From Cinnamomum chago (lineage: Eukaryota > Streptophyta > Magnoliopsida > Laurales > Lauraceae): 64,000 bases of DNA. The DNA is taken from the NCBI GenBank assembly GCA_038049695.1, contig CP142455.1, positions 65,792,501-65,856,500 of the forward strand. Direction: 5' to 3'. The position numbers and the translations under genes are program-made. Of this stretch, positions 1-64,000 are shown in pieces. The notes below the pieces were generated by a model, which ran no database searches, had not been told where the DNA came from, and worked only from the letters and a program-made list of their open reading frames with translations. Every line of letters starts with the position of its first letter. Within the stretch, counting starts at the first letter, position 1.

Positions 1-593
1 CCAAAAGACCAAAAAAAAAAAAAAAACATATAGAGGCACTAAATGAGTGCTCTTTGGGTCAAACTAATTGCTTTCCCATCCACCTGAGCATGGGAGAGGA
101 AGTTTTAAACCCTCAACAAAAGGAAACTGATCAGTTTTCTGCAACCCACTTTTTCAGATTGGAAGATAGTATACATACACTCTTCACCAAGCATAAAGAA
201 TACAAGGGGCAGAAAATTATATCTGCTCTGGTATAGGACCCCAAAATTCCTCACGTTGGCAAATATTTATCAACGTACACAATTGGACTTCAATAATCCA
301 AATGAGAGATCAAAACAACATAAAGAGGAAAAGAAACAAAGAAGTCGTGCTTTTTCAAGAGCGTAGAACCATCAAAATCAGGCATCCCTCCAGAGAGCTG
401 GACTCCTCTTTCTCCCACCTGGATTAACAACAGATGTAAGATTTGTTTATGTAGATGATTGGAGACATAAAAGCTAAGTCGGTAAAATGGGATAAAAAAT
501 ACCCCCTTGCTCTCTGGCTTCATTTTAACAACAAACCATCTGGACTGATCATCTTTACTAGTTGTTTCCACATGGCTGCAACAATCTTGTGCC

Positions 594-600
<7 letters not shown>
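1..600. other. Left flank, no gene recognised
   Basis: The segment starts with an A-rich tract and holds only short open frames without recognisable domains or convincing splice signals. It may be intron or intergenic DNA of the neighbouring minus-strand gene fragment. Confidence 0.4.

Positions 601-670
<70 letters not shown>
601..670. repeat. (TC)n microsatellite
   Basis: About 35 uninterrupted TC dinucleotides, directly visible. Read on the minus strand the tract gives an artificial Arg-Glu repeat open frame, which is not evidence of a protein. Confidence 0.98.
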
Positions 671-676
<6 letters not shown>

Positions 677-1006
677 TGTAGTTATGATTTCCTCCTCTTT
701 CTTTGATATTTCCTTCTTGTTAAGTGGTCTCTTGTGCACCTGCATTCAGGTCATGATAATGATTAATGCACTTTATCTAAAAGAATAGATGAAACAGTAT
801 GTTTCTCATACAGGACAGGAACCTTCATGGATTAGTAAATAGAAAAGCATTGCTAAATAGGATGTTCTCTTCAGTAGAACACATTCGCAATTATTACTTA
901 AACAATTTGTGTTCGGTTCTGCATTAAGAAACCTGCTTTCAGCAGATTAAACCCAATAATGCGAAAAATGAACACTCTAAGGATATTCACTGCTAGTCAG
1001 ACTTAC

Positions 1007-1497
1007 TGCAACCATGAGAATTTGTCAACATCCATATAAACCATGGAAAACCAAGTTCGCATCATTTCTTTTCTCCAGTACAAAAAGCTGCAATTTGTAA
1101 TCCCCTCAACTATGCTCTCAAAATCAGCAATAACATCTGCCTTCAATATCAGCTTTTCAATCCTCAAATAATCAATATTCAGATGACCCTGTTCCACAGG
1201 AACAATAGAAAGGATCCTTAAAATGAATTACAAAGAAAATAATTAATCAGCATAGAATAGTAAAATACGTGCAGAGGTTTCCCAATACACAAACACATGC
1301 TTGCTTGCTTTCCAACACACAACAACTGCTTATAGTATACCAATATCTAGTTTTTCACTCACTGTTATTAGTGCTTCTAACATCTACTTGTCTAGAGATC
1401 AACTTACAATACTTTCGACAGCATCCATAGTAATGGAAAGAATAAGCAGCCTCTTACTGCCACCCCCTCCTTTAAGCATTTGCAGTGATAGTAAAAC
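1007..1497 (-). CDS. Two candidate exons of an unrecognised gene
   Basis: Two minus-strand blocks are open and flanked by consensus splice sites. The first is 1497-1408, with acceptor TTTGTAG before it and donor GTAAGTT after it. The second is 1188-1007, with acceptor GGAACAG and donor GTAAGT. Joined in frame they give about 90 residues, including KRLLILSITMDAVES and later YLRIEKLILKADVIADFES and CSFLYWRKEMM. The mixture of hydrophobic helices and charged residues looks like real protein, but I do not recognise the family. Neither a start nor an end is visible, so it would be a fragment of a longer gene reaching left of the window, or a captured fragment. It lies just outside the MULE1 insertion site. 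Confidence that these are exons is moderate; no function is proposed. Confidence 0.4.
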
Positions 1498-1743
1498 CTA
1501 CAAAAGGAAAAAAAATTTGGATAATTGTATGTAAACATTATAATAGTGTTCAATAATTCATTTCATCTTTTAACTAACAGACCCAACCACTCAACAGGCA
1601 GTATGACCAGTCAGTCAAGTAAGCCTGTTGCCCCTCACTTTCAACTGCAGAGGAGAAAATATAAATTTAACTTAAATTAATAAGTGTAAGCCATGCTTCT
1701 TTTTCCCGCTTTTGGGAAATGAAAACAGGTAAGTCATGCAAAA
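1498..1743. other. AT-rich flank next to MULE1
   Basis: No gene seen. The last nine bases (1735-1743, CATGCAAAA) are the left copy of the MULE1 target-site duplication. Confidence 0.5.
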
Positions 1744-2050
1744 GAGAATTTCTATTTGCACCCACCCACTTTACTGAGCCAACCCACATTTTAATTTTTT
1801 TTTTAATTCCAAGAATGCCCATCTGTGAATTTCCCTAATTACCCTTGCCTTCATGTTCCTCTTCTCTTCAAGCCCTCTGCTTCTTCCTGAGTCCATTTTT
1901 CCTTCATCTTCCTCCTCTCTTCAGGTTTTCATCTTTACTTCTTTTGTACGTATTTCCCTTTAACAGCATATACTTCTTCTTCTACTCCTTCTCATCATTA
2001 TAAAGGTCCCACTTTGGAAGTACTCATCTCCCAATCCATCTCTCCATTTC

Positions 2051-2060
2051 CTTATATAAG
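2051..2060 (+). promoter_or_regulatory. TATA box of the MULE1 transposase gene
   Basis: TTATATAAG lies about 65 bases before the ATG at 2117. The aligned position in MULE2 (about 14645) reads CTTATTTAAG and looks degraded; MULE3 has TATTTAAA at 52913. Confidence 0.55.
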
Positions 2061-2116
2061 CTATCACATCTCCAATCCGAGGCACCACATTGTGTTTTAG
2101 AGAAGCTCTCTATAAT

Positions 2117-5098
2117 ATGGACAAGTAAATGACCATATATGAAGAGAAGGTAACGTTTTTTTGACACATGCTTTCAATTTTTTTTTCCATTCGCGTCCTG
2201 CACGAATTTACAGAGCCTCGCATAAGTATATTGCACGGCTCTGTATTTCCATGCATAAGTGTATTGCACGGCTCTGTATTTCCATGCATAAGTGTATTGC
2301 ACGGCTTCAGATTTCTGTGCATGTGTGTATTGCACGACTCTAGATTTCTGTGCATAAATGTATTGCACGGCTTCGGATTTCCGTGCATGAGTGTATTACA
2401 CGGCTCTGTATTTCCGTGCAATACAACATGGCTCATCTTATGTTGGCCGAATATTTGGGCGTTTTAGCAGGGCCATCCAGCACTGATTTTTTTTCCAGGA
2501 TGTTGATTCTGCAAGTGTCAGTGAGTGCTCATTGGATTTTACTAACATCTTCACCACCGACATTATATTCAGAAGCCGAGATGCCCTTATCCAATGGACA
2601 CGAGATGTCGGAAAAAAACATGGCTTAGTAATTATAATAAAAAAGTCAGATGCTGGTGAGGATGGTAAAAAACCGAGAATTGTATTTACTTGTGAGAGAA
2701 GCGGTACTTACAGGGGTTCTTTGAAGGTCTTTGAGAGGAAATGTCCAAATAAGGTGACGGGAACGAAGAAGTGCAACTGCTCTTTTGCTTTGAAAGGCCG
2801 AAAGTTGGCAATTGATGACGATTAGATGGTAACAGTGATTTGTGGGGTGCACAATCATCCTAATGCACAACATCTTGAGAGGCACTCGTATGCCGGGAGG
2901 CTTTCCGATGAAGAATTAACGGTTTTGATTGATATGTCGAATAGTTTAGTGAAGCCGAGAAACATTCTTCACACATTGAAGAAGAGGGATTTGAACAACA
3001 CCACTACAATGAAGACTATCTACAATGCTCGTCACAAGTACAAGGTGACATAAATGGCCGGAAGATCACAGATGCAGCAACTTATGATGAATTTAGAGGA
3101 GAACAGATACATTGAATGGCACACTAACAACGATGCAACAGACTGTGTTGGTAACTTATTTTGGGCACATCCCTCATCCGTTGAGTTGTTAAGATCATTT
3201 CCCGAGGTGTTGATAATGGATTCCAAATACAAGACAAACAGATATCGGCTGCCCTTGCTTGAAATCGTTGGTGTCACGTCTACTCAGTTGACGTTCTCGG
3301 TTGCTTTTGTGTACCTTGAATCGGAGAAGGAACAAAACTATACCTGGGCTTTGGAGAGGTTGACGTCATTAATGGATAGATGTATGTTGTCACGTGTGAT
3401 TGTCACGGACAGAGAACTGGCGCTAATGAATGCAATTAAAAATATTTTTTCGAATGCTGCAAACTTGCTATGCAGGTGGCATATTTCAAGGAACATCTTG
3501 GCTAATTGTAAGAAGTTTTTTGAAACAAAAGATAGATGGGAGGCATTTATTACTAGCTGGAACATGTTGATAATATCTCCCACCGAAGATGACTACATGC
3601 AATTTCTAAGTGCATGTAACAGGAATTTCTACGGGTATCCACAAGCTCTTGATTATGTGAAGAAATCCTGGTTGAGTAAGCATAAGGAACAATTCGTTGC
3701 TGCATGGACAGACGTGCATATGCACTTTGGCAATGTCACTACGAACAGGATTGAGAGCGCACATGCAAAGTTGAAAAGACATTTAGGGTCATCGAGCTGC
3801 AACTTTGATTCAGGTTGGATGACTATCCATGCCTTGCTTGAATTGCTCTTTACGGAGATAAAGGCTTCTTTTGAGAAGAGTTTGAACACCGTGCAACATA
3901 AGTTCAGACCGGCCCTATTTCGAGAGTTGAGAGGATTTATATCAAAGAATGCTTTGGATATAGTGTTAAATGAGTCGACGAGAGCTGAACATATCGGTAC
4001 AGACTCTGCTGCATGTGGATGCGTCATTCGAATGACTCATGGATTACCATGTGCACACGAGATCGCCGAGTATCGACTCAATGGCTGTCTCATACCCCTG
4101 ACATGTATACACCACCATTGGAGGAAGCTTGATTTGACACCCATTGTGGTTGATGATCCCACTGAATTGACCACCACTGCCGAGTTTGAGTTGATTGCAA
4201 AAAGATTTCAGGAAAGTGATCAATCCGGTAAAATACAGATATTGAAAAAACTGAAAGAAGTTGCAAATCCTTCATCCACCTATCTTCTTGAGCCGGATGT
4301 CAAGTTGAATAATCGGGATCGATCCACATCGAAGAAGAAGACGTCGGATACTTCTACTCGTCGAGATCCATCTGCGTTTGAGTATGCACTCCTCATTCAA
4401 GAAATTGCTACACCAAAGATAAGCAGTACGGTGAGCACAAAGAAGAATGAGAAGTTAGATGTCCGAGTCGATCGGGATCGTCTATATCTTATTATGACTC
4501 GCTCCCTCATTCTCTAAGACCATTTATCTAGTATATTAAGGATGTTGCAGCTGATGGCAACTGTGGCTTTAGATGTATAGCCGGTCTTTTGGGAATGGGC
4601 GAGGATGATTGGGTTCAGGTCAGGATGGATTTGAGCAATGAATTGCAAAGATATCAAACATATTATGCCTTGGTATATGGAGGATAGCACAGGGTTGGTG
4701 AGCTAAATTACGCATTGTCATACTTTGATAGCAATCCATCATTTGATCGTTGGATGTCAATGCCGGATATGGGTCATTTGATAGCATCATTTTATAATGT
4801 TGTATTGATACACATATCTTTGCATCAGTGCCTTACTTTCCTACCTCTGAGGTCTAGTCCGATTCCAGTGCCTTCCCACAAAATGTTCGCAATTGGGTTT
4901 TTCAATGGAAACCATTTTGTCCAAGTGTTCTTCGCATCTGAATCTCACATGCCCCCCATTGCTTCAAATTGGCACAAATACCATCAACCATGTGCAATAG
5001 GGTGGGAAATTCCTTATGCCACGAATATCGAGCAGTTCAAAGATATCATAGAGGACTTTGTTGCTACGCAGGAGACAATTCATCTAGATAGCGATTAA
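2117..5098 (+). pseudogene. MULE1 transposase with C-terminal OTU protease, broken
   Basis: Exon 1 (2117-2149) would encode eleven residues ending TIYEEK before donor GTAACG. Exon 2 starts after the pyrimidine-rich acceptor at 2498. The frame encodes in order a C/C-x-C/H-x-H zinc finger of WRKY-GCM1/FAR1 type (ends CGVHNHP), a MULE DDE transposase core (MDSKYKTN, VTDRELALMNA, CRWHISRN, then the Glu in NRIESAHAK), a SWIM finger (CGCVIRMTHGLPCAH) and an OTU domain (DGNCGFRC, later GNHFVQVF). The usual role is cutting and joining element ends; the protease role is unknown. It is inactivated by a stop in exon 1 (2126), stops at 2823 and 3051, a small deletion causing a frameshift near 4465, and stops near 4528 and 4685. 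The same positions are open in MULE2 or MULE3. Confidence 0.9.
2233..2421. repeat. 33-bp palindrome array in MULE1 transposase intron 1
   Basis: Units begin with GCACGG (or a variant) at 2233, 2266, 2299, 2332, 2365 and 2398, exactly 33 bp apart. Each has the form GCACGG-N10-CCGTGC plus an 11-bp linker such as ATAAGTGTATT. Some arms are mutated by single transitions (CCATGC, CTGTGC). The array lies between the donor at 2150 and the acceptor at 2498. Confidence 0.95.
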
Positions 5099-5361
5099 CT
5101 TTGTTTATCTTTATTGTGTATCCTGCCTAATGTAATGTTATTTTATATTTTTAGTGCAAAATTTTGGATCAACATTTCTATTTTCTTCAACATGCATACT
5201 AATAAAAACAAATTGGTAAACAACTTCATCCATTATCAATTTTTAAGTACATCCGAAGATCCTCCGTCATGTAAATAGTTCAATCTACATCAAAGTTTAT
5301 CCAAGAAAAAATAATACATAGTTCAACCGTCAACAAAATACATGACACCCATAAAACCCGA
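5099..5361. other. Spacer between convergent MULE1 genes
   Basis: AT-rich 3' region shared by the tails of both genes. Unlike MULE3, no palindrome array is visible here. Confidence 0.6.
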
Positions 5362-7522
5362 CTATGGTCCTTGTAGACGACGCTTGTATGTAACCGGCAA
5401 GTCTTCTAGAATCTCGAGTGTAGTCTGCAACGCACGGTAATACACGTCAGCTGGCTGTCCTGTTCGCGCAATCGCAGTACGAAGATGGTTCACAGCTCGG
5501 TGGACCTGTATCAGCCGAACAAGATATGAATTTAGCAATAGGGTTAAGCATGCATATACCAAATAGGGAAAATCCTCAAATTAAATAAACTCACCGTTGT
5601 GGGGGTAGGGTCATCAGTCTCCTGGTGGGGTTCATAATGTGAATGGTGATCTGGGTTCTGGACCCATACATGCGAGATCCTCCGAAACCACTGAAGATAA
5701 TCAGGGGCGCAATCCCATGCATGTGTCATACGACTCCTGCGGTGCTCTGGGGATAATATATGGTCACCCCACGTAATCCAGTACTGGTCCAGGAATTGGT
5801 AGGAGACCCTATACCTAGCAGCAGTCGCTCCCCTAGATGCACGAATAGGGGCATACGATGGAGGTGGGATTGTCTGCACGTGTCCAAACTGACGAAGGAC
5901 CCTATGTGGATGATAGGGCTCTATGATATCCATCGATCTCAAGCATCCACAAAAAAATGATATCTGATGGAAGGGATGATGAGCCCTCACACTAGCATAG
6001 GGGTCCCAAGCTACCTGTGGATAAAAAAAAGAACAATAAATTAATAATAATGACTTCAATATAATAGTAACTATTAGATAGGTATGTCTATTCACCTCGC
6101 TCGGATGGATACCGTCCAGCCTCTCACGTATCAACTGTATACTCTCCATCATGTTGCCCGAACTGCTGGAAGGATACCATCGACGTGCTAATGGCTGGCC
6201 TGTAGTATATCCAATTTATGTCTTCGGACGAGCAAAGGGAAAGTGCTCGTATACCCAGGCATGTACGCACATAATATATGGATTACCAAATTTGATGATA
6301 CCCAATTGTTATGTGTGTGTATATATATATATATATATATACGCGTGAGTTACCTGCAGCAGTGTGAGATATCCGGCAATCTGTCGAACATCTATCCTCG
6401 TCGCCTGTCCCAACTGATGATAAAGCTACGCCAACGCAGCAGCTCCCCATGCATAGTGTCGAATATGTCCAACGTCCATCAATAACTCTAAGTAGAAGAT
6501 GGAGACTCACGTCGCGGACTTTTCGACAAAGAGTGTGCAACCTAACAAATATAATAGGTAGCCTCTGACAGCGCACTCTATCCGCCGTACAGATGATTGA
6601 AGAGTCACATCACTGCACATCTGTTTGATCCATGACAGTCTAACCACCCCACCACGAGCCAAGGACAACTCGGCACTGGCAGCCCTTCTATCCACCCCCA
6701 ATCCACACTCCAACAATGATATCTGATAGTAAAAGACAGCTGAGTCGATGCATGGATGGGTGCGCCAACAACTGGAATGCCAAGAATAGCACTGAAGTCA
6801 TCCAATGTGATCGTCATCTCACCAAATGGTAGGTGGAAAGTGTTAGTCTCAAGCTGCCATCTCTCTACATATGCCGACACCAAAGCACGGTCGATATGGC
6901 GGTAAGATAAGTGCATGGTCAGTGGCGCCAAGCCGGACTCCTCTATAATCGCATGAAATCCAAGAACATGATTATATTCTTCCGGCTGCGGTAGATACCA
7001 TGATCTTAACTTAGGCCAATGACATATACACTTAAGAGCATCGCGATCCTGCACAATGTAAGAAAATATATTAAAATTAGATTCTAACGATTCCAATAAG
7101 AAAAACGAACCATTAACACATTGTCAAAATGAATATCATACCTCTCCTCTCCATATCGACATAGCTATGTGTGTCCTAAAGCTGATAAGGACAGAGAGAT
7201 CCTCTGGATCACCTGGAATAGGACCTGCGTGACGATCCTCGTCCACCCTCTCCTCTGGAATGAGCAGATGTGCATCCTCATCAGTAATATCATCATCTGT
7301 AGCCTCCTGAGCGGCTACATCCTCCTCTGACTCCTTTATTGGATCCGGACTTGGATCCTGTCGAGCCTTGCGTCTCCGCTCTAACGCCGTAGGCCTATGA
7401 CGATCTGTCGTGTGGATGAGCTCGCAATACCACTTCGACCCTGCGTGGTCGATGGACTACTAATAGCGTCATCGCGCCTTGAGGTCGAAGAACTACCACA
7501 ACGAACTCGTCTTGGCGGCATG
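5362..7522 (-). pseudogene. MULE1 plant mobile domain (PMD, MAIN-like) gene, broken
   Basis: The start codon is at 7522-7520, directly after acceptor TTTCAG of a leader intron (8098-7524). Exon 1 (7522-7142) encodes a basic, Ser-rich head MPPRRVRCGSSS and an acidic stretch ending in the motif SFRTHIAMSIW. Exon 2 (7048-6354) carries the PMD core: WPKLRSWYLPQP, FHLPFGEMTITLDDF, GYLLYLLGCTLF and HYAWGAAALA. Later exons (about 6262-6096, 6014-5595, 5505-5362) match those of MULE2 and MULE3. PMD proteins of the MAIN/MAIL family are nuclear proteins linked to silencing and genome stability in plants, and many copies sit in transposons; the role inside this MULE is not known. Breaks: frameshift in exon 1 near 7385, frameshift near 6735, CGA-to-TGA stop near 6509, and loss of the AG acceptor before the exon near 6262. 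Confidence 0.85.
6312..6342. repeat. (TG)n(TA)n microsatellite in a PMD intron
   Basis: A short TGTG run followed by about eleven TA dinucleotides lies in the intron after PMD exon 2 of MULE1. The matching intron in MULE2 (18890-18900) has only a remnant. Confidence 0.9.
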
Positions 7523-7568
7523 CTGAAATATACATCATTTGGATTAGCAATAAATAAGTAAACATACT

Positions 7569-7888
7569 GCACGGATTTCATTAGCAGTGTATATCCGAAA
7601 CTGTGTGGTTTTAACCCGTGCATTCCACATGCACGGATGTGAAACTCCGTGCGAATACAATCTGCACGGATTTGAAGTTTCATGCATATGCACAATGCAC
7701 GGATTTGAATCACCGTGCATATGCACAACGCACAGATTTTACTCTCCGTGCACAATCAATGTGCACGGATCTGCGTTTCCATGCACATTGAATGTGCACG
7801 GATCTGCGTTTCCATGCACATTTGATGTGCACGGATCTGCATTTTCGTGCACATTGATCCGGCACGGATCTACGTTTTCGTGCAGGAC
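7569..7888. repeat. 33-bp palindrome array in MULE1 PMD leader intron
   Basis: GCACGG or variants begin at 7631, 7664, 7697, 7730, 7763, 7796, 7829 and 7862, all exactly 33 bp apart, with two less regular units before them (7569, about 7603). Units again have 10-base spacers and CCGTGC-type right arms. Linkers differ from the left array. The array lies between the PMD leader donor (8098) and acceptor (7524). Confidence 0.95.
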
Positions 7889-8377
7889 GTGAATCATGTT
7901 TTTCATTTTGCATCTCAACCATCACTGATTTCCCTTCTCCCCTCTCCCATCCCTTCCATTCAATCACAATTGCAACTACACACTCCATTCCATTTGCATG
8001 CACTCAATCCATTTGCATTACATGTTTATTTTTTACCCTAAAAAAAGATTAACAATGAAGAAAACAAAAAATGGAAGAAGTTGAAGATGAAGAGGTACTT
8101 GGGGAGATGAAGATGATCTATCTTTGCTCACGAAGAAGAGAAGATGATCCGCCTTCAAACGTTTCACTCACCACAGCTTGGAAATGACGTCGTTCTTCTT
8201 GCAGGGAAGGAAATGAGGAAGAACAGAAGAAGAAGAAGAAGAAGAAGGGCAATGTTGGAATCTTTGGTGGGTGGGCTCAGTAGAAAAAGGGACTTTATGT
8301 TTTTGCAATGGGTGAGCTCAGTATGTGGGGATACTCAGCATTTTGAATGGGTGCAAATAATATTACTCCATGCAAAA

Positions 8378-9220
8378 ATTAATTGAAAGAAAACACTAAA
8401 AAATACAAAAATTAATGATGTGGATAGATTTGAGATTATTTTCAATTATGCTCATGAGGATAATGGGCCGAAGTCCCACTAGGTCTCACTAATGTTTCCT
8501 TTTGCTAGAAAATATAAGTTATAGAGAAAGTATCTAGGAGTCATAGATCCCCTGTGCCATTCAAACCTCAGATAGTCATTTCAAGTGGAATTGCCAGCAA
8601 AGATTTACCTTTTTCATTTGAACCTTAGCTTTACCTTGTGTGAAAAGAACTCAATCCTCTCTGTCAGTGAAAAGAACAGTATCCAGCTTTCAGTGAGTTC
8701 CCACAACATACAAAAAAAGAAGTAAAAGGCATTGTAGTTTTGACACAAAAATGGTAGTGATGTGTAAGGATCACATAAACAAAATACATGTATATGTGAT
8801 GGAGAGAGGCCAATCTCTGTAGACCAATTTACATGTAAGCTTGCGTGCATTCTTCCATGGCACACGCCAAGATACATATCAGGTAGAAGGGGATGTTGAA
8901 TGGGAGGAATGAAACAAAAATCACCCCACTACTGAATAATCATAGCCATCAATTTAAAGGTCCAAAGATGAGCAATTTTAGTATTTGGGTTAAATCCAAT
9001 GGTTATTATTTCTCTTAACTAGCATTGAATTTTGTGCATGCCAACTTATATTGGTACAATTCACCGTTGGTGGACCCGACAGAAAGATTGCACATAGAAT
9101 GCAGACAAAAAAGAACCATATTTGATTCAAAAAAGAAGCTTAAGCTTCTCTCAATTAGGAAAATGCACAAACTACATAGAATATAAATAAATAAACACTA
9201 TATGATATACAAAGACTCAC
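8378..9220. other. Probable RAE1-like intron or 3' region
   Basis: No exon of RAE1 or any other gene was recognised. The stretch is AT-rich and starts right after the MULE1 target-site duplication. Confidence 0.4.
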
Positions 9221-10828
9221 CAAGAAGCCTTGCTGATTAGGAAATGCTGCAACACATCTTGTTTGATACTTGAGAGGTGATGTGATTCTCTTAAATTCAG
9301 TCTATCAGAAATTCATGCAGAGTATGAGGAAATGTCTAGGAAAACTGAAAGGTGGAAAAAAGGAAAGCTAATACAAACAATAACGTTAGTATATATTATA
9401 TATGATATTCATATATATATATAGAGAGAGAGCGCATAAATAATTAGTGTGCATGTTACGTATGCATATACAGAAAGAGAACAAATAGAAAACAGAAGTC
9501 AACAAATAATGGCAACCAAATGGTTGAGATTAAAGCATGTGGCTTAAATATCCTAGTCATTGACTGAGATAGACTTCTGCCAACTGTTTGATCAATTCTA
9601 TAAATCACTTTAAACTGATACTTCATCATTAGATAAATTATAGGAATTACCTGAGGATTTTGCAAGTTAAAAACAACCAAATTTCGATCAGCAGTGCCAA
9701 CAACCATCAGAGGATATCGAACTGCTAGCGCATAGCAGCGCAATGGAAGCTGTTGGATGTGCACTGGGTTTGGCTGTCTAGTATCCCAATATCTGGAAAA
9801 AAATGGAACTTGTAAGTTGATATCTTTACTTAAACAGCAAACTAGAATTTGCATAGCAATCAAACTTGAACAAAAATAGGGAGTAAAAGAAATCCATTCA
9901 CACCTCAAAGTCTTGTCCCAGCTCCCTGTGACAAGAAGATTCATTTCTGGAACCCAAGCAAGTTCTTTGACAGGTGCATCATGCATGGCCACTGTAACAG
10001 GTTGACCACCAGACATCAATGGCCACATTTTAACTTGTTTATCACACCCTCCTAAGAATACAGTTATGCCATCATCCTTCCAAGTTGAGCATAAAACCTA
10101 AAGACAATGTACCCCACATTTTAACTCATACTCAAAACTGTTCATTCACTATCCCACATTCTAAAACACAAAAAAATCACAAAACTCAATCATTGTTTCA
10201 TACTGGTTGGTCATGGGATATCACTGCTTTGGGTACACTGCTTCCTGTCTGGAGTATCTCCCAGCATCTCACCTTTTTATTCATATAATCTACAAAATGA
10301 ATAGAAAATCACGACGACAACGTTTCCAAAATGCACAAAAGCATGAACATAAACCACAGTATCATATTAAAAACCAACCCTGCAAGTATGCAACTAGAAA
10401 TAATTTACTCAAAACAGAGTAGCGGAAGCCATTTTCCCATCAATACATGAGCGCTTCAAAGAAGACCTAATCTATATGAACAAATCAGAACTAGAGCATC
10501 ATAAATCTAACCCTAGAAACGGAATCATTCCCCTAAAATCATGAGATCTTCTCTCAGAGCTAAAAGACAGAATCTAGAGGAAGAATCCAAACAAGAACTT
10601 CGATGAAAATCACAGTAAATCGAAACCCTAGAAATGGAAATCATTTTCAAACATGAGATTTTCATTCCGAGCTACTAACAATGTCGAGACGAGAATCTGA
10701 GAGCTAAAGAAGCAAAATTAGAAGTAGAAATGAAAGCTAGGGTTTAGAGATTGGAGATCGACTCACCGAAGATGCTTCCTTTTCGAAACCTAAAACCCTT
10801 GAGAAACGAGGGTTCTGAGCTTTTGAGG
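9221..10828 (-). pseudogene. RAE1: Partial RAE1-like WD40 mRNA export gene
   Basis: Four coding exons are readable with consensus splice sites. 10272-10204 contains CWEILQTGSS and ends SHDQP. 10097-9904 runs from VLCSTWKDDGITVFLGG to VTGSWDKTLR. 9792-9651 runs from YWDTRQPNPVHIQQLP to VVFNLQNPQ. 9301-9221 runs from TEFKRITSPLKYQTRC to QQGFL. They match consecutive WD40 blades of plant RAE1/Gle2, a nuclear-pore mRNA export factor that also acts at the spindle. Together they give about 162 of the roughly 350 residues usual for the family. A non-coding first exon (about 10828-10767, donor GTGAGT) follows a TATA box. No exon for the N-terminal ~65 residues is visible between 10766 and 10273. No exon after QQGFL is visible down to the MULE1 edge or in 1-1743. 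The readable exons have no internal stops. It is either a partly deleted copy or a gene whose missing exons lie outside; the absent N-terminal exon favours the former. Confidence 0.8.
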
Positions 10829-10851
10829 GTTTTGGATCGAAACACAGGTGG

Positions 10852-10860
10852 TATTTATAT
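10852..10860 (-). promoter_or_regulatory. TATA box of the RAE1-like gene
   Basis: On the minus strand the sequence reads GGATATAAATACC, about 25-30 bases before the presumed 5' UTR exon that ends with donor GTGAGT at 10766. Confidence 0.6.
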
Positions 10861-11015
10861 CCACACAAGTCGAGTAGAGAGCGATGCGTGAGCAGGGAGA
10901 GAGCAGAACGTGGCGATGAGAGGGATCGTAAGATGGAGATGATGAGAGGGCGCAAAATGGGTTTGTCGATTGAGAATTACAAAGGAAAAATAGATGGGTG
11001 CGAAAGGGGTTTAGG

Positions 11016-11421
11016 ACTTTGTAATAAGAATACCGGCGCAAATAGTGCGCCGGCAAAAATATTTTTGAAAATATATTGAGAAAAAACATTGCCCAGCGTA
11101 ATTAATGCGCCGGCAAAAGAAAAATGAAGGCGCGTTCATTTGGCGGGGTGACATTTGCCGGCGAACTACTTAGAGCGCCGGTAAAAAAATGACCTTTGCC
11201 GGCAAAACAAATAAAACGCTGGGAAAATATTGACCTTTGCCGGCGAAAAAGACAAATCGCCAGGAAAAATGAAACCTTTGCCGACGAAAATCTGTCGCCA
11301 GGAAAATCCTATCTTTTCCCGGCGAAAGAAGCTATTTCACCGGTAAAAGTTATACTTTCCCCGACGTTTAATGATTGCGCCGGCAAAAAACGCCGGTAAA
11401 AGTGCAAAATTGTTGTAGTGA
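11016..11421. mobile_element. CACTA-type transposon end or derivative
   Basis: The right edge in reverse complement begins CACTACAACAATTTTGCAC, the hallmark of CACTA termini. The next ~380 bp hold around a dozen direct and inverted copies of a subterminal repeat built on GCCGGCAAAA / TTTGCCGGCG, some degraded (GCCAGG, GCCGAC). The left edge is not a clean CACTA start; ACTTTGTAATAAGAATACCGG near 11016 may be a decayed copy. No transposase is present. Confidence 0.7.
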
Positions 11422-12663
11422 TATGATAGAGGGGCCTACTTGTAGTAATTGGGAAGTTTAGGGTCTTCTTGTAATTATTTCTAAGACTAGAGTGTAATTG
11501 CATTTAATTAATGGACTTATTTACAATTAATTGTGGGTCCGGAGTTCACATGAGATGTGAGGTCCAGATTCCTAGTTGGAGCAAGATTCTAAGGAATCCT
11601 TAGTGGTCCCCATGCTAGCCCTAATAAGAGAAGGTTACTAATCTCATTAGAACTCTTAAGTATGATACTTATTAAGAATAGAAGTGAGACTTCTAATCTT
11701 GGTCTAAAAGGAGGTGTGCCATAAACTATAAATAAGAGGTGAGGGCTAGAGATCTCTACACAACAATAATATCTCAAGTTCCTCTCTTTTCCTCCTCTCT
11801 CTCCTCTGGTTTCCGACTAGAGATCTAGGGTTTTCTTCTACTTGGAGATCCAAACATTCTCCTTTATATGTTCTCTAAGAGGGACATAGCTTGGAAGAAC
11901 ACGAAGGCAAGGGAGATCAAAGTTTGCGAAAAAGAGTTTTTCTTAGAGATCAAGTTCTCGATTAGAGAACAACCAAGCTCCAAAGGCATAGATCTATCAT
12001 CTATTTGATTTACTAGATCTTGTTGTGTTTGTTGCTTTTTGTTCTATCGTCTTAATGGATGTTTGATCTTAATGCATGAGATTAGGGTTTTTTTATCTCG
12101 GGCTTGGGTTCTTGGCCTTATGGATCATTGATCCCTGCATCAAGTGGGTTAAAAGTTTTAAATACCAATCCACGAGGCCCACCTACTTCCAGCAAGATTA
12201 GGTTCTTGGAAGTAGGTCATATAGAAATTTTGTATTAGGTATTGTTCATGGCATGCATTGCATAGTTCCATTAATTTTACTAATCGTGTTAATTTAGAAA
12301 ACTTTACTAATTTAGTTTAGGAAAGAGTTGATTTAACTTTGTTTCTAATTTTGTTTAGTTTTATTAACTTTCTATTTTTGGAAGTTTGAACCTTTGTATT
12401 ATTTTGCAGCAACTTTAGTTTTTTGTTAGGATTTTTAGATTTAAGAAGTTTTCTTTTAATTGGATTGTAATTATTTTAATTTTTGAAAAGTAGGGATGAA
12501 GGTTGTAATTTGTTTAGTTTTTTTAGGCTAGATTTAGATTTGTAATTAAGGGCAGGTACAAGTTGAAGAGGAACCTTAATTTATATTGCTCCTTGTGGAT
12601 CGACCTGGTCTCACCCGTTTTATTACTACAATCACGGCTCTACACTTAGAGATACGATCAGCT
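11422..12663. other. Repeat-like non-coding segment, possible solo LTR
   Basis: The stretch has a TATA-like ACTATAAATAAGAGG near 11728, a C/T-rich leader and a region GGATCGACCTGGTCTCACCCG near 12600 of the kind found near the ends of plant LTRs. It begins TGATATGATA and ends GATACGATCA, a short inverted pair, but no flanking duplication was found. No coding gene seen. Confidence 0.35.
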
Positions 12664-14318
12664 TATAAAATGCTGATAGTCTTATGCAATTAACAGATTA
12701 TAAAATAAATATTAACACATAAACACTTCTCAAACCATAACATAAGAAGGATTCCAAAATATGATGTTATTCCCAACCTCTGGTCAATCATAAACATGAC
12801 TCTGCCTAACGAGGTTATCCTAAAGTTCAAAAACTAAAAAAAAAAAGATGAAAAGGAGACTATATCATTCCCAATACCTGTATATGTGTTAGAGTTCCCA
12901 CGTAAATTTATAAAAAAAATTGCAGAGCAAGGCATGTTGTCCCCAACCTCTGATTCAACTGGTGTCTTGGGATTTTGAAATATATGGGATTATTTTCAAC
13001 CCATGGAGCAATGGGGCCGAGAGTCAGAGACAAAAGGAACCAGGTCCTATTCAATTCTAGAAAATCTCCTTAGTACTAGAAATCTCAGAGGTTGTGAGAG
13101 TTTTTACAAATCCGGGTCTCATTGGTTCTTATTTTTACAAATCCGGGTCTCATTGGTTCAAAGAGAAGATGAACTAGGTCTCATTGAGCCAGTGCTCCCA
13201 AAACCTGGGTCTAACAATATTCTCAGATTTTTCCACTGGTAGTTGGTTCATCTCATAGGCAGATTTCAAATTTCCCAAAACCATATGAGACTTCTAGTGC
13301 CAAAGAGACCCAGATTTCATAGGGTATTGGGAAATTTGAAAAATGAGACCCAAATTTCATAGGGTTTTTGGAAATCTGAATAGAACCCTATGAACCGGGT
13401 CTCTTTGAACCAGGTCTCACAATTCTCATAGGGTTTTGGGAATTTTGAAGAATATGGGTCTAAAAAGTGGAACTAGGTCTCATTTAGTTCTGGAGAATTA
13501 CCTTGGTACTAGAATTCCCACAAATCTTCTGAAAAAAATCTCACAAATCTAGGGTTCTGGAAAAAATCTCACAAATCTCTAGTTTTCTTGTTCGTAGCAT
13601 CTTTCATTTTAGGCCATTGGTATCTTCTTGTTTGGGCATGATTTTTCTGGCCCAAAGCACAAATGAGCGTGGATCTTAGCTTTTGAATTGCTCCCCCAAT
13701 CCATTCTTCCATTTTAGCGAAATCTGTTTCACGTGATGTAGCACAAAACCATAACATGTTAAAATCTTGAGTTTGAAATTGCAGGAGCTTTTTTCCAGAA
13801 GGATCTTCCATGAGAAATTTACCAAAAAAGTAACTTTAAGTGGCAGATTTTCCGGTCCTCTCTTCCTTTAATTGAAAACTCGAACACTCAAGGAAGAAGG
13901 AAGAAGATAAAGAGGTTATGCTTGTTCAGGGTCGAATGCAACCCTCACTTGTTATAGTGAGGGTTGAAAGCGAGAAGCGCAGTTGACCCTCAACACAGAA
14001 AATGAAGGTCAAATGCGACCACAAAAAAAATGGTGAAAAAAGTTACTTTTTCTGTACGGATTCCCTGTTTGGTGCACTGTTGGTGGCCATTAAATTTATT
14101 TTTTTGGCAGAATCCTTTTCAGTTTATGAATTTATTCTAACCCCTTGATAACAACTTTAAATTAAAAATATATTCACACTAAAAATCTAATTGGTGCAAA
14201 CTTCATCACAGATGCATGCAGACATTGGACTATCAATTCGGATTGATCATACAGTGGGCCCCACTATTTGTCTCCTCACGCATGCCCAGAATCAACTACT
14301 CGCAGCATTCTCTGTGAA
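12664..14318. other. Degenerate repetitive segment, no gene
   Basis: Many short echoes of GGGTCTCATT, CCCATATGAGA-like and TTTCATAGGGTTTTGGGAAAT sequences occur at 13000-13450. This suggests an old, scrambled repeat. The only long frame (13811-13569, minus) has no recognisable domain. The last part (about 14040-14318) is probably the original upstream region of the AAE gene, now 45 kb away. Confidence 0.4.
13101..13159. repeat. 28-bp direct repeat
   Basis: Two identical 28-bp copies (13101-13128 and 13132-13159), containing AAATCCGGGTCTCATTGG, are separated by three bases. Confidence 0.95.
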
Positions 14319-14710
14319 TTCTAGGAAGGGAAATTCTATTTGCACCCACCCATTTTGCTGAGCCAACCCACATTTAAAAAAACATTAATTCCAAGAATAC
14401 CCATCTGTGAATTTCCCTAATTACCCTTGCCTTCATTTTCCTCTTCTCTTCAAGTCATCTGCTTCTTCCTTAGTTGATTTTTTCTTCTGCTTCACTTCAT
14501 CTGCCTCCTCTCTTCAGGATTTCATCTTCACTTCTACTGCACTTATTTCCCTTTAATTGCATTATACTTCTTCTTCTACTTCTTCTCATCATCATAAAGG
14601 TCCCACTTTGGAAAAACTCATCTCCCAATCCATCTCTCTATTTCCTTATTTAAGCTATCACATCTCCAATCCGAGGCACCACATTGTGTTTTAGAGAAGC
14701 TATCTATAAT

Positions 14711-17682
14711 ATGGATCATCAAATGACCATATATGAAGAGAAGGTATCATTTTTTTGACACATGTTTTCAGTTTTTTTTCCATTCACGTCCTGCACGGAT
14801 TTGTAGAGCCGCACATCACATGTAATGATCGACAATATGAAGCCGTGCATAAGTGTATTGCACGGCTTTGTATTTCTGTGCATAAGTGTATTGCACGGCT
14901 TCGAATTTTCGTGCATGAGTGTATTGCACGGCCTAGATTTCCGTGCATAAGTGTATTGCACGGCCTCGGATTTCAATGCATGAGTGTATTACACAGCTCT
15001 GTATTTCCGTGCAATACAACATGGCTCATCTTATGTTGGCCGAACGTTGGGCGTTTTAGCAGCACTGATTTTTTTTTCCAGGATGTTGATTCTACAGGTG
15101 CCAGTGAGTGCTCATTGGATTTTACTAACGTGTTCACCACCGACACTATATTCAGAAGCCGAGATGCCCTTATCCATTGGACACGACATGTCGGAAAAAA
15201 ACATGGCTTAGTAATTATAATCAAAATGTCAGATGTTGGTATAGATGGTAGGAAACCGAGAATTGTATTTTCTTGTGAGATAAGCGGTACTTACAAGGGT
15301 TCTTCGAAGGTCTTTGAGAGGAAATGTCCGAATAAGGTGACTGGAACGAAGAAGTGCAATTGTCCTTTTGCTTTGAAAGGTCGAAAGTTGGCAACTGATG
15401 ACGATTGGATGGTAACAATGATTTGTGGGGTGCACAATCATCCAAATGCACAACATCTTGAGGGGCACTCGTAGGCCGGGAGGCTTTCTGGAGAAGAATT
15501 AACTATTTTGATTGATATGTCGAAGAGTGTAGTGAAGCCGAGGAACATTCTTCACACATTGAAGAAGAGGGATTTGAACAACACCACTCCAATGAAGACT
15601 ATATACAATGCTCGTCACAAGTACATGGTGGCAGAGATGACCGAAAGATCACAGATGCAGCAACTCATGATGAATTTAGAGGAGAACAGATACATTGAAT
15701 GGCACACTAACAACGATGCAACAGACTGTGTTAGTAACTTATTTTGGGCACATCCCTCATCCGTTGAGTTATTACAAGCATTTCTCGAGGTGTTGATAAT
15801 GGATTCCACATATAAGACAAACAAATATCGGCTGCCCTTGCTTGAAATTGTTGGTGTCACGTCTACTCAGTTGACGTTCTTGGTTGCTTTTGTGTACCTT
15901 GAATCAAAGAAGGAGCAGAATTATACCTGAGCTTTTGAGAGGTTGAAGTCATTAATGGATGGATGTATGTTGCCACGTGTGATTGTCACAGACAGAGAGC
16001 TAGCGCTAATGAATGCAATTAAAGTTATTTTTCCGAATGCTACAAACTTCCTATGCAGGTGGCATATTTCAAGGAACATCTTGGCTAATTATAAGAAGTT
16101 TTTTGAAACAAAAGATAGATGGGAGGCATTTATTACTAGTTGGAACATGTTGATAATATCTCCCACCGAAGATGACTACTTGCAACTTCTAAGTGCATGT
16201 AACAGGAATTTCTGCGGGTATCCACAAGCTCTTGATTATGTGAAGAAATCCTGGTTGAGTAAGCATAAGGAACAATTTGTTGCTGCATGGATAGACGTGC
16301 ATATACACTTTGGGAATGTCACTACAAACAGGGTTGAGAGCGCACATGCAAAGTTGGAAAGACATTTAGGGTCATCGAGCTGCAACTTTGATTCAGGTTG
16401 GATTACTATCCATGCCTTTCTTGAATTGCTCTTTACGGAGATAAAAGCTTCTTTTGAGAAGAGTTTGAACACCATGCAACATAAGTTCAGACCGGGCCTG
16501 TTTTGCGAGTTGAGAGGATTTATATCAAAGAATGCTTTGGATATATTGTTAAATGAGTCGATGAGAGCTAATTATATCGGTACAGACTCTGCTGCATGTG
16601 GATGCGTCATTCGAAGGACTCATGGATTACCATGTGCACACGAGATCGCCGAGTATCGACTCTTAGGCTGTCTCATACCCCTGACATGTATACACCACCA
16701 TTGGAGGACGCTTGATTTGACACCCACTGTGGTCGAGGAACCCACTAAACTGACCACCAATGCCGAGTTCGAGTTGATCGCAAAGAGATTTCAGGATAGT
16801 GATCAATTGGGTAAAATATAGATATTGAAAAAACTGAAAGATGTGGCAAATCCTTCATCCACCTATCTTCTTGAGCCAGACGTCAAGTTGAATAACCGGA
16901 GTCGATCCACATCGAAGAAGAAGACGTCGGATACTTCTACTCGTCGAGATCCATCTGCTTTTGAGTATGCACTCCCCATTCAAGAAATTACTACACCAAA
17001 GATAAACAATACGGTGATGACAAAGAAGGAGAAGTTAGGCGTCCGTCAGAGTCAATCGGGATCGTCTACATCTTATTATGACTTGCTTCCTCAGACTCTC
17101 AGACCATTTATCCAGCATATTAAGGATGTTGCAGCTGATGGCAACTGTGGCTTTAGATTTGTAGCCGGTCTTTTGGGAATGGGAGAGGATAATGGGGTTC
17201 AGGTCTGGATGGATTTGAGCAATGAATTGCAAAGATATCAAACATATTATGCCTTGGTATATGGAGGAAAGCACAGGGTTGGTGAGCTATATTACGCATT
17301 ATCATACTTTGATATCAATCCATCGTTTGATCATTGGATGTCAACGCCGGATATGGGTTGTTTGATAGCATCATTTTATAATGTTGTATTGATACACATA
17401 TCTTTGCATCAGTGCCTTACTTTCCTACCTCTAAGAAATAGTCTGATTCCAGTGCCTTCCCGTAAAGTGTTCGCAATTGGGTTTTTCAATGGAAACCATT
17501 TCGTCCAAGTGTTCTTCGCATCCGGATCTCCCATGCCCCCCATTGCTACAAATTGGCACAAATACCATCAACCATTTGCTACAGGATGGGAACTTCCCTA
17601 TGCCATGAACATCGAGCAGATCAAAGATATCATAAGGAACTCTGTTGCTACGTAGGAGACAATTCATATAGATAGCGATTGA
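14711..17682 (+). pseudogene. MULE2 transposase-OTU gene, five stops in one frame
   Basis: Exon 1 is 14711-14743 (eleven residues, donor GTATCA). Exon 2 is 15082-17682 in the same phase as in the other copies. Zinc finger, DDE core (MDSTYKTN, VTDRELALMNA, NRVESAHAK), SWIM finger and OTU domain (DGNCGFRF, GNHFVQVF) can be read through. No frameshift was seen; the frame is cut only by stops at about 15472, 15928, 16819 and 17653. Three of these replace Trp or Gln codons seen in relatives by single C/T or G/A changes; the one at 15472 replaces a Tyr codon. The OTU catalytic Cys and His are both present. A product may be made in pieces only. Confidence 0.9.
14793..15013. repeat. 33-bp palindrome array in MULE2 transposase intron 1
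   Basis: Units start at 14860, 14893, 14926, 14958 and 14991, with 33-bp spacing (one spacer is a base shorter). An irregular first GCACGG lies at 14793. Linkers are ATAAGTGTATT-like, as in MULE1. The array frame is open and in phase with exon 2, so intron retention would add 11-residue repeats to the transposase. Confidence 0.93.
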
Positions 17683-19655
17683 CTTTGTTGATCTTTATTG
17701 TGTATCCTGCCTAATGTAATGTTGTTTTACATTTTTAGTGCAAAATTTTGGATCGCCATTTCTACTTTGATCAACATGCATACTTATAAAAAGAAATTGG
17801 TAAACAACTTCATCCATTATCCAATAAAAGTAAATCTGAAGACCCAATGTCATGTAAATACTTCAATCCACATCAAAGTTCATCCCCAAAAAATAATACA
17901 AGGTTCAACCGTCAACCAACAAAATACATGACACCCATAAAACCCGACTACGGTCCTTGTAGACGACGCCTGTATGTAATCGCCAAGTCTTCTAGACTCT
18001 CGAGTGTAGTCTGTAACGCACAATAATACACATCAGCTGGTTGTCCTATTCGCGCAATCGCGGCACGAAGATGGTTCACAGCTCGGTGGACCTGTATCAG
18101 CCGAACATGACATTAGCAAATGGGTTAGACATGCATATACCATCAATGGGAAATACTCAAATTAAATAATCTCACCGTTGTGGGGGCAGGGTCATCAGCG
18201 CCCTGGTGGGGGTCATAATGTGAATGGCGATATGGGTTCTGGACCCGTACATGAGAGATCTTCTGAAACCACTGAAGATAATCAGGGGCGCAATCCCAGG
18301 CATGCGTCGCACGACTCCTGCGGTGCTTTAGGGATAATATATGGTCACCCCACGTAATCCAGAACTGGTCCAGGAATTGGTAGGAGACCCTATACCTAGC
18401 AGCAGTGGCTCCCCTAGATGCACGAACAGGGGCACACGGTGGAGGTGGGATTGTCTGCACGTGTCCAAACTGATGGAGGACCCTCTATGGATGATAGGGC
18501 TCTATGACATCCATCGATCTTAAGCATCCACAAAAAAATGATATCAAGTGGAAGGGATGATGAGCCCTCACACTAGCATAGGGGTCCCAAGCTACCTGTG
18601 GATAAAAAAGAGAACAATAAATTAATAACAATGACTTCGATATAATAGTAAATATTAGATAGGTATGTTTATTCACCTCACTCGGATGGATGACGTCCAA
18701 CCTCTCACGTATCAACTGTATACTCTCTATCATGTTGCCCGAACTGCTAGAAGGATACCATCGACGTGCTAGTGGCTGGCCTGTAGTATATCCAATCCGT
18801 GCTCGCGGACAAGCGAAGGGGAAGTGCTCATATACCCAGGCCTGTTCACGCATAATATATGGATTAACAAATTTGATGATACCAAATTGTTATATATATA
18901 CGCGTGAGATACCTGCAGCAGCGTGAGATATCCGGCAATCTGTCGAACATCTACCCTCGTTGCCTGTCCCAACTTGCGATAAAGATATGCCAATGCAGCA
19001 GCTCCCCATGCATAATGTCGAATACGTCCAACGTCCATCAATAACTCTAAGTAGAAGATGGACTTGTCGCGGACTTGTAGACAAAGAGTGTGCAACCTAA
19101 CAAATATAATAGGTAGCCTCTGGCAGCGCACTCTTGTTAGGAATTTTGTATTTGCAATTTGATGGATGCATTTGCACTTTAGCATCATTTGATTTACACA
19201 CACTTGCATTGTTTTAGAATTTCTTGAAATCTGGTTTTATACATGCATAGCTTTTAAGATTTGGAAAAGTATTTGGTTTATGCATGTTTTGGTTCTAAAC
19301 TTGGATGCATTGGTTTTAGAATCCAAACTCTTTTGAAAACCTAATTCTTTGTGCATTATATTTGGAAAATCATTTTGAGAATTTAGGTTTGAGCATTGCA
19401 TACATTCATCATTTTCAGAATCAGTTTTGTGTGCATTCTCATTTGAAAAGAGTTTTTAGAAATCAAGCTAGCCTTTGTTTTTAAAGTTTCAAATCATTTT
19501 AGGCTCTTTGTGTTTCATGTTTTTAAACACCATTAGAATCTTTAAAACATGTTTTCCAAGCTTGATTTAGTGGCCAAAAGGTCCCCCAAAGAAATACCTT
19601 CAAAATATGCAAAGTTGGAATTTTTGCAAAAAAGGGGTGCCCTGGCAGTGTCGCC

Positions 19656-19828
19656 GGTCGACCGAGACCTGCTTCCCGGTCGACCGGGAACACTGTCGGG
19701 CGAGTGGGCAGTTTCTGAACTGAAACTTGCCAACGGTCAAAAATATGACCATTATGCCTTCCCGGTCGACCGAGACCTGTGTCTAGGTCGACCGAGGACT
19801 AGCCGTTGGCAACTTTTTGGCTATAAAG
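19656..19828 (+). promoter_or_regulatory. LTR promoter module with GGTCGACC quartet and MYB-like inverted repeat
   Basis: GGTCGACC occurs at 19656, 19678, 19764 and 19786 (spacings 22, 86, 22). Between the two pairs lies AACGGTCA-N6-TGACCATT. Another CCGTTGG is at 19803, and CTATAAAG follows at 19821. The same order recurs in the 3' LTR and in both solo LTRs. AACGG is the core of MYB3R-bound mitosis-specific activator elements, so cell-cycle control is possible but inferred. Confidence 0.6.
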
Positions 19829-20463
19829 TCTATTCATTTCCAACCTTTTTCAAGGCTTGAACTATGAACTTTTGAGACCATTTTGGAGCCAAGGAAAGGG
19901 GAAGAAGTTGGAAAGGCTAGAGGGCTATTTGGAAATCAAACTCATGAGTTTTTAAAAGGTACATCTTTATAGTTATTTTGATTTCCATTCAAATGAAATC
20001 CATGCATGTTCAAATCCTTTGTATCTTCATTTATGCATGATTTCAAGCCTTTAAAGAGTTGATTTGCAAACTCAACATCCTCCTTGGTAAATTAGATTAG
20101 TTTGCAAACTCTCTTATCCTAATCACATGTATTCTTAGACTTTAACATTCATTCAACTTGTTTGTTTCATTTCTTCAAAGTTGTTTGAATCTTTTATGTG
20201 ATTAGTTTTATCTTCAATCATCATTTTATAAGCTTTGATTTTAAAATGCATCATGCATTCATTTAGGAGCTTCATTGTAGAAATTGATTGAAGTTAAGCA
20301 TTCATACACTTGTGCACACACTTTAACTTGTTTTAGTGTATGTTTGTAATTTGAATTAAACTTTCATATTAGCCTATGTAGAGGCAATTCAATTGAGCTT
20401 AAATTGTATCTCTTGGAGTGTTCTTTTGTGAAGACACCTTCTTTGAGAAATCTCTCATTTGTA

Positions 20464-20632
20464 AAGGTTATTGCTTAGCCTAAGAAAAGCATCTTGTAAG
20501 GTTATTGCTTAGCCTAAGAAAAGCATCTTGTAAAGGTTATTGCTTAGCCTATAAAAGCACATTGAGAGGTTGTTGTTTAGCCTAGAAAAACAACATTGTA
20601 AGGGTTATTGCTTAGCCTAGTAAAAAACAGAC
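20464..20632 (+). repeat. Hairpin repeat array in the LTR (5' copy)
   Basis: Five units of about 33-36 bp share the core TTAGCCTA, flanked by short arms that can pair: TGCTT/AAGCA in four units and TGTTGTTT/AAACAACA in one. The 3' LTR copy is at about 26294-26462. Confidence 0.85.
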
Positions 20633-20885
20633 ATAGTGGAAATCCGGTGGGGTGTTGGATTCACAAGTCGGTAGTGGATGTAGGCACGTTGGCCGAACCA
20701 CTATAAATATTGTCTTGTGGTGATTGCTATGTGGTGATTGTTTTTGTTTAGCTTCCGCATTTTAGATGATTAATCATCACATTTGACTAGTTTATGTTAA
20801 GAAGTTAAAATTGGTTTAAATTAGTCATAATTGTAGCTCACCCTATTCACCCCCCCTCTAGGGTTAGGATCCCAAGGACTTTCAA

Positions 20886-20899
20886 TTGGTATCAGAGCC
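20886..20899 (+). other. Primer-binding site
   Basis: TTGGTATCAGAGCC directly after the LTR is complementary to the 3' end of initiator methionine tRNA, the usual primer of plant Copia elements. Confidence 0.9.
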
Positions 20900-21000
20900 T
20901 CGTGCTCTATCTTTTAGGGTCAAGTGTTTGGAACTCTTGATTAGGTGTAAAAACCTAGAGTTAAAAACCCTAGAGTTGTCCTTGCATGAAAATCATTAGA

Positions 21001-22575
21001 ATGGACTCCACTATGTTACATCTTGTAGATTCTTCTAGACCCCTCATTCTTCCTTCTATTGGAGATTCAAACCCTTAATTAAATGAATCTCAAAATTAGT
21101 TAAAAGAAGAAGAAATTGATTATGATGAAGATGATCTTCAACAAGCCTATAATGAATTATATGAAGTATCTTCAAAGCTTGATAAGAGAAATAAAAGTTT
21201 AAAAGAAGAATCTAATAGACTAAACAAAGAGCTAGTCTCTTCAAAAGATGAGCTTAGAGAGAAAGAAGAAGTCATAAATTGTTTAGAATCTAAGTTCATG
21301 ATCTCTTTAAATAACCAATCTAACATTCAAGATGAACTAAGAGAATTAAAGATGGGTTATGATGATGTCAATAAGGAAAATTTAAAACTAAGAGATCAAA
21401 TAAAAAGGCAAGACAAAGACTTTAACAATCTTGAATCTAAATTGACTATCTCTAAGGAAAATTTATCTAATACTCAAGATGAATTAAATGAGATTAAGAT
21501 ACATTGTGATGAGCTTAAAAATGAAAATTTAAACCTAAGAGATACAATTAAAAGACAAGATGAAAACATTAACTATTTAAAATCCAAGTTGACAATTTCA
21601 AATGAAAACTTGTCTAATGCACAAAGTAATGTAAAAACTCTAGAACTTGGATCTAATATAGTTAATGAACTTAAAGCTAAGTTAAAACTTGCCTATGAAG
21701 AGATAAACATTTTTAAGGGAATTGAAAATGAACTAACAAAAGTTAAAAATGAGAATTCAACCCTTAAAAACCAAGTCACTCAACTTGAAACCCATAAACA
21801 AAAGTATGAGTGCAAGTTTACCCAAAGTGAAGATAGACTTAAAAAATTATTTAAATTGGGTAAACCTCATGGAGATAGGACGGGTCTTGGATTTGATAGG
21901 AATGTTTCACATGACCCTAAATTCACCAACACTTTTGTGAAAGGTGAGTCCTCTTTCTCTAGCACTCTTTCTCCTTTGCCCAAAACCAAATGTAATTATT
22001 GTGGCATTGAAGGGCATTTTACGTTTGAGTGCAAACTAAGAAAAAGAAGCCATGTGTCTAAACCCATCTTTGAACTCAAAAATGTAGAATCAAAATCTAT
22101 GAAGGGTAAGACACTAAAAATCAAAGAAGACTCCAAAAAGACTAAACAAGGTAAATCATTTAAAATGGAGTCTCCTAAGATAGATTCTAAAAAGCTTAAA
22201 CAAGTTAAACCAAGCTTGGAAGAATCTAAGAACAAAAAGCTTCTCAACATATCTCCCTTATATCAACCCATGAAAGAACTTTTGAATAAAGTAACAAAGT
22301 TAAATTTAAAATTGAAAAGTCAAGTAAAGGGAGAAAATAAGAAGAAAAGAAAAGTGAATCAATCCCCAAAGAAACAAACTCACCAACATCAAAAGACTAA
22401 TTACCATTATAAGCCAAATTTAGTAAAATCTAAATATCATGGTGATAAATTCAAATTGAAAATTTATCAAGTTAAATCTCATATAGTTGGTGAGAATTCC
22501 AAACTAGACCTCAAAGTTCAACCCTCTCAAGACCTTAGGTGGATTCTAAAAGTTATCTACTTAGTCAAACCTTAA
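21001..22575 (+). pseudogene. Gag-like protein: coiled coil plus CCHC knuckle, two stops
   Basis: The frame opens at ATG 21001 (MDSTMLHLVDSS) and runs to 22575, about 525 codons, with early stops at 21076 (TAA) and 21097 (TAG). From 21298 it is uninterrupted. Residues after the acidic stretch EIDYDEDDLQQAY form long heptad-like repeats rich in Leu, Asn, Lys and Glu. A zinc knuckle CNYCGIEGHFTFEC follows near codon 330, then a Lys-rich basic tail. This resembles the C-terminal half of a Copia gag; the usual N-terminal capsid domain was not recognised. An internal ATG at 21298 could still allow a 425-residue product able to bind RNA. Confidence 0.8.
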
Positions 22576-24950
22576 GGCCTTGAACCTTCTTGACCAACCT
22601 ATTCTTTATAGTTAAATCTCCTTGTTGATCATGTTGCTTTGCATTTTGTTCTTGCTTAGTTACATTTATTAAAATGCATTGTTTCTTTATGATCATTTGA
22701 TTTTGTTTTCATGCACCATTCCAAGTTACATGTCATGGTTTTCAAAATCTTTTGATTATAATTTCATCATGTTTGATTTGCTTTTTGCACACATAAGTTT
22801 TGCATTGCATTTCTACATGATTAATTGATTGTGATTTTAAAAGCTTTCATAGCTAATTTATTCATGATCAATTGTTGTTGCAAAATCATTTGTGTAGATG
22901 TCATAGTAATATTATTTGATCAAATGATTTGAATCAACTTAAGTTTTCCATGGATTTCTAAGTTATACTTTTATATGGAGAACATTGTTTTGAAAAATCA
23001 ACTTGTATGTGTTTCAATTAAGTTATATCTTTTAAAATACAATGTTGAAAATTGATCTTCAAAATCATTCTCTTTATGCTCATTGTTGGATTTTGTTTAT
23101 CAAAATGATTTGAAGATTGGTTGAATGGAAATGCTCTATGACTTCATTAGTCATATTCATCAAAGCATGTTCCATGTTTTCATTTCCTTTTTCTTTTGGT
23201 TTCATTATCTTAGAAATGGAAATGTATGTTGCTTGCATCTTTGCTTATTTAGTTATTCTTTTTGTGATCTTAGTTACATTTGTAGAATCCATACTTGAAC
23301 CCAAATCCATCCTCTATGCCTTATAGTCATATCTTTTTGGATGGTTATGATGTTGACTCATGTAGATTCTCTTGGTATCATCCTTATACATGTTTCAGCT
23401 TCATAAGTAGTGTTCTTAATCATATGAAACTCTTTGAAACTCATTTCTCATATTTCTATATGTTTGATGGATATCTTAGATGTTGAATTCATATGATTTT
23501 GACACTTTGGAAATTGCATGCTTTTACCAAGTCATATCCTTTTGCATTGCAATTTGCCTTGTTCATCACTATGCTCAATAGTTATATCTTTAAAAGTGAT
23601 GAATATGCATTTATGATGCTTGTTGGAATTTTGTGTTTGTCACATCCTTGCTCTTTAACATGTTGTCAAATTCAATTGGTTTCATTTGGTATAATTTAAG
23701 ATTGATTTGATTTCTTGTGTATGTGATAGACCTTGTGTGCATTGGATTGAGCTTGATAGTTATATATTTGTTCCATGTCACATTCCATTAGCATCATAAT
23801 GTTCATGTTGCCACCTCTTTTGCTCTTATAGGTATATCTCATGACCACCATGTTTATGTGTTAATAATATTGGTTGGTTATTAGTTGAGGTTGGCTTCAT
23901 GCTTGAAATTCATTTCACTCATCTTGCACATGATAGTCATATTTTTTGATTGAATGAAATGATTTCAAATCTAACATAGCATATGATTTTCATAGTTAAA
24001 TTATTTAATGCTATGTTTAGTAAACCCCATTTCATCATGGATAGCTCTAATTTGGATTTTTCCTAATAGTCATACTTTTAAATCCATTTTAGAGTGATTG
24101 ATTTAATAGTCATATCCTTAAATCTCAATTGGTATTCTTTGTTTTTCCAATTGATATCCATGATTGCTTTTCCCATTAGACCTTGCTTTCTTTTGGTAAT
24201 TTGATCATATTGAGCTTTATAGTTAAATGAATCTAATCCTTCTCTTGAAGTTGACCCTCAATTGGTTAAACCATCTTCTTCTTGCACCTAATAGTTAAAT
24301 CTTTGTCAAAAGTTTGACAAAAGGAGATAATGGATTGAGGGGGAGTGTAAACCTTCATAGGAAGTATTAGTTTTGATCAAATTGACCCTTGGATTGCCTT
24401 TGAACCCTTAGAGCCTAACTTCCATACATGATAGCCTGTTATGATTATCATTTTCGATTTCATTTGTTAACAGGTGCTACTAAAGGTATTTTCCTTATTT
24501 CATGTGTGTAGGTACCTTTGCAATTTAATGTCAAAGGGGGAGAGAGAGTTCAAGTACTCGAAGATCTCCTACTCTTCAAAGGGGGAGAAAGCATTCAAGT
24601 TCTCTAAAGGTGAAGAGAATGTCCAAGACTTCCTAAGGAGAGTTGTGTATGATCTTCTAAAGGGGAGAGAATGCATACCTTGCCAAAGGGAGAGAGAGGC
24701 ATGGTCAAAGGGGGAGAGCAAATAGAAGAAAGAAAGCTTGGAGCTAAAGAAGATGCTTGGCCATAGAGAGGAAGATGAAAAGAAAGCTTGAAGATTGATC
24801 AAGCACCAAGCATCAAGAAGATTGAAGAAAAGAGCCCAAGAGCCCAAGCTAAGAGGAGGAGCATCCAAGAAGATTTCAAGACTTGTCCAGCTTAGGGGGA
24901 GCTGAAGACTAAGTGTGTAATTTCTATGATGAGTAAGTTTCCATCAAATT
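22576..24950 (+). other. Non-coding interior of the gag-only element
   Basis: AT-rich, with only short hydrophobic frames and no pol motifs. It holds about 17 degenerate copies of ATAGTYAWATCTTT between 22608 and 24310, then several AAAGGGGGAGA purine tracts (24533-24720) that mimic the polypurine tract at 24953. Confidence 0.75.
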
Positions 24951-24952
24951 GC

Positions 24953-24964
24953 AAAGGGGGAGAT
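24953..24964 (+). other. Polypurine tract
   Basis: AAAGGGGGAGAT abuts the 3' LTR start and would prime plus-strand synthesis. Confidence 0.85.
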
Positions 24965-26714
24965 TGTTAGGAATTTTGTATTTGCAATTTAATGGATGCA
25001 TTTGCACTTTAGCATCATTTGATTTACACACACTTGCATTGTTTTAGAATTTCTTGAAATCTGGTTTTATACATGCATAGCTTTTAAGATTTGGAAAAGT
25101 ATTTGGTTTATGCATGTTTTGGTTCTAAACTTGGATGCATTGGTTTTAGAATCCAAACTCTTTTGAAAACCTAATTCTTTGTGCATTATATTTGGAAAAT
25201 CATTTTGAGAATTTAGGTTTGAGCATTGCATACATTCATCATTTTCAGAATCAGTTTTGTGTGCATTCTCATTTGAAAAGAGTTTTTAGAAATCAAGCTA
25301 GCCTTTGTTTTTAAAGTTTCAAATCATTTTAGGCTCTTTGTGTTTCATGTTTTTAAACACCATTAGAATCTTTAAAACATGTTTTCCAAGCTTGATTTAG
25401 TGGCCAAAAGGTCCCCCAAAGAAATACCTTCAAAATATGCAAAGTTGGAATTTTTGCAAAAAGGGGGTGCCCTGGCAGTGTCGCCGGTCGACCGAGACCT
25501 GCTTCCCGGTCGACCGGGAACACTGTCGGGCGAGTGGGCAGTTTCTGAACTGAAACTTGCCAACGGTCAAAAATATGACCATTATGCCTTCCCGGTCGAC
25601 CGAGACCTGTGTCTAGGTCGACCGAGGACTAGCCGTTGGCAACTTTTTGGCTATAAAGTCTATTCATTTCCAACCTTTTTCAAGGCTTGAACTATGAACT
25701 TTTGAGACCATTTTGGAGCCAAGGAAAGGGGAAGAAGTTGGAAAGGCTAGAGGGCTATTTGGAAATCAAACTCATGAGTTTTTAAAAGGTACATCTTTAT
25801 AGTTATTTTGATTTCCATTCAAATGAAATCCATGCATGTTCAAATCCTTTGTATTTTCATTTATGCATGATTTCAAGCCTTTAAAGAGTTGATTTGCAAA
25901 CTCAACATCCTCCTTGGTAAATTAGATTAGTTTGCAAACTCTCTTATCCTAATCACATGTATTCTTAGACTTTAACATTCATACAACTTGTTTGTTTCAT
26001 TTCTTCAAAGTTGTTTGAATCTTTTATGTGATTAGTTTTATCTTCAATCATCATTTTATAAGCTTTGATTTTAAAATGCATCATGCATTCATTTAGGAGC
26101 TTCATTGTAGAAATTGATTGAAGTTAAGCATTCATACACTTGTGCACACACTTTAACTTGTTTTAGTGTATGTTTGTAATTTGAATTAAACTTTCATATT
26201 AGCCTATGTAGAGGCAATTCAATTGAGCTTAAATTGAATCTCTTGGAGTGTTCTTTTGTGAAGACACCTTCTTTGAGAAATCTCTCATTTGTAAAGGTTA
26301 TTGCTTAGCCTAAGAAAAGCATCTTGTAAGGTTATTGCTTAGCCTAAGAAAAGCATCTTGTAAAGGTTATTGCTTAGCCTATAAAAGCACATTGAGAGGT
26401 TGTTGTTTAGCCTAGAAAAACAACATTGTAAGGGTTATTGCTTAGCCTAGTAAAAAACAGACATAGTGGAAATCCGGTGGGGTGTTGGATTCACAAGCCG
26501 GTAGTGGATGTAGGCACGTTGGCCGAACCACTATAAATATTGTCTTGTGGTGATTGCTATGTGGTGATTGTTTTTGTTTAGCTTCCGCATTTTAGATGAT
26601 TAATCATCACATTTGACTAGTTTATGTTAAGAAGTTAAAATTGGTTTAAATTAGTCATAATTGTAGCTCACCCTATTCACCCCCCCTCTAGGGTTAGGAT
26701 CCCAAGAACTTTCA
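24965..26714 (+). repeat. 3' LTR of the gag-only element
   Basis: Same length as the 5' LTR (1750 bp) with about six visible substitutions. The GGTCGACC quartet is at 25486, 25508, 25594 and 25616. Confidence 0.95.
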
Positions 26715-27741
26715 ACTCTATCCGCCGTGCAGATGACAGAGGAGTCACATCACTGCACATCTGTTTGATCCATGACATTCTAACCACCCCACTACAAGCC
26801 AAGGACAACTCTGCGCTAGCAACCCTTCTATCCACCCCCAATCCACGCTCTAACAATGATATCTGATCAGTAAAAGACAGTTGAGTCGATGCGTGGACGG
26901 GTGTACCAACAACTCGAATGCCAATAATAACACCGACATCATCCAATGTGATGGTCATCTCACCAAATGGTAGGCGAAAAGTGTTAGTCTCGAGCTACCA
27001 TCTCTCTACATATGCCGACACCAAAGCCCGGTCGATATGGCGGTAAGATAAGTGCATCGTCAGTGGTGCCAAGCCGAACTCCTCTATAATCGCTTGAAGT
27101 CCAGGAACATGATAATCTTCACCCAGTTGCGGTAGATACCATGATCTCAACTTAGGCCAATGACATATTCACTTAAGAGCATCGCGATCCTGCACAATGT
27201 AAGAAAATATATTAAAATTAGATTCTAACAATTCCAATATGAAAAATGAACCATTAACACATTGTCAGAATAAATGTCATACCTCCCCTCCCCATATCGA
27301 CATAGCTATGTGTGTCCTAAAGCTGATAAGGACAGAGAGATCCTCTGGACCACTTGGAATAGGATTTGCGTGACGATCCTCGTCCACCCACTCCTCTTGA
27401 ATGAGCTGATGTGCATCCTTATCAGTAATATCATCATTTGTAGCCTCCTGAGCGGCTACATCCTCCTCTAACTCCTCTATCGGATCCGAACTAGGATCCT
27501 GTCGCACCTTGCGTCTCCGCTCTGACGCCGTAGGCCTATGACGATCTATCGTGGATAAGCTCGCCACACCACTCCGACCCCACAAGGTCGATGGACTACT
27601 AATAACGTCATCGCGCCCTGAGGTCGAAGAACTACCACGACGAACTCGTCTTGGCGACATGTTGAAATATACATCATTCGGATTAGCAATAAATAAGTAA
27701 ACATACTGCACGGATTTCATTAGCAATGCATATTTGAAACT

Positions 27742-27962
27742 GCATGGTTTTAACCCGTGCATTCCACATGCACGGATGTGAAACTCCATGCGAATGCAAT
27801 CTGCACGGATTTGAAGCTCTGTGCATATGCACAATGCATGGGTTTTAATCTCCGTGCATATGCAATTAGCACAGATTTGAATCACCGTGCAAATGCACAA
27901 CGCACGGATTTTACTCTCCGTGCAAATTCAATGTGAATGTGCACGGATCTGCGTTTCCGTGC
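27742..27962. repeat. 33-bp palindrome array in MULE2 PMD leader intron
   Basis: Units start at 27770, 27803, 27836, 27869 and 27902, exactly 33 bp apart. A unit at 27941 is shifted by a 6-bp duplication (ATGTGA). Arms are GCACGG/CCGTGC variants. The leader donor is at 28173. Confidence 0.94.
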
Positions 27963-28498
27963 AGAACGTGAATCATGTTTTCCATTTTTCATGTCAACCG
28001 TCACTGATTTCCCTTCTCCCCTCTCCCATCCCTTCCATTCATTCCCAATTGCAACCTACACACTCCATTCCATTTGCATGCACTCAACCATTTGCATTAC
28101 ATGTTTATTTAGTTAGAAAAAAGATTAACAATGAAGAAAACCAAAATGGAAGAAGTTGAAGATGAAGAGGTACCTGGGGAGATGAAGATGATGATTCTTT
28201 GCTCATGAAAAAGAGAAGATGATCTGCCTTCAAAGGTTGCTCGGAAATGACGTCGTTTTCAATATTGACGGAAATGGGGAAGAACAGAAGAAAAAGAAGG
28301 AGAAGGAAGAAGAAGAACGGAAGAAAAAAAAAAAAGGAAGAAGAAGGGCAAGTTTGTAAACTTCGGTGGGTGGGCTCAGTAGAAAAGGAGAGTTTATATT
28401 TTTGCAGTGGGTGAGCTCAGCATGTGGGTATACTCAGCAAAATGGGTGGGTGCAAATAGAATTTCCCTTCCAGAAATCCAACACACCCATTTGGTAGT

Positions 28499-29318
28499 TG
28501 TACGTGCCTAAATATTTATGGACTTGTTTAGACTAATGCATAACTTCTTAGGAAAGATCAAATGCATAGGACCTGAAAGGGAATGAAAAACAAAGGTCAG
28601 AGACCCTAACTGTAGTCAGCCAAAGGCACTCCGATGCCTAAGTTAGTTCAACAACTAAGCAAAGGATGAGTGAGTGAAGAAGGAGAGAGAGCTTAGGATG
28701 TGTAAACAAGTGTAGAGCATAAGAGTGAGCGTGTATAAGCATACCTCTTTTGGATTAGCCCTCTGATATATATAGAGGCTGAGAGTTGACTTTTGGAGGT
28801 GGAGTCCCATCGGACCTTACCTTAGAGGTAGGTGGCACCAAAGTACCATCCGGACCTTGCCCCATCCCATTGGGAAGCGTGGCCCCCCATCCCGTTTTGT
28901 CAGGAAGTGTGGCGCCCGTCCCGTTCTGTCAGAGATTACGACTCCTGTCTCGTCCTGTCAGGGATTACGGATATGACTACCGGACGAGGATAACTCCTTA
29001 TCTCTGTCCAGTACTTATCCTTATCTCTCAATACGTTCTGTAACGCGGTCGAGAGTTGTAGCTGGTCTCGGTTGACCGAACCGAACTAGGGATGGTGCTG
29101 AGTTTAGGTATGAAAGAGCATTCTAGCACTGTTACCGAGATGCATAAAACCGAGTCCAAGATGTGCCCAGCTGGTACCCTTACCGAAGTTAGAACGATCT
29201 CGGTACTATAGAAATGTGCCCACCGGCACCATTGCGTTAAGCCGAGATTAAGGCATGCCTAGCTGGTACACATACCGAAGCTAGCATGATCTCGGTATTA
29301 TGAAAATATCCCCACACA
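28499..29318 (-). repeat. Tat LTR, intact copy (3' LTR in element orientation)
   Basis: 820 bp. On the minus strand a TATA-like CTATATATATC lies at about 28766-28777. The upstream half holds repeated ACCGAG/CTCGGT motifs. Confidence 0.93.
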
Positions 29319-29592
29319 ATTTCCTGTTAGGAATTTTGTGTATTGCAATTTGATGGATGCATTATCATTTTAGCATCATTTGAATTTACACACATGCATT
29401 GATTTAGAAAAACTTGAAATCTTGATTTACACATGCATTGTTTTTAAGACTTGTAAAAATGTTGATTTATGCATGTTTTGATTTTAAACTTGGATGCATT
29501 TATATTTGAAAAGTAGATTTAGAAATCAAGCAAGCCTATGAGTTTTAAATCTTTCAAATCATTTTAGGCTTTTTATGTTTCATGATTTTAGT

Positions 29593-32361
29593 TGTTAGAC
29601 CCCGACCCAGACCAATCCGATTAGTGTGTGATTAGTATGTGTTTAGTCCTAAGTGGGTTTAGTTATTGTTGGGTTAGAAGTGATTAGTTTTAGTCTTGGA
29701 AATAGTTTTGGGAATTTTGAGAACGTTTAATATTAGTTAGACACACTCAGGATGGCCTGAGTGCACGTGTAAGCTTGGGAAGATCGTATCGATTTCTGTG
29801 TGATTGTGATTTTGATTTCATTCGAATGATTTTCATATGTGTTACAACTTTCGTCTTAAGCCCATTCATGTTTGAAGCCCAAAAACCCAAGTTTTCGCCC
29901 AAAGAGGGTAAAATGGTCTTTTATGCACAAATCTGGACACAAATTTCGAGATCTCAAAACCATGTCAAAAATATACTTTTTGGAAACTAGAAATTTCGAT
30001 GATTGTTTTATCCTTCTTCGTCGAAGTCATCCGAGGCCCACAAGATCGTGTTTTGGTCACTTCAAGGTGCAGCTAGTTGGGGGCCCATTAGCATCACTTA
30101 AACCCCATCTCCCTCTCCTTTCATTCATTTCCCCCAATCTCTGCAATTTTCTGAACCTAGGGCAAGGAAAACCTTTTTCTCTTCCTCTTCATTTCCTCTT
30201 GCATGCTTTAGCTAGAGAGCTCCAAAAAGGATTCCAAAATCATCGTCTTCTTCCTCTCCTTGCAAGCTTTCTATTGGTATAAACTTCTTGGAACTTCTTG
30301 TTGGACAAGCTCTTCATTTCCTTCCCTCTCTCTTGTTTGACCTTCTCTAGGTAAGAGCTTCAAACCATCATCTTCATGAAGTCTTTTTAGTTCTTAAAGA
30401 TCATGTTTTCCATGTTTACAAACCCTTTGGTAAAATGGGTTTCCTGGTTTTTCTCTTGGGTTTTCTTGTAGTGTTGGGATAGCTTGAGTGAAGTTCTTGA
30501 AAGGACTGTTAGCATTGGTCAAGGCAAGTAATCTCTATAGGCTCAATGTTGCATGTGTACTTTAGATTACTTTATTTTTTCTAGAAATTTTGTACATGTT
30601 TTTTATGTTAAATGGATGGATCTTTTGTTGATTTTAATGGTGGTTGAATGGTGATGTTTATGAGCATGTTTGGAGGCTCATCTTTGTGTATCAATGTTGT
30701 TTGAAGGCTGGGAGTAGGCATTGGTTGGGTTGGAAGAGGACAGGAACAGCCAGATGTTGGCCTCAGAAGTCCGCACTGCGCGCTCAAGCGCGTGTGCTTG
30801 CTGTTTGGGCGTGCTGGACTGTCCGCTCGAGCACGTGTTGGCCGCTCGAGCGGATGGGCCCTTTGGGCCCAACAGTGCAAACTTCAAATGGCCATAACTT
30901 TTTAACCGTACGTCCGTTTTTGGAGTTCCACATACCGTTGGAAAGCTCTTGAAGTGTAGAATCCAATGGTATACTTATCTTAGTGATCAAAGATTGAAAA
31001 AGTGAGGTGGATATTTGAATCAAGGAAAACCAGTATTTGATTAGGACTTTTTAGCCTGATATTGTGCACTCGAAGCCTGAGATGTCTTTGAACTTCCGGG
31101 GCACCAATTCTCTTTTAAATTCCAACACTTGGGCTTCGTTTACACAAAGATCAACCAAAGGTCCTTACATGTGCTTGTTAGACTTTATATTCGTATTTTG
31201 GTTTTTGATACAATGAATATCATTGTGTACTCGTTTTGAAGTTTAAGTACAAGCTTGTTTTGAAGATTTGTTTCAAGAAAAAGGGGATCACTTCCTAAGC
31301 GTGTTGTGCATATTAATTATGCCTTTTGCTAGTCGTGTTTGTTGTGTTTTAATAAGTGATTTTCCCCCTTTTTATCTCGACATGTTTAGACCGTGTTTCG
31401 CGTGTTTTGTGCATTCATGAATTTTAGTAAACACCACTGAGCTTAGACTGCCCTTTCAGTTTGATCCACTGTCTGGGGGTCTTTAAACATGTGGACTGTC
31501 TGCAGACTGGTCGTGTATTTATTACACATCGTGCGTGTCCGGTTCCGCGGCCGGAAATCCCCGTATATGTGGGAATCGTGTCGTGCTTATAGTATGTATA
31601 TCGTGCTTGTCATGCGTGCTTGCTCTTTTCATTATATAAATGATAGAGAAAGGATGGGCTCTTTGTGGATTGTAACTATTCATGATATATATTATGTACT
31701 CATGCTAGATTATTTTAGTATCTCAGCTTTGTTCGCATTCTTGAAAATATACCCTCAGTTTTTATAGTATTTCATATCAAGGATTTGCTTATATGTTTTC
31801 TCTAAACGTTATTGTTCATGTTCATGCCTAAATTGATTACCTGCCAAACCGTTGTGTTTGACCCTTGTTTGTTGGTGCCCAGGTGCAGGAGACGTTACCT
31901 TTGAGGAGGAGCGTCAAGAGGAGGCTTGTGAGTCAACCCCTGTGAGAGAGTGGCAGCCCAACGATGTCATCTAGACGTCGGGCGGATTCTTGAGTTTCGT
32001 AACATTTTGTCTTGGGGTTTCTTTTGATTGTTTTGAGAAGTGTATTGGCCTCTGTTGGCCTCTTATGGGTTGTAACAAAACTTAATTTACTTTCGTGTTA
32101 GTCTTATAACTTGAACTATGTTGGAAATGCCATGTTAGCTTCTGTCTTTGATACTATGTCTTGTTATTAATTGTTATAGCACTTAAATATTCTATTGGTG
32201 CTCCTCTTATCGTGTTTTGCTACACGCTTCCGCATACTTGATCGTGTGAGTCAGATTCCGCGTGTCTATGGGAATCCTCACCGCGGGAACCTGTGGGAAA
32301 GCAATTTCGAATACAATCAACACACGTCGCGGGCCCGGGGTTCCATTCCGGGGTCGCGACA
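29593..32361 (+). repeat. 5' LTR of the Tekay element
   Basis: 2769 bp. TATATAAAT at 31633 is the likely TATA box. Small frames inside occur identically in both LTRs and are not taken as genes. Confidence 0.95.
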
Positions 32362-32365
32362 GGAC

Positions 32366-32377
32366 TGGTATCAGAGC
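32366..32377 (+). other. Primer-binding site of the Tekay element
   Basis: TGGTATCAGAGC lies four bases after the LTR and is complementary to initiator methionine tRNA. Confidence 0.9.
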
Positions 32378-32521
32378 GAGACATGTTTCAGTCACTTAAA
32401 AGAAACTAGAAAGGTCTTAGGATCGTGGCGAGGATTCGTGAGTTCGATAGATTCGTTTGTATAGGATCTTAGGAACCCTTGTACTATGTTATTGTGTTCT
32501 AACTCTTTGTTTTACAGCAAT

Positions 32522-35500
32522 ATGCCTCCAAGAAAAGCTCCAAATCATCACGCTCTGGCAGTCATCAAAATGAGTCAGATGCATCTGAGACACCGACAGC
32601 TACACAGTTTCAGGAATTGATGCAAGCTATGATAGCACAACAAAGGCAGGCAAATAAGAACCAAGCAAGATTTCAAGAACAATTAGCTAAGAAGGATGAT
32701 GAAATGGCACAAGTTCATAGGCAACTTTTGGAAGTACTTCAGAATAGGAATGTAGCACCACTCGTGGGTCCGCAGATTGTTATTCAAAATAGGGAACAAG
32801 ACCCTAATGCTTTATTTGAGAAATTCATAAAGAGAGCACCGAAGGAATTTTCGGGCAATGAGGACCCGTTGGTGGCAGATGACTGGCTAGTCAATACAGA
32901 GAAGATCTTTGTTGTCTTCATGTGCACGGGAATACAGAAAGTCAACCTTACAGCTTCACTATTCTATGGGCTTGCGGATAGGTGGTGGCAAACAGTCAAG
33001 GACCCATATGCAGGGATGGCTGATGAAGAGGCATGGGCAGCGTTCAAGACACAATTTCAAGATATATACATTCCCTCTCATGTCAAGAGGCAGAAGGCTA
33101 TTGAGTTTCAACAACTCAAGCAGGGTAGCATGACCGTGTTAGGCTATGTCACCAAGTTTGAAAGATTGGCTAGATATGCTACCGAGCTGATTGATACGGA
33201 AAGGAAGAAGATAACAAAGTTTTTGGAAGGATTGAACCCGATCATCATGAGAGATGTCATAGGCGTAGTTCCTCCAGCTACATATGATGAGGCAGTCAAG
33301 CGGGCATATACCTTTGAAGATATTAACAACATGATTGTTCACGACAGGAAGCAGCAATATCAGCAGCATAATCAGAGGCAACAGCAGAGCAAGAAGCCAA
33401 GGCAAGAACAGGGTCAAGTGAGGCAAGGTTGTGGGCATTGTGGCAAAAATCATGAGACACACGAATGTCGTAAGGCCATGGGTGCCTGTTTCAAATGTGG
33501 GGCTATGAACCATGCAATCAAAGATTGCCCACTACTTCAGAACCAAGGGAACAGAAACCAGCAGCAGAGACAAGTAGCTCCTCAGAACCAAGCACCAGTG
33601 CAGAATCAAGTTAGACCACCTCAGCAGCAGCAGCAGGCTAGGCCACCAGCACAGAATCAGAATGCTCGTGCTCCATAGCAGAACAGACATGGCCAAGGAA
33701 GGCAGAACCAAGTACCAAACAGACTACAGATGCATGGACGGTTATACTATCTCAACCGTGCAGATGCTGAAGCTGCAGGAGACGTGGTAGAAGGTAAACT
33801 CCTTGTCTGTGGGGTAGAAGCCCAGATTTTGTTTGACCTTGGATCCACACATTCATTTTCATCCTCTAGTTTTGCTAAGTTGATTGAGGCACCATGTAGT
33901 GATTTGGATTACATTTTAGTAGTGACCACTCCAGTAGGGAAACAAGTTGTGTGTAGGAATCATTACCCTAGTTGTACAGTGTTGTTAGGAGATGTTAATT
34001 TACCGGCCAACCTCATGGTTTTAGACATGCATGATTTTGATGTCATATTAGGCATGGATTGGTTAGAAGCATATCATGCCACTATGGATTGTTTTAGCAA
34101 GACCATCACATTCAGATTCCAAGGACCACAGGCAGAATTGATATTTCAAGGGAACAAGAGAAAATCTCAGGCAGGGTTTATTTCAATGTTGAAGGCAAGC
34201 AGATTAGTTCAGAGTGGGTGTCAGGCATTTATTGCGTTTATCACGGAGGATAAACAGTCCCAAGGGGTGGAGGATATCCCCATTGTGTGTGAATTTCCGG
34301 ATGTTTTTCCAGAAGAAATCCCGGGTTTACCACCAATTAGAGAAGTTGAGTTTACAATTGAGCTCCTTCCAGGGACAGCTCCGATCTCGACTGCACCATA
34401 CAGGATGGCTCCAGCAGAAATGGGTGAGCTAAAGCTCCAATTGCAAGATTTGTTGAGCAAAGGCTTCATTAGGCCAAGTGTTTCACCGTGGGGAGCACCG
34501 GTGTTGTTTGTGAAAAAGAAGGATGGGAGTTTGAGAATGTGCATTGACTACAGGAAGTTGAACCATGTGACCGTGAAGAACAAGTATCCATTGCCAAGGA
34601 TAGACGAATTGTTTGACCAATTGCAAGGAGCGGCCTATTTTTCCAAGATAGACTTGAGGTCAGGGTACCATCAGTTGAGAGTTAGAGACTTAGATGTTCA
34701 GAAGAAAGCCTTTAGAACAAGATATGGGCACTATGAGTTCTTAGTGATGCCCTTTGGTTTGACAAATGCACCCGCAGTCTTTATGGCTCTGATGAACAAG
34801 GTCTTTGCACCCTATTTGGATCACTCCACAGTAGTATTTATCGATGATGTCCTCGTGTATTCTAAGAGTAAAAAGGAGCATGAAGAACATTTGAGGACAG
34901 CGTTGCAGCTCTTGAGGGACAACCAGCTATATGCAAAACTCAGTAAGTGTGAATTCTGGTTAGAGCAAGTTGCTTTTCTAGGCCATATCATCTCCAGAGA
35001 AGGTTTAGCAGTTGATCCAGCCAAGATAGAAGCAGTTGTTAGTTGGGCAAGGCCAAGCAGTGTGACAGAAATTAGAAGCTTTTTGGGGTTAGCAGGCTAT
35101 TACCGAAGATTTGTCCAAGGTTTTTCGTCCATTGCAGCCCCGTTGACAAAATTGACTCGGAAGAATGCCCCATTTGTGTGGACCGATCAGTGTGAAACAA
35201 GTTTTCAGGAGTTGAAAGGAAGGTTAACCACAGCCCCAATCCTTACATTACCCTCGAGCAACGGTGGATTTATTGTTTATACAGATGCTTCGAATGTGGG
35301 ACTGGGTTGTGTACTGATGCAAGATGGCAAGGTGATAGCTTATGGCTCGAGACAGCTGAAGGACCATGAGAAGAATTATGCAACTCACGACTTGGAGTTG
35401 GCAGCAGTTGTTTTCGCATTGAAGATGTGGAGACACTATCTCTATGGAGAGAAATTTGAGGTCCACTCAGATCATCGAAGTTTGCAATATTTGTTCTCGC

Positions 35501-37174
35501 AGAAGGATTTGAACATGAGGCAAAGAAGGTGGATGGAGTATATCAAAGATTATGACTTTCCAATCAAGTATCATCCAGGCAAAGTGAATGTGGTAGCAGA
35601 TGCTTTGAGTAGGAAATCAGTGGTCATGGCCAGTTTGAGAGGAATGAGTGTCTTACAGCAGTTTGAAGAGTTGGGAGTAGAAGTACAAACCCTGAGATTG
35701 GGTGCGATGTTAGCAAATATGACAGTATCAGAACCTACCTTCATTTAGAAGATCAAGAAAAATCAGTTGCAAGACCCAGACTTGGCTAAGATAGTAGAGG
35801 TTATTACAGAACGCCCAGATTTCAAGTTGGTGAATGGGATATTGTACTTTCGTGACCGGTTGTGTGTGCCAAATGTGGATGATTTGAAGAGCAAAATAAT
35901 GAATGAAGCTCATAGCACGAGATATTCTATGCATCCGGGTAGCACGAAGATGTGCCACAATTTGAAGAATAGATTTTGGTGGAACAACATGAAGAGAGAG
36001 ATAGCAGCTTTTGTGTCTCATTGTCTAACTTGTCAGTTGATTAAGGCAGAGCATCAGAAGCCTCCAGGTCTGTTACAGCCTTTGGAGATTCCGGAGTGGA
36101 AATGGGAGCACATCACCATGGATTTTGTTTCCGGTTTGCCTAATACCAAGAAGGGAAATAATGCAATTTGGATCATAGTGGATTGTCTGACAAAGTCTGC
36201 TCACTTCATTCCGATGAAGACAGGGAACATGATGCATATGGCACCACTTGCGAAGCTATTTGTTGATGAGATTGTTAGTAAACATGGTCAGCCCGTCTCC
36301 ATTACTTCAGACAGAGACAGTAGGTTTGTTTCAGAGTTTTGGAAAACTCTTCATGAGTCGATGGGTACCAAACTCCAGTTTAGCACAGCTTATCATCCTC
36401 AGACCGATGGTCAGTCAGAAAGGACGATACACTCTCGAAGACATGTTGCGTGCTTGCGTATTGGATTTCAAGGTTCAGTGGGATGAGTGCTTACCTCTTT
36501 GTGAATTTGCTTATAACAATAGTTACCACTCTAGCATCGGTATGGCACCTTTCGAGGCACTTTATGGTAGAAGATGTAGAACTCCGGTTTGCTGGGAAGA
36601 AGTCGGTGAGCGTAGTTTTCATGGACCGACGATAGTTGGAGAGACAAGTGACAAGGTCAAGTTGATTCAGGAACGTTTGAAGATCGCCCGAAGTAGGCAA
36701 AAGAGTTATGCCGATACTCGCCGAAGAGAATTGCAGTTTCAAGTGGGTGACAAAGTGTTCTTGAAGATCTCACCAGCTAGAGGGACTTTGCGGTTTGGAC
36801 AGAATGGCAAATTGTCTAAAAGGTTTATTGGTCCGTATGAGATTTTGAGCAAGATTGGAGATGTTGCTTATAGACTTGCGTTACCGCCGGAATTCTCTGG
36901 GGTACACAATGTTTTCCATGTTTCTATGCGCAAGAAATATGTCTCTAGTCCTGCACACGTTTTACAGCACGAACCTTTGGAGATTCAGGAAGATGCCTCG
37001 TACGTGGAAAGGCCGATCAAGATCATTGACACCAAAGAGCAAGAGTTGAGAAATCGGACGATTCATTGGGTCAAGGTACTTTGGGAAAATCACGAGCCAA
37101 AGGAAGCCACCTGGGAATTGAGAGAGCAAGTGCAGAGAAAGTATCCACAGCTTTTACCTGAGGTAATTGTTTGA
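32522..37174 (+). pseudogene. Tekay gag-pol polyprotein, broken
   Basis: The probable start is ATG 32522 (MPPRKAPNHH), with a frameshift before 32617. From there the domains in order are: gag capsid (FQQLKQGSMTVLGYV); two CCHC-like knuckles (CGHCGKNHETHEC, CFKCGAMNHAIKDC); protease; RT ([27 protein letters not shown]); RNase H ([17 protein letters not shown]); integrase (HHCC, then the DFVSG, SDRDSRF and HPQTDGQSE motifs of the DDE site); and a chromodomain near the end (WVKVLWENHEPKEATWE). Breaks: stop at 33676 and stop at 35746, both explained by C-to-T at Gln codons; a two-base deletion frameshift near 36435; and Leu in the protease active-site triplet (DLG instead of D-S/T-G). RT and RNase H residues look intact. 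It cannot act alone. Confidence 0.93.
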
Positions 37175-37198
37175 TTTATTTGGTGGACCAAATATCCT

Positions 37199-37211
37199 AA
37201 GGGGTGGAGGA
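37199..37211 (+). other. Polypurine tract of the Tekay element
   Basis: AAGGGGTGGAGGA directly precedes the 3' LTR. Confidence 0.85.
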
Positions 37212-39350
37212 TGTTAGACCCCGACCCAGACCAATCCGATTAGTGTGTGATTAGTATGTGTTTAGTCCTAAGTGGGTTTAGTTATTGTTGGGTTAGAAGT
37301 GATTAGTTTTAGTCTTGGAAATAGTTTTGGGAATTTTGAGAACGTTTAATATTAGTTAGACACACTCAGGATGGCCTGAGTGCACGTGTAAGCTTGGGAA
37401 GATCGTATCGGTTTCTGTGTGATTGTGATTTTGATTTCATTCGAATGATTTTCATATGTGTTACAACTTTCGTCTTAAGCCCATTCATGTTTGAAGCCCA
37501 AAAACCCAAGTTTTCGCCCAAAGAGGGTAAAATGGTCTTTTATGCACAAATCTGGACACAAATTTCGAGATCTCAAAACCATGTCAAAAATATACTTTTT
37601 GGAAACTAGAAATTTCGATGATTGTTTTATCCTTCTTCGTCGAAGTCATCCGAGGCCCACAAGATCGTGTTTTGGTCACTTCAAGGTGCAGCTAGTTGGG
37701 GGCCCATTAGCATCACTTAAACCCCATCTCCCTCTCCTTTCATTCATTTCCCCCAATCTCTGCAATTTTCTGAACCTAGGGCAAGGAAAACCTTTTTCTC
37801 TTCCTCTTCATTTCCTCTTGCATGCTTTAGCTAGAGAGCTCCAAAAAGGATTCCAAAATCATCATCTTCCTCTCCTTGCAAGCTTTCTATTGGTATAAAC
37901 TTCTTGGAACTTCTTGTTGGACAAGCTCTTCATTTCCTTCCCTCTCTCTTGTTTGACCTTCTCTAGGTAAGAGCTTCAAACCATCATCTTCATGAAGTCT
38001 TTTTAGTTCTTAAAGATCATGTTTTCCATGTTTACAAACCCTTTGGTAAAATGGGTTTCCTGGTTTTTCTCTTGGGTTTTCTTGTAGTGTTGGGATAGCT
38101 TGAGTGAAGTTCTTGAAAGGACTGTTAGCATTGGTCAAGGCAAGTAATCTCTATAGGCTCAATGTTGCATGTGTACTTTAGATTACTTTATTTTTTCTAG
38201 AAATTTTGTACATGTTTTTTATGTTAAATGGATGGATCTTTTGTTGATTTTAATGGTGGTTGAATGGTGATGTTTATGAGCATGTTTGGAGGCTCATCTT
38301 TGTGTATCAATGTTGTTTGAAGGCTGGGAGTAGGCATTGGTTGGGTTGGAAGAGGACAGGAACAGCCAGATGTTGGCCTCAGAAGTCCGCACTGCGCGCT
38401 CAAGCACGTGTGCTTGCTGTTTGGGCGTGCTGGACTGTCCGCTCGAGCACGTGTTGGCCGCTCGAGCGGATGGGCCCTTTGGGCCCAACAGTGCAAACTT
38501 CAAATGGCCATAACTTTTTAACCGTACGTCCGTTTTTGGAGTTCCACATACCGTTGGAAAGCTCTTGAAGTGTAGAATCCAATGGTATACTTATCTTAGT
38601 GATCAAAGATTGAAAAAGTGAGGTGGATATTTGAATCAAGGAAAACCAGTATTTGATTAGGACTTTTTAGCCTGATATTGTGCACTCGAAGCCTGAGATG
38701 TCTTTGAACTTCCGGGGCACCAATTCTCTTTTAAATTCCAACACTTGGGCTTCGTTTACACAAAGATCAACCAAAGGTCCTTACATGTGCTTGTTAGACT
38801 TTATATTCGTATTTTGGTTTTTGATACAATGAATATCATTGTGTACTCGTTTTGAAGTTTAAGTACAAGCTTGTTTTGAAGATTTGTTTCAAGAAAAAGG
38901 GGATCACTTCCTAAGCGTGTTGTGCATATTAATTATGCCTTTTGCTAGTCGTGTTTGTTGTGTTTTGATAAGTGATTTTCCCCCTTTTTATCTCGACATG
39001 TTTAGACCGTGTTTCGCGTGTTTTGTGCATTCATGAATTTTAGTAAACACCACTGAGCTTAGACTGCCCTTTCAGTTTGATCCACTGTCTGGGGGTCTTT
39101 AAACATGTGGACTGTCTGCAGACTGGTCGTGTATTTATTACACATCGTGCGTGTCCGGTTCCGCGGCCGGAAATCCCCGTATATGTGGGAATCGTGTCGT
39201 GCTTATAGTATGTATATCGTGCTTGTCGTGCGTGCTTGCTCTTTTCATTATATAAATGATAGAGAAAGGAGGGGCTCTTTGTGGATTGTAACTTTTCATG
39301 ATATATATTATGTACTCATGCTAGATTGTTTTAGTATCTCAGCTTTGTTC

Positions 39351-41332
39351 TGTTAGGAATTTTGTATTTGTAATTTGATGGATGCATTTGCACTTTAGCA
39401 TCATTTGATTAACACTCACTTGCATCGTTTTAGAAAACCTTGAAATCTGGTTTTATACATGCATAGCTTTTAAGTTTTGGAAAAGCATTTGTTTTATGCA
39501 TGTTTTGGTTCTAAACTTGGATGTAATGGTTTTAGAACCCAAACTCTTTTGAAAACCTAATTCTTTGTGCATTATGTTTGGTAAATCTTGTTGAGAATTT
39601 AGGTTTGAGCCTTGCATACATTCTTCACAAAAAGAATCATTTTTGTATGCCTTTTCATTTGAAAAGAGTTTTATCAAATCAAGCTAGCCTTTGGTTTTAA
39701 ACTTTCAAATCTTTTTAGGCTTTTTATATTCATGTTTTAAAAACCATTAGAATCTTTAAAACATGTTTTCCAAGCTTGATTTAGTGGCCAAAAGGTCCCC
39801 CAAAGAAAAACCTTCAAATATGCAAAAGTTGCATTTTTTGCAAAAAGGGGTGTCCCGGCAGTGTCTCCGGTCGACCGAGATACAGGTCTCGGTCGACCGA
39901 GACAACTGGAAGTCATTTTTCCAGAACCTGAACTGTAACATGCCAACGGTCAGAAATATGACCGTTGTGCTTTCTCGGTTGACCGAGACCCCTTTGCCGG
40001 TCGACCGAGGACTAGCCGTTGGACACTTTTTGGCTATAAAATCCATTCTTTTCCAACCTTTTTCAAGAGTTGACACATGAACCTTTGAGACCATTTTGGA
40101 GCCATTGAAAGGGGATGAAGTTGGAAAGGCTAGAAGGCCATTAGGAGAGCTAAAGCTTGGATCAATGAGTTAAACCACCAAGTAAGCTCTACCTTTGTTA
40201 ATCATGGTTTTCATGTTTTGTTTAAGCTATTGGTAAATGGTTTTGTACATGATAACTATGATGTGTTGAATCCATTCTTCTCCTAATCTTTGATCTAATT
40301 AAGATTGGATTCTTCACCTTGGTTTCAATCCAAGTTGTTTTTAAACCTTACTTAATCATGCTTAGCCAAAGTCTTTGATTTCCTTTAATGCATGATTCTT
40401 TGTCTTGGTTGAAACCTAAATTGTTGTTTTCATTCATTTGAACTTCAGTAAAATTAATTTGGTTTTGAAAACAACATTGCACATGCATCACATGTTCTAA
40501 GTTAGTCATTTTCATACAACTTGTGATTCTTTGATTTTCATATCATTAACAAGTTATTTTACATACATGTGATTTGCATTAAACTTCAATCAAATCTTTT
40601 ATGTGCCTTAAACTTTGAAATGCTTAGAGCATACATTATGAATAAGCCTTCTTTTTAAACTTGATTGAAGTTATCACACACACATCATGAGCATTCATCT
40701 TTGCATTCATATAGTGTTTGTGTGAGTTTGTTTTAAACTTTCATATCCGCCTATTTTAGAGGCAAATACATTGTGCTTAAATTGTATCTATTAGAGTGAT
40801 CTTTTGTGAAGACACTTTCTTAGAGGAATCTTTATTTGTAAAGGTTATTGCTTAGCCTAAGAAAAGCATTGTGTAAAGGTTATTGCTTAGCCTAAGAAAA
40901 GCATCTTGTAAGGTTATTGCTTAGCCTAAGAAAAGCATTTTGTAAAGGTTATTGCTTAGCCTATAAAAGCACATTGAGAGGTTGTTGTTTAGCCTAGAAA
41001 AACAAACATTGAGAGGTTGTTGTTTAGCCTAGAAAAACAACATTGTAAGGGTTATTGCTTAGCCTAGTAAAAAGCATACATAGTGGAAATCCGGTGGGGT
41101 GATTGGATCACAAGCCGGTAGTGGACGTAGGCATTGAGGCCGAACCACTATAAACCTTGGTGTTGTGGTGCTTGCTTTTGTGGTGATTGTTTTGTTTAGC
41201 TTCCGCATATTGTATGGTTTATCATCACATGTGACTAGTTTGCTTTAAGAATTTAGAATTGGTTTAAATTGGTCACAATTGTAGCTCACCCTATTCACCC
41301 CCCCTCTAGGGTTAGGATCCCAAGGACTTTCA
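39351..41332 (+). mobile_element. Second solo LTR of the Copia-type family
   Basis: 1982 bp, beginning TGTTAGGAATTTTG and ending GACTTTCA, with perfect duplication TGTTC on both sides (39346-39350, 41333-41337). GGTCGACC sites are at 39869, 39891, 39977 (mutated to GGTTGACC) and 39999, spaced 22, 86, 22 as in the gag-only element. A perfect 9-bp inverted repeat CAACGGTCA-N6-TGACCGTTG lies at 39944-39967. Its hairpin array (40842-41080) has two more units than the 19135 copy. Confidence 0.95.
39869..40046 (+). promoter_or_regulatory. Promoter module of the second solo LTR
   Basis: Same arrangement as at 19656-19828: GGTCGACC pair, MYB-like inverted repeat, GGTCGACC pair, then GGCTATAAAA near 40031. 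Confidence 0.55.
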
Positions 41333-43430
41333 TGTTCGCATTCTTGAAAATATACCCCCAGTTTTTATAGTATTTCATATCAAGGATTTGCTTATATGTT
41401 TTCTCTAAACGTTATTGTTCATGTTCATGCCTAAATTGATTACCTGCCAAACCGTTGTGTTTGACCCTTGTTTGTTGGTGCCCAGGTGCAGGAGACGTTA
41501 CCTTTGAGGAGGAGCGTCAGGAGGAGGCTTGTGAGTCAACCCCTGTGAGAGAGTGGCAGCCCGACGATGTCATCTAGACGTCGGGCGGATTCTTGAGTTT
41601 CGTAACATTTTGTCTTGGGGTTTCTTTTGATTGTTTTGAGAAGTGTATTGGCCTCTGTTGGCCTCTTATGGGTTGTAACAAAACTTAATTTACTTTCGTG
41701 TTAGTCTTATAACTTGAACTATGTTGGAAATGTCATGTTAGCTTCTGTCTTTGATACTATGTCTTGTTATTAATTGTTATAGCACTTAAATATTCTATTG
41801 GTGCTCCTCTTATCGTGTTTTGCTACACGCTTCCGCATACTTGATCGTGTGAGTCAGATTCCGCGTGTCTTTAGGAATCCTCACCGCGGGAACCTGTGGG
41901 AAAGCAATTTCGAATACAATCAACACACGTCGCGGGCCCGGGGTTCCGTTCCGGGGTCGCGACATTAGCCCTCTTAGTTTGATTTAAATCATGATTCCAA
42001 GCTTGATTTAATGGCCCAAAAGTTCCCTCAAGAAATCACTTTGAAATATGCAATTTTGGGGATTTTTGGTCCCAGGCCCGGGTCGACCCGCAGTGTGGCC
42101 GGTCGACCGGGTAAAGAGCCGGTGTGCTCTTTTCAAACGGTCAGTTTTATGACCGTTGAAGGCCAGGTCGACCGGGCACAGGGGCAGGTCGACCGGGCAC
42201 TCGCAAAAACTCATTTTTTTAGTATAAATACAAGTTCATTCCTTTGAAAAAGTTGTTAAAAAAGAGAGGAACCAAGAGCCACTCTTGAGGTGTTTTGAGA
42301 CAAAGAAAAGGGGATGAACTAAGAGAGGCCAAGGGGTCATTAGTGAAGTTAAAGCTTGGATCAATGAAGTTAAATCTCTAAGTAAGCTTTACTTTTACTA
42401 ATCATATGTTATATGCTTTGTTTAAATTATTGGTAAATGATTTTTAGCATGATAACTATGATGTGTTGAATCCATTCTTCTTTTAATCTTTGATCTAAGT
42501 TAGATTGGATTCTTCACTTTGATTTCAATCCAAGTTGTTTTAAATTTAACTTAATCATGCTTAGCCAAAATCTTTGTTTCCTTTTATAGCATGATTCTTT
42601 CACTTGGTTGAATCTTCATTTGTTGTTTTCATTCATTTGAACTTTAGTTAAATTAATTTGGTTTTGAAAACAACATTGCACATGCATCACATGTTCTAAG
42701 TTAATTAATTTCGTACAACTTGTGAGTCTTTGATTTTCATATCATTAACAAGTTTGTATTCATACATGTGATTTGCATTACACTTCAATCAAAATCTTTT
42801 ATGTGCCTTAAACTTTTAAATGCTTTGAGCATATATTGATTGAGCTTTCTTTTTAAACTTGATTGAAGTTATCACACACACACATCATGAGCATACATAT
42901 TTGCATTCATTTAGTGTTTGTGTGAGTTAGTTTTCACTTTCATATCCGCCTGTTTTAGAGGCATTGTAATTGAGCTTTAATTGTATTTCTTAAAGTGTTT
43001 GTGTAGACACTACATTGAGAGAAATCTTTTTCTTGTAAAGGTTATTGCTTAGCCTAAGAAAAGCATTGTGTAAAGGTTATTGCTTAGCCTAGAAAAGCAC
43101 ATTGATAGGTTGTTGTTTAGCCTATAAAAACAACACTATAAAGGTTATTGCTTAGCCTATTGAAAAGCATAGATAATGGAAATCCGGTGGGGTGTTGGAT
43201 CACAAGCCGGTAGTGGATGTAGGCATTGAGGCCGAACCACTATAAATCTTTGTGTGGTGGTGTTTGCTTGTGGTGATTGTTTTATTAGCTTCCGCATATT
43301 GTTTGATAAATCATCACTTGTGACTAGTTTATTTTTAAGAAGTTAAATTTGGTTAAAATTGGTCACTATTTGTAGCTCACCCTATTCACCGCCCCCCCTC
43401 TAGGGTTCGGATCTCAGGACTTTCATTTCC

Positions 43431-44020
43431 CCTAGCTTCTGACCTCTTTGAGTTCCCGAACTCTTTGAGGTCGGAAGCTAAGTATTATGATGGGAGGACC
43501 TCTTGAGCATTAGGTTTGAAATTCATATTGTACTTCATCTCGGTGTCAGTTGATGACGTCTGATCCTCATCGTGATGTCGCTTCGTCTGCCCGAGATAAT
43601 CAATGGCACGCCGATGTCGCCTCATCTGCCCGAGACAATCTATGGTGCGCCTCGATCGATGCAGAAGATGTACCGATGGCACCACGTGTCACCGCCTGAT
43701 TGGTCATCCAATCACTTCGAAGAGACGTGAACAGTGCTTGAAGTGACGTTCCGCACATGCGTCCTTGAAATTCAAAATGGCGTCCCCTTTCCCATTACAT
43801 ATAGAGGTGCTTCTTCATCTTTTACTTTCGCCTTCGTCGGAGAAAAGAGAAAGAGTTCGCTGTTGAGATCGCCATTTTCGTAAATCCAAGCTCAGTGCCC
43901 TTAGAGGCTATTCTTGTCCGCCTCGCGTTTGTAAGGTTCCCCTCCTCATCTTGTTTATCTTTGTTTTCTAGCTTCGTCTAGGGTTTCTGCTTCATTCTTC
44001 TAGTTTCTCCAAACTTAGGG
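43431..44020 (+). promoter_or_regulatory. Putative promoter and leader of the Tat antisense gene
   Basis: Two diverged 39-bp tandem units (43574-43612, 43613-43651) lie upstream of a TATA-like ACATATAGAG at 43798. A pyrimidine-rich leader follows. It points along the plus strand, against the Tat pol gene. Confidence 0.45.
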
Positions 44021-45660
44021 ATGGGGATTTATAGGCACTGGATAGAAACCCCAAAGGCCACGGCCGAGTCAGGGCCAAATACAGGATACCTGATGATGTT
44101 CTGATTAGGTTAGATGATTCTGAGAACCCTTTCGATGGTCTCACCTTCACCAACGGCTGGATGTCGTTCTTCTTAGTTACTATAATCGAGGGTGGGGTTC
44201 GATTCCCCCTTCACCCCCTCCTTAGGGCATGCCTTAGCAAATGGTGTCTCTGTCCCTGCCAGCTGATTTCAAATGGCTTTAAAATCATAATGGAAGTCGC
44301 GAAGCTCAACAGGATCCTTGGTATTAACCTCGGTGTCTATGACATCGAGGATGTTTACGACCTCTGCAAGTAGAGCGGGGGCGATAACACCTATTACCTT
44401 CGCGGTAAAGCGAACCGGGAGTGCATCGTCAACGATCTGGAGGACTCTAACAGGTACGCCGAGAACGACCGCCAGTTCATCTCGGGCAACTGGGAATTTC
44501 GCCTAGGCTGAGTCCGAGGTGGAGAGGACATACAGGGTTCCCCGTGGCTTCGGGACTCCTCCAAGTAAACACCGACTCCTTTTAAGTTCTTCTTGTAATT
44601 TCCTTTTCCTTTTGTTTGCCGAGCTTACGATTTTTTTTTTTTTTGCTTACAGTGCAGACGTTCGCCAAAGAAGACAGGAAGCCAACCAAGTTGGCTGGTC
44701 AAGAAACGCGGGATGGTTTCGGGCGCTATACGACTACCAAGGTCACTCCGGCCATGCTGCCTGGTCCCTTTTACAGTACGAACCGAGGTACCATTCCTTC
44801 ATCAAGAGGAGGGCTGGCCAACCTCAGGCTATAGTAGAAGCAGAACCAGTTCGGCCTTCGACCGATACCGAAGTTCGGGTTCCTTTCACGAGCACTTCTG
44901 CCACCGCAAGCACTTCGGGGTCCTACTCGGAGTCTGCCGAGACCGGGACTTCAAGGAGATCGCCACAGGTCGTCGTGCGCACTTCTAGTTCTTTTTCGAG
45001 TTCAGCGGAGAGAGAAGACATGGAACGGCGTCGTCGTCCAGTGACAGTCACGGACTTGAGCGTCCTAGCGTTTGGAGGCCGAGCTCCTCGAGCCCCGTCG
45101 GCCCCTACGACCTCCGCAGCCGCTGATGCTCCCGCTCTCGTGCCTTCTTCTACTCCATCTACAAGTTTGGAGGTTCGGGAGCATCCCACGCAGGAGGAGG
45201 CACAGGAGCAGCAAAGCAGAGCCAAGATATCGAGGATGGAGGCTGAAAAGAAGGACCTCAAGGCAGCCTTAGAGGGGAGCGGCCAAACAGTGAAAGAGCA
45301 GGAGGAGATGATCCAAGGCCTCAAGGTCGAGCTCGTGGTACAGAAGAAGAAGGTGCCGAGCTTGAGAAACAGAGAAAAGAAGCTATAGCCAAACTGCAAT
45401 CGGAGATTGATGCTGCTTTCAGCGAAGGAGTGGCAAAGGCGACGACTCTTTATGAGGCTCAGGTCATCATTGTGAGAGACTAGGCATGGGAGCTTGGATC
45501 GCTGGCAGCGCTGAAGGAAGCGGGAGTCCCCATGGACCACCCGGCTTATAAAAATCCAGCCAAGTTCCCAGGCTCGGAATCGGAATCGAGTTCCATCCCT
45601 TCTTCGTCCGAGACTCCTCCCGAAGTTGTTCCAACCGAGACTGGCGATGCTGGGCCGACT
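44020..45660 (+). pseudogene. Tat antisense ORF (plant gypsy-type transposon protein), broken
   Basis: Plus-strand frames encode a typical head of this family: YRIPDDVLIRLDDSEN, then FTNGWMSFF and GGVRFPLHPLLRACLSKW (44080-44370). Next come GGDNTYYLRG and a stretch ending ERTYRVPRGFGTPP. A canonical intron (donor GTAAAC at 44575, acceptor TTACAG at 44652) precedes a Ser/Thr/Pro-rich region and a coiled coil (SRMEAEKKDLKAALEGSGQ) to about 45388. Extra antisense genes past integrase are known in some Tat-lineage elements; their role is not established. The intron signals fit the plus strand only, which supports transcription in this direction. Stops near 44030 and 44371, a frameshift near 44510 and further stops near 45480 break it. 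The frame in exon 2 is uncertain. Confidence 0.7.
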
Positions 45661-45669
45661 GCTTGAAAA

Positions 45670-46400
45670 AAAAATTTTTGATGTATTTCTGTTTTTCTTT
45701 TCTGGATTTTTGTAATGTTCAAACATTGTATCTCCTTCTCTATAAATACAATTCCTTTTTCATGCTTGCTTTCAAACATTTCTTCATGTGCTTGACCTCG
45801 GTTCCCTAACCGAGCTCTTTACGTGCTCAAGAAATCGATTTTGCTTAAGTAATTGAGTTCGGTACGACAACCGAGACCTCGTATAGTCTTAAGTTCAGTA
45901 AGTCAAGAAACTAGTGTCCGGGTACCAAATTTGTTCGTAGCTTAGTTCATTAACCGAGCTCAATGGGAGCAAATTGGATTAAACCCTTTAACTGAAAGGA
46001 ATATAATAAGGTTTTGACCTCGGTGATAGAGTATTTTAAGCTCGGTTCCGTAACCAAACATATTTATCCCGAACACCGAAGTAGCCACCGAGTTCTTTAA
46101 CTTGGTGTTGTGCCTTAACTATTTAAGGCTTTTCTTCATTTCCCTAGTGCTCTGTAGCAGTTAGGTAGGTAGGCAATTGCCGAGTTCCACAACTTGGTGA
46201 GAATTGAGAGCAACAAAGACTGCTTTTATTGATCTCGAGAATTGAATACAATTTAGAAATAATACTTCTTGAGGTGGGTTGCATTCCATGGTCATGGTAA
46301 CTCTTTACCACACATGTCCTCAAGCTTGTATGCTGATTACCTAGCAGCCGAGATCACCTTGAATGGCCCGTGCCAGTTCGATTCCAGCTTGCCTTCATTG
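45670..46400. other. Tat spacer with CTCGGT/ACCGAG palindromes
   Basis: No gene seen. It contains repeated interrupted palindromes such as CTCGGTTCCCTAACCGAG (45797-45814) and related copies near 45858, 45950, 46039 and 46170. Confidence 0.6.
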
Positions 46401-46406
46401 GGATTC

Positions 46407-47470
46407 TTATTCTCCGGGAAACGTCTTATTTAAGACCAACTCTTCAACTGAGAACTTCTTCTCTCTGGCCTTTTGGTTGTAGCCCCTAGCCAATTGTTGC
46501 TGGTAGGCAGTTAGGCGGATAGCTACTACATCTCTTCGTTCTTCGGCTAGGTCCAATTCCCGGGCCAGATTCACTTCATTTTGGCCTTGATCAAAGAGCT
46601 CGGACCTCAAAGTTGGGAGACAGACCTCAAGTGGGATCACAACTTCTATTCCAAATGCTAAGGAGAAGGGTGTTGCCGAAGTGGAGAGTCTTGGAGTTGT
46701 CATGTATGCCCATAGGACACTCAAAAGTTCTTCTACCCATCTCCCTTTAGCTCAGTCAAGTCTCTTCTTGAGTCCATCGAGCACCAACTTGTTCGAATTT
46801 TCGGCTTGACTATTGCTTTGTGGGTAAGCTGAAGTAGAATAACAATTTCTGATGCAAAGCTCCTGGCAGAAGTTTCTGAAGAGATTGGAGTCGAACTGAG
46901 TCTCGTTGTCTGAAAACTCGTGAGACACCAAACCTTGTAATGATGCTTTTCCACACGAAGTTTTTTGAGTCTTGCTCGGAGATGGAAGACAATGGCTCGG
47001 CTTCTATCCACTTAGTGAAATAATCGGTGGCTACTATTAACCACCTCTTGTTCCCTGGAGCTCGGTGGAGTGGTCCCACAATGTCCAGGCCCCACTGGGC
47101 AAATGACCATAGATTAAAGAGTGGGCTCAGATCCTGTGCTAGCTGATGGATGGAATGTGAGAATTTCTGGCACTTCTCGCACTTTTTGGCATATAGCTGA
47201 GCGTCCTTCTGCATGTAAGGCCACCAATAGCCTTGGCTGATAGCTTGGTATGCCAATGACCCACCCCCAATGTGGCTTCAGCATATGCCTTCATGAATTT
47301 CATAGAAGAAGTCTTCAACCTTGCTTGGGTGAACACACTGGAGGTAAGGGCCAGTATAAGATTTCTTGTATGGTTCGCCATCCGGAGAGAACCAAAACTG
47401 AGCTGCTTTCAGCCTGATTTTGTGAGCCCCACTCTTGTCTTCAGGAAGTTGCTAATCTCTGAGATAGGAG
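46407..47470 (-). pseudogene. Tat integrase region, broken
   Basis: Minus-strand frames include the zinc-binding region (GYWWPYMQKDAQLY, CEKCQKFSHSIHQ), the catalytic core (QWGLDIVGPLHRAPGNKRW, then TDYFTKWIEAEP) and the C-terminal part (SVLWAYMTTPRLSTSATPF, ELDLAEERRDVVAIRL). The pieces lie in three frames with stops near 46733 and 46810, so several frameshifts and stops have accumulated. Confidence 0.85.
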
Positions 47471-47514
47471 ATGATTGGGTCCATCCAGCTCCGACCGAGA
47501 TCAACACACAAAAT

Positions 47515-49430
47515 CTACCGAGGTGGCTGAAGTTCTACGCTCGGTTTTTCCAACGTTTTCACCTCAACAATCCTTTTTCTCCCAGCCTCGACGGCAGAGG
47601 CCAAGTTGGCGAGGGCGTCAGCATGAGAATTAGAATCTCTACTGGCCTGTTTGACTTCAACTCTCTCGAACTGAGAAAGGAGCTGCTTTACATGAGCTAG
47701 GTAGGCTGCCATCCTTTCGTCGTGAGCTTAGTAGTCTCCATTCAGTTGGCTCGTCACCAACTGGGAGTCACTGAAGACCACCAACTGCTGTGCCCCCAGG
47801 ATTTTAGCGCTCTTGAGCTCTGCAATAAGTGCTTCGTACTCAGCTTCATTATTGGACGCCTTGAAGCCAAGTGTTAAGGCTTGTTTGATGACTAGGCCCT
47901 CTAGAGATTGGAGGACTATGCCTGCGCCAACCATTTTGGAGGTTAAGGATCCATCGACGAAGACCTTCCATGCTGAACCAAGGAATTGATTCCAAGATTG
48001 CTCTTCCTCTATCTCGGTGACTTCGTCCCAATCCCCTCTGCCCCCATGTTCGGTATCGAGCTGGCTCGGTGCCGAACTAGGAGAGACAAACTCCACAATG
48101 AAGTCTACCAAAATTTAGGCCTTTATTGATGTTCTGGGTTGATACTGGACATCATACTGCCCCAGCTCGACGGCCCATCTTGAGATTCTTCCAGAGAAAT
48201 CTGCCTTTCTGAAAAGGGACTTGAGTGGATGTTCCGTAACAACCACTATAATGTACGTTTGGAAGTAGTAAGAGAGTTTGGGAGAAGCACTGACGAGTGC
48301 TAATGCAAGTTTTTCCAATGGTAGGTACCTGGTCTCGGCATCAAGAAGGATTTTGCTCGTGTAATAAATTGGCTTCTGTTGCCCGTCTTCCTCCCTGATG
48401 AGTACTGAGCTCACTGCATGATCCGAGACGGCCAGGTACAGGTAGAGCACCTCTCCCTGCTTCGGCGTTGAAAGCAGGGGTGGTGAAGCAAGGTAGGCTT
48501 TGAGTTCCTGCATAACTCGGTTGCACTCCGGAGTCCATTGATATTTCGAACTTTTCTTCAAATGTTGAAAAATAGTCGGCATTTGTCTGAAGCTCGGCTG
48601 ATGAAGCGATTAAGTGTGGCAGCCATGCCGGTGAGCATCTGAACTTGTTTCGCCGTGGTTGGGCTTTGTATCCCTTGGATTGCTGAGATCTGGTCTGAAT
48701 TTGCTTCGATTCCTCTTCTTGTGACCAGGCTTCCCAGGAATTTGCCGGAGTCGACGCTAAACGCACATTTGGATGCATTTAGGTTGAGCTGGAACTTTTT
48801 GAGAATATCAACTGTTTGACTTAGGTCTGCCAAGTGGTCTAATGACCTTTTAGACTTGACAACCATGTCGCCAATGTAGACCTCCATCGTTTTGCCAAGT
48901 TGAGTCTGGAACATCTTGGTTACCAGCCTCTGGTAAGTTGTCCCCGCATTTTTTAACCCAAATGGCATCACTCTGTAGCAGTAGATGCCTCTGGGTGTTA
49001 TGAATGCGGTTTTTTCTTCATCAGGCCCATGCATAGGAATTTGATGGTAACCTCGGTAAGCATCGAGGAAACTCATCCTGTCATGCCCGACGGTCACGTC
49101 GATCATCTCGTCGATCTTTGGGAGTGGAAAGCTGTCTTTGGGGCATGCTTTGTTGAGGTCGGTGAAGTCGACGCAGACCCTCCACTTTCCATCCTTTTTC
49201 TTGACCACCACCGTATTGGCCAACCAATCCGAGTAGTGGACCTCCCTGATCGCCTTGGCTTCTAGCAGCTTCCGAACCTCCTTGATCACGGCCTCTGTTT
49301 GTGGGATCCTCGTTCTGCGAGCTTTCTAAACTACAGGCTTGTGCTTCGGGTCCACATTCAACTTGTGGCACATGATCTTCGGATCGACGTCGGCATTTCA
49401 TAAGGGGTCCAAGCGAAAACCTCCTTGTTC
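47515..49430 (-). pseudogene. Tat reverse transcriptase, RNase H and second (archaeal-type) RNase H
   Basis: RT (49289-48558) shows KKKDGKWRVCVDFTDLN, CPKDSFPLPKID and VMPFGLKNAGTTYQR. Its catalytic motif reads YIGDM instead of YIDDM, losing one essential Asp. The gypsy-type RNase H (48582-48115) contains LYLYLAVSDHAVSSVL. A separate RNase H fold (48111-47515) contains WKVFVDGSLTSKMVGAGIV, NNEAEYEALI and DSNSHADALA; a second RNase H of this type marks the Tat lineage. Stops occur between the domains (about 48114, 47728). Confidence 0.88.
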
Positions 49431-49450
49431 TGTAACAAGAAGTTTAAGAG

Positions 49451-50080
49451 CTAGGACCTCTCAGGTTCGGTGAGCTGGCTCCCGAGCAGAAAATATCTCT
49501 CAGGATTGTTGGGATTGATCCTGATCTCGGTCAGGTCTTCAACGCTCTTCTGATCTGGGGCTCGACCGACGTCTTCAAGTTGAGCTTCCTTCTCCAGTTC
49601 GGCCATGTGCACTTGCGTTGGCTTTGCTTCACTAGTCACCACGGCCATCAAGTATTGCTTGGCCCTGTGCTAGTCTCCTCTGACCGTGATCACCTCGACT
49701 ATGCCGTTCTCGTTCTCCAATGGGAACTTAAGCTTTTGGTGATGAGTGAAAGGTACTGCTTCCATGTTATACAGCCAGGTTCTCCCCATTATTGTATTGT
49801 ATGGGGATGGTGCATCCACCACAATGAAGTCAGCCACCATAGAAGCGCCCTCAGCTTGGACTTTTAGGGAGATTCTTCCCTTGGGGTATACTGGCTTTGA
49901 GCTGAAACCCACCAAGGGAGTGTGTGCTTCCTATAAGTCCTCTTCTCTAAGACCCATCTTCTTGAAACGGTCAAAGTAGAGGATCTCTGATGAGCTCCCG
50001 GGATCCACAAGAATCCTATGCACCTTGAAGTTCTTTAACTTTATGGTCACAATCAGTGGATCATTGTGGGGGAGCTGGAC
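49451..50080 (-). pseudogene. Tat protease region
   Basis: Minus-strand frames hold VHRILVDPGSSSEILYF (active-site triplet DPG) at about 50040-49990, and YNTIMGRTWLYNMEAVP in 49915-49670. The frame is interrupted between them. Confidence 0.75.
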
Positions 50081-50146
50081 CCCATCTAGGTCCTTATCTG
50101 AAAACCAAATCTTGGGCCTCTCTTTTCGAACTTTCTTGGCAGCTGG

Positions 50147-51946
50147 TCATAGCTCGGCTGTCATCACCTGTTTGCTATGCGAAGCCTTCCCCGCCTTGGC
50201 ACGGGCTTGATTGCTCCCCTTCGGCGCGGGGGCTAGGTGAATGACATTGGTGATGCGCTCCGGCTCATCGCTATCCTGATCATCGTCATTTCGGCGCTGA
50301 ACTCGGTTATTATTTCTGCCTTCTTCTTTAATGTAGTCCTTCAAGTGCTCGTCTTTGACGAGCTTTTTGAGGTGCGACTTTAAGGCCATGCAGTCTTCGG
50401 ATCTGTGCCCATTTTGCTTGTGATAGGCACAGAACTTACTCTAATCACGTGTAGAGGGATCGCCCTTCATTAGCTGCGGCCACTTGAAGAACGGGGGTCA
50501 CTTGATCCTGCCGAGGAGCTTATAGATCGGCTCCTTTAAGATTGTGTTCACAGCACTGTAGGAGGCAACAACTAGCTTGGACTTCTTGCTCCCTCCCCCC
50601 CCCCCCCCCCGAGGTGGGAGCCGAGGCCACCGCTGAACTCGTCGATGCCTTATTTCTGTCCATCTCCTCCCTCTGAGATGATTTTTTTTGTCTCTTTTTT
50701 TTTTGGGGCGGGGGGGGGGGGGGAGGGTCTGTCTTCCTCCCAAAGGCCAAAGCTTTCTCGAGCTCGGGCATCGTCTTCTTCTTGCTCAATAAACTAGTTC
50801 ACCCTGGCTATCAGTGCTTTCACCGTGACCACTGGGGATCAAACCAAGTCCTTTCGAGGCTCGTTGCTTGGCAGTAGAGCTTGTTTGAAGGACCTGATGG
50901 CCACCCTGTCAGTGGCGTCCTCCACTTGGCTGTATACAGTCTAGAATCTTTTGGCGAACTAAGTGATATTTTCAATCCGCCTCATCTTGATCGCCATTAG
51001 GTCGTCATCCGTCTTCGAGATGACCCTGTGAGCTTAGAACTTTTCCATGAAGGAATTTCGGAGCTGCCGCCAATTCAAAATGGAAGAGAACACTCTACAG
51101 TTCAGGTGATCTATGTCGCCCCATACCGACATCCTCTGGGTCAAGTGTCGTAGGTGTGCTGCTAGATCCGAAAATCCGTCATAAAGGACGAACCTTGGGA
51201 CACTGAACTTCTCAGGGAGAGAAAAGTCTCTAATCTCCTGGGAGAAGGGAGATGTGCCGAGGCTCTCAGTGTTGTAGGCGTTTAGCCAGTTTCGGGTGAA
51301 ACCAACCACCTCCATGTTCTGCTGGATCGTCTGCTTGTCTGCTTGACTTGTCGATCAAGCCATTCTCTTAAATCGTCATTATCCTACGGCCTTTGCCGTG
51401 GCCTCTTTGAGTCGTCGTCGAAGTGGCTGCTGCTCGAGCCCTCATATAAGCTCGTTCGCGCCTCTTGTTGTTCAGGATTTGCCTCAAATCCTGTTCAGCT
51501 GAAAGAGCCCGTCCACGTCTAGGGGGTGGAACCGGGGTTTTCGCCTTCTCCTGTAGCTGTCGTCGGAGTTGACGAATAAACTCATCTTATTCTTGGATAA
51601 CAAGGTTTTGGGCCCTTATATCTGCGAGAAGCGAGTTGTTATCGTCATCGCTGTCAGTCTGGTGACGTGATTGATGAGATCTGGCTGCTACTGAAGATTT
51701 ATCTCATCGGGGAGGCTTTGAAACATTTTGCTGGGGTGGTGCCATCAGAAGGTTATCTTGCTGGGGAGGTGCTGTCACCCCCTTTGACGATGAACCCGAC
51801 TTAGTCACAGGTCCTTCCACGCTTGCTACACTAGACCTTCCCTCGGATCTCCTCTGGCGAGGGACCGACGGTAATGGCTTTGGTAATACTGGAGGAAGTG
51901 ACGGGGCCTTTTATGATCCTTCACAGTTTTTGGTTTTTGGAGGCAT
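50147..51946 (-). pseudogene. Tat gag, broken and partly deleted
   Basis: It starts MPPKTKN at 51946. A typical Tat gag stretch FSLPEKFSVPRFVLYDGFSD and RMSVWGDIDHLNCRVF lies in 51315-51034. The segment normally between RVF and SWRQLR is shortened, suggesting an internal deletion. Downstream frames contain a Pro-run artefact from homopolymers and HLKKLVKDEHLKDYIKEE (50389-50147). Stops and frame changes are frequent. Confidence 0.8.
50588..50723. repeat. C and G homopolymer runs
   Basis: An about 18-base C run near 50588-50606 and a G-rich run near 50706-50723 lie 100 bases apart and are complementary. They create Gly- and Pro-run frames in gag and may be unreliable in assembly. Confidence 0.85.
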
Positions 51947-51970
51947 GATGTTTATGAATTTAGTTTGATT

Positions 51971-51990
51971 TTCCCACAAACGACGCTAAT
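51971..51990 (-). other. Tat primer-binding site
   Basis: On the minus strand TAGCGTCGTTTGTGGGAA follows the LTR end. It is a decayed form of the tRNA-complementary site of Tat elements. Confidence 0.65.
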
Positions 51991-52520
51991 TGTACGTGCC
52001 TAAATATTTACGGACTTGTTTAGACTAATGTAGAACTTCTTAGGAAAGATAAAATGCCTGAGACTTGAAAGGGAATGAAAAACAAAGGTCAGAGACCCTG
52101 GCTGCAGTCAGCCAAGGGCACTCCGATGCCTAAGTTAGTTCAACAACTAAGCAAATGATGAGTGAGTGAAGAAGGAGAGAGAACTTAGGATGTGTAAGCA
52201 AGTATAGAGCATAAGAGTGAACGTGTGTAAGCAAACCTCTTTTGGATTAGCCCTCTGATATATATATAGAGGCTGAGAGTTGACTTTTGGAGGTGGAGTC
52301 TCATCGGACCTTACCTTAGAGGTAGGTGGCACCAAAGCCCCATCTGGACCTTACCTCGTCCCATCGGGAAGCGTGGCCCCCCCCGTCCCGTTCTGTTAGG
52401 AAGTGTGGCACTCGTCCCCGTTTTGTCAGAGATTACGACTCTTGTCCCGTCCTGTCAGGGATTGCGGATGTGACTACCGGACGAGGATAACTCCTTATCT
52501 CTATTCAGTATTTATCATTA
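51991..52520 (-). repeat. Tat 5' LTR, part 1 (interrupted by MULE3)
   Basis: Matches 28499 to about 29016 with several percent divergence, then stops at MULE3. The last 18 bases of the LTR resume at 59502-59519. About 285 bp in between are missing. Confidence 0.9.
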
Positions 52521-52669
52521 GGGAAATTCTATTCGCACCCACTGGAAGTGATGAATACACCCACAACTTAAATAATTTTTAATTACTAAAATGCCCTCGG
52601 GTGAAAGGACGAAATTGCCCTTACCATCAACATCTGTCTTCCTCCTTTGGTTCACCAGCAGCAGTCTCC

Positions 52670-52830
52670 AGTCTCTTCTTCTTCTACTTCTTCTACTTCT
52701 TCTTCTTTTTCTTCTTTTTCTTTTTCTTTTTCTTCTCCTCCTCTTCCTATCCCTTTATCCATTCCCTTCTCACTGCACCTCTGCACTCCTTCTTCCTCAT
52801 TGATTTTCATCTCCTTCATCATCATTTCTT
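52670..52830 (+). repeat. CTT-rich low-complexity leader
   Basis: Runs of CTTCTTC and TTTCTTTTTC precede the MULE3 transposase gene, as in the left ends of MULE1 and MULE2. Confidence 0.85.
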
Positions 52831-52935
52831 CTAACTCTTTTTAATATATCATCAAGTCTCCTCCATTTATTGAACGAACTTGGAAGTACAATTATCCCTA
52901 CACCACATTGTGTATTTAAAGTAGGCATTTGCAAT

Positions 52936-55860
52936 ATGGACAAGCAGTTGACGATCTACGAAAATGAGGTATATACATTTTGACTTCATTTCGTTCGTTT
53001 TTTTTTTGTTTTCTCGCGTCCTGCACGGCATTCTATATACCGTTCAAAATTATTTTACACGGCGTATATATACCCTGCAAAATTATTCTGCACGGCATAT
53101 ATATACCGTGCAAAATTATTCTGAACTGCCTATATATACCGTGTAATATAATTTTGCACTGCCTATATAAACCGTGCAGAATAATTTTGCACCGCCTATG
53201 TAAACCGTGCAAAATTAATAAATGAGTGTGCAGTGCTAATCTAAAAATTTGTGATATATTTGCAGGAGGTTGAATCAACCGGTGCCAGTGAGTGCCTTTT
53301 GGATTTTACAAATGTCTTCACCACTGACATGATATTCAGAAGTCGAGAGGGCCTAATCCAATGGACAAGGGATGTTGGAAAGAAACATGGCTTGGTAATT
53401 GTAATCAAGACTTCGGATGCTGGTGGAGATGGACGGAAGCCGAGGGTCGTTTTTCCTTGTGAGAGAAGTGGTAGTTACAGGAGTCCATCGAAGGTATTCG
53501 AGAAGAGAAATCCTAAGAAGGCAACGGGAACGAAGAAGTGTAGTTGCCCTTTTGCTTTGAAGGGTCGAAAGTTGGCAACTGACGACGATTGGATGTTAAC
53601 AGTGGTTTGTGGGGTGCACAATCATCCAAACGCACAGCATCTAGAGGGGCACTCGTTTGCTGGGAGGCTTTCTGTGGAAGAAATCAACGTTTTGATTGAT
53701 ATGTCTAATAGTTTGGTGAAACCGAGGAACATCCTTCGAACATTGCAGGAAAGGGATGTGCACAACACCACTACAATTAAGAGTATCTACAATGCTCGCC
53801 AGAAGTTTAGGGTGACAGAGATGGCCGGTCGATCACAAATACAGCAACTCATGAGGCATTTGGAAGAGAACAACTACATTGAGTATCACACTAGCAACGA
53901 TGCTACAGATGTTATCATGAACCTATTCTGTGCACATCCATCATCTATTCAGTTATTACGTGCATTTCCAGAAGTTTTGATAATGGATTCCACATACAAG
54001 ACTAATAGATATCGACTTCCCTTGCTTGTGATTGTTGGTGTCACATCTACTCAATTGACGTTCTCCGTTGCTTTTGTGTACCTTGAATCAGAGAGGGAGG
54101 CCAATTATAGATGGGCTTTGGAGAGGCTTAAGGAATTAATGGATGGATGCATCACGACCCGTGTGATTGTCACAGACAAAGAGTTAGCGCTGATGAATGC
54201 AATAAATGTTATTTTTCCGAATGCAGCAAACTTATTATGCAGGTGGCATATTTCTAGGAACATTTTGGCAAATTGTAAGAAGTGTTTTGAGACCAACGAC
54301 AGATGGGTTGCATTTATCTCTTGTTGGAACACGTTGGTAGTCTCTCAAACTGAAAGCGACTACACGCAAATGCTAAGTGCTTTGGAACGGAATTACTGCG
54401 GGTATCCACATGCTGTTGATTATGTGAAGACCTCATGGTTGAATAAGCATAAGGAGCAATTTGTGGCTGCATGGACGGATCGGCATATGCACTTTGGGAA
54501 CGTCACTACTAACAGAGCTGAGAGTGCACATGCAAAATTAAAGAGACACCTAGGCACATCGAGCTGTAGCTTTGATTCGTCTTGGCAGGTTATACATGCC
54601 TTGCTAGAGTTGCTTTTTACAGAAATAAAGGCTTCTTTTGAAAAGAGTTTGAACACCGTGCAACATAAGTTCAAACCGGCACTGTTTCGTGAATTGAGAG
54701 GATTTCTATCAAGGAATGCTTTGGATATAGTGTTAAATGAGTCGTTAAGGGCTAGTGATATTGGTCTAGATTCTACATCATGTGGGTGCGTAATCCGACG
54801 GACTCATGGTTTGCCATGTGCACATGAAATTGCCGAGTACATAAGGGAAGGTTCTCATATACCACTGAGTAGTGACCACCACTATTGACGGAAGCTTAAT
54901 TTAGAAGCCACTATGGTGAACGAAGCCCTTGAGTTGACCACAACTTCAGAGTTCGAGTTGATCACTAAGAGATTTCAAAGTAGTGATCAGAAGGGTAAAA
55001 TACAAATTTTAAGAAAACTTAGAGAACTCGGTTGTCCTTCATCTACTTCTCTTATCGAACCAGACGTAAAATTGAATACCCGCGGTCGGTCATCATCGAA
55101 AAGAAAGAAGTTAGATAGATCTACGCGTCGGGAACCATCTAATTTTGAATACGCACTGTCGATAAAAGATAGCGTTCCAGGTAGATTAAGCAATACAGTT
55201 GCAACAAAGAATAAGGAGAAAATGACTATCCGTCGCACTCGGTCATGTACGTTTCTGCATTTGCTTCCTCAGTCTTTGGGCCCCTATATCCACACTATTA
55301 AGGATGTTGCAGCTGATGGTAACTGTGGATTCAGAGCGATAGCTGGTCTCCTAGGACTGGGCGAGGATAAATGGATGCAGGTTAGAATGGATTTGAGCAA
55401 TGAATTGCAGAGGTATCAAAATTATTATGCACTGGTCTATGGAGGAGAGGACAGGGTTGGGGAGTTGTATTACGCATTGTGTTACTTTGAAAGCAATCCT
55501 TCATTTGATCGATGGATGACAATGCCGGACATGGGTCACTTAATATCTTCATATTATAACATTGTATTGGTCCTTCTTTCACTGCAGCAGTGCCTTACTT
55601 TCCTGCCTTTGAGATCATCCCCGATTCCATCAAGTTCTCACAAAGTGCTCGCGGTTGGTTTCGTCAATGGAAACCATTTTGTTCAGGTCTTCATGAAACC
55701 CGAATCACCCATCCCTCCCATTGCTACAAATTGGCAGAGACACCACCATCCTGAAGCAGACGGATGGCAGATCCCATATGCAAAGAGCATCGAGCAATTC
55801 AGAGAATTGATTGGAAACAGTGTCACAACGCAGGAGTCGGTCAATCTTGACAGCGATTGA
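52936..55860 (+). pseudogene. MULE3 transposase-OTU gene, one stop only
   Basis: Exon 1 (52936-52968) encodes MDKQLTIYENE. Exon 2 runs from 53266 to the stop at 55858-55860, about 875 codons in total. Domains by approximate residue: zinc finger (Cys 76, C-S-C 103-105, CGVHNHP 126-132); DDE transposase with Asp 252 (MDSTYKTN), Asp 315 (VTDKELA) and Glu 430 (NRAESAHAK), with CRWHISRN between; SWIM finger 517-531 (CGCVIRRTHGLPCAH); a basic linker (RGRSSSKRKK); and OTU protease with Cys 698 (DGNCGFRA) and His 815 (GNHFVQV). The only break seen is TGA at 54886, where relatives have Trp, a single G-to-A change. The product could be a transposase ending after the SWIM finger, without the protease. 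The TATA-like TATTTAAA is at 52913. Confidence 0.92.
53023..53240. repeat. 33-bp palindrome array in MULE3 transposase intron 1
   Basis: Units start at 53023, 53057, 53090, 53123, 53156 and 53189 (spacings 34, 33, 33, 33, 33). The form is GCACGG-N10-CCGTGC with spacer CATATATATA and linker AAAATTATTCT, unrelated to MULE1/2 linkers. Donor 52969, acceptor 53265. Confidence 0.95.
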
Positions 55861-56006
55861 TTATGTGTACTCTTCATTTGATGTAAACAAACATATTACC
55901 TATTTTGTATTGGATGGCCAATGAATTCGATCAGGTCTTTATGTGTTTATGTTGTGTATTAATTCATTAATAATATTCCAAAGAAGGTATTACTTCATTA
56001 ACAACT

Positions 56007-56165
56007 GCTCGGTTAAACATGGCTGGGCAAATTTGTTCTGCACGGCGAATATGTTCCGTTGAAATGGATAATGCACGGCATAAAGTTGCCGTGCATAACA
56101 AATTTGCACATTAATAAAGTGCCGTGCACACTCTATATGCTCGGAACATGGTGGCCGTGCAGTGT
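56007..56165. repeat. 33-bp palindrome array between the convergent MULE3 genes
   Basis: Units start at 56007, 56040, 56073, 56106 and 56139, exactly 33 bp apart, for example GCACGG-N10-CCGTTG and GCTCGG-N10-CCGTGC. It lies between the transposase stop (55860) and the PMD stop (56428). MULE1 and MULE2 have none here. Confidence 0.92.
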
Positions 56166-56427
56166 ATTTTAGCAAATATTCGGATAGAAACACAGAACAT
56201 ACATATCCATATAAGGCCCATACAAGTTCAAACATAAAAAAGTGTATCCTCAAAACATCCATTAAAAAAATGGATACATCCAAAAAATCAAGTGATCCAT
56301 CCATACATATCCAAAAAATTCCTTAAATCCCCAAAATGGATAAACCCATCCATACATCCTCTAAAGTATATGCTTTAATTTCCCATCCATACAGACTTAA
56401 CAAAAGAATAAGACAAAAAAAAAACCC

Positions 56428-58757
56428 TCATGCCATCATGGATCTGTACGTCGTCGATACGTCACCGGCAAGCCATCCAGGATCTCGAGGGTGGTTTGGA
56501 GTGCCCGGTAATAGAAATCTGCAGGCTGTTCCGTTTCTTGCAATCGTAGCGCGGAGATGGTCCCTCGCCCGAGTGATCTGTAAGAAACAATTAACTGTGT
56601 CAATACCTAAGATAAGTATAACAAATGGATGCATAATGTTTCGATAAAGTACAAACACTCACCACTCTTGGAGTCGGGTCAGCTACACCCTCATTAGGGT
56701 GATAGTGGGAATGACGTTGGGGGTTCTGTACTCGAGGGTGTGAAATCCTAGAAAATCACTCGAGGTAGTCGGGTGAGCACTCCCATGCATGTTGCGCTCG
56801 ATGGCCGCGGTGCGCTAAGGACAATACATGATCCTCCCAAGTAACCCAGTACTGGTCTAGAAATCTGTAAGAGACCCTGTATTGTCCAGCAGTAGATCCC
56901 CGAGACGCACGAATTGGGGCGAGCGGTTCGGGTGGGATGGTCTGTACATATCCAAACTGTCGGAGAACCCTATGTGGATGGTAGGGTTCAATGACATCTA
57001 GCGCTTTCAAGCAACCACAGAAGAAAGATATCTGATGGAATGGATGATGAGCCCTGACACCAGTATACGGATCCCACTGGACCTGTGGCAAGTAAATGAA
57101 AGAACTCATTATTATAATAAAAATCTGTCCATTGAAAAAAAGTGCAACATTATACCAAGGACCCCATATGGGTGCTCACCTGACTCGGATGTAGGTCATC
57201 CAGCCTCTCACGCAACAGTTTTATGTTCTCCCTCGCAATCCCAGAATCCCGTCCAGCATTCCAGCAGCTCGCTTGAGGCATACCAGCGGTATATCCCCAC
57301 TGCGCAGGAGGACGGGTAAATGGGAAGTGCTCGTACACCCAAGACTACAAAATATACCAATTATTAATTATACAATTTAAAGGATCAATTACGATGGAAC
57401 ATGTATATGTATATGTATTACCGTGAGCAGTGTCAGATATCCAGCAATCTGTCGCACGTCTGCCCTCGTGGCGGTCCCCAATTGGCGATAAAGATATGCA
57501 AGTGCGGCAGCCCCCCATGCATAACGACGGACCCGTGGCAAGTCCATCAGTAAATGTAGGTAGGCAATGGGGACTCGAGTGGCTGACTTATTGGCGAAGA
57601 GTGTGCAGCCTAACAAATACAGAAGATAGCCTCTAGCTGCACACTCTACCTGCTCAACAGACGACGCAGGACTCACCTGGCCGCACACCCGTTTGATCCA
57701 GGCCATCCTCACTACCCCACCATGAGCTACTCTCAACTCAGATGACGCAGATGCCCTATCCACGCCCAGTCCACGCTCAAGTAAATCTACTTGATCAGTA
57801 AATCCCATACTAGTCGATGCGTGGACAGGCAGTCCCGTTACTGGGATACTGAGGAGAGTACCCACATCATCTAAGGTGATCGTCATCTCACCAAATGGCA
57901 TGTGGAATGTATTTGTCTCGGGCTGCCACCTCTCTACAAAGCTGGATACCAGAGGGTTGGAGATATATCGGTAAGAAAAACGCTTCAAATCTGCCAATCC
58001 AGACTCTTCTATAATAGCATAAAACCGAGGAACATGGATATCGGCCCCATCCCCGGGCAAAGGTATGTACCAATCTTCAGCCCTCGCCAATGATTGATAT
58101 ACTTGAGTGCCTCACGTTCCTGCACATTACAAGTATAAATCTTCATTAATATCTGTTATTATAGACTTCAACACAACTTATTTGAAAAACGATTAATTAA
58201 AACATTAAAAAAGGCAATTGTACCTCCCCGTCCCATATGGACAAGGCTACGTGTGTCCTAAAACTCATAAGGACCGATAGGTCGGCCGGACCGCCGGGGA
58301 TAGGACTCTCCCTTGCCGCCGCAGCAGGAGGACTGGATGGTTGTCCCTCCTCGAAATGGGAATCATCCTCCCCTGGTGCCGCTGCAGGGAGACTGGACAG
58401 CTGTGCCTCCTCCTCAGAGGAATCATCCTCTGAAGAACTGTCACCATGCTCTTCTCCTGGTGCCGATGCACGGGGACTGGACGGCTGTGCCTCCTCCTCT
58501 GAGGAATCATCCTCTGAAGAACTGTCAACATGCTCCTCAACCTGTTCCGGGAGTGGATCCTGTTGCAGTTTTCGTCTTCGTTCAGACGCCGTTGGCTGTT
58601 GACGGCCGGCGATCGAAGAACTCGCATGCAAACCTCGGGAACGCGATCTTGAGACACCGATCTTCGTCCGAACTCTCGATGGCTCGCTAGAAGAACTGAC
58701 CTGTCTCCCTGTCATCTGTGAGCTTCCACCAATACGGCGAGCTGGTCTTCTCGGCAT
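56428..58757 (-). pseudogene. MULE3 PMD (MAIN-like) gene, lightly broken
   Basis: Five coding exons with consensus splice sites: 58757-58224 (MPRRPARRIGG to SFRTHVALSIWDGE, with a duplicated acidic SSSEDDSSEEEAQ repeat), 58119-57422 (PMD core: FHMPFGEMTITLDDV, DQVDLLERGLGVDR, GYLLYLLGCTLFANKSAT, RRYAWGAAALAYLYRQLG), 57344-57180 (SWVYEHFPFTRP), 57082-56663 (VQWDPYTGVRAHHPF, SYRFLDQYWVTWEDH) and 56577-56428. A leader intron (59217-58768) with a palindrome array lies upstream. Breaks: one-base loss near 58085, Trp-to-stop near 56756 and a one-base gain near 56535. PMD proteins act in plant nuclei in silencing and genome stability; here the protein may serve the transposon, which is inference. 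Confidence 0.88.
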
Positions 58758-58852
58758 TTCTTCCAATCTGTTAAAAAAGAAAACCAATAAAAGAGGATGA
58801 TATCATATTTTTTTGTACTACTCGGTTTAAATAGACAGTGCAACATTATTCT

Positions 58853-59040
58853 GCATGGCTAAATGGAACCGTGCCAGTTCTGTTTGCACAGCTCAATGTA
58901 ATCGTGCAACCTCTGTTTGCACGGTAATATGAAACCGTGCAAATTATATGTGCACAGCTTATATAGGCCGTGCATATATATTCTGCACGGTTTACAATTG
59001 CCGTGCAGAAAATCCCTGCACGTCTCTGGACTGCCGAGCA
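58853..59040. repeat. 33-bp palindrome array in MULE3 PMD leader intron
   Basis: Units start at 58853, 58886, 58919, 58952, 58985 and 59018, exactly 33 bp apart. Spacers vary fully (TAATATGAAA, TTTACAATTG), while arms stay close to GCACGG and CCGTGC. Confidence 0.95.
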
Positions 59041-59501
59041 GATCGCGAACAGATGTTTTCAAAAATGGAAAACTGGAGTTCGAAACTATTTCTTTTCACA
59101 CCAGATTCTTTCCTATTTGTTGCAAAGGTCTCACAACTATACTCTCTAATGCATAAATTACAACCTAAACAAATTTGTGAAAATGATAAACCTATGAAGA
59201 AGAAGAAGGGCTCTCACCTGTTTCACTGTCCTGATGAAGAAGACGAAGAACAACTCACCAACTGTCTACGAGGGTGTGAGAGCTGTGAAGTGGGACGACT
59301 CCGAATGGCCATAAATTTGAAAAATGCAAACGAGGGAATGTGTTCAGGAAATGAAACAGGGAACGAACGGTGAGCTTGGATGGGCAGTCTGGGAATTATG
59401 GTAGGTGTGTTCAGCAAAATTAAGCCAAAATTAGAATGGGTGTGGTGAGGTCAGCAAGTGGGTGTATTCAGGAGAATAGGTGGGTGCATATAGAATTTCT
59501 C

Positions 59502-59519
59502 TCAAAATATCCCCGCACA
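59502..59519 (-). repeat. Tat 5' LTR, part 2
   Basis: TCAAAATATCCCCGCACA aligns with the last 18 bases of the intact LTR (29301-29318). Confidence 0.85.
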
Positions 59520-59603
59520 GTAGCGACAAGACATCCTGAATTAGAAATTCCAGAGTCCTGGATGCTCGTATTCTGATGCACAGAGGAATCGACTCCTTGT
59601 GTA

Positions 59604-59723
59604 GGTATTGAGTACTGACACTGTCGTCTCTAAAACGCTAAACCGCTCCAAAACCACAAGCAGCAGCAGCAGCTCTCTGTCTCAGAGAGAGAGAGAGGGA
59701 GAGGGGGAGAGGAATCCAAAACC
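59604..59723 (+). promoter_or_regulatory. 5' UTR of the AAE gene
   Basis: Contains AGCAGCAGC and a GAGAGAGAGG tract at 59685-59712 just before the start codon, common in plant 5' UTRs. No clear TATA box is seen between the Tat LTR end and this segment. Confidence 0.5.
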
Positions 59724-59980
59724 ATGGCTTACAAAACCCTGGATTGCATCACAGTCTCTGACATCGAAGCCGCTGGAATCCCCTTCCAAGAAGCGGAGAA
59801 GCTCCATCTCCGTCTCTCTCATATCATCCGGACTTACGGAGCTGCCACTCCAGACACATGGAAGACCATCTACAAGCACCTTCTAAACCCTAATCTCCCC
59901 TTCTCCTTCCATCAGATGATGTACTACGGATGCTACAAGGACACCAATCTCGATCCTCCTCCCGCTTGGATTCCCGATCG
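59724..59980 (+). CDS. Acyl-activating enzyme (AAE17/AAE18 type), exon 1
   Basis: ATG at 59724 follows a purine-rich leader. The exon encodes 85 residues beginning MAYKTLDCITVSDIEAAGIP and containing FSFHQMMYYGCYKD and PPAWIPD, then donor GTAAGT at 59981. This is the N-terminus of plant peroxisomal acyl-activating enzymes 17/18, AMP-forming synthetases of the acetyl-CoA synthetase superfamily; AAE18 of Arabidopsis is linked to peroxisomal activation of auxin precursors. The exon is intact. No second exon was recognised before the window ends, so intron 1 would exceed 4 kb. The original upstream DNA was pushed about 45 kb away by transposons, and the start codon now lies 204 bp from the Tat LTR edge. 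Confidence 0.88.
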
Positions 59981-60801
59981 GTAAGTCCTCTTTTAAAAAC
60001 CACCCTGATTTCTGAGTTATGTTCATTTCATTTCGTGTGTTGGGTTATGATTTTGAAGCTTATTTTTTGGATTGGAACACTTGATTTGGGGAAAGATGAA
60101 GTCTTTTTACTTAAAGTTGTTAATTTTCTAGAAAATCTGGTTTGGGTGAGACTGGGTTTTCAAGGAATTTGGAGGAATGGAGTCTTTTGTCTCAAGGGAT
60201 GGATTAGGGGGCATTTGAATAGTAAAGGTAGAGTTAAAAGTAGACATGTGATGGAATCTTTCTTACTTTTACTATATGTTTGGGTGAAAAAAAGTGGATT
60301 GAAAAAGTAAAATTAACGCTTCAAAAGCTTCTTTCTTTTTTTTATCACGGACGGAAAAAAATAATTTTTCAGACTTCTCCCTTTATCAATTACAAATAAG
60401 TAGTCGCATAGCATTCATTTTGAACACAAAAAGAAATCATTAATTCTTTACCTACCTGAAACTGTCTTCAATCCTTTCTTCATTCATGAATGCAATTATC
60501 AATTATGGCAGTGTCAGCGTGTCACATTAGTCTTCACTTTACTGATTTCAGGCATCCAAGTACTATTATCCTCACTTTAATGATAGAGGAAGTTCCAATT
60601 CAGATGGAATGCTGACATTTTCCACCTCTTCAGAACATCCTGAAACTGATTTAACAAGGGATGGCTTTTACAAAACAAAAATTCCATTTGAGATATTATT
60701 TGAAGGAACTGAGAAATCAGGTCTGGAACAGATACACCTGACAATACTCATCATACTCCTGACAATACTCATCTAACCATCTAAACACTTCAAACAATGA
60801 G
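59981..60801 (+). other. AAE intron 1, first part
   Basis: AT-rich, T-rich after the donor. No exon recognised. Confidence 0.6.
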
Positions 60802-61406
60802 CTTATCAAATTATCAAATAGCAATACAAAATTGAAATATAATTCATAATCATTAAACATGAAATATCCATAGTTCCATAAAATCCATACAAAAAAAAGG
60901 GAGGATCATCAATTTCCCCTCCATTCCAAAAATTCAAAAAGCCCTAGCCTCTGCCTTATCTTCCTTTTTTTTTTCCTTCTTCCAACTAAAAGAGATTTTT
61001 TTACAAACGGCCTCCTTCTCTTTTCTTTATTATAATTTTAATACTTTTCTCCAACTAAAATAGCTAGCGTGTCCCCAGCTTGTCCAGGAAATAAAATATA
61101 AACAAATAAGTAGGACACCTTATCAAATTATCTAATAGCAATACAAAACTGAAACATAATTCATAATCATAGTTCCATAAAATCCATACAAAGAAAAGGG
61201 AGGATCATCAATTTCCCCTCCATTCCAAAAATACAAAAAGCCCTGCCTTATCTTCCTTTTCTTTTTCTTCCAACTAAAAGAGATTTTTTTACAAACGGCC
61301 CCCTTCTCTTTTCTTTATTATAATTTTAATACTTTTCTCCAACTAAAACAGCTCGTGTGTCCCCAGCTTGTCCGGGAAATAAAATGTAAAAAAATAAGAA
61401 GGACAC
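60802..61406. repeat. Tandem duplication of about 300 bp
   Basis: Unit 1 (60802-61118) and unit 2 (61119-61406) both start CTTATCAAATTATC and end with AAATAAGNAGGACAC. Unit 2 lacks short pieces and has scattered substitutions. Confidence 0.9.
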
Positions 61407-62080
61407 CATTTTTGGCTTGTCGGATACGTGCCGGCCCCGGAGAGGTGTCCGTGCTTCCTAGCTTTCAGTGATAGATAATGCCTCCGTGAGGATAATTTGT
61501 ACTTCCATTGAGGTCTAATCCACAACTTTTGGTGTTCATATCTGAAAGTGCAAGCTAGACCAAGGTAAAGTTTACCCCCGGGGGGTTGGGGTGGGGGTGT
61601 AGGACTAATTAAAAATGTTTAAACTTAATCATAAATTTAGCCCAATTAAACACAAACACTAATTCACTTAAATTGCACAACAATGTATAACTATGAAAGA
61701 GGGCAATCAAGTGATCAAATGTGAATTGCTTACATGGTTCAAAATCGCGGTCGCGGTTGTTATCATGGTCATCGTGTTACATTGTGGTTCGCAGTCCATT
61801 GTGGTCCGAATTTTTATTTGACCCCAAAAAAATCCAAAATATTATAAAATGCTAGAAAACAAATTTTTTTTTTCATTAGTAAACACTTTAAACCAAAATA
61901 ACGGTCCTCCTAAGTTATAACATCCTGTATAGCTGTCGTATAATCTTTGACGACTGAATATACTATGTTTTAATTTTTAATATTTTGCTCCATCTTGATT
62001 TATAGATTCACCAATATAATTCATATTTCAAATTCCAAAACATTCAAATAATTATCACAATATATATTAGCTTTGTCAAA
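61407..62080. other. AAE intron, mixed repeat-like sequence
   Basis: Includes a G-rich run near 61580 and a segment GGTTCAAAATCGCGGTCGCGG (61738-61758) of the kind seen at MITE ends. No coding gene seen. Confidence 0.4.
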
Positions 62081-62345
62081 GTTCCACTCTAATTAAAGTT
62101 GGGCCCACCATCAAATGGACCATGCCACATTATTAGAATCATAGGCATATATTAGAAATAGGATTTCAAGATTTAGCCATTATACGTGAAATCAAGTTCA
62201 TCAAATGTTTTGCTTATTGTCCATTTAATGAGTTTGTAAAAGTTTCACTCTAATCACAGTTGGGCTCACCATCAAATGGACCATGGCATATTTATTCGAA
62301 TCATTTGCCTAATAGAAATAAGATTTTAAGATTTAACCTTTTACA
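62081..62345. repeat. Diverged tandem duplication of about 150 bp
   Basis: Both units contain CACCATCAAATGGACCATG and AAGATTTARCC (around 62104 and 62268), with many differences elsewhere. Confidence 0.8.
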
Positions 62346-62444
62346 TGAAATCAACTAAAAAGAAATGAAATGGAACCCACCAATCAACGAATGTCCAATG
62401 CAAGGCCACATATTTATGTATATAGAGAGAAGGGGCCCATTAAT

Positions 62445-62467
62445 TCTCTCTCTCTCTCTCTCTCTCT
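62445..62467. repeat. (TC)n microsatellite
   Basis: About eleven TC units. Confidence 0.95.
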
Positions 62468-62945
62468 TTTTGTGAGTGTGGAAACTAGAAAGAGGCCCAG
62501 AATAGTGATAGCCTTACATTCTAAGTAGAATCCCTTAAAGGGGGGAGTTTGCCCCCTTTTGGTTGCTTCTGGATTGAAATAGAAATGAAAGGGAAACGCA
62601 AAGAAAAAAGAAGGTAAGAAAGAAGAAAAGGAGAAGACGAAGAGGGAAAGAGAAGAAAGGAAGAGGGAAAGAGGAAAAAGGAGAAGCAAGGGAAGGCGGT
62701 AGTGGCGGGTGGCTACGTACTCCTCTCTCTGGAACTCACCCCTGTAAGAATTCTTTTGGGTGTTTGGGTTTTTGGTATTTTTTTTTTGGGTCTTGATTTA
62801 TTAGGATTTAGAAATTGCAGGTTTTTTAGGGTTAGGATTTTGAAAAGAAGTTTTATTGCTCTAGTTTCTGAAAATAAACTCTATTTTTAATGCATGTTTC
62901 TTTCTCCATCGTTTTCCTTTTCTCCCTCTTTCTCCGTTTCTTTTT
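62468..62945. other. Purine-rich segment, no gene
   Basis: A GAAAGG-rich stretch (62575-62700), a possible donor CCTGTAAGAA near 62750 and T-rich DNA follow. It could be a leader exon of an unseen gene, but no coding signal is present. Confidence 0.3.
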
Positions 62946-62954
62946 CCCTCTTTC

Positions 62955-63165
62955 TGTAAACCGATATGGACTTAATATCGGCCGTTATAATGGTTTGACC
63001 TATATTTTGAAAATATCGGTCATAACGACTGTTTTTTTGACAATTTTTTAATGTTTATTGTAATGTCCCCGTTATCATGTAATAATGTAACGGTAAGGGC
63101 CGTTACCGTTTTGATAACGATCGTTATCAAACAGTAACGACCGTTATTTTAGACCCTGACTATTT
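62955..63165. mobile_element. MITE-like palindromic patch rich in CGTTA/TAACG
   Basis: More than ten CCGTTA/TAACG motifs in 200 bp, a GTAACGG/CCGTTAC hairpin (63087-63106) and a 22-bp perfect palindrome (63110-63131). Boundaries and superfamily are not clear. Confidence 0.45.
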
Positions 63166-63245
63166 ACACAAGTGATATGTGCTAAATACTCAATGATATG
63201 CCAATTTGTTAGAGGTATTCTAGCATATGTGAATTGTCTGCCAAT

Positions 63246-63827
63246 CAGCATTACGAAATTCGGTTTGCTTCGGTCGAAATTCCCGAATAATTTCGGTTCA
63301 TTCGCTCCATCAAAACGAACAGGACCCTGTAATTATTCGTCCCAGAATTCATTCCAATTCGTCCGATTCAGTCTGAATTTTATGATTTTGGCCTATTCGT
63401 CCAATTCGTGTGATTCGTCCTAGCATTTCGGTTTCCTTTAAAATAAAAAAAATTAAAAATTGAAGGGGCTAAACATTTTGGCCTTTTGGCTTAGAGAAAT
63501 TAGTGCGCTCCAATGTGGAGCCGCCCATCTATTAAAATCTAAATAACTATATGGTCTCTATCGCCCTAATCAAATTTATTCCAATGAAAAACATTTTATT
63601 ATGAATAAGCTAGCCAAGTTTCACTCTAAGATGAAATAGTTCATCAAATATAAATTGACATATTACATTGATTTAGTACAATAAACTAAATGTATCATAT
63701 ATTACCTTTCATTTTAATATATAAAATATTTTTTCCCGAAATATTTCACTGAAATCTCCAAATCGGCCGAAACATTTCATTTGGAGGGCAGACCGAAATG
63801 GCGTCTGAACCGAATTTCGTAACACTG
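63246..63827. mobile_element. Non-autonomous hAT-type MITE
   Basis: A 582-bp element with about 20-bp terminal inverted repeats, CAGCATTACGAAATTCGG on the left and CAGTGTTACGAAATTCGG in reverse complement on the right. The 8-bp flanks CTGCCAAT (63238-63245) and ATGCCAAT (63828-63835) differ at one base. The CAG start and 8-bp duplication fit the hAT superfamily. Subterminal TTCGG/CCGAA motifs are repeated inside. No transposase. Confidence 0.85.
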
Positions 63828-63919
63828 ATGCCAATGCAATAAAAGTATGACTATATGGAACATGTATCTCAAAACATAAATGTAAAACAATGAGGAATAA
63901 TAGAGGCACACAATGATTT

Positions 63920-64000
63920 ATAGTGGTTCGGCCCTTGACCTACGTCCACTCCCAAGCAAACCACACACCAATGGTCCACCAACACTGTAACGCCCCAATT
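63920..64000. mobile_element. LTR fragments at the window edge
   Basis: TATAGTGGTTCGGCCC near 63921, followed by ACGTCCACT, is the complement of a motif found inside the Copia-type LTRs above (GGCCGAACCACTATAAAT). From 63986, TGTAACGCCCCAATT resembles the start of a Ty3/gypsy LTR. Both are cut by the window end. Confidence 0.45.

Follow-up and report, generated by a model that had tools for sequence, protein, structure and literature searches.

Three MULEs in the window, i.e., the whole stretch of 64,000 nucleotides that was analysed, carry tandem arrays of a short palindromic unit. What reads these arrays, and whether they serve the movement of the elements, the activity of their genes, or no function at all, is the question raised by this locus. 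An initial annotation of the DNA had listed seven arrays with about 40 units, and had suggested that selection acts on the arms of the unit and on their spacing, with either protein binding or RNA hairpins as the reason.

Unit structure and placement of the arrays

At up to two mismatches, 41 units of the form GCACGG-N10-CCGTGC were counted in the whole window, against 0.39 expected and a maximum of 2 in 100 dinucleotide shuffles, which agrees with the annotated figure; the positions of the seven arrays were also borne out by the motif scan, with edges that differ by no more than one or two units (Table 1). A period of 33 was reported by Tandem Repeats Finder for six of the seven arrays; the one that it missed, the middle array of MULE3, consists in the motif scan of five units exactly 33 bp apart. 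Among units with ≤3 mismatches, the annotated 33-bp step was kept in 146 of 150 steps in 15 young copies; in a set of the window elements plus diverged copies the figure was 112 of 153, and 26 of the remaining 41 steps measured 34 or 65–67. The number of units per array is variable. In the linker, the conserved positions are its two end bases, by which the half-site is lengthened to TGCACGG. Each 33-bp unit is a dyad of such half-sites, which alternate in orientation along the arrays, with their six-base cores alternately 10 and 11 bp apart.

A MULE transposase domain is present, and 9/9 TSDs were found in seven of the 12 elements tested (W1, L006, L011, L013, L015, L016, and L018), with 8/9 in two and 7/9 in two; the 5/9 of MULE3 in the window is no better than chance. 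The transposase frame of this copy is broken, and in many relatives it is open over about 870 aa. The OTU-like label is based on a profile of the full-length homologs of the ORF at 54913–55860, which matches OTUD5 with an E value of 3.3e-4; the ORF itself gave no Pfam match (to E 10) and no PDB chain (to E 1). A 347-aa ENA protein (P0020) matches 55% of the MULE3 transposase at 91% identity, with the next matches at ~61%, and may come from a near relative of the host plant. Within MULE2, direct repeats 5830 bp apart (window positions 19134–25355; a 300-nt piece at 100% identity) look like those of a recent LTR-type insertion that split the element.

The left and right arrays appear, from predicted splice sites, to be located in introns. 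A 33-nt exon (ATGGACAAGCA...GAG, followed by GT) upstream of the left array is kept in MULE3, L030, L031, L033, and L036, has lost its GT in L035, and is present as a degenerate copy in MULE1 (L032 and L034 were left out of this comparison); together with the acceptor at 53265, this conserved exon puts the left array in a predicted first intron of the transposase gene. On the minus strand, MULE3 and MULE1 both have an acceptor immediately ahead of the PMD start, and a donor is found past the right array, with an alternative donor slightly further upstream, so that the right array would occupy a 5′ intron of the PMD gene. The middle array separates the 3′ ends of the transposase and PMD genes. 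It follows the OTU-like region in MULE3 and in all seven clade B loci (L030–L036), and a scan of four loci of clade A (MULE1, MULE2, L012, and L013) found none, with scores at shuffle level (18–20 mismatches of 36 vs. a shuffle median of 19). Across loci, the arrays recur at equivalent, gene-linked places. The N-terminal extension of the PMD protein is encoded with 60- and 84-bp repeats (window 58306–58535) that specify acidic, serine-rich stretches and recall the tandem peptide motifs reported for VANC proteins (PMC5735166).

Table 1. Arrays, genes, and ends of the three MULEs in the window
Feature	Position	Strand	Basis
MULE1, whole element, perfect 9-bp TSD	1742..8370	+	TIR/TSD
MULE1 left array	2200..2419	.	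motif scan
MULE1 right array	7569..7883	.	motif scan
MULE2, with nested insertion	14326..28469	+	TIR; TSD 7/9
MULE2 left array	14793..15012	.	motif scan
MULE2 right array	27708..27962	.	motif scan
MULE3 left TIR, with CGCACCC and TACACCC	52520..52565	+	TIR comparison
MULE3 predicted transposase exon 1 (MDKQLTIYENE), then GT donor	52936..52968	+	sequence, cross-clade conservation
MULE3 predicted transposase intron 1, contains left array	52969..53265	+	donor GAG/GTATAT, acceptor TTTGCAG/GAG
MULE3 left array, 33-bp palindromic units, half-site TGCACGG	53023..53217	.	motif scan and Tandem Repeats Finder
MULE3 transposase (AFT/FAR1-type finger, MULE domain) and OTU-like region	53266..55860	+	profile/homolog matches
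MULE3 middle array, between convergent genes	56007..56160	.	motif scan
MULE3 PMD gene, exons so far: N-terminal extension and plant mobile domain	57389..58757	-	protein matches
MULE3 predicted PMD 5′ intron, contains right array	58768..59217	-	splice-site prediction
MULE3 right array, 33-bp palindromic units	58820..59039	.	motif scan
MULE3 right TIR, with TGCACCC and ACACCC	59458..59502	-	TIR comparison

Occurrence in the genome

The exact dyad occurs 690 times in the genome (1.06 Gb, 14 contigs), which its homologs mark as that of a plant, vs. 8 times for the reversed pattern. With a spacer of 0–30 bases between the arms, 2161 matches were obtained, about a third of them at N10 alone and on average ~49 at each other spacing; since the same N0–30 pattern read backwards yields 1406, the spacings other than N10 are mostly background from GC-rich repeats. 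A recurrent 15-mer, CCGTGCTYAGCACGG (e.g., C1:807798–807812), and a GC-rich GCACGGCCC repeat are also found in the genome, at spacings unrelated to those of the arrays.

All exact-dyad places on C1:1–38.17 Mb were followed up, and the 17 loci there (L005–L021) belong without exception to one MULE lineage: 13 match the MULE3 transposase, OTU-like, or PMD proteins, and the other four (L014, L015, L016, and L018) carry the MULE3 TIR. In this sample, the spaced motif is confined to the lineage and is not a common simple repeat unlinked to MULEs. In the reverse direction, all six loci that were found by a PMD search and chosen blind to the motif have units 5′ of the PMD. Exact TIR places on C1:1–38 Mb number 17, and in 14 of these the inspected stretch contains an array, whole or as remains (11 are known array loci; L052, L053, and L055 hold units or remains), and L054, L056, and L057 have no array units in 1 kb. 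Out of 3391 first-look candidates for the transposase, 80 places were scored, among which a young group at 94–100% identity, with many copies holding an open frame of ~850–890 aa, stands beside older groups at 75–84%; the PMD search scored 150 matching places. The short elements L015 (4814–5607) and L016 (4797–5225), both with perfect 9-bp TSDs, enclose GC-rich sequence, perhaps captured pieces of genes.

No units were found in the viral contigs searched. Nine bacterial stretches (L043–L051; Gemmataceae, Fimbriimonadales) hold two units at matching spacing; the three inspected proved to be GC-rich palindromic repeats of another kind. The titles and abstracts retrieved by a literature search for palindromic or tandem arrays in MULEs do not describe the motif, which may still be in print.

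Possible readers and roles of the arrays

The best reading of these sequence comparisons is that the arrays would be binding sites for an element-encoded protein. FHY3/FAR1 and Aft WRKY-GCM1 fingers are kin, and the N-terminus of the transposase resembles the Aft2 finger in sequence and, in a structure model, in fold (in VIA-align, the Aft2 row spans 20–131, and the parts of the transposase model outside 198–468 were barely tested); the FAR1 domain PF03101 stayed below its cutoff (21.7 vs. 28.1 bits). The sites reported for Aft, TGCACCC and ACACCC (PMC6250833; PDB 4lmg), are close to GCACCC, which is present in 35 of 43 TIRs. Judged by the Aft2 fold of the model and by these Aft-like TIR sites, the transposase finger appears to be a better-supported candidate reader than the PMD protein. 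The TIR sites are not identical with the array half-site TGCACGG, TGCACCC and ACACCC occur together in only 13 of the 43 TIRs, and we estimate that TGCAC would be shared by chance in ~8% of TIRs of ~46 bp, which is not rare, so that one protein reading both kinds of site is unproved.

We propose, with about an even chance of being right, that the arrays serve in cis as platforms for an element-encoded protein that binds DNA sequence-specifically, with a VANC-like regulatory or anti-silencing function. From their predicted positions in the first transposase intron and in the PMD 5′ intron, and from the space between the genes where a clade has a middle array, they would act on the expression or chromatin of the element's own genes, and protein loaded densely on them would keep or restore the activity of otherwise methylated copies in a VANC-like or TnpA-like manner. 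The transposase, through its Aft2-like WRKY-GCM1 finger, would be the likeliest reader, and this finger probably recognises the CACCC sites in the TIRs as well; PMD may serve either as another reader or as an effector. This proposal draws on the likeness to VANDAL21, on the methylation loss reported to go along with TnpA and MURA, and on the suspected anti-silencing use of PMD proteins, all considered below. A more specific version is less probable: the finger would use the CACCC sites in the TIRs for cutting and the TGCACGG dyads of the intronic arrays to keep its own genes unsilenced, as a second VANC-like system with PMD as a partner. If this is true, a Mutator transposase would be both an enzyme and a sequence-specific regulator before any domestication, i.e., a ready-made ancestor for FHY3/FAR1-type transcription factors, and a VANC-like anti-silencing system with a PMD partner would have been built a second time, independently.

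The alternative that survives best, although we consider it unlikely, is that the arrays are accessory subterminal sites of the transposase that raise the efficiency of transposition. The left and right arrays of MULE3 lie ~460–500 bp from the element ends, the transposase has an Aft2-type finger, and the short elements L015, L016, and L018 keep array units along with their 9/9 TSDs, as a role in transposition would also predict. Against such a role stand array-free MITEs of ~120 bp, a TIR-only family of which 40 copies were scored of 292 candidates and of which L054, a 120-bp element, is made of two TIRs. The half-site was found in none of the 21 copies inspected (L054 and 20 of the other 39 scored), and their TSDs match at at least 8/9 positions in 18 and perfectly in 11, compared with 8/9 in 0.9% of random flank pairs. 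From these copies, the arrays look dispensable for transposition and are unlikely to be its essential ends; the MITEs may instead have been moved by a related transposase. The internal array after the OTU-like region in MULE3 and in 7/7 clade B loci likewise counts against subterminal sites. The apparent position of the arrays in introns and between genes and the array-free MITEs together make a regulatory role likelier than end recognition. Family members of the MITE are L054, L057, and L058–L077, and L033 and L035 (near 660–770), and probably also L034, have a copy of this type next to their right array, which may go back to one inherited insertion.

It appears rather improbable that the arrays are functionless tandem repeats spread by replication slippage and homogenisation. 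Spacers (0.51 identity vs. 0.30 expected) and linkers (0.49 vs. 0.32) are shared within one array, which makes tandem duplication visible as the means by which units were multiplied and leads us to reject the idea that linkers are never shared; in young copies, the arrays vary faster than their flanks, and the variable number of units would fit slippage as well. Between clades, among 33 arrays of three clades that, like those of the covariation comparison below, were chosen by at least two units at ≤3 mismatches, i.e., by an arm similarity that inflates arm identity, the arms have an identity of 0.50 vs. 0.28 expected from composition, the spacers 0.26 vs. 0.28, and the linkers 0.37 vs. 0.31. 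The annotated lack of linker conservation thus holds between clades and fails within an array, and the difference noted between MULE3 and MULE1/2 is confirmed (between-clade spacers 0.28 vs. 0.29 random; arms 0.58). The arms persist between clades, and the spacers there are at the random level. The suggestion that arm sequence and the 33-bp register are constrained finds support; both outlast spacer similarity despite CpG transitions in the arms, which, with the recurrence of arrays at equivalent gene-linked places, argues against functionless repeats.

In a stricter cross-clade test, 17 zones were placed by protein matches alone (that of L037 from an estimated PMD start), and each contains a unit at ≤3 mismatches, where 3400 shuffles averaged 5.1 mismatches and went no lower than 2. 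Arm identity gave a small signal (0.31 vs. 0.25 expected; spacers 0.285 vs. 0.289, linkers 0.32 vs. 0.28), weak because many of the ±33/±66 positions lie beyond the array or follow a break in the register; no in-register neighbour was found in four of the 17 zones (L030 left, L032 left, L031 right, and L041 right). Young copies, 9–16 per array, have non-CpG divergences of 0.046 in arms, 0.070 in linkers, 0.073 in spacers, and 0.031 in flanks, i.e., the arms diverge ~1.5 times less than linkers yet more than flanks (per-site tests: arms below linkers, p = 0.045; below spacers, p = 0.015). The arrays turn over fast, and the arms less so. In the two old clades, CpG transitions make up 70 of 137 and 55 of 148 arm mismatches, as would fit methylation of silenced copies. 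CpG decay was rejected as a proof of selection, to which it lends no separate support: in young copies, the divergence is 0.034 at arm CpG and 0.046 at other arm sites, and flank CpG (0.020) is not clearly different from arm CpG (p = 0.23).

Improbable, too, is a host transcription factor that reads the arrays as captured promoter or intronic enhancer elements. The arrays adjoin the starts of both genes, and a CACG core is found in several host factor sites. This core is common to the array and to the site CACGCGC reported for FHY3/FAR1 (PMC13306707). A host site would be expected elsewhere too, so that the restriction of the exact N10 dyad to the MULE lineage in the C1:1–38 Mb sample counts against a host factor.

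Hairpins of RNA or single-stranded DNA formed by each palindrome, for which the complementary arms and their location within predicted introns would speak, are highly improbable, since two-sided changes of paired arm positions are no commoner than expected by independence. Among 186 units, whose selection at ≤3 mismatches somewhat reduces the chance of seeing two-sided changes, the A–T arm pair changed on one side in 51 cases and on both sides in one, never in a compensatory way (3.6 two-sided expected if independent), and the other five pairs have 2, 0, 5, 9, and 3 two-sided changes vs. 0.6, 0.8, 5.0, 12.1, and 4.3 expected. A Watson–Crick pair is restored by 12 of the 19 two-sided changes at these five pairs (12 of 20 at all six), largely at CpG positions, and we take these compensatory changes for double CpG transitions. 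The half-sites thus vary about independently of each other, like protein sites.

Comparison with known systems

To our knowledge, VANDAL elements and their VANC proteins are the clearest case of a transposon protein that undoes the silencing of its own family through a repeated motif. VANC21 is reported to bind YAGTATTAY repeats in non-coding regions, with loss of methylation in the VANDAL21 family (Hosaka 2017, PMC5735166). As described there, VANDAL21 shares with the present lineage a short motif of its own that forms dense tandem copies in non-coding regions and is rare elsewhere; its sites are reported from introns, intergenic, and terminal regions, with fast gain and loss of units (PMC5735166, PMC10398659). 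The reported YAGTATTAY motif stands in one orientation, whereas the TGCACGG dyads alternate within a fixed 33-bp unit, and the present elements encode a transposase with an OTU-like region and a PMD protein, with the VANC domain (DUF1985) absent at E ≤ 0.001 from nine ORFs of the three elements, some exons being left out. By motif orientation and by domain, the lineage is therefore not VANDAL; a comparable platform was apparently built from different proteins, with a fixed dyad geometry and in a young family with many open-frame copies. For the Spm protein TnpA and the MuDR protein MURA, an association with methylation loss has likewise been reported, and TnpA is described as an activator of methylated Spm (Sasaki 2023, PMC10398659).

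In CACTA elements such as En/Spm and soybean Tgmt, direct and inverted copies of a short motif are reported to be bound by a TNPA-type protein; these repeats are subterminal and described as cis-determinants of transposition (PMC2613891), whereas TIR-only relatives of the present elements move. Unlike CACTA elements, the present lineage has an internal array in some clades and consists of MULEs with element ends GGGAAATTCTAT... and a 9-bp TSD; CACTA ends and a 3-bp TSD were not found. Muta1, a MULE of Aedes, has nine copies of a 12-bp subterminal tandem repeat, which lie inside long TIRs with 3–4 bp spacers, and the accessible text does not describe intronic placement (PMC5225508).

The array site shares a CAC core with the reported sites of FHY3/FAR1 (CACGCGC; PMC13306707) and of Aft1/Aft2 (TGCACCC, ACACCC; PMC6250833). 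Unlike in these factors, the finger here is part of the transposase of a young family, with the site TGCACGG in dyads, and the lineage lends itself directly to testing whether gene regulation by MULE transposases predates the FHY3/FAR1 factors derived from them. The use of captured PMD genes to a transposon can be tested as directly. Capture of PMD by MULEs has been reported, with speculation by the authors on an anti-silencing use; the PMDs described there are fused with the transposase (grasses, Amborella; PMC5418596), whereas here the PMD protein is encoded by a separate, convergent gene beside the arrays.
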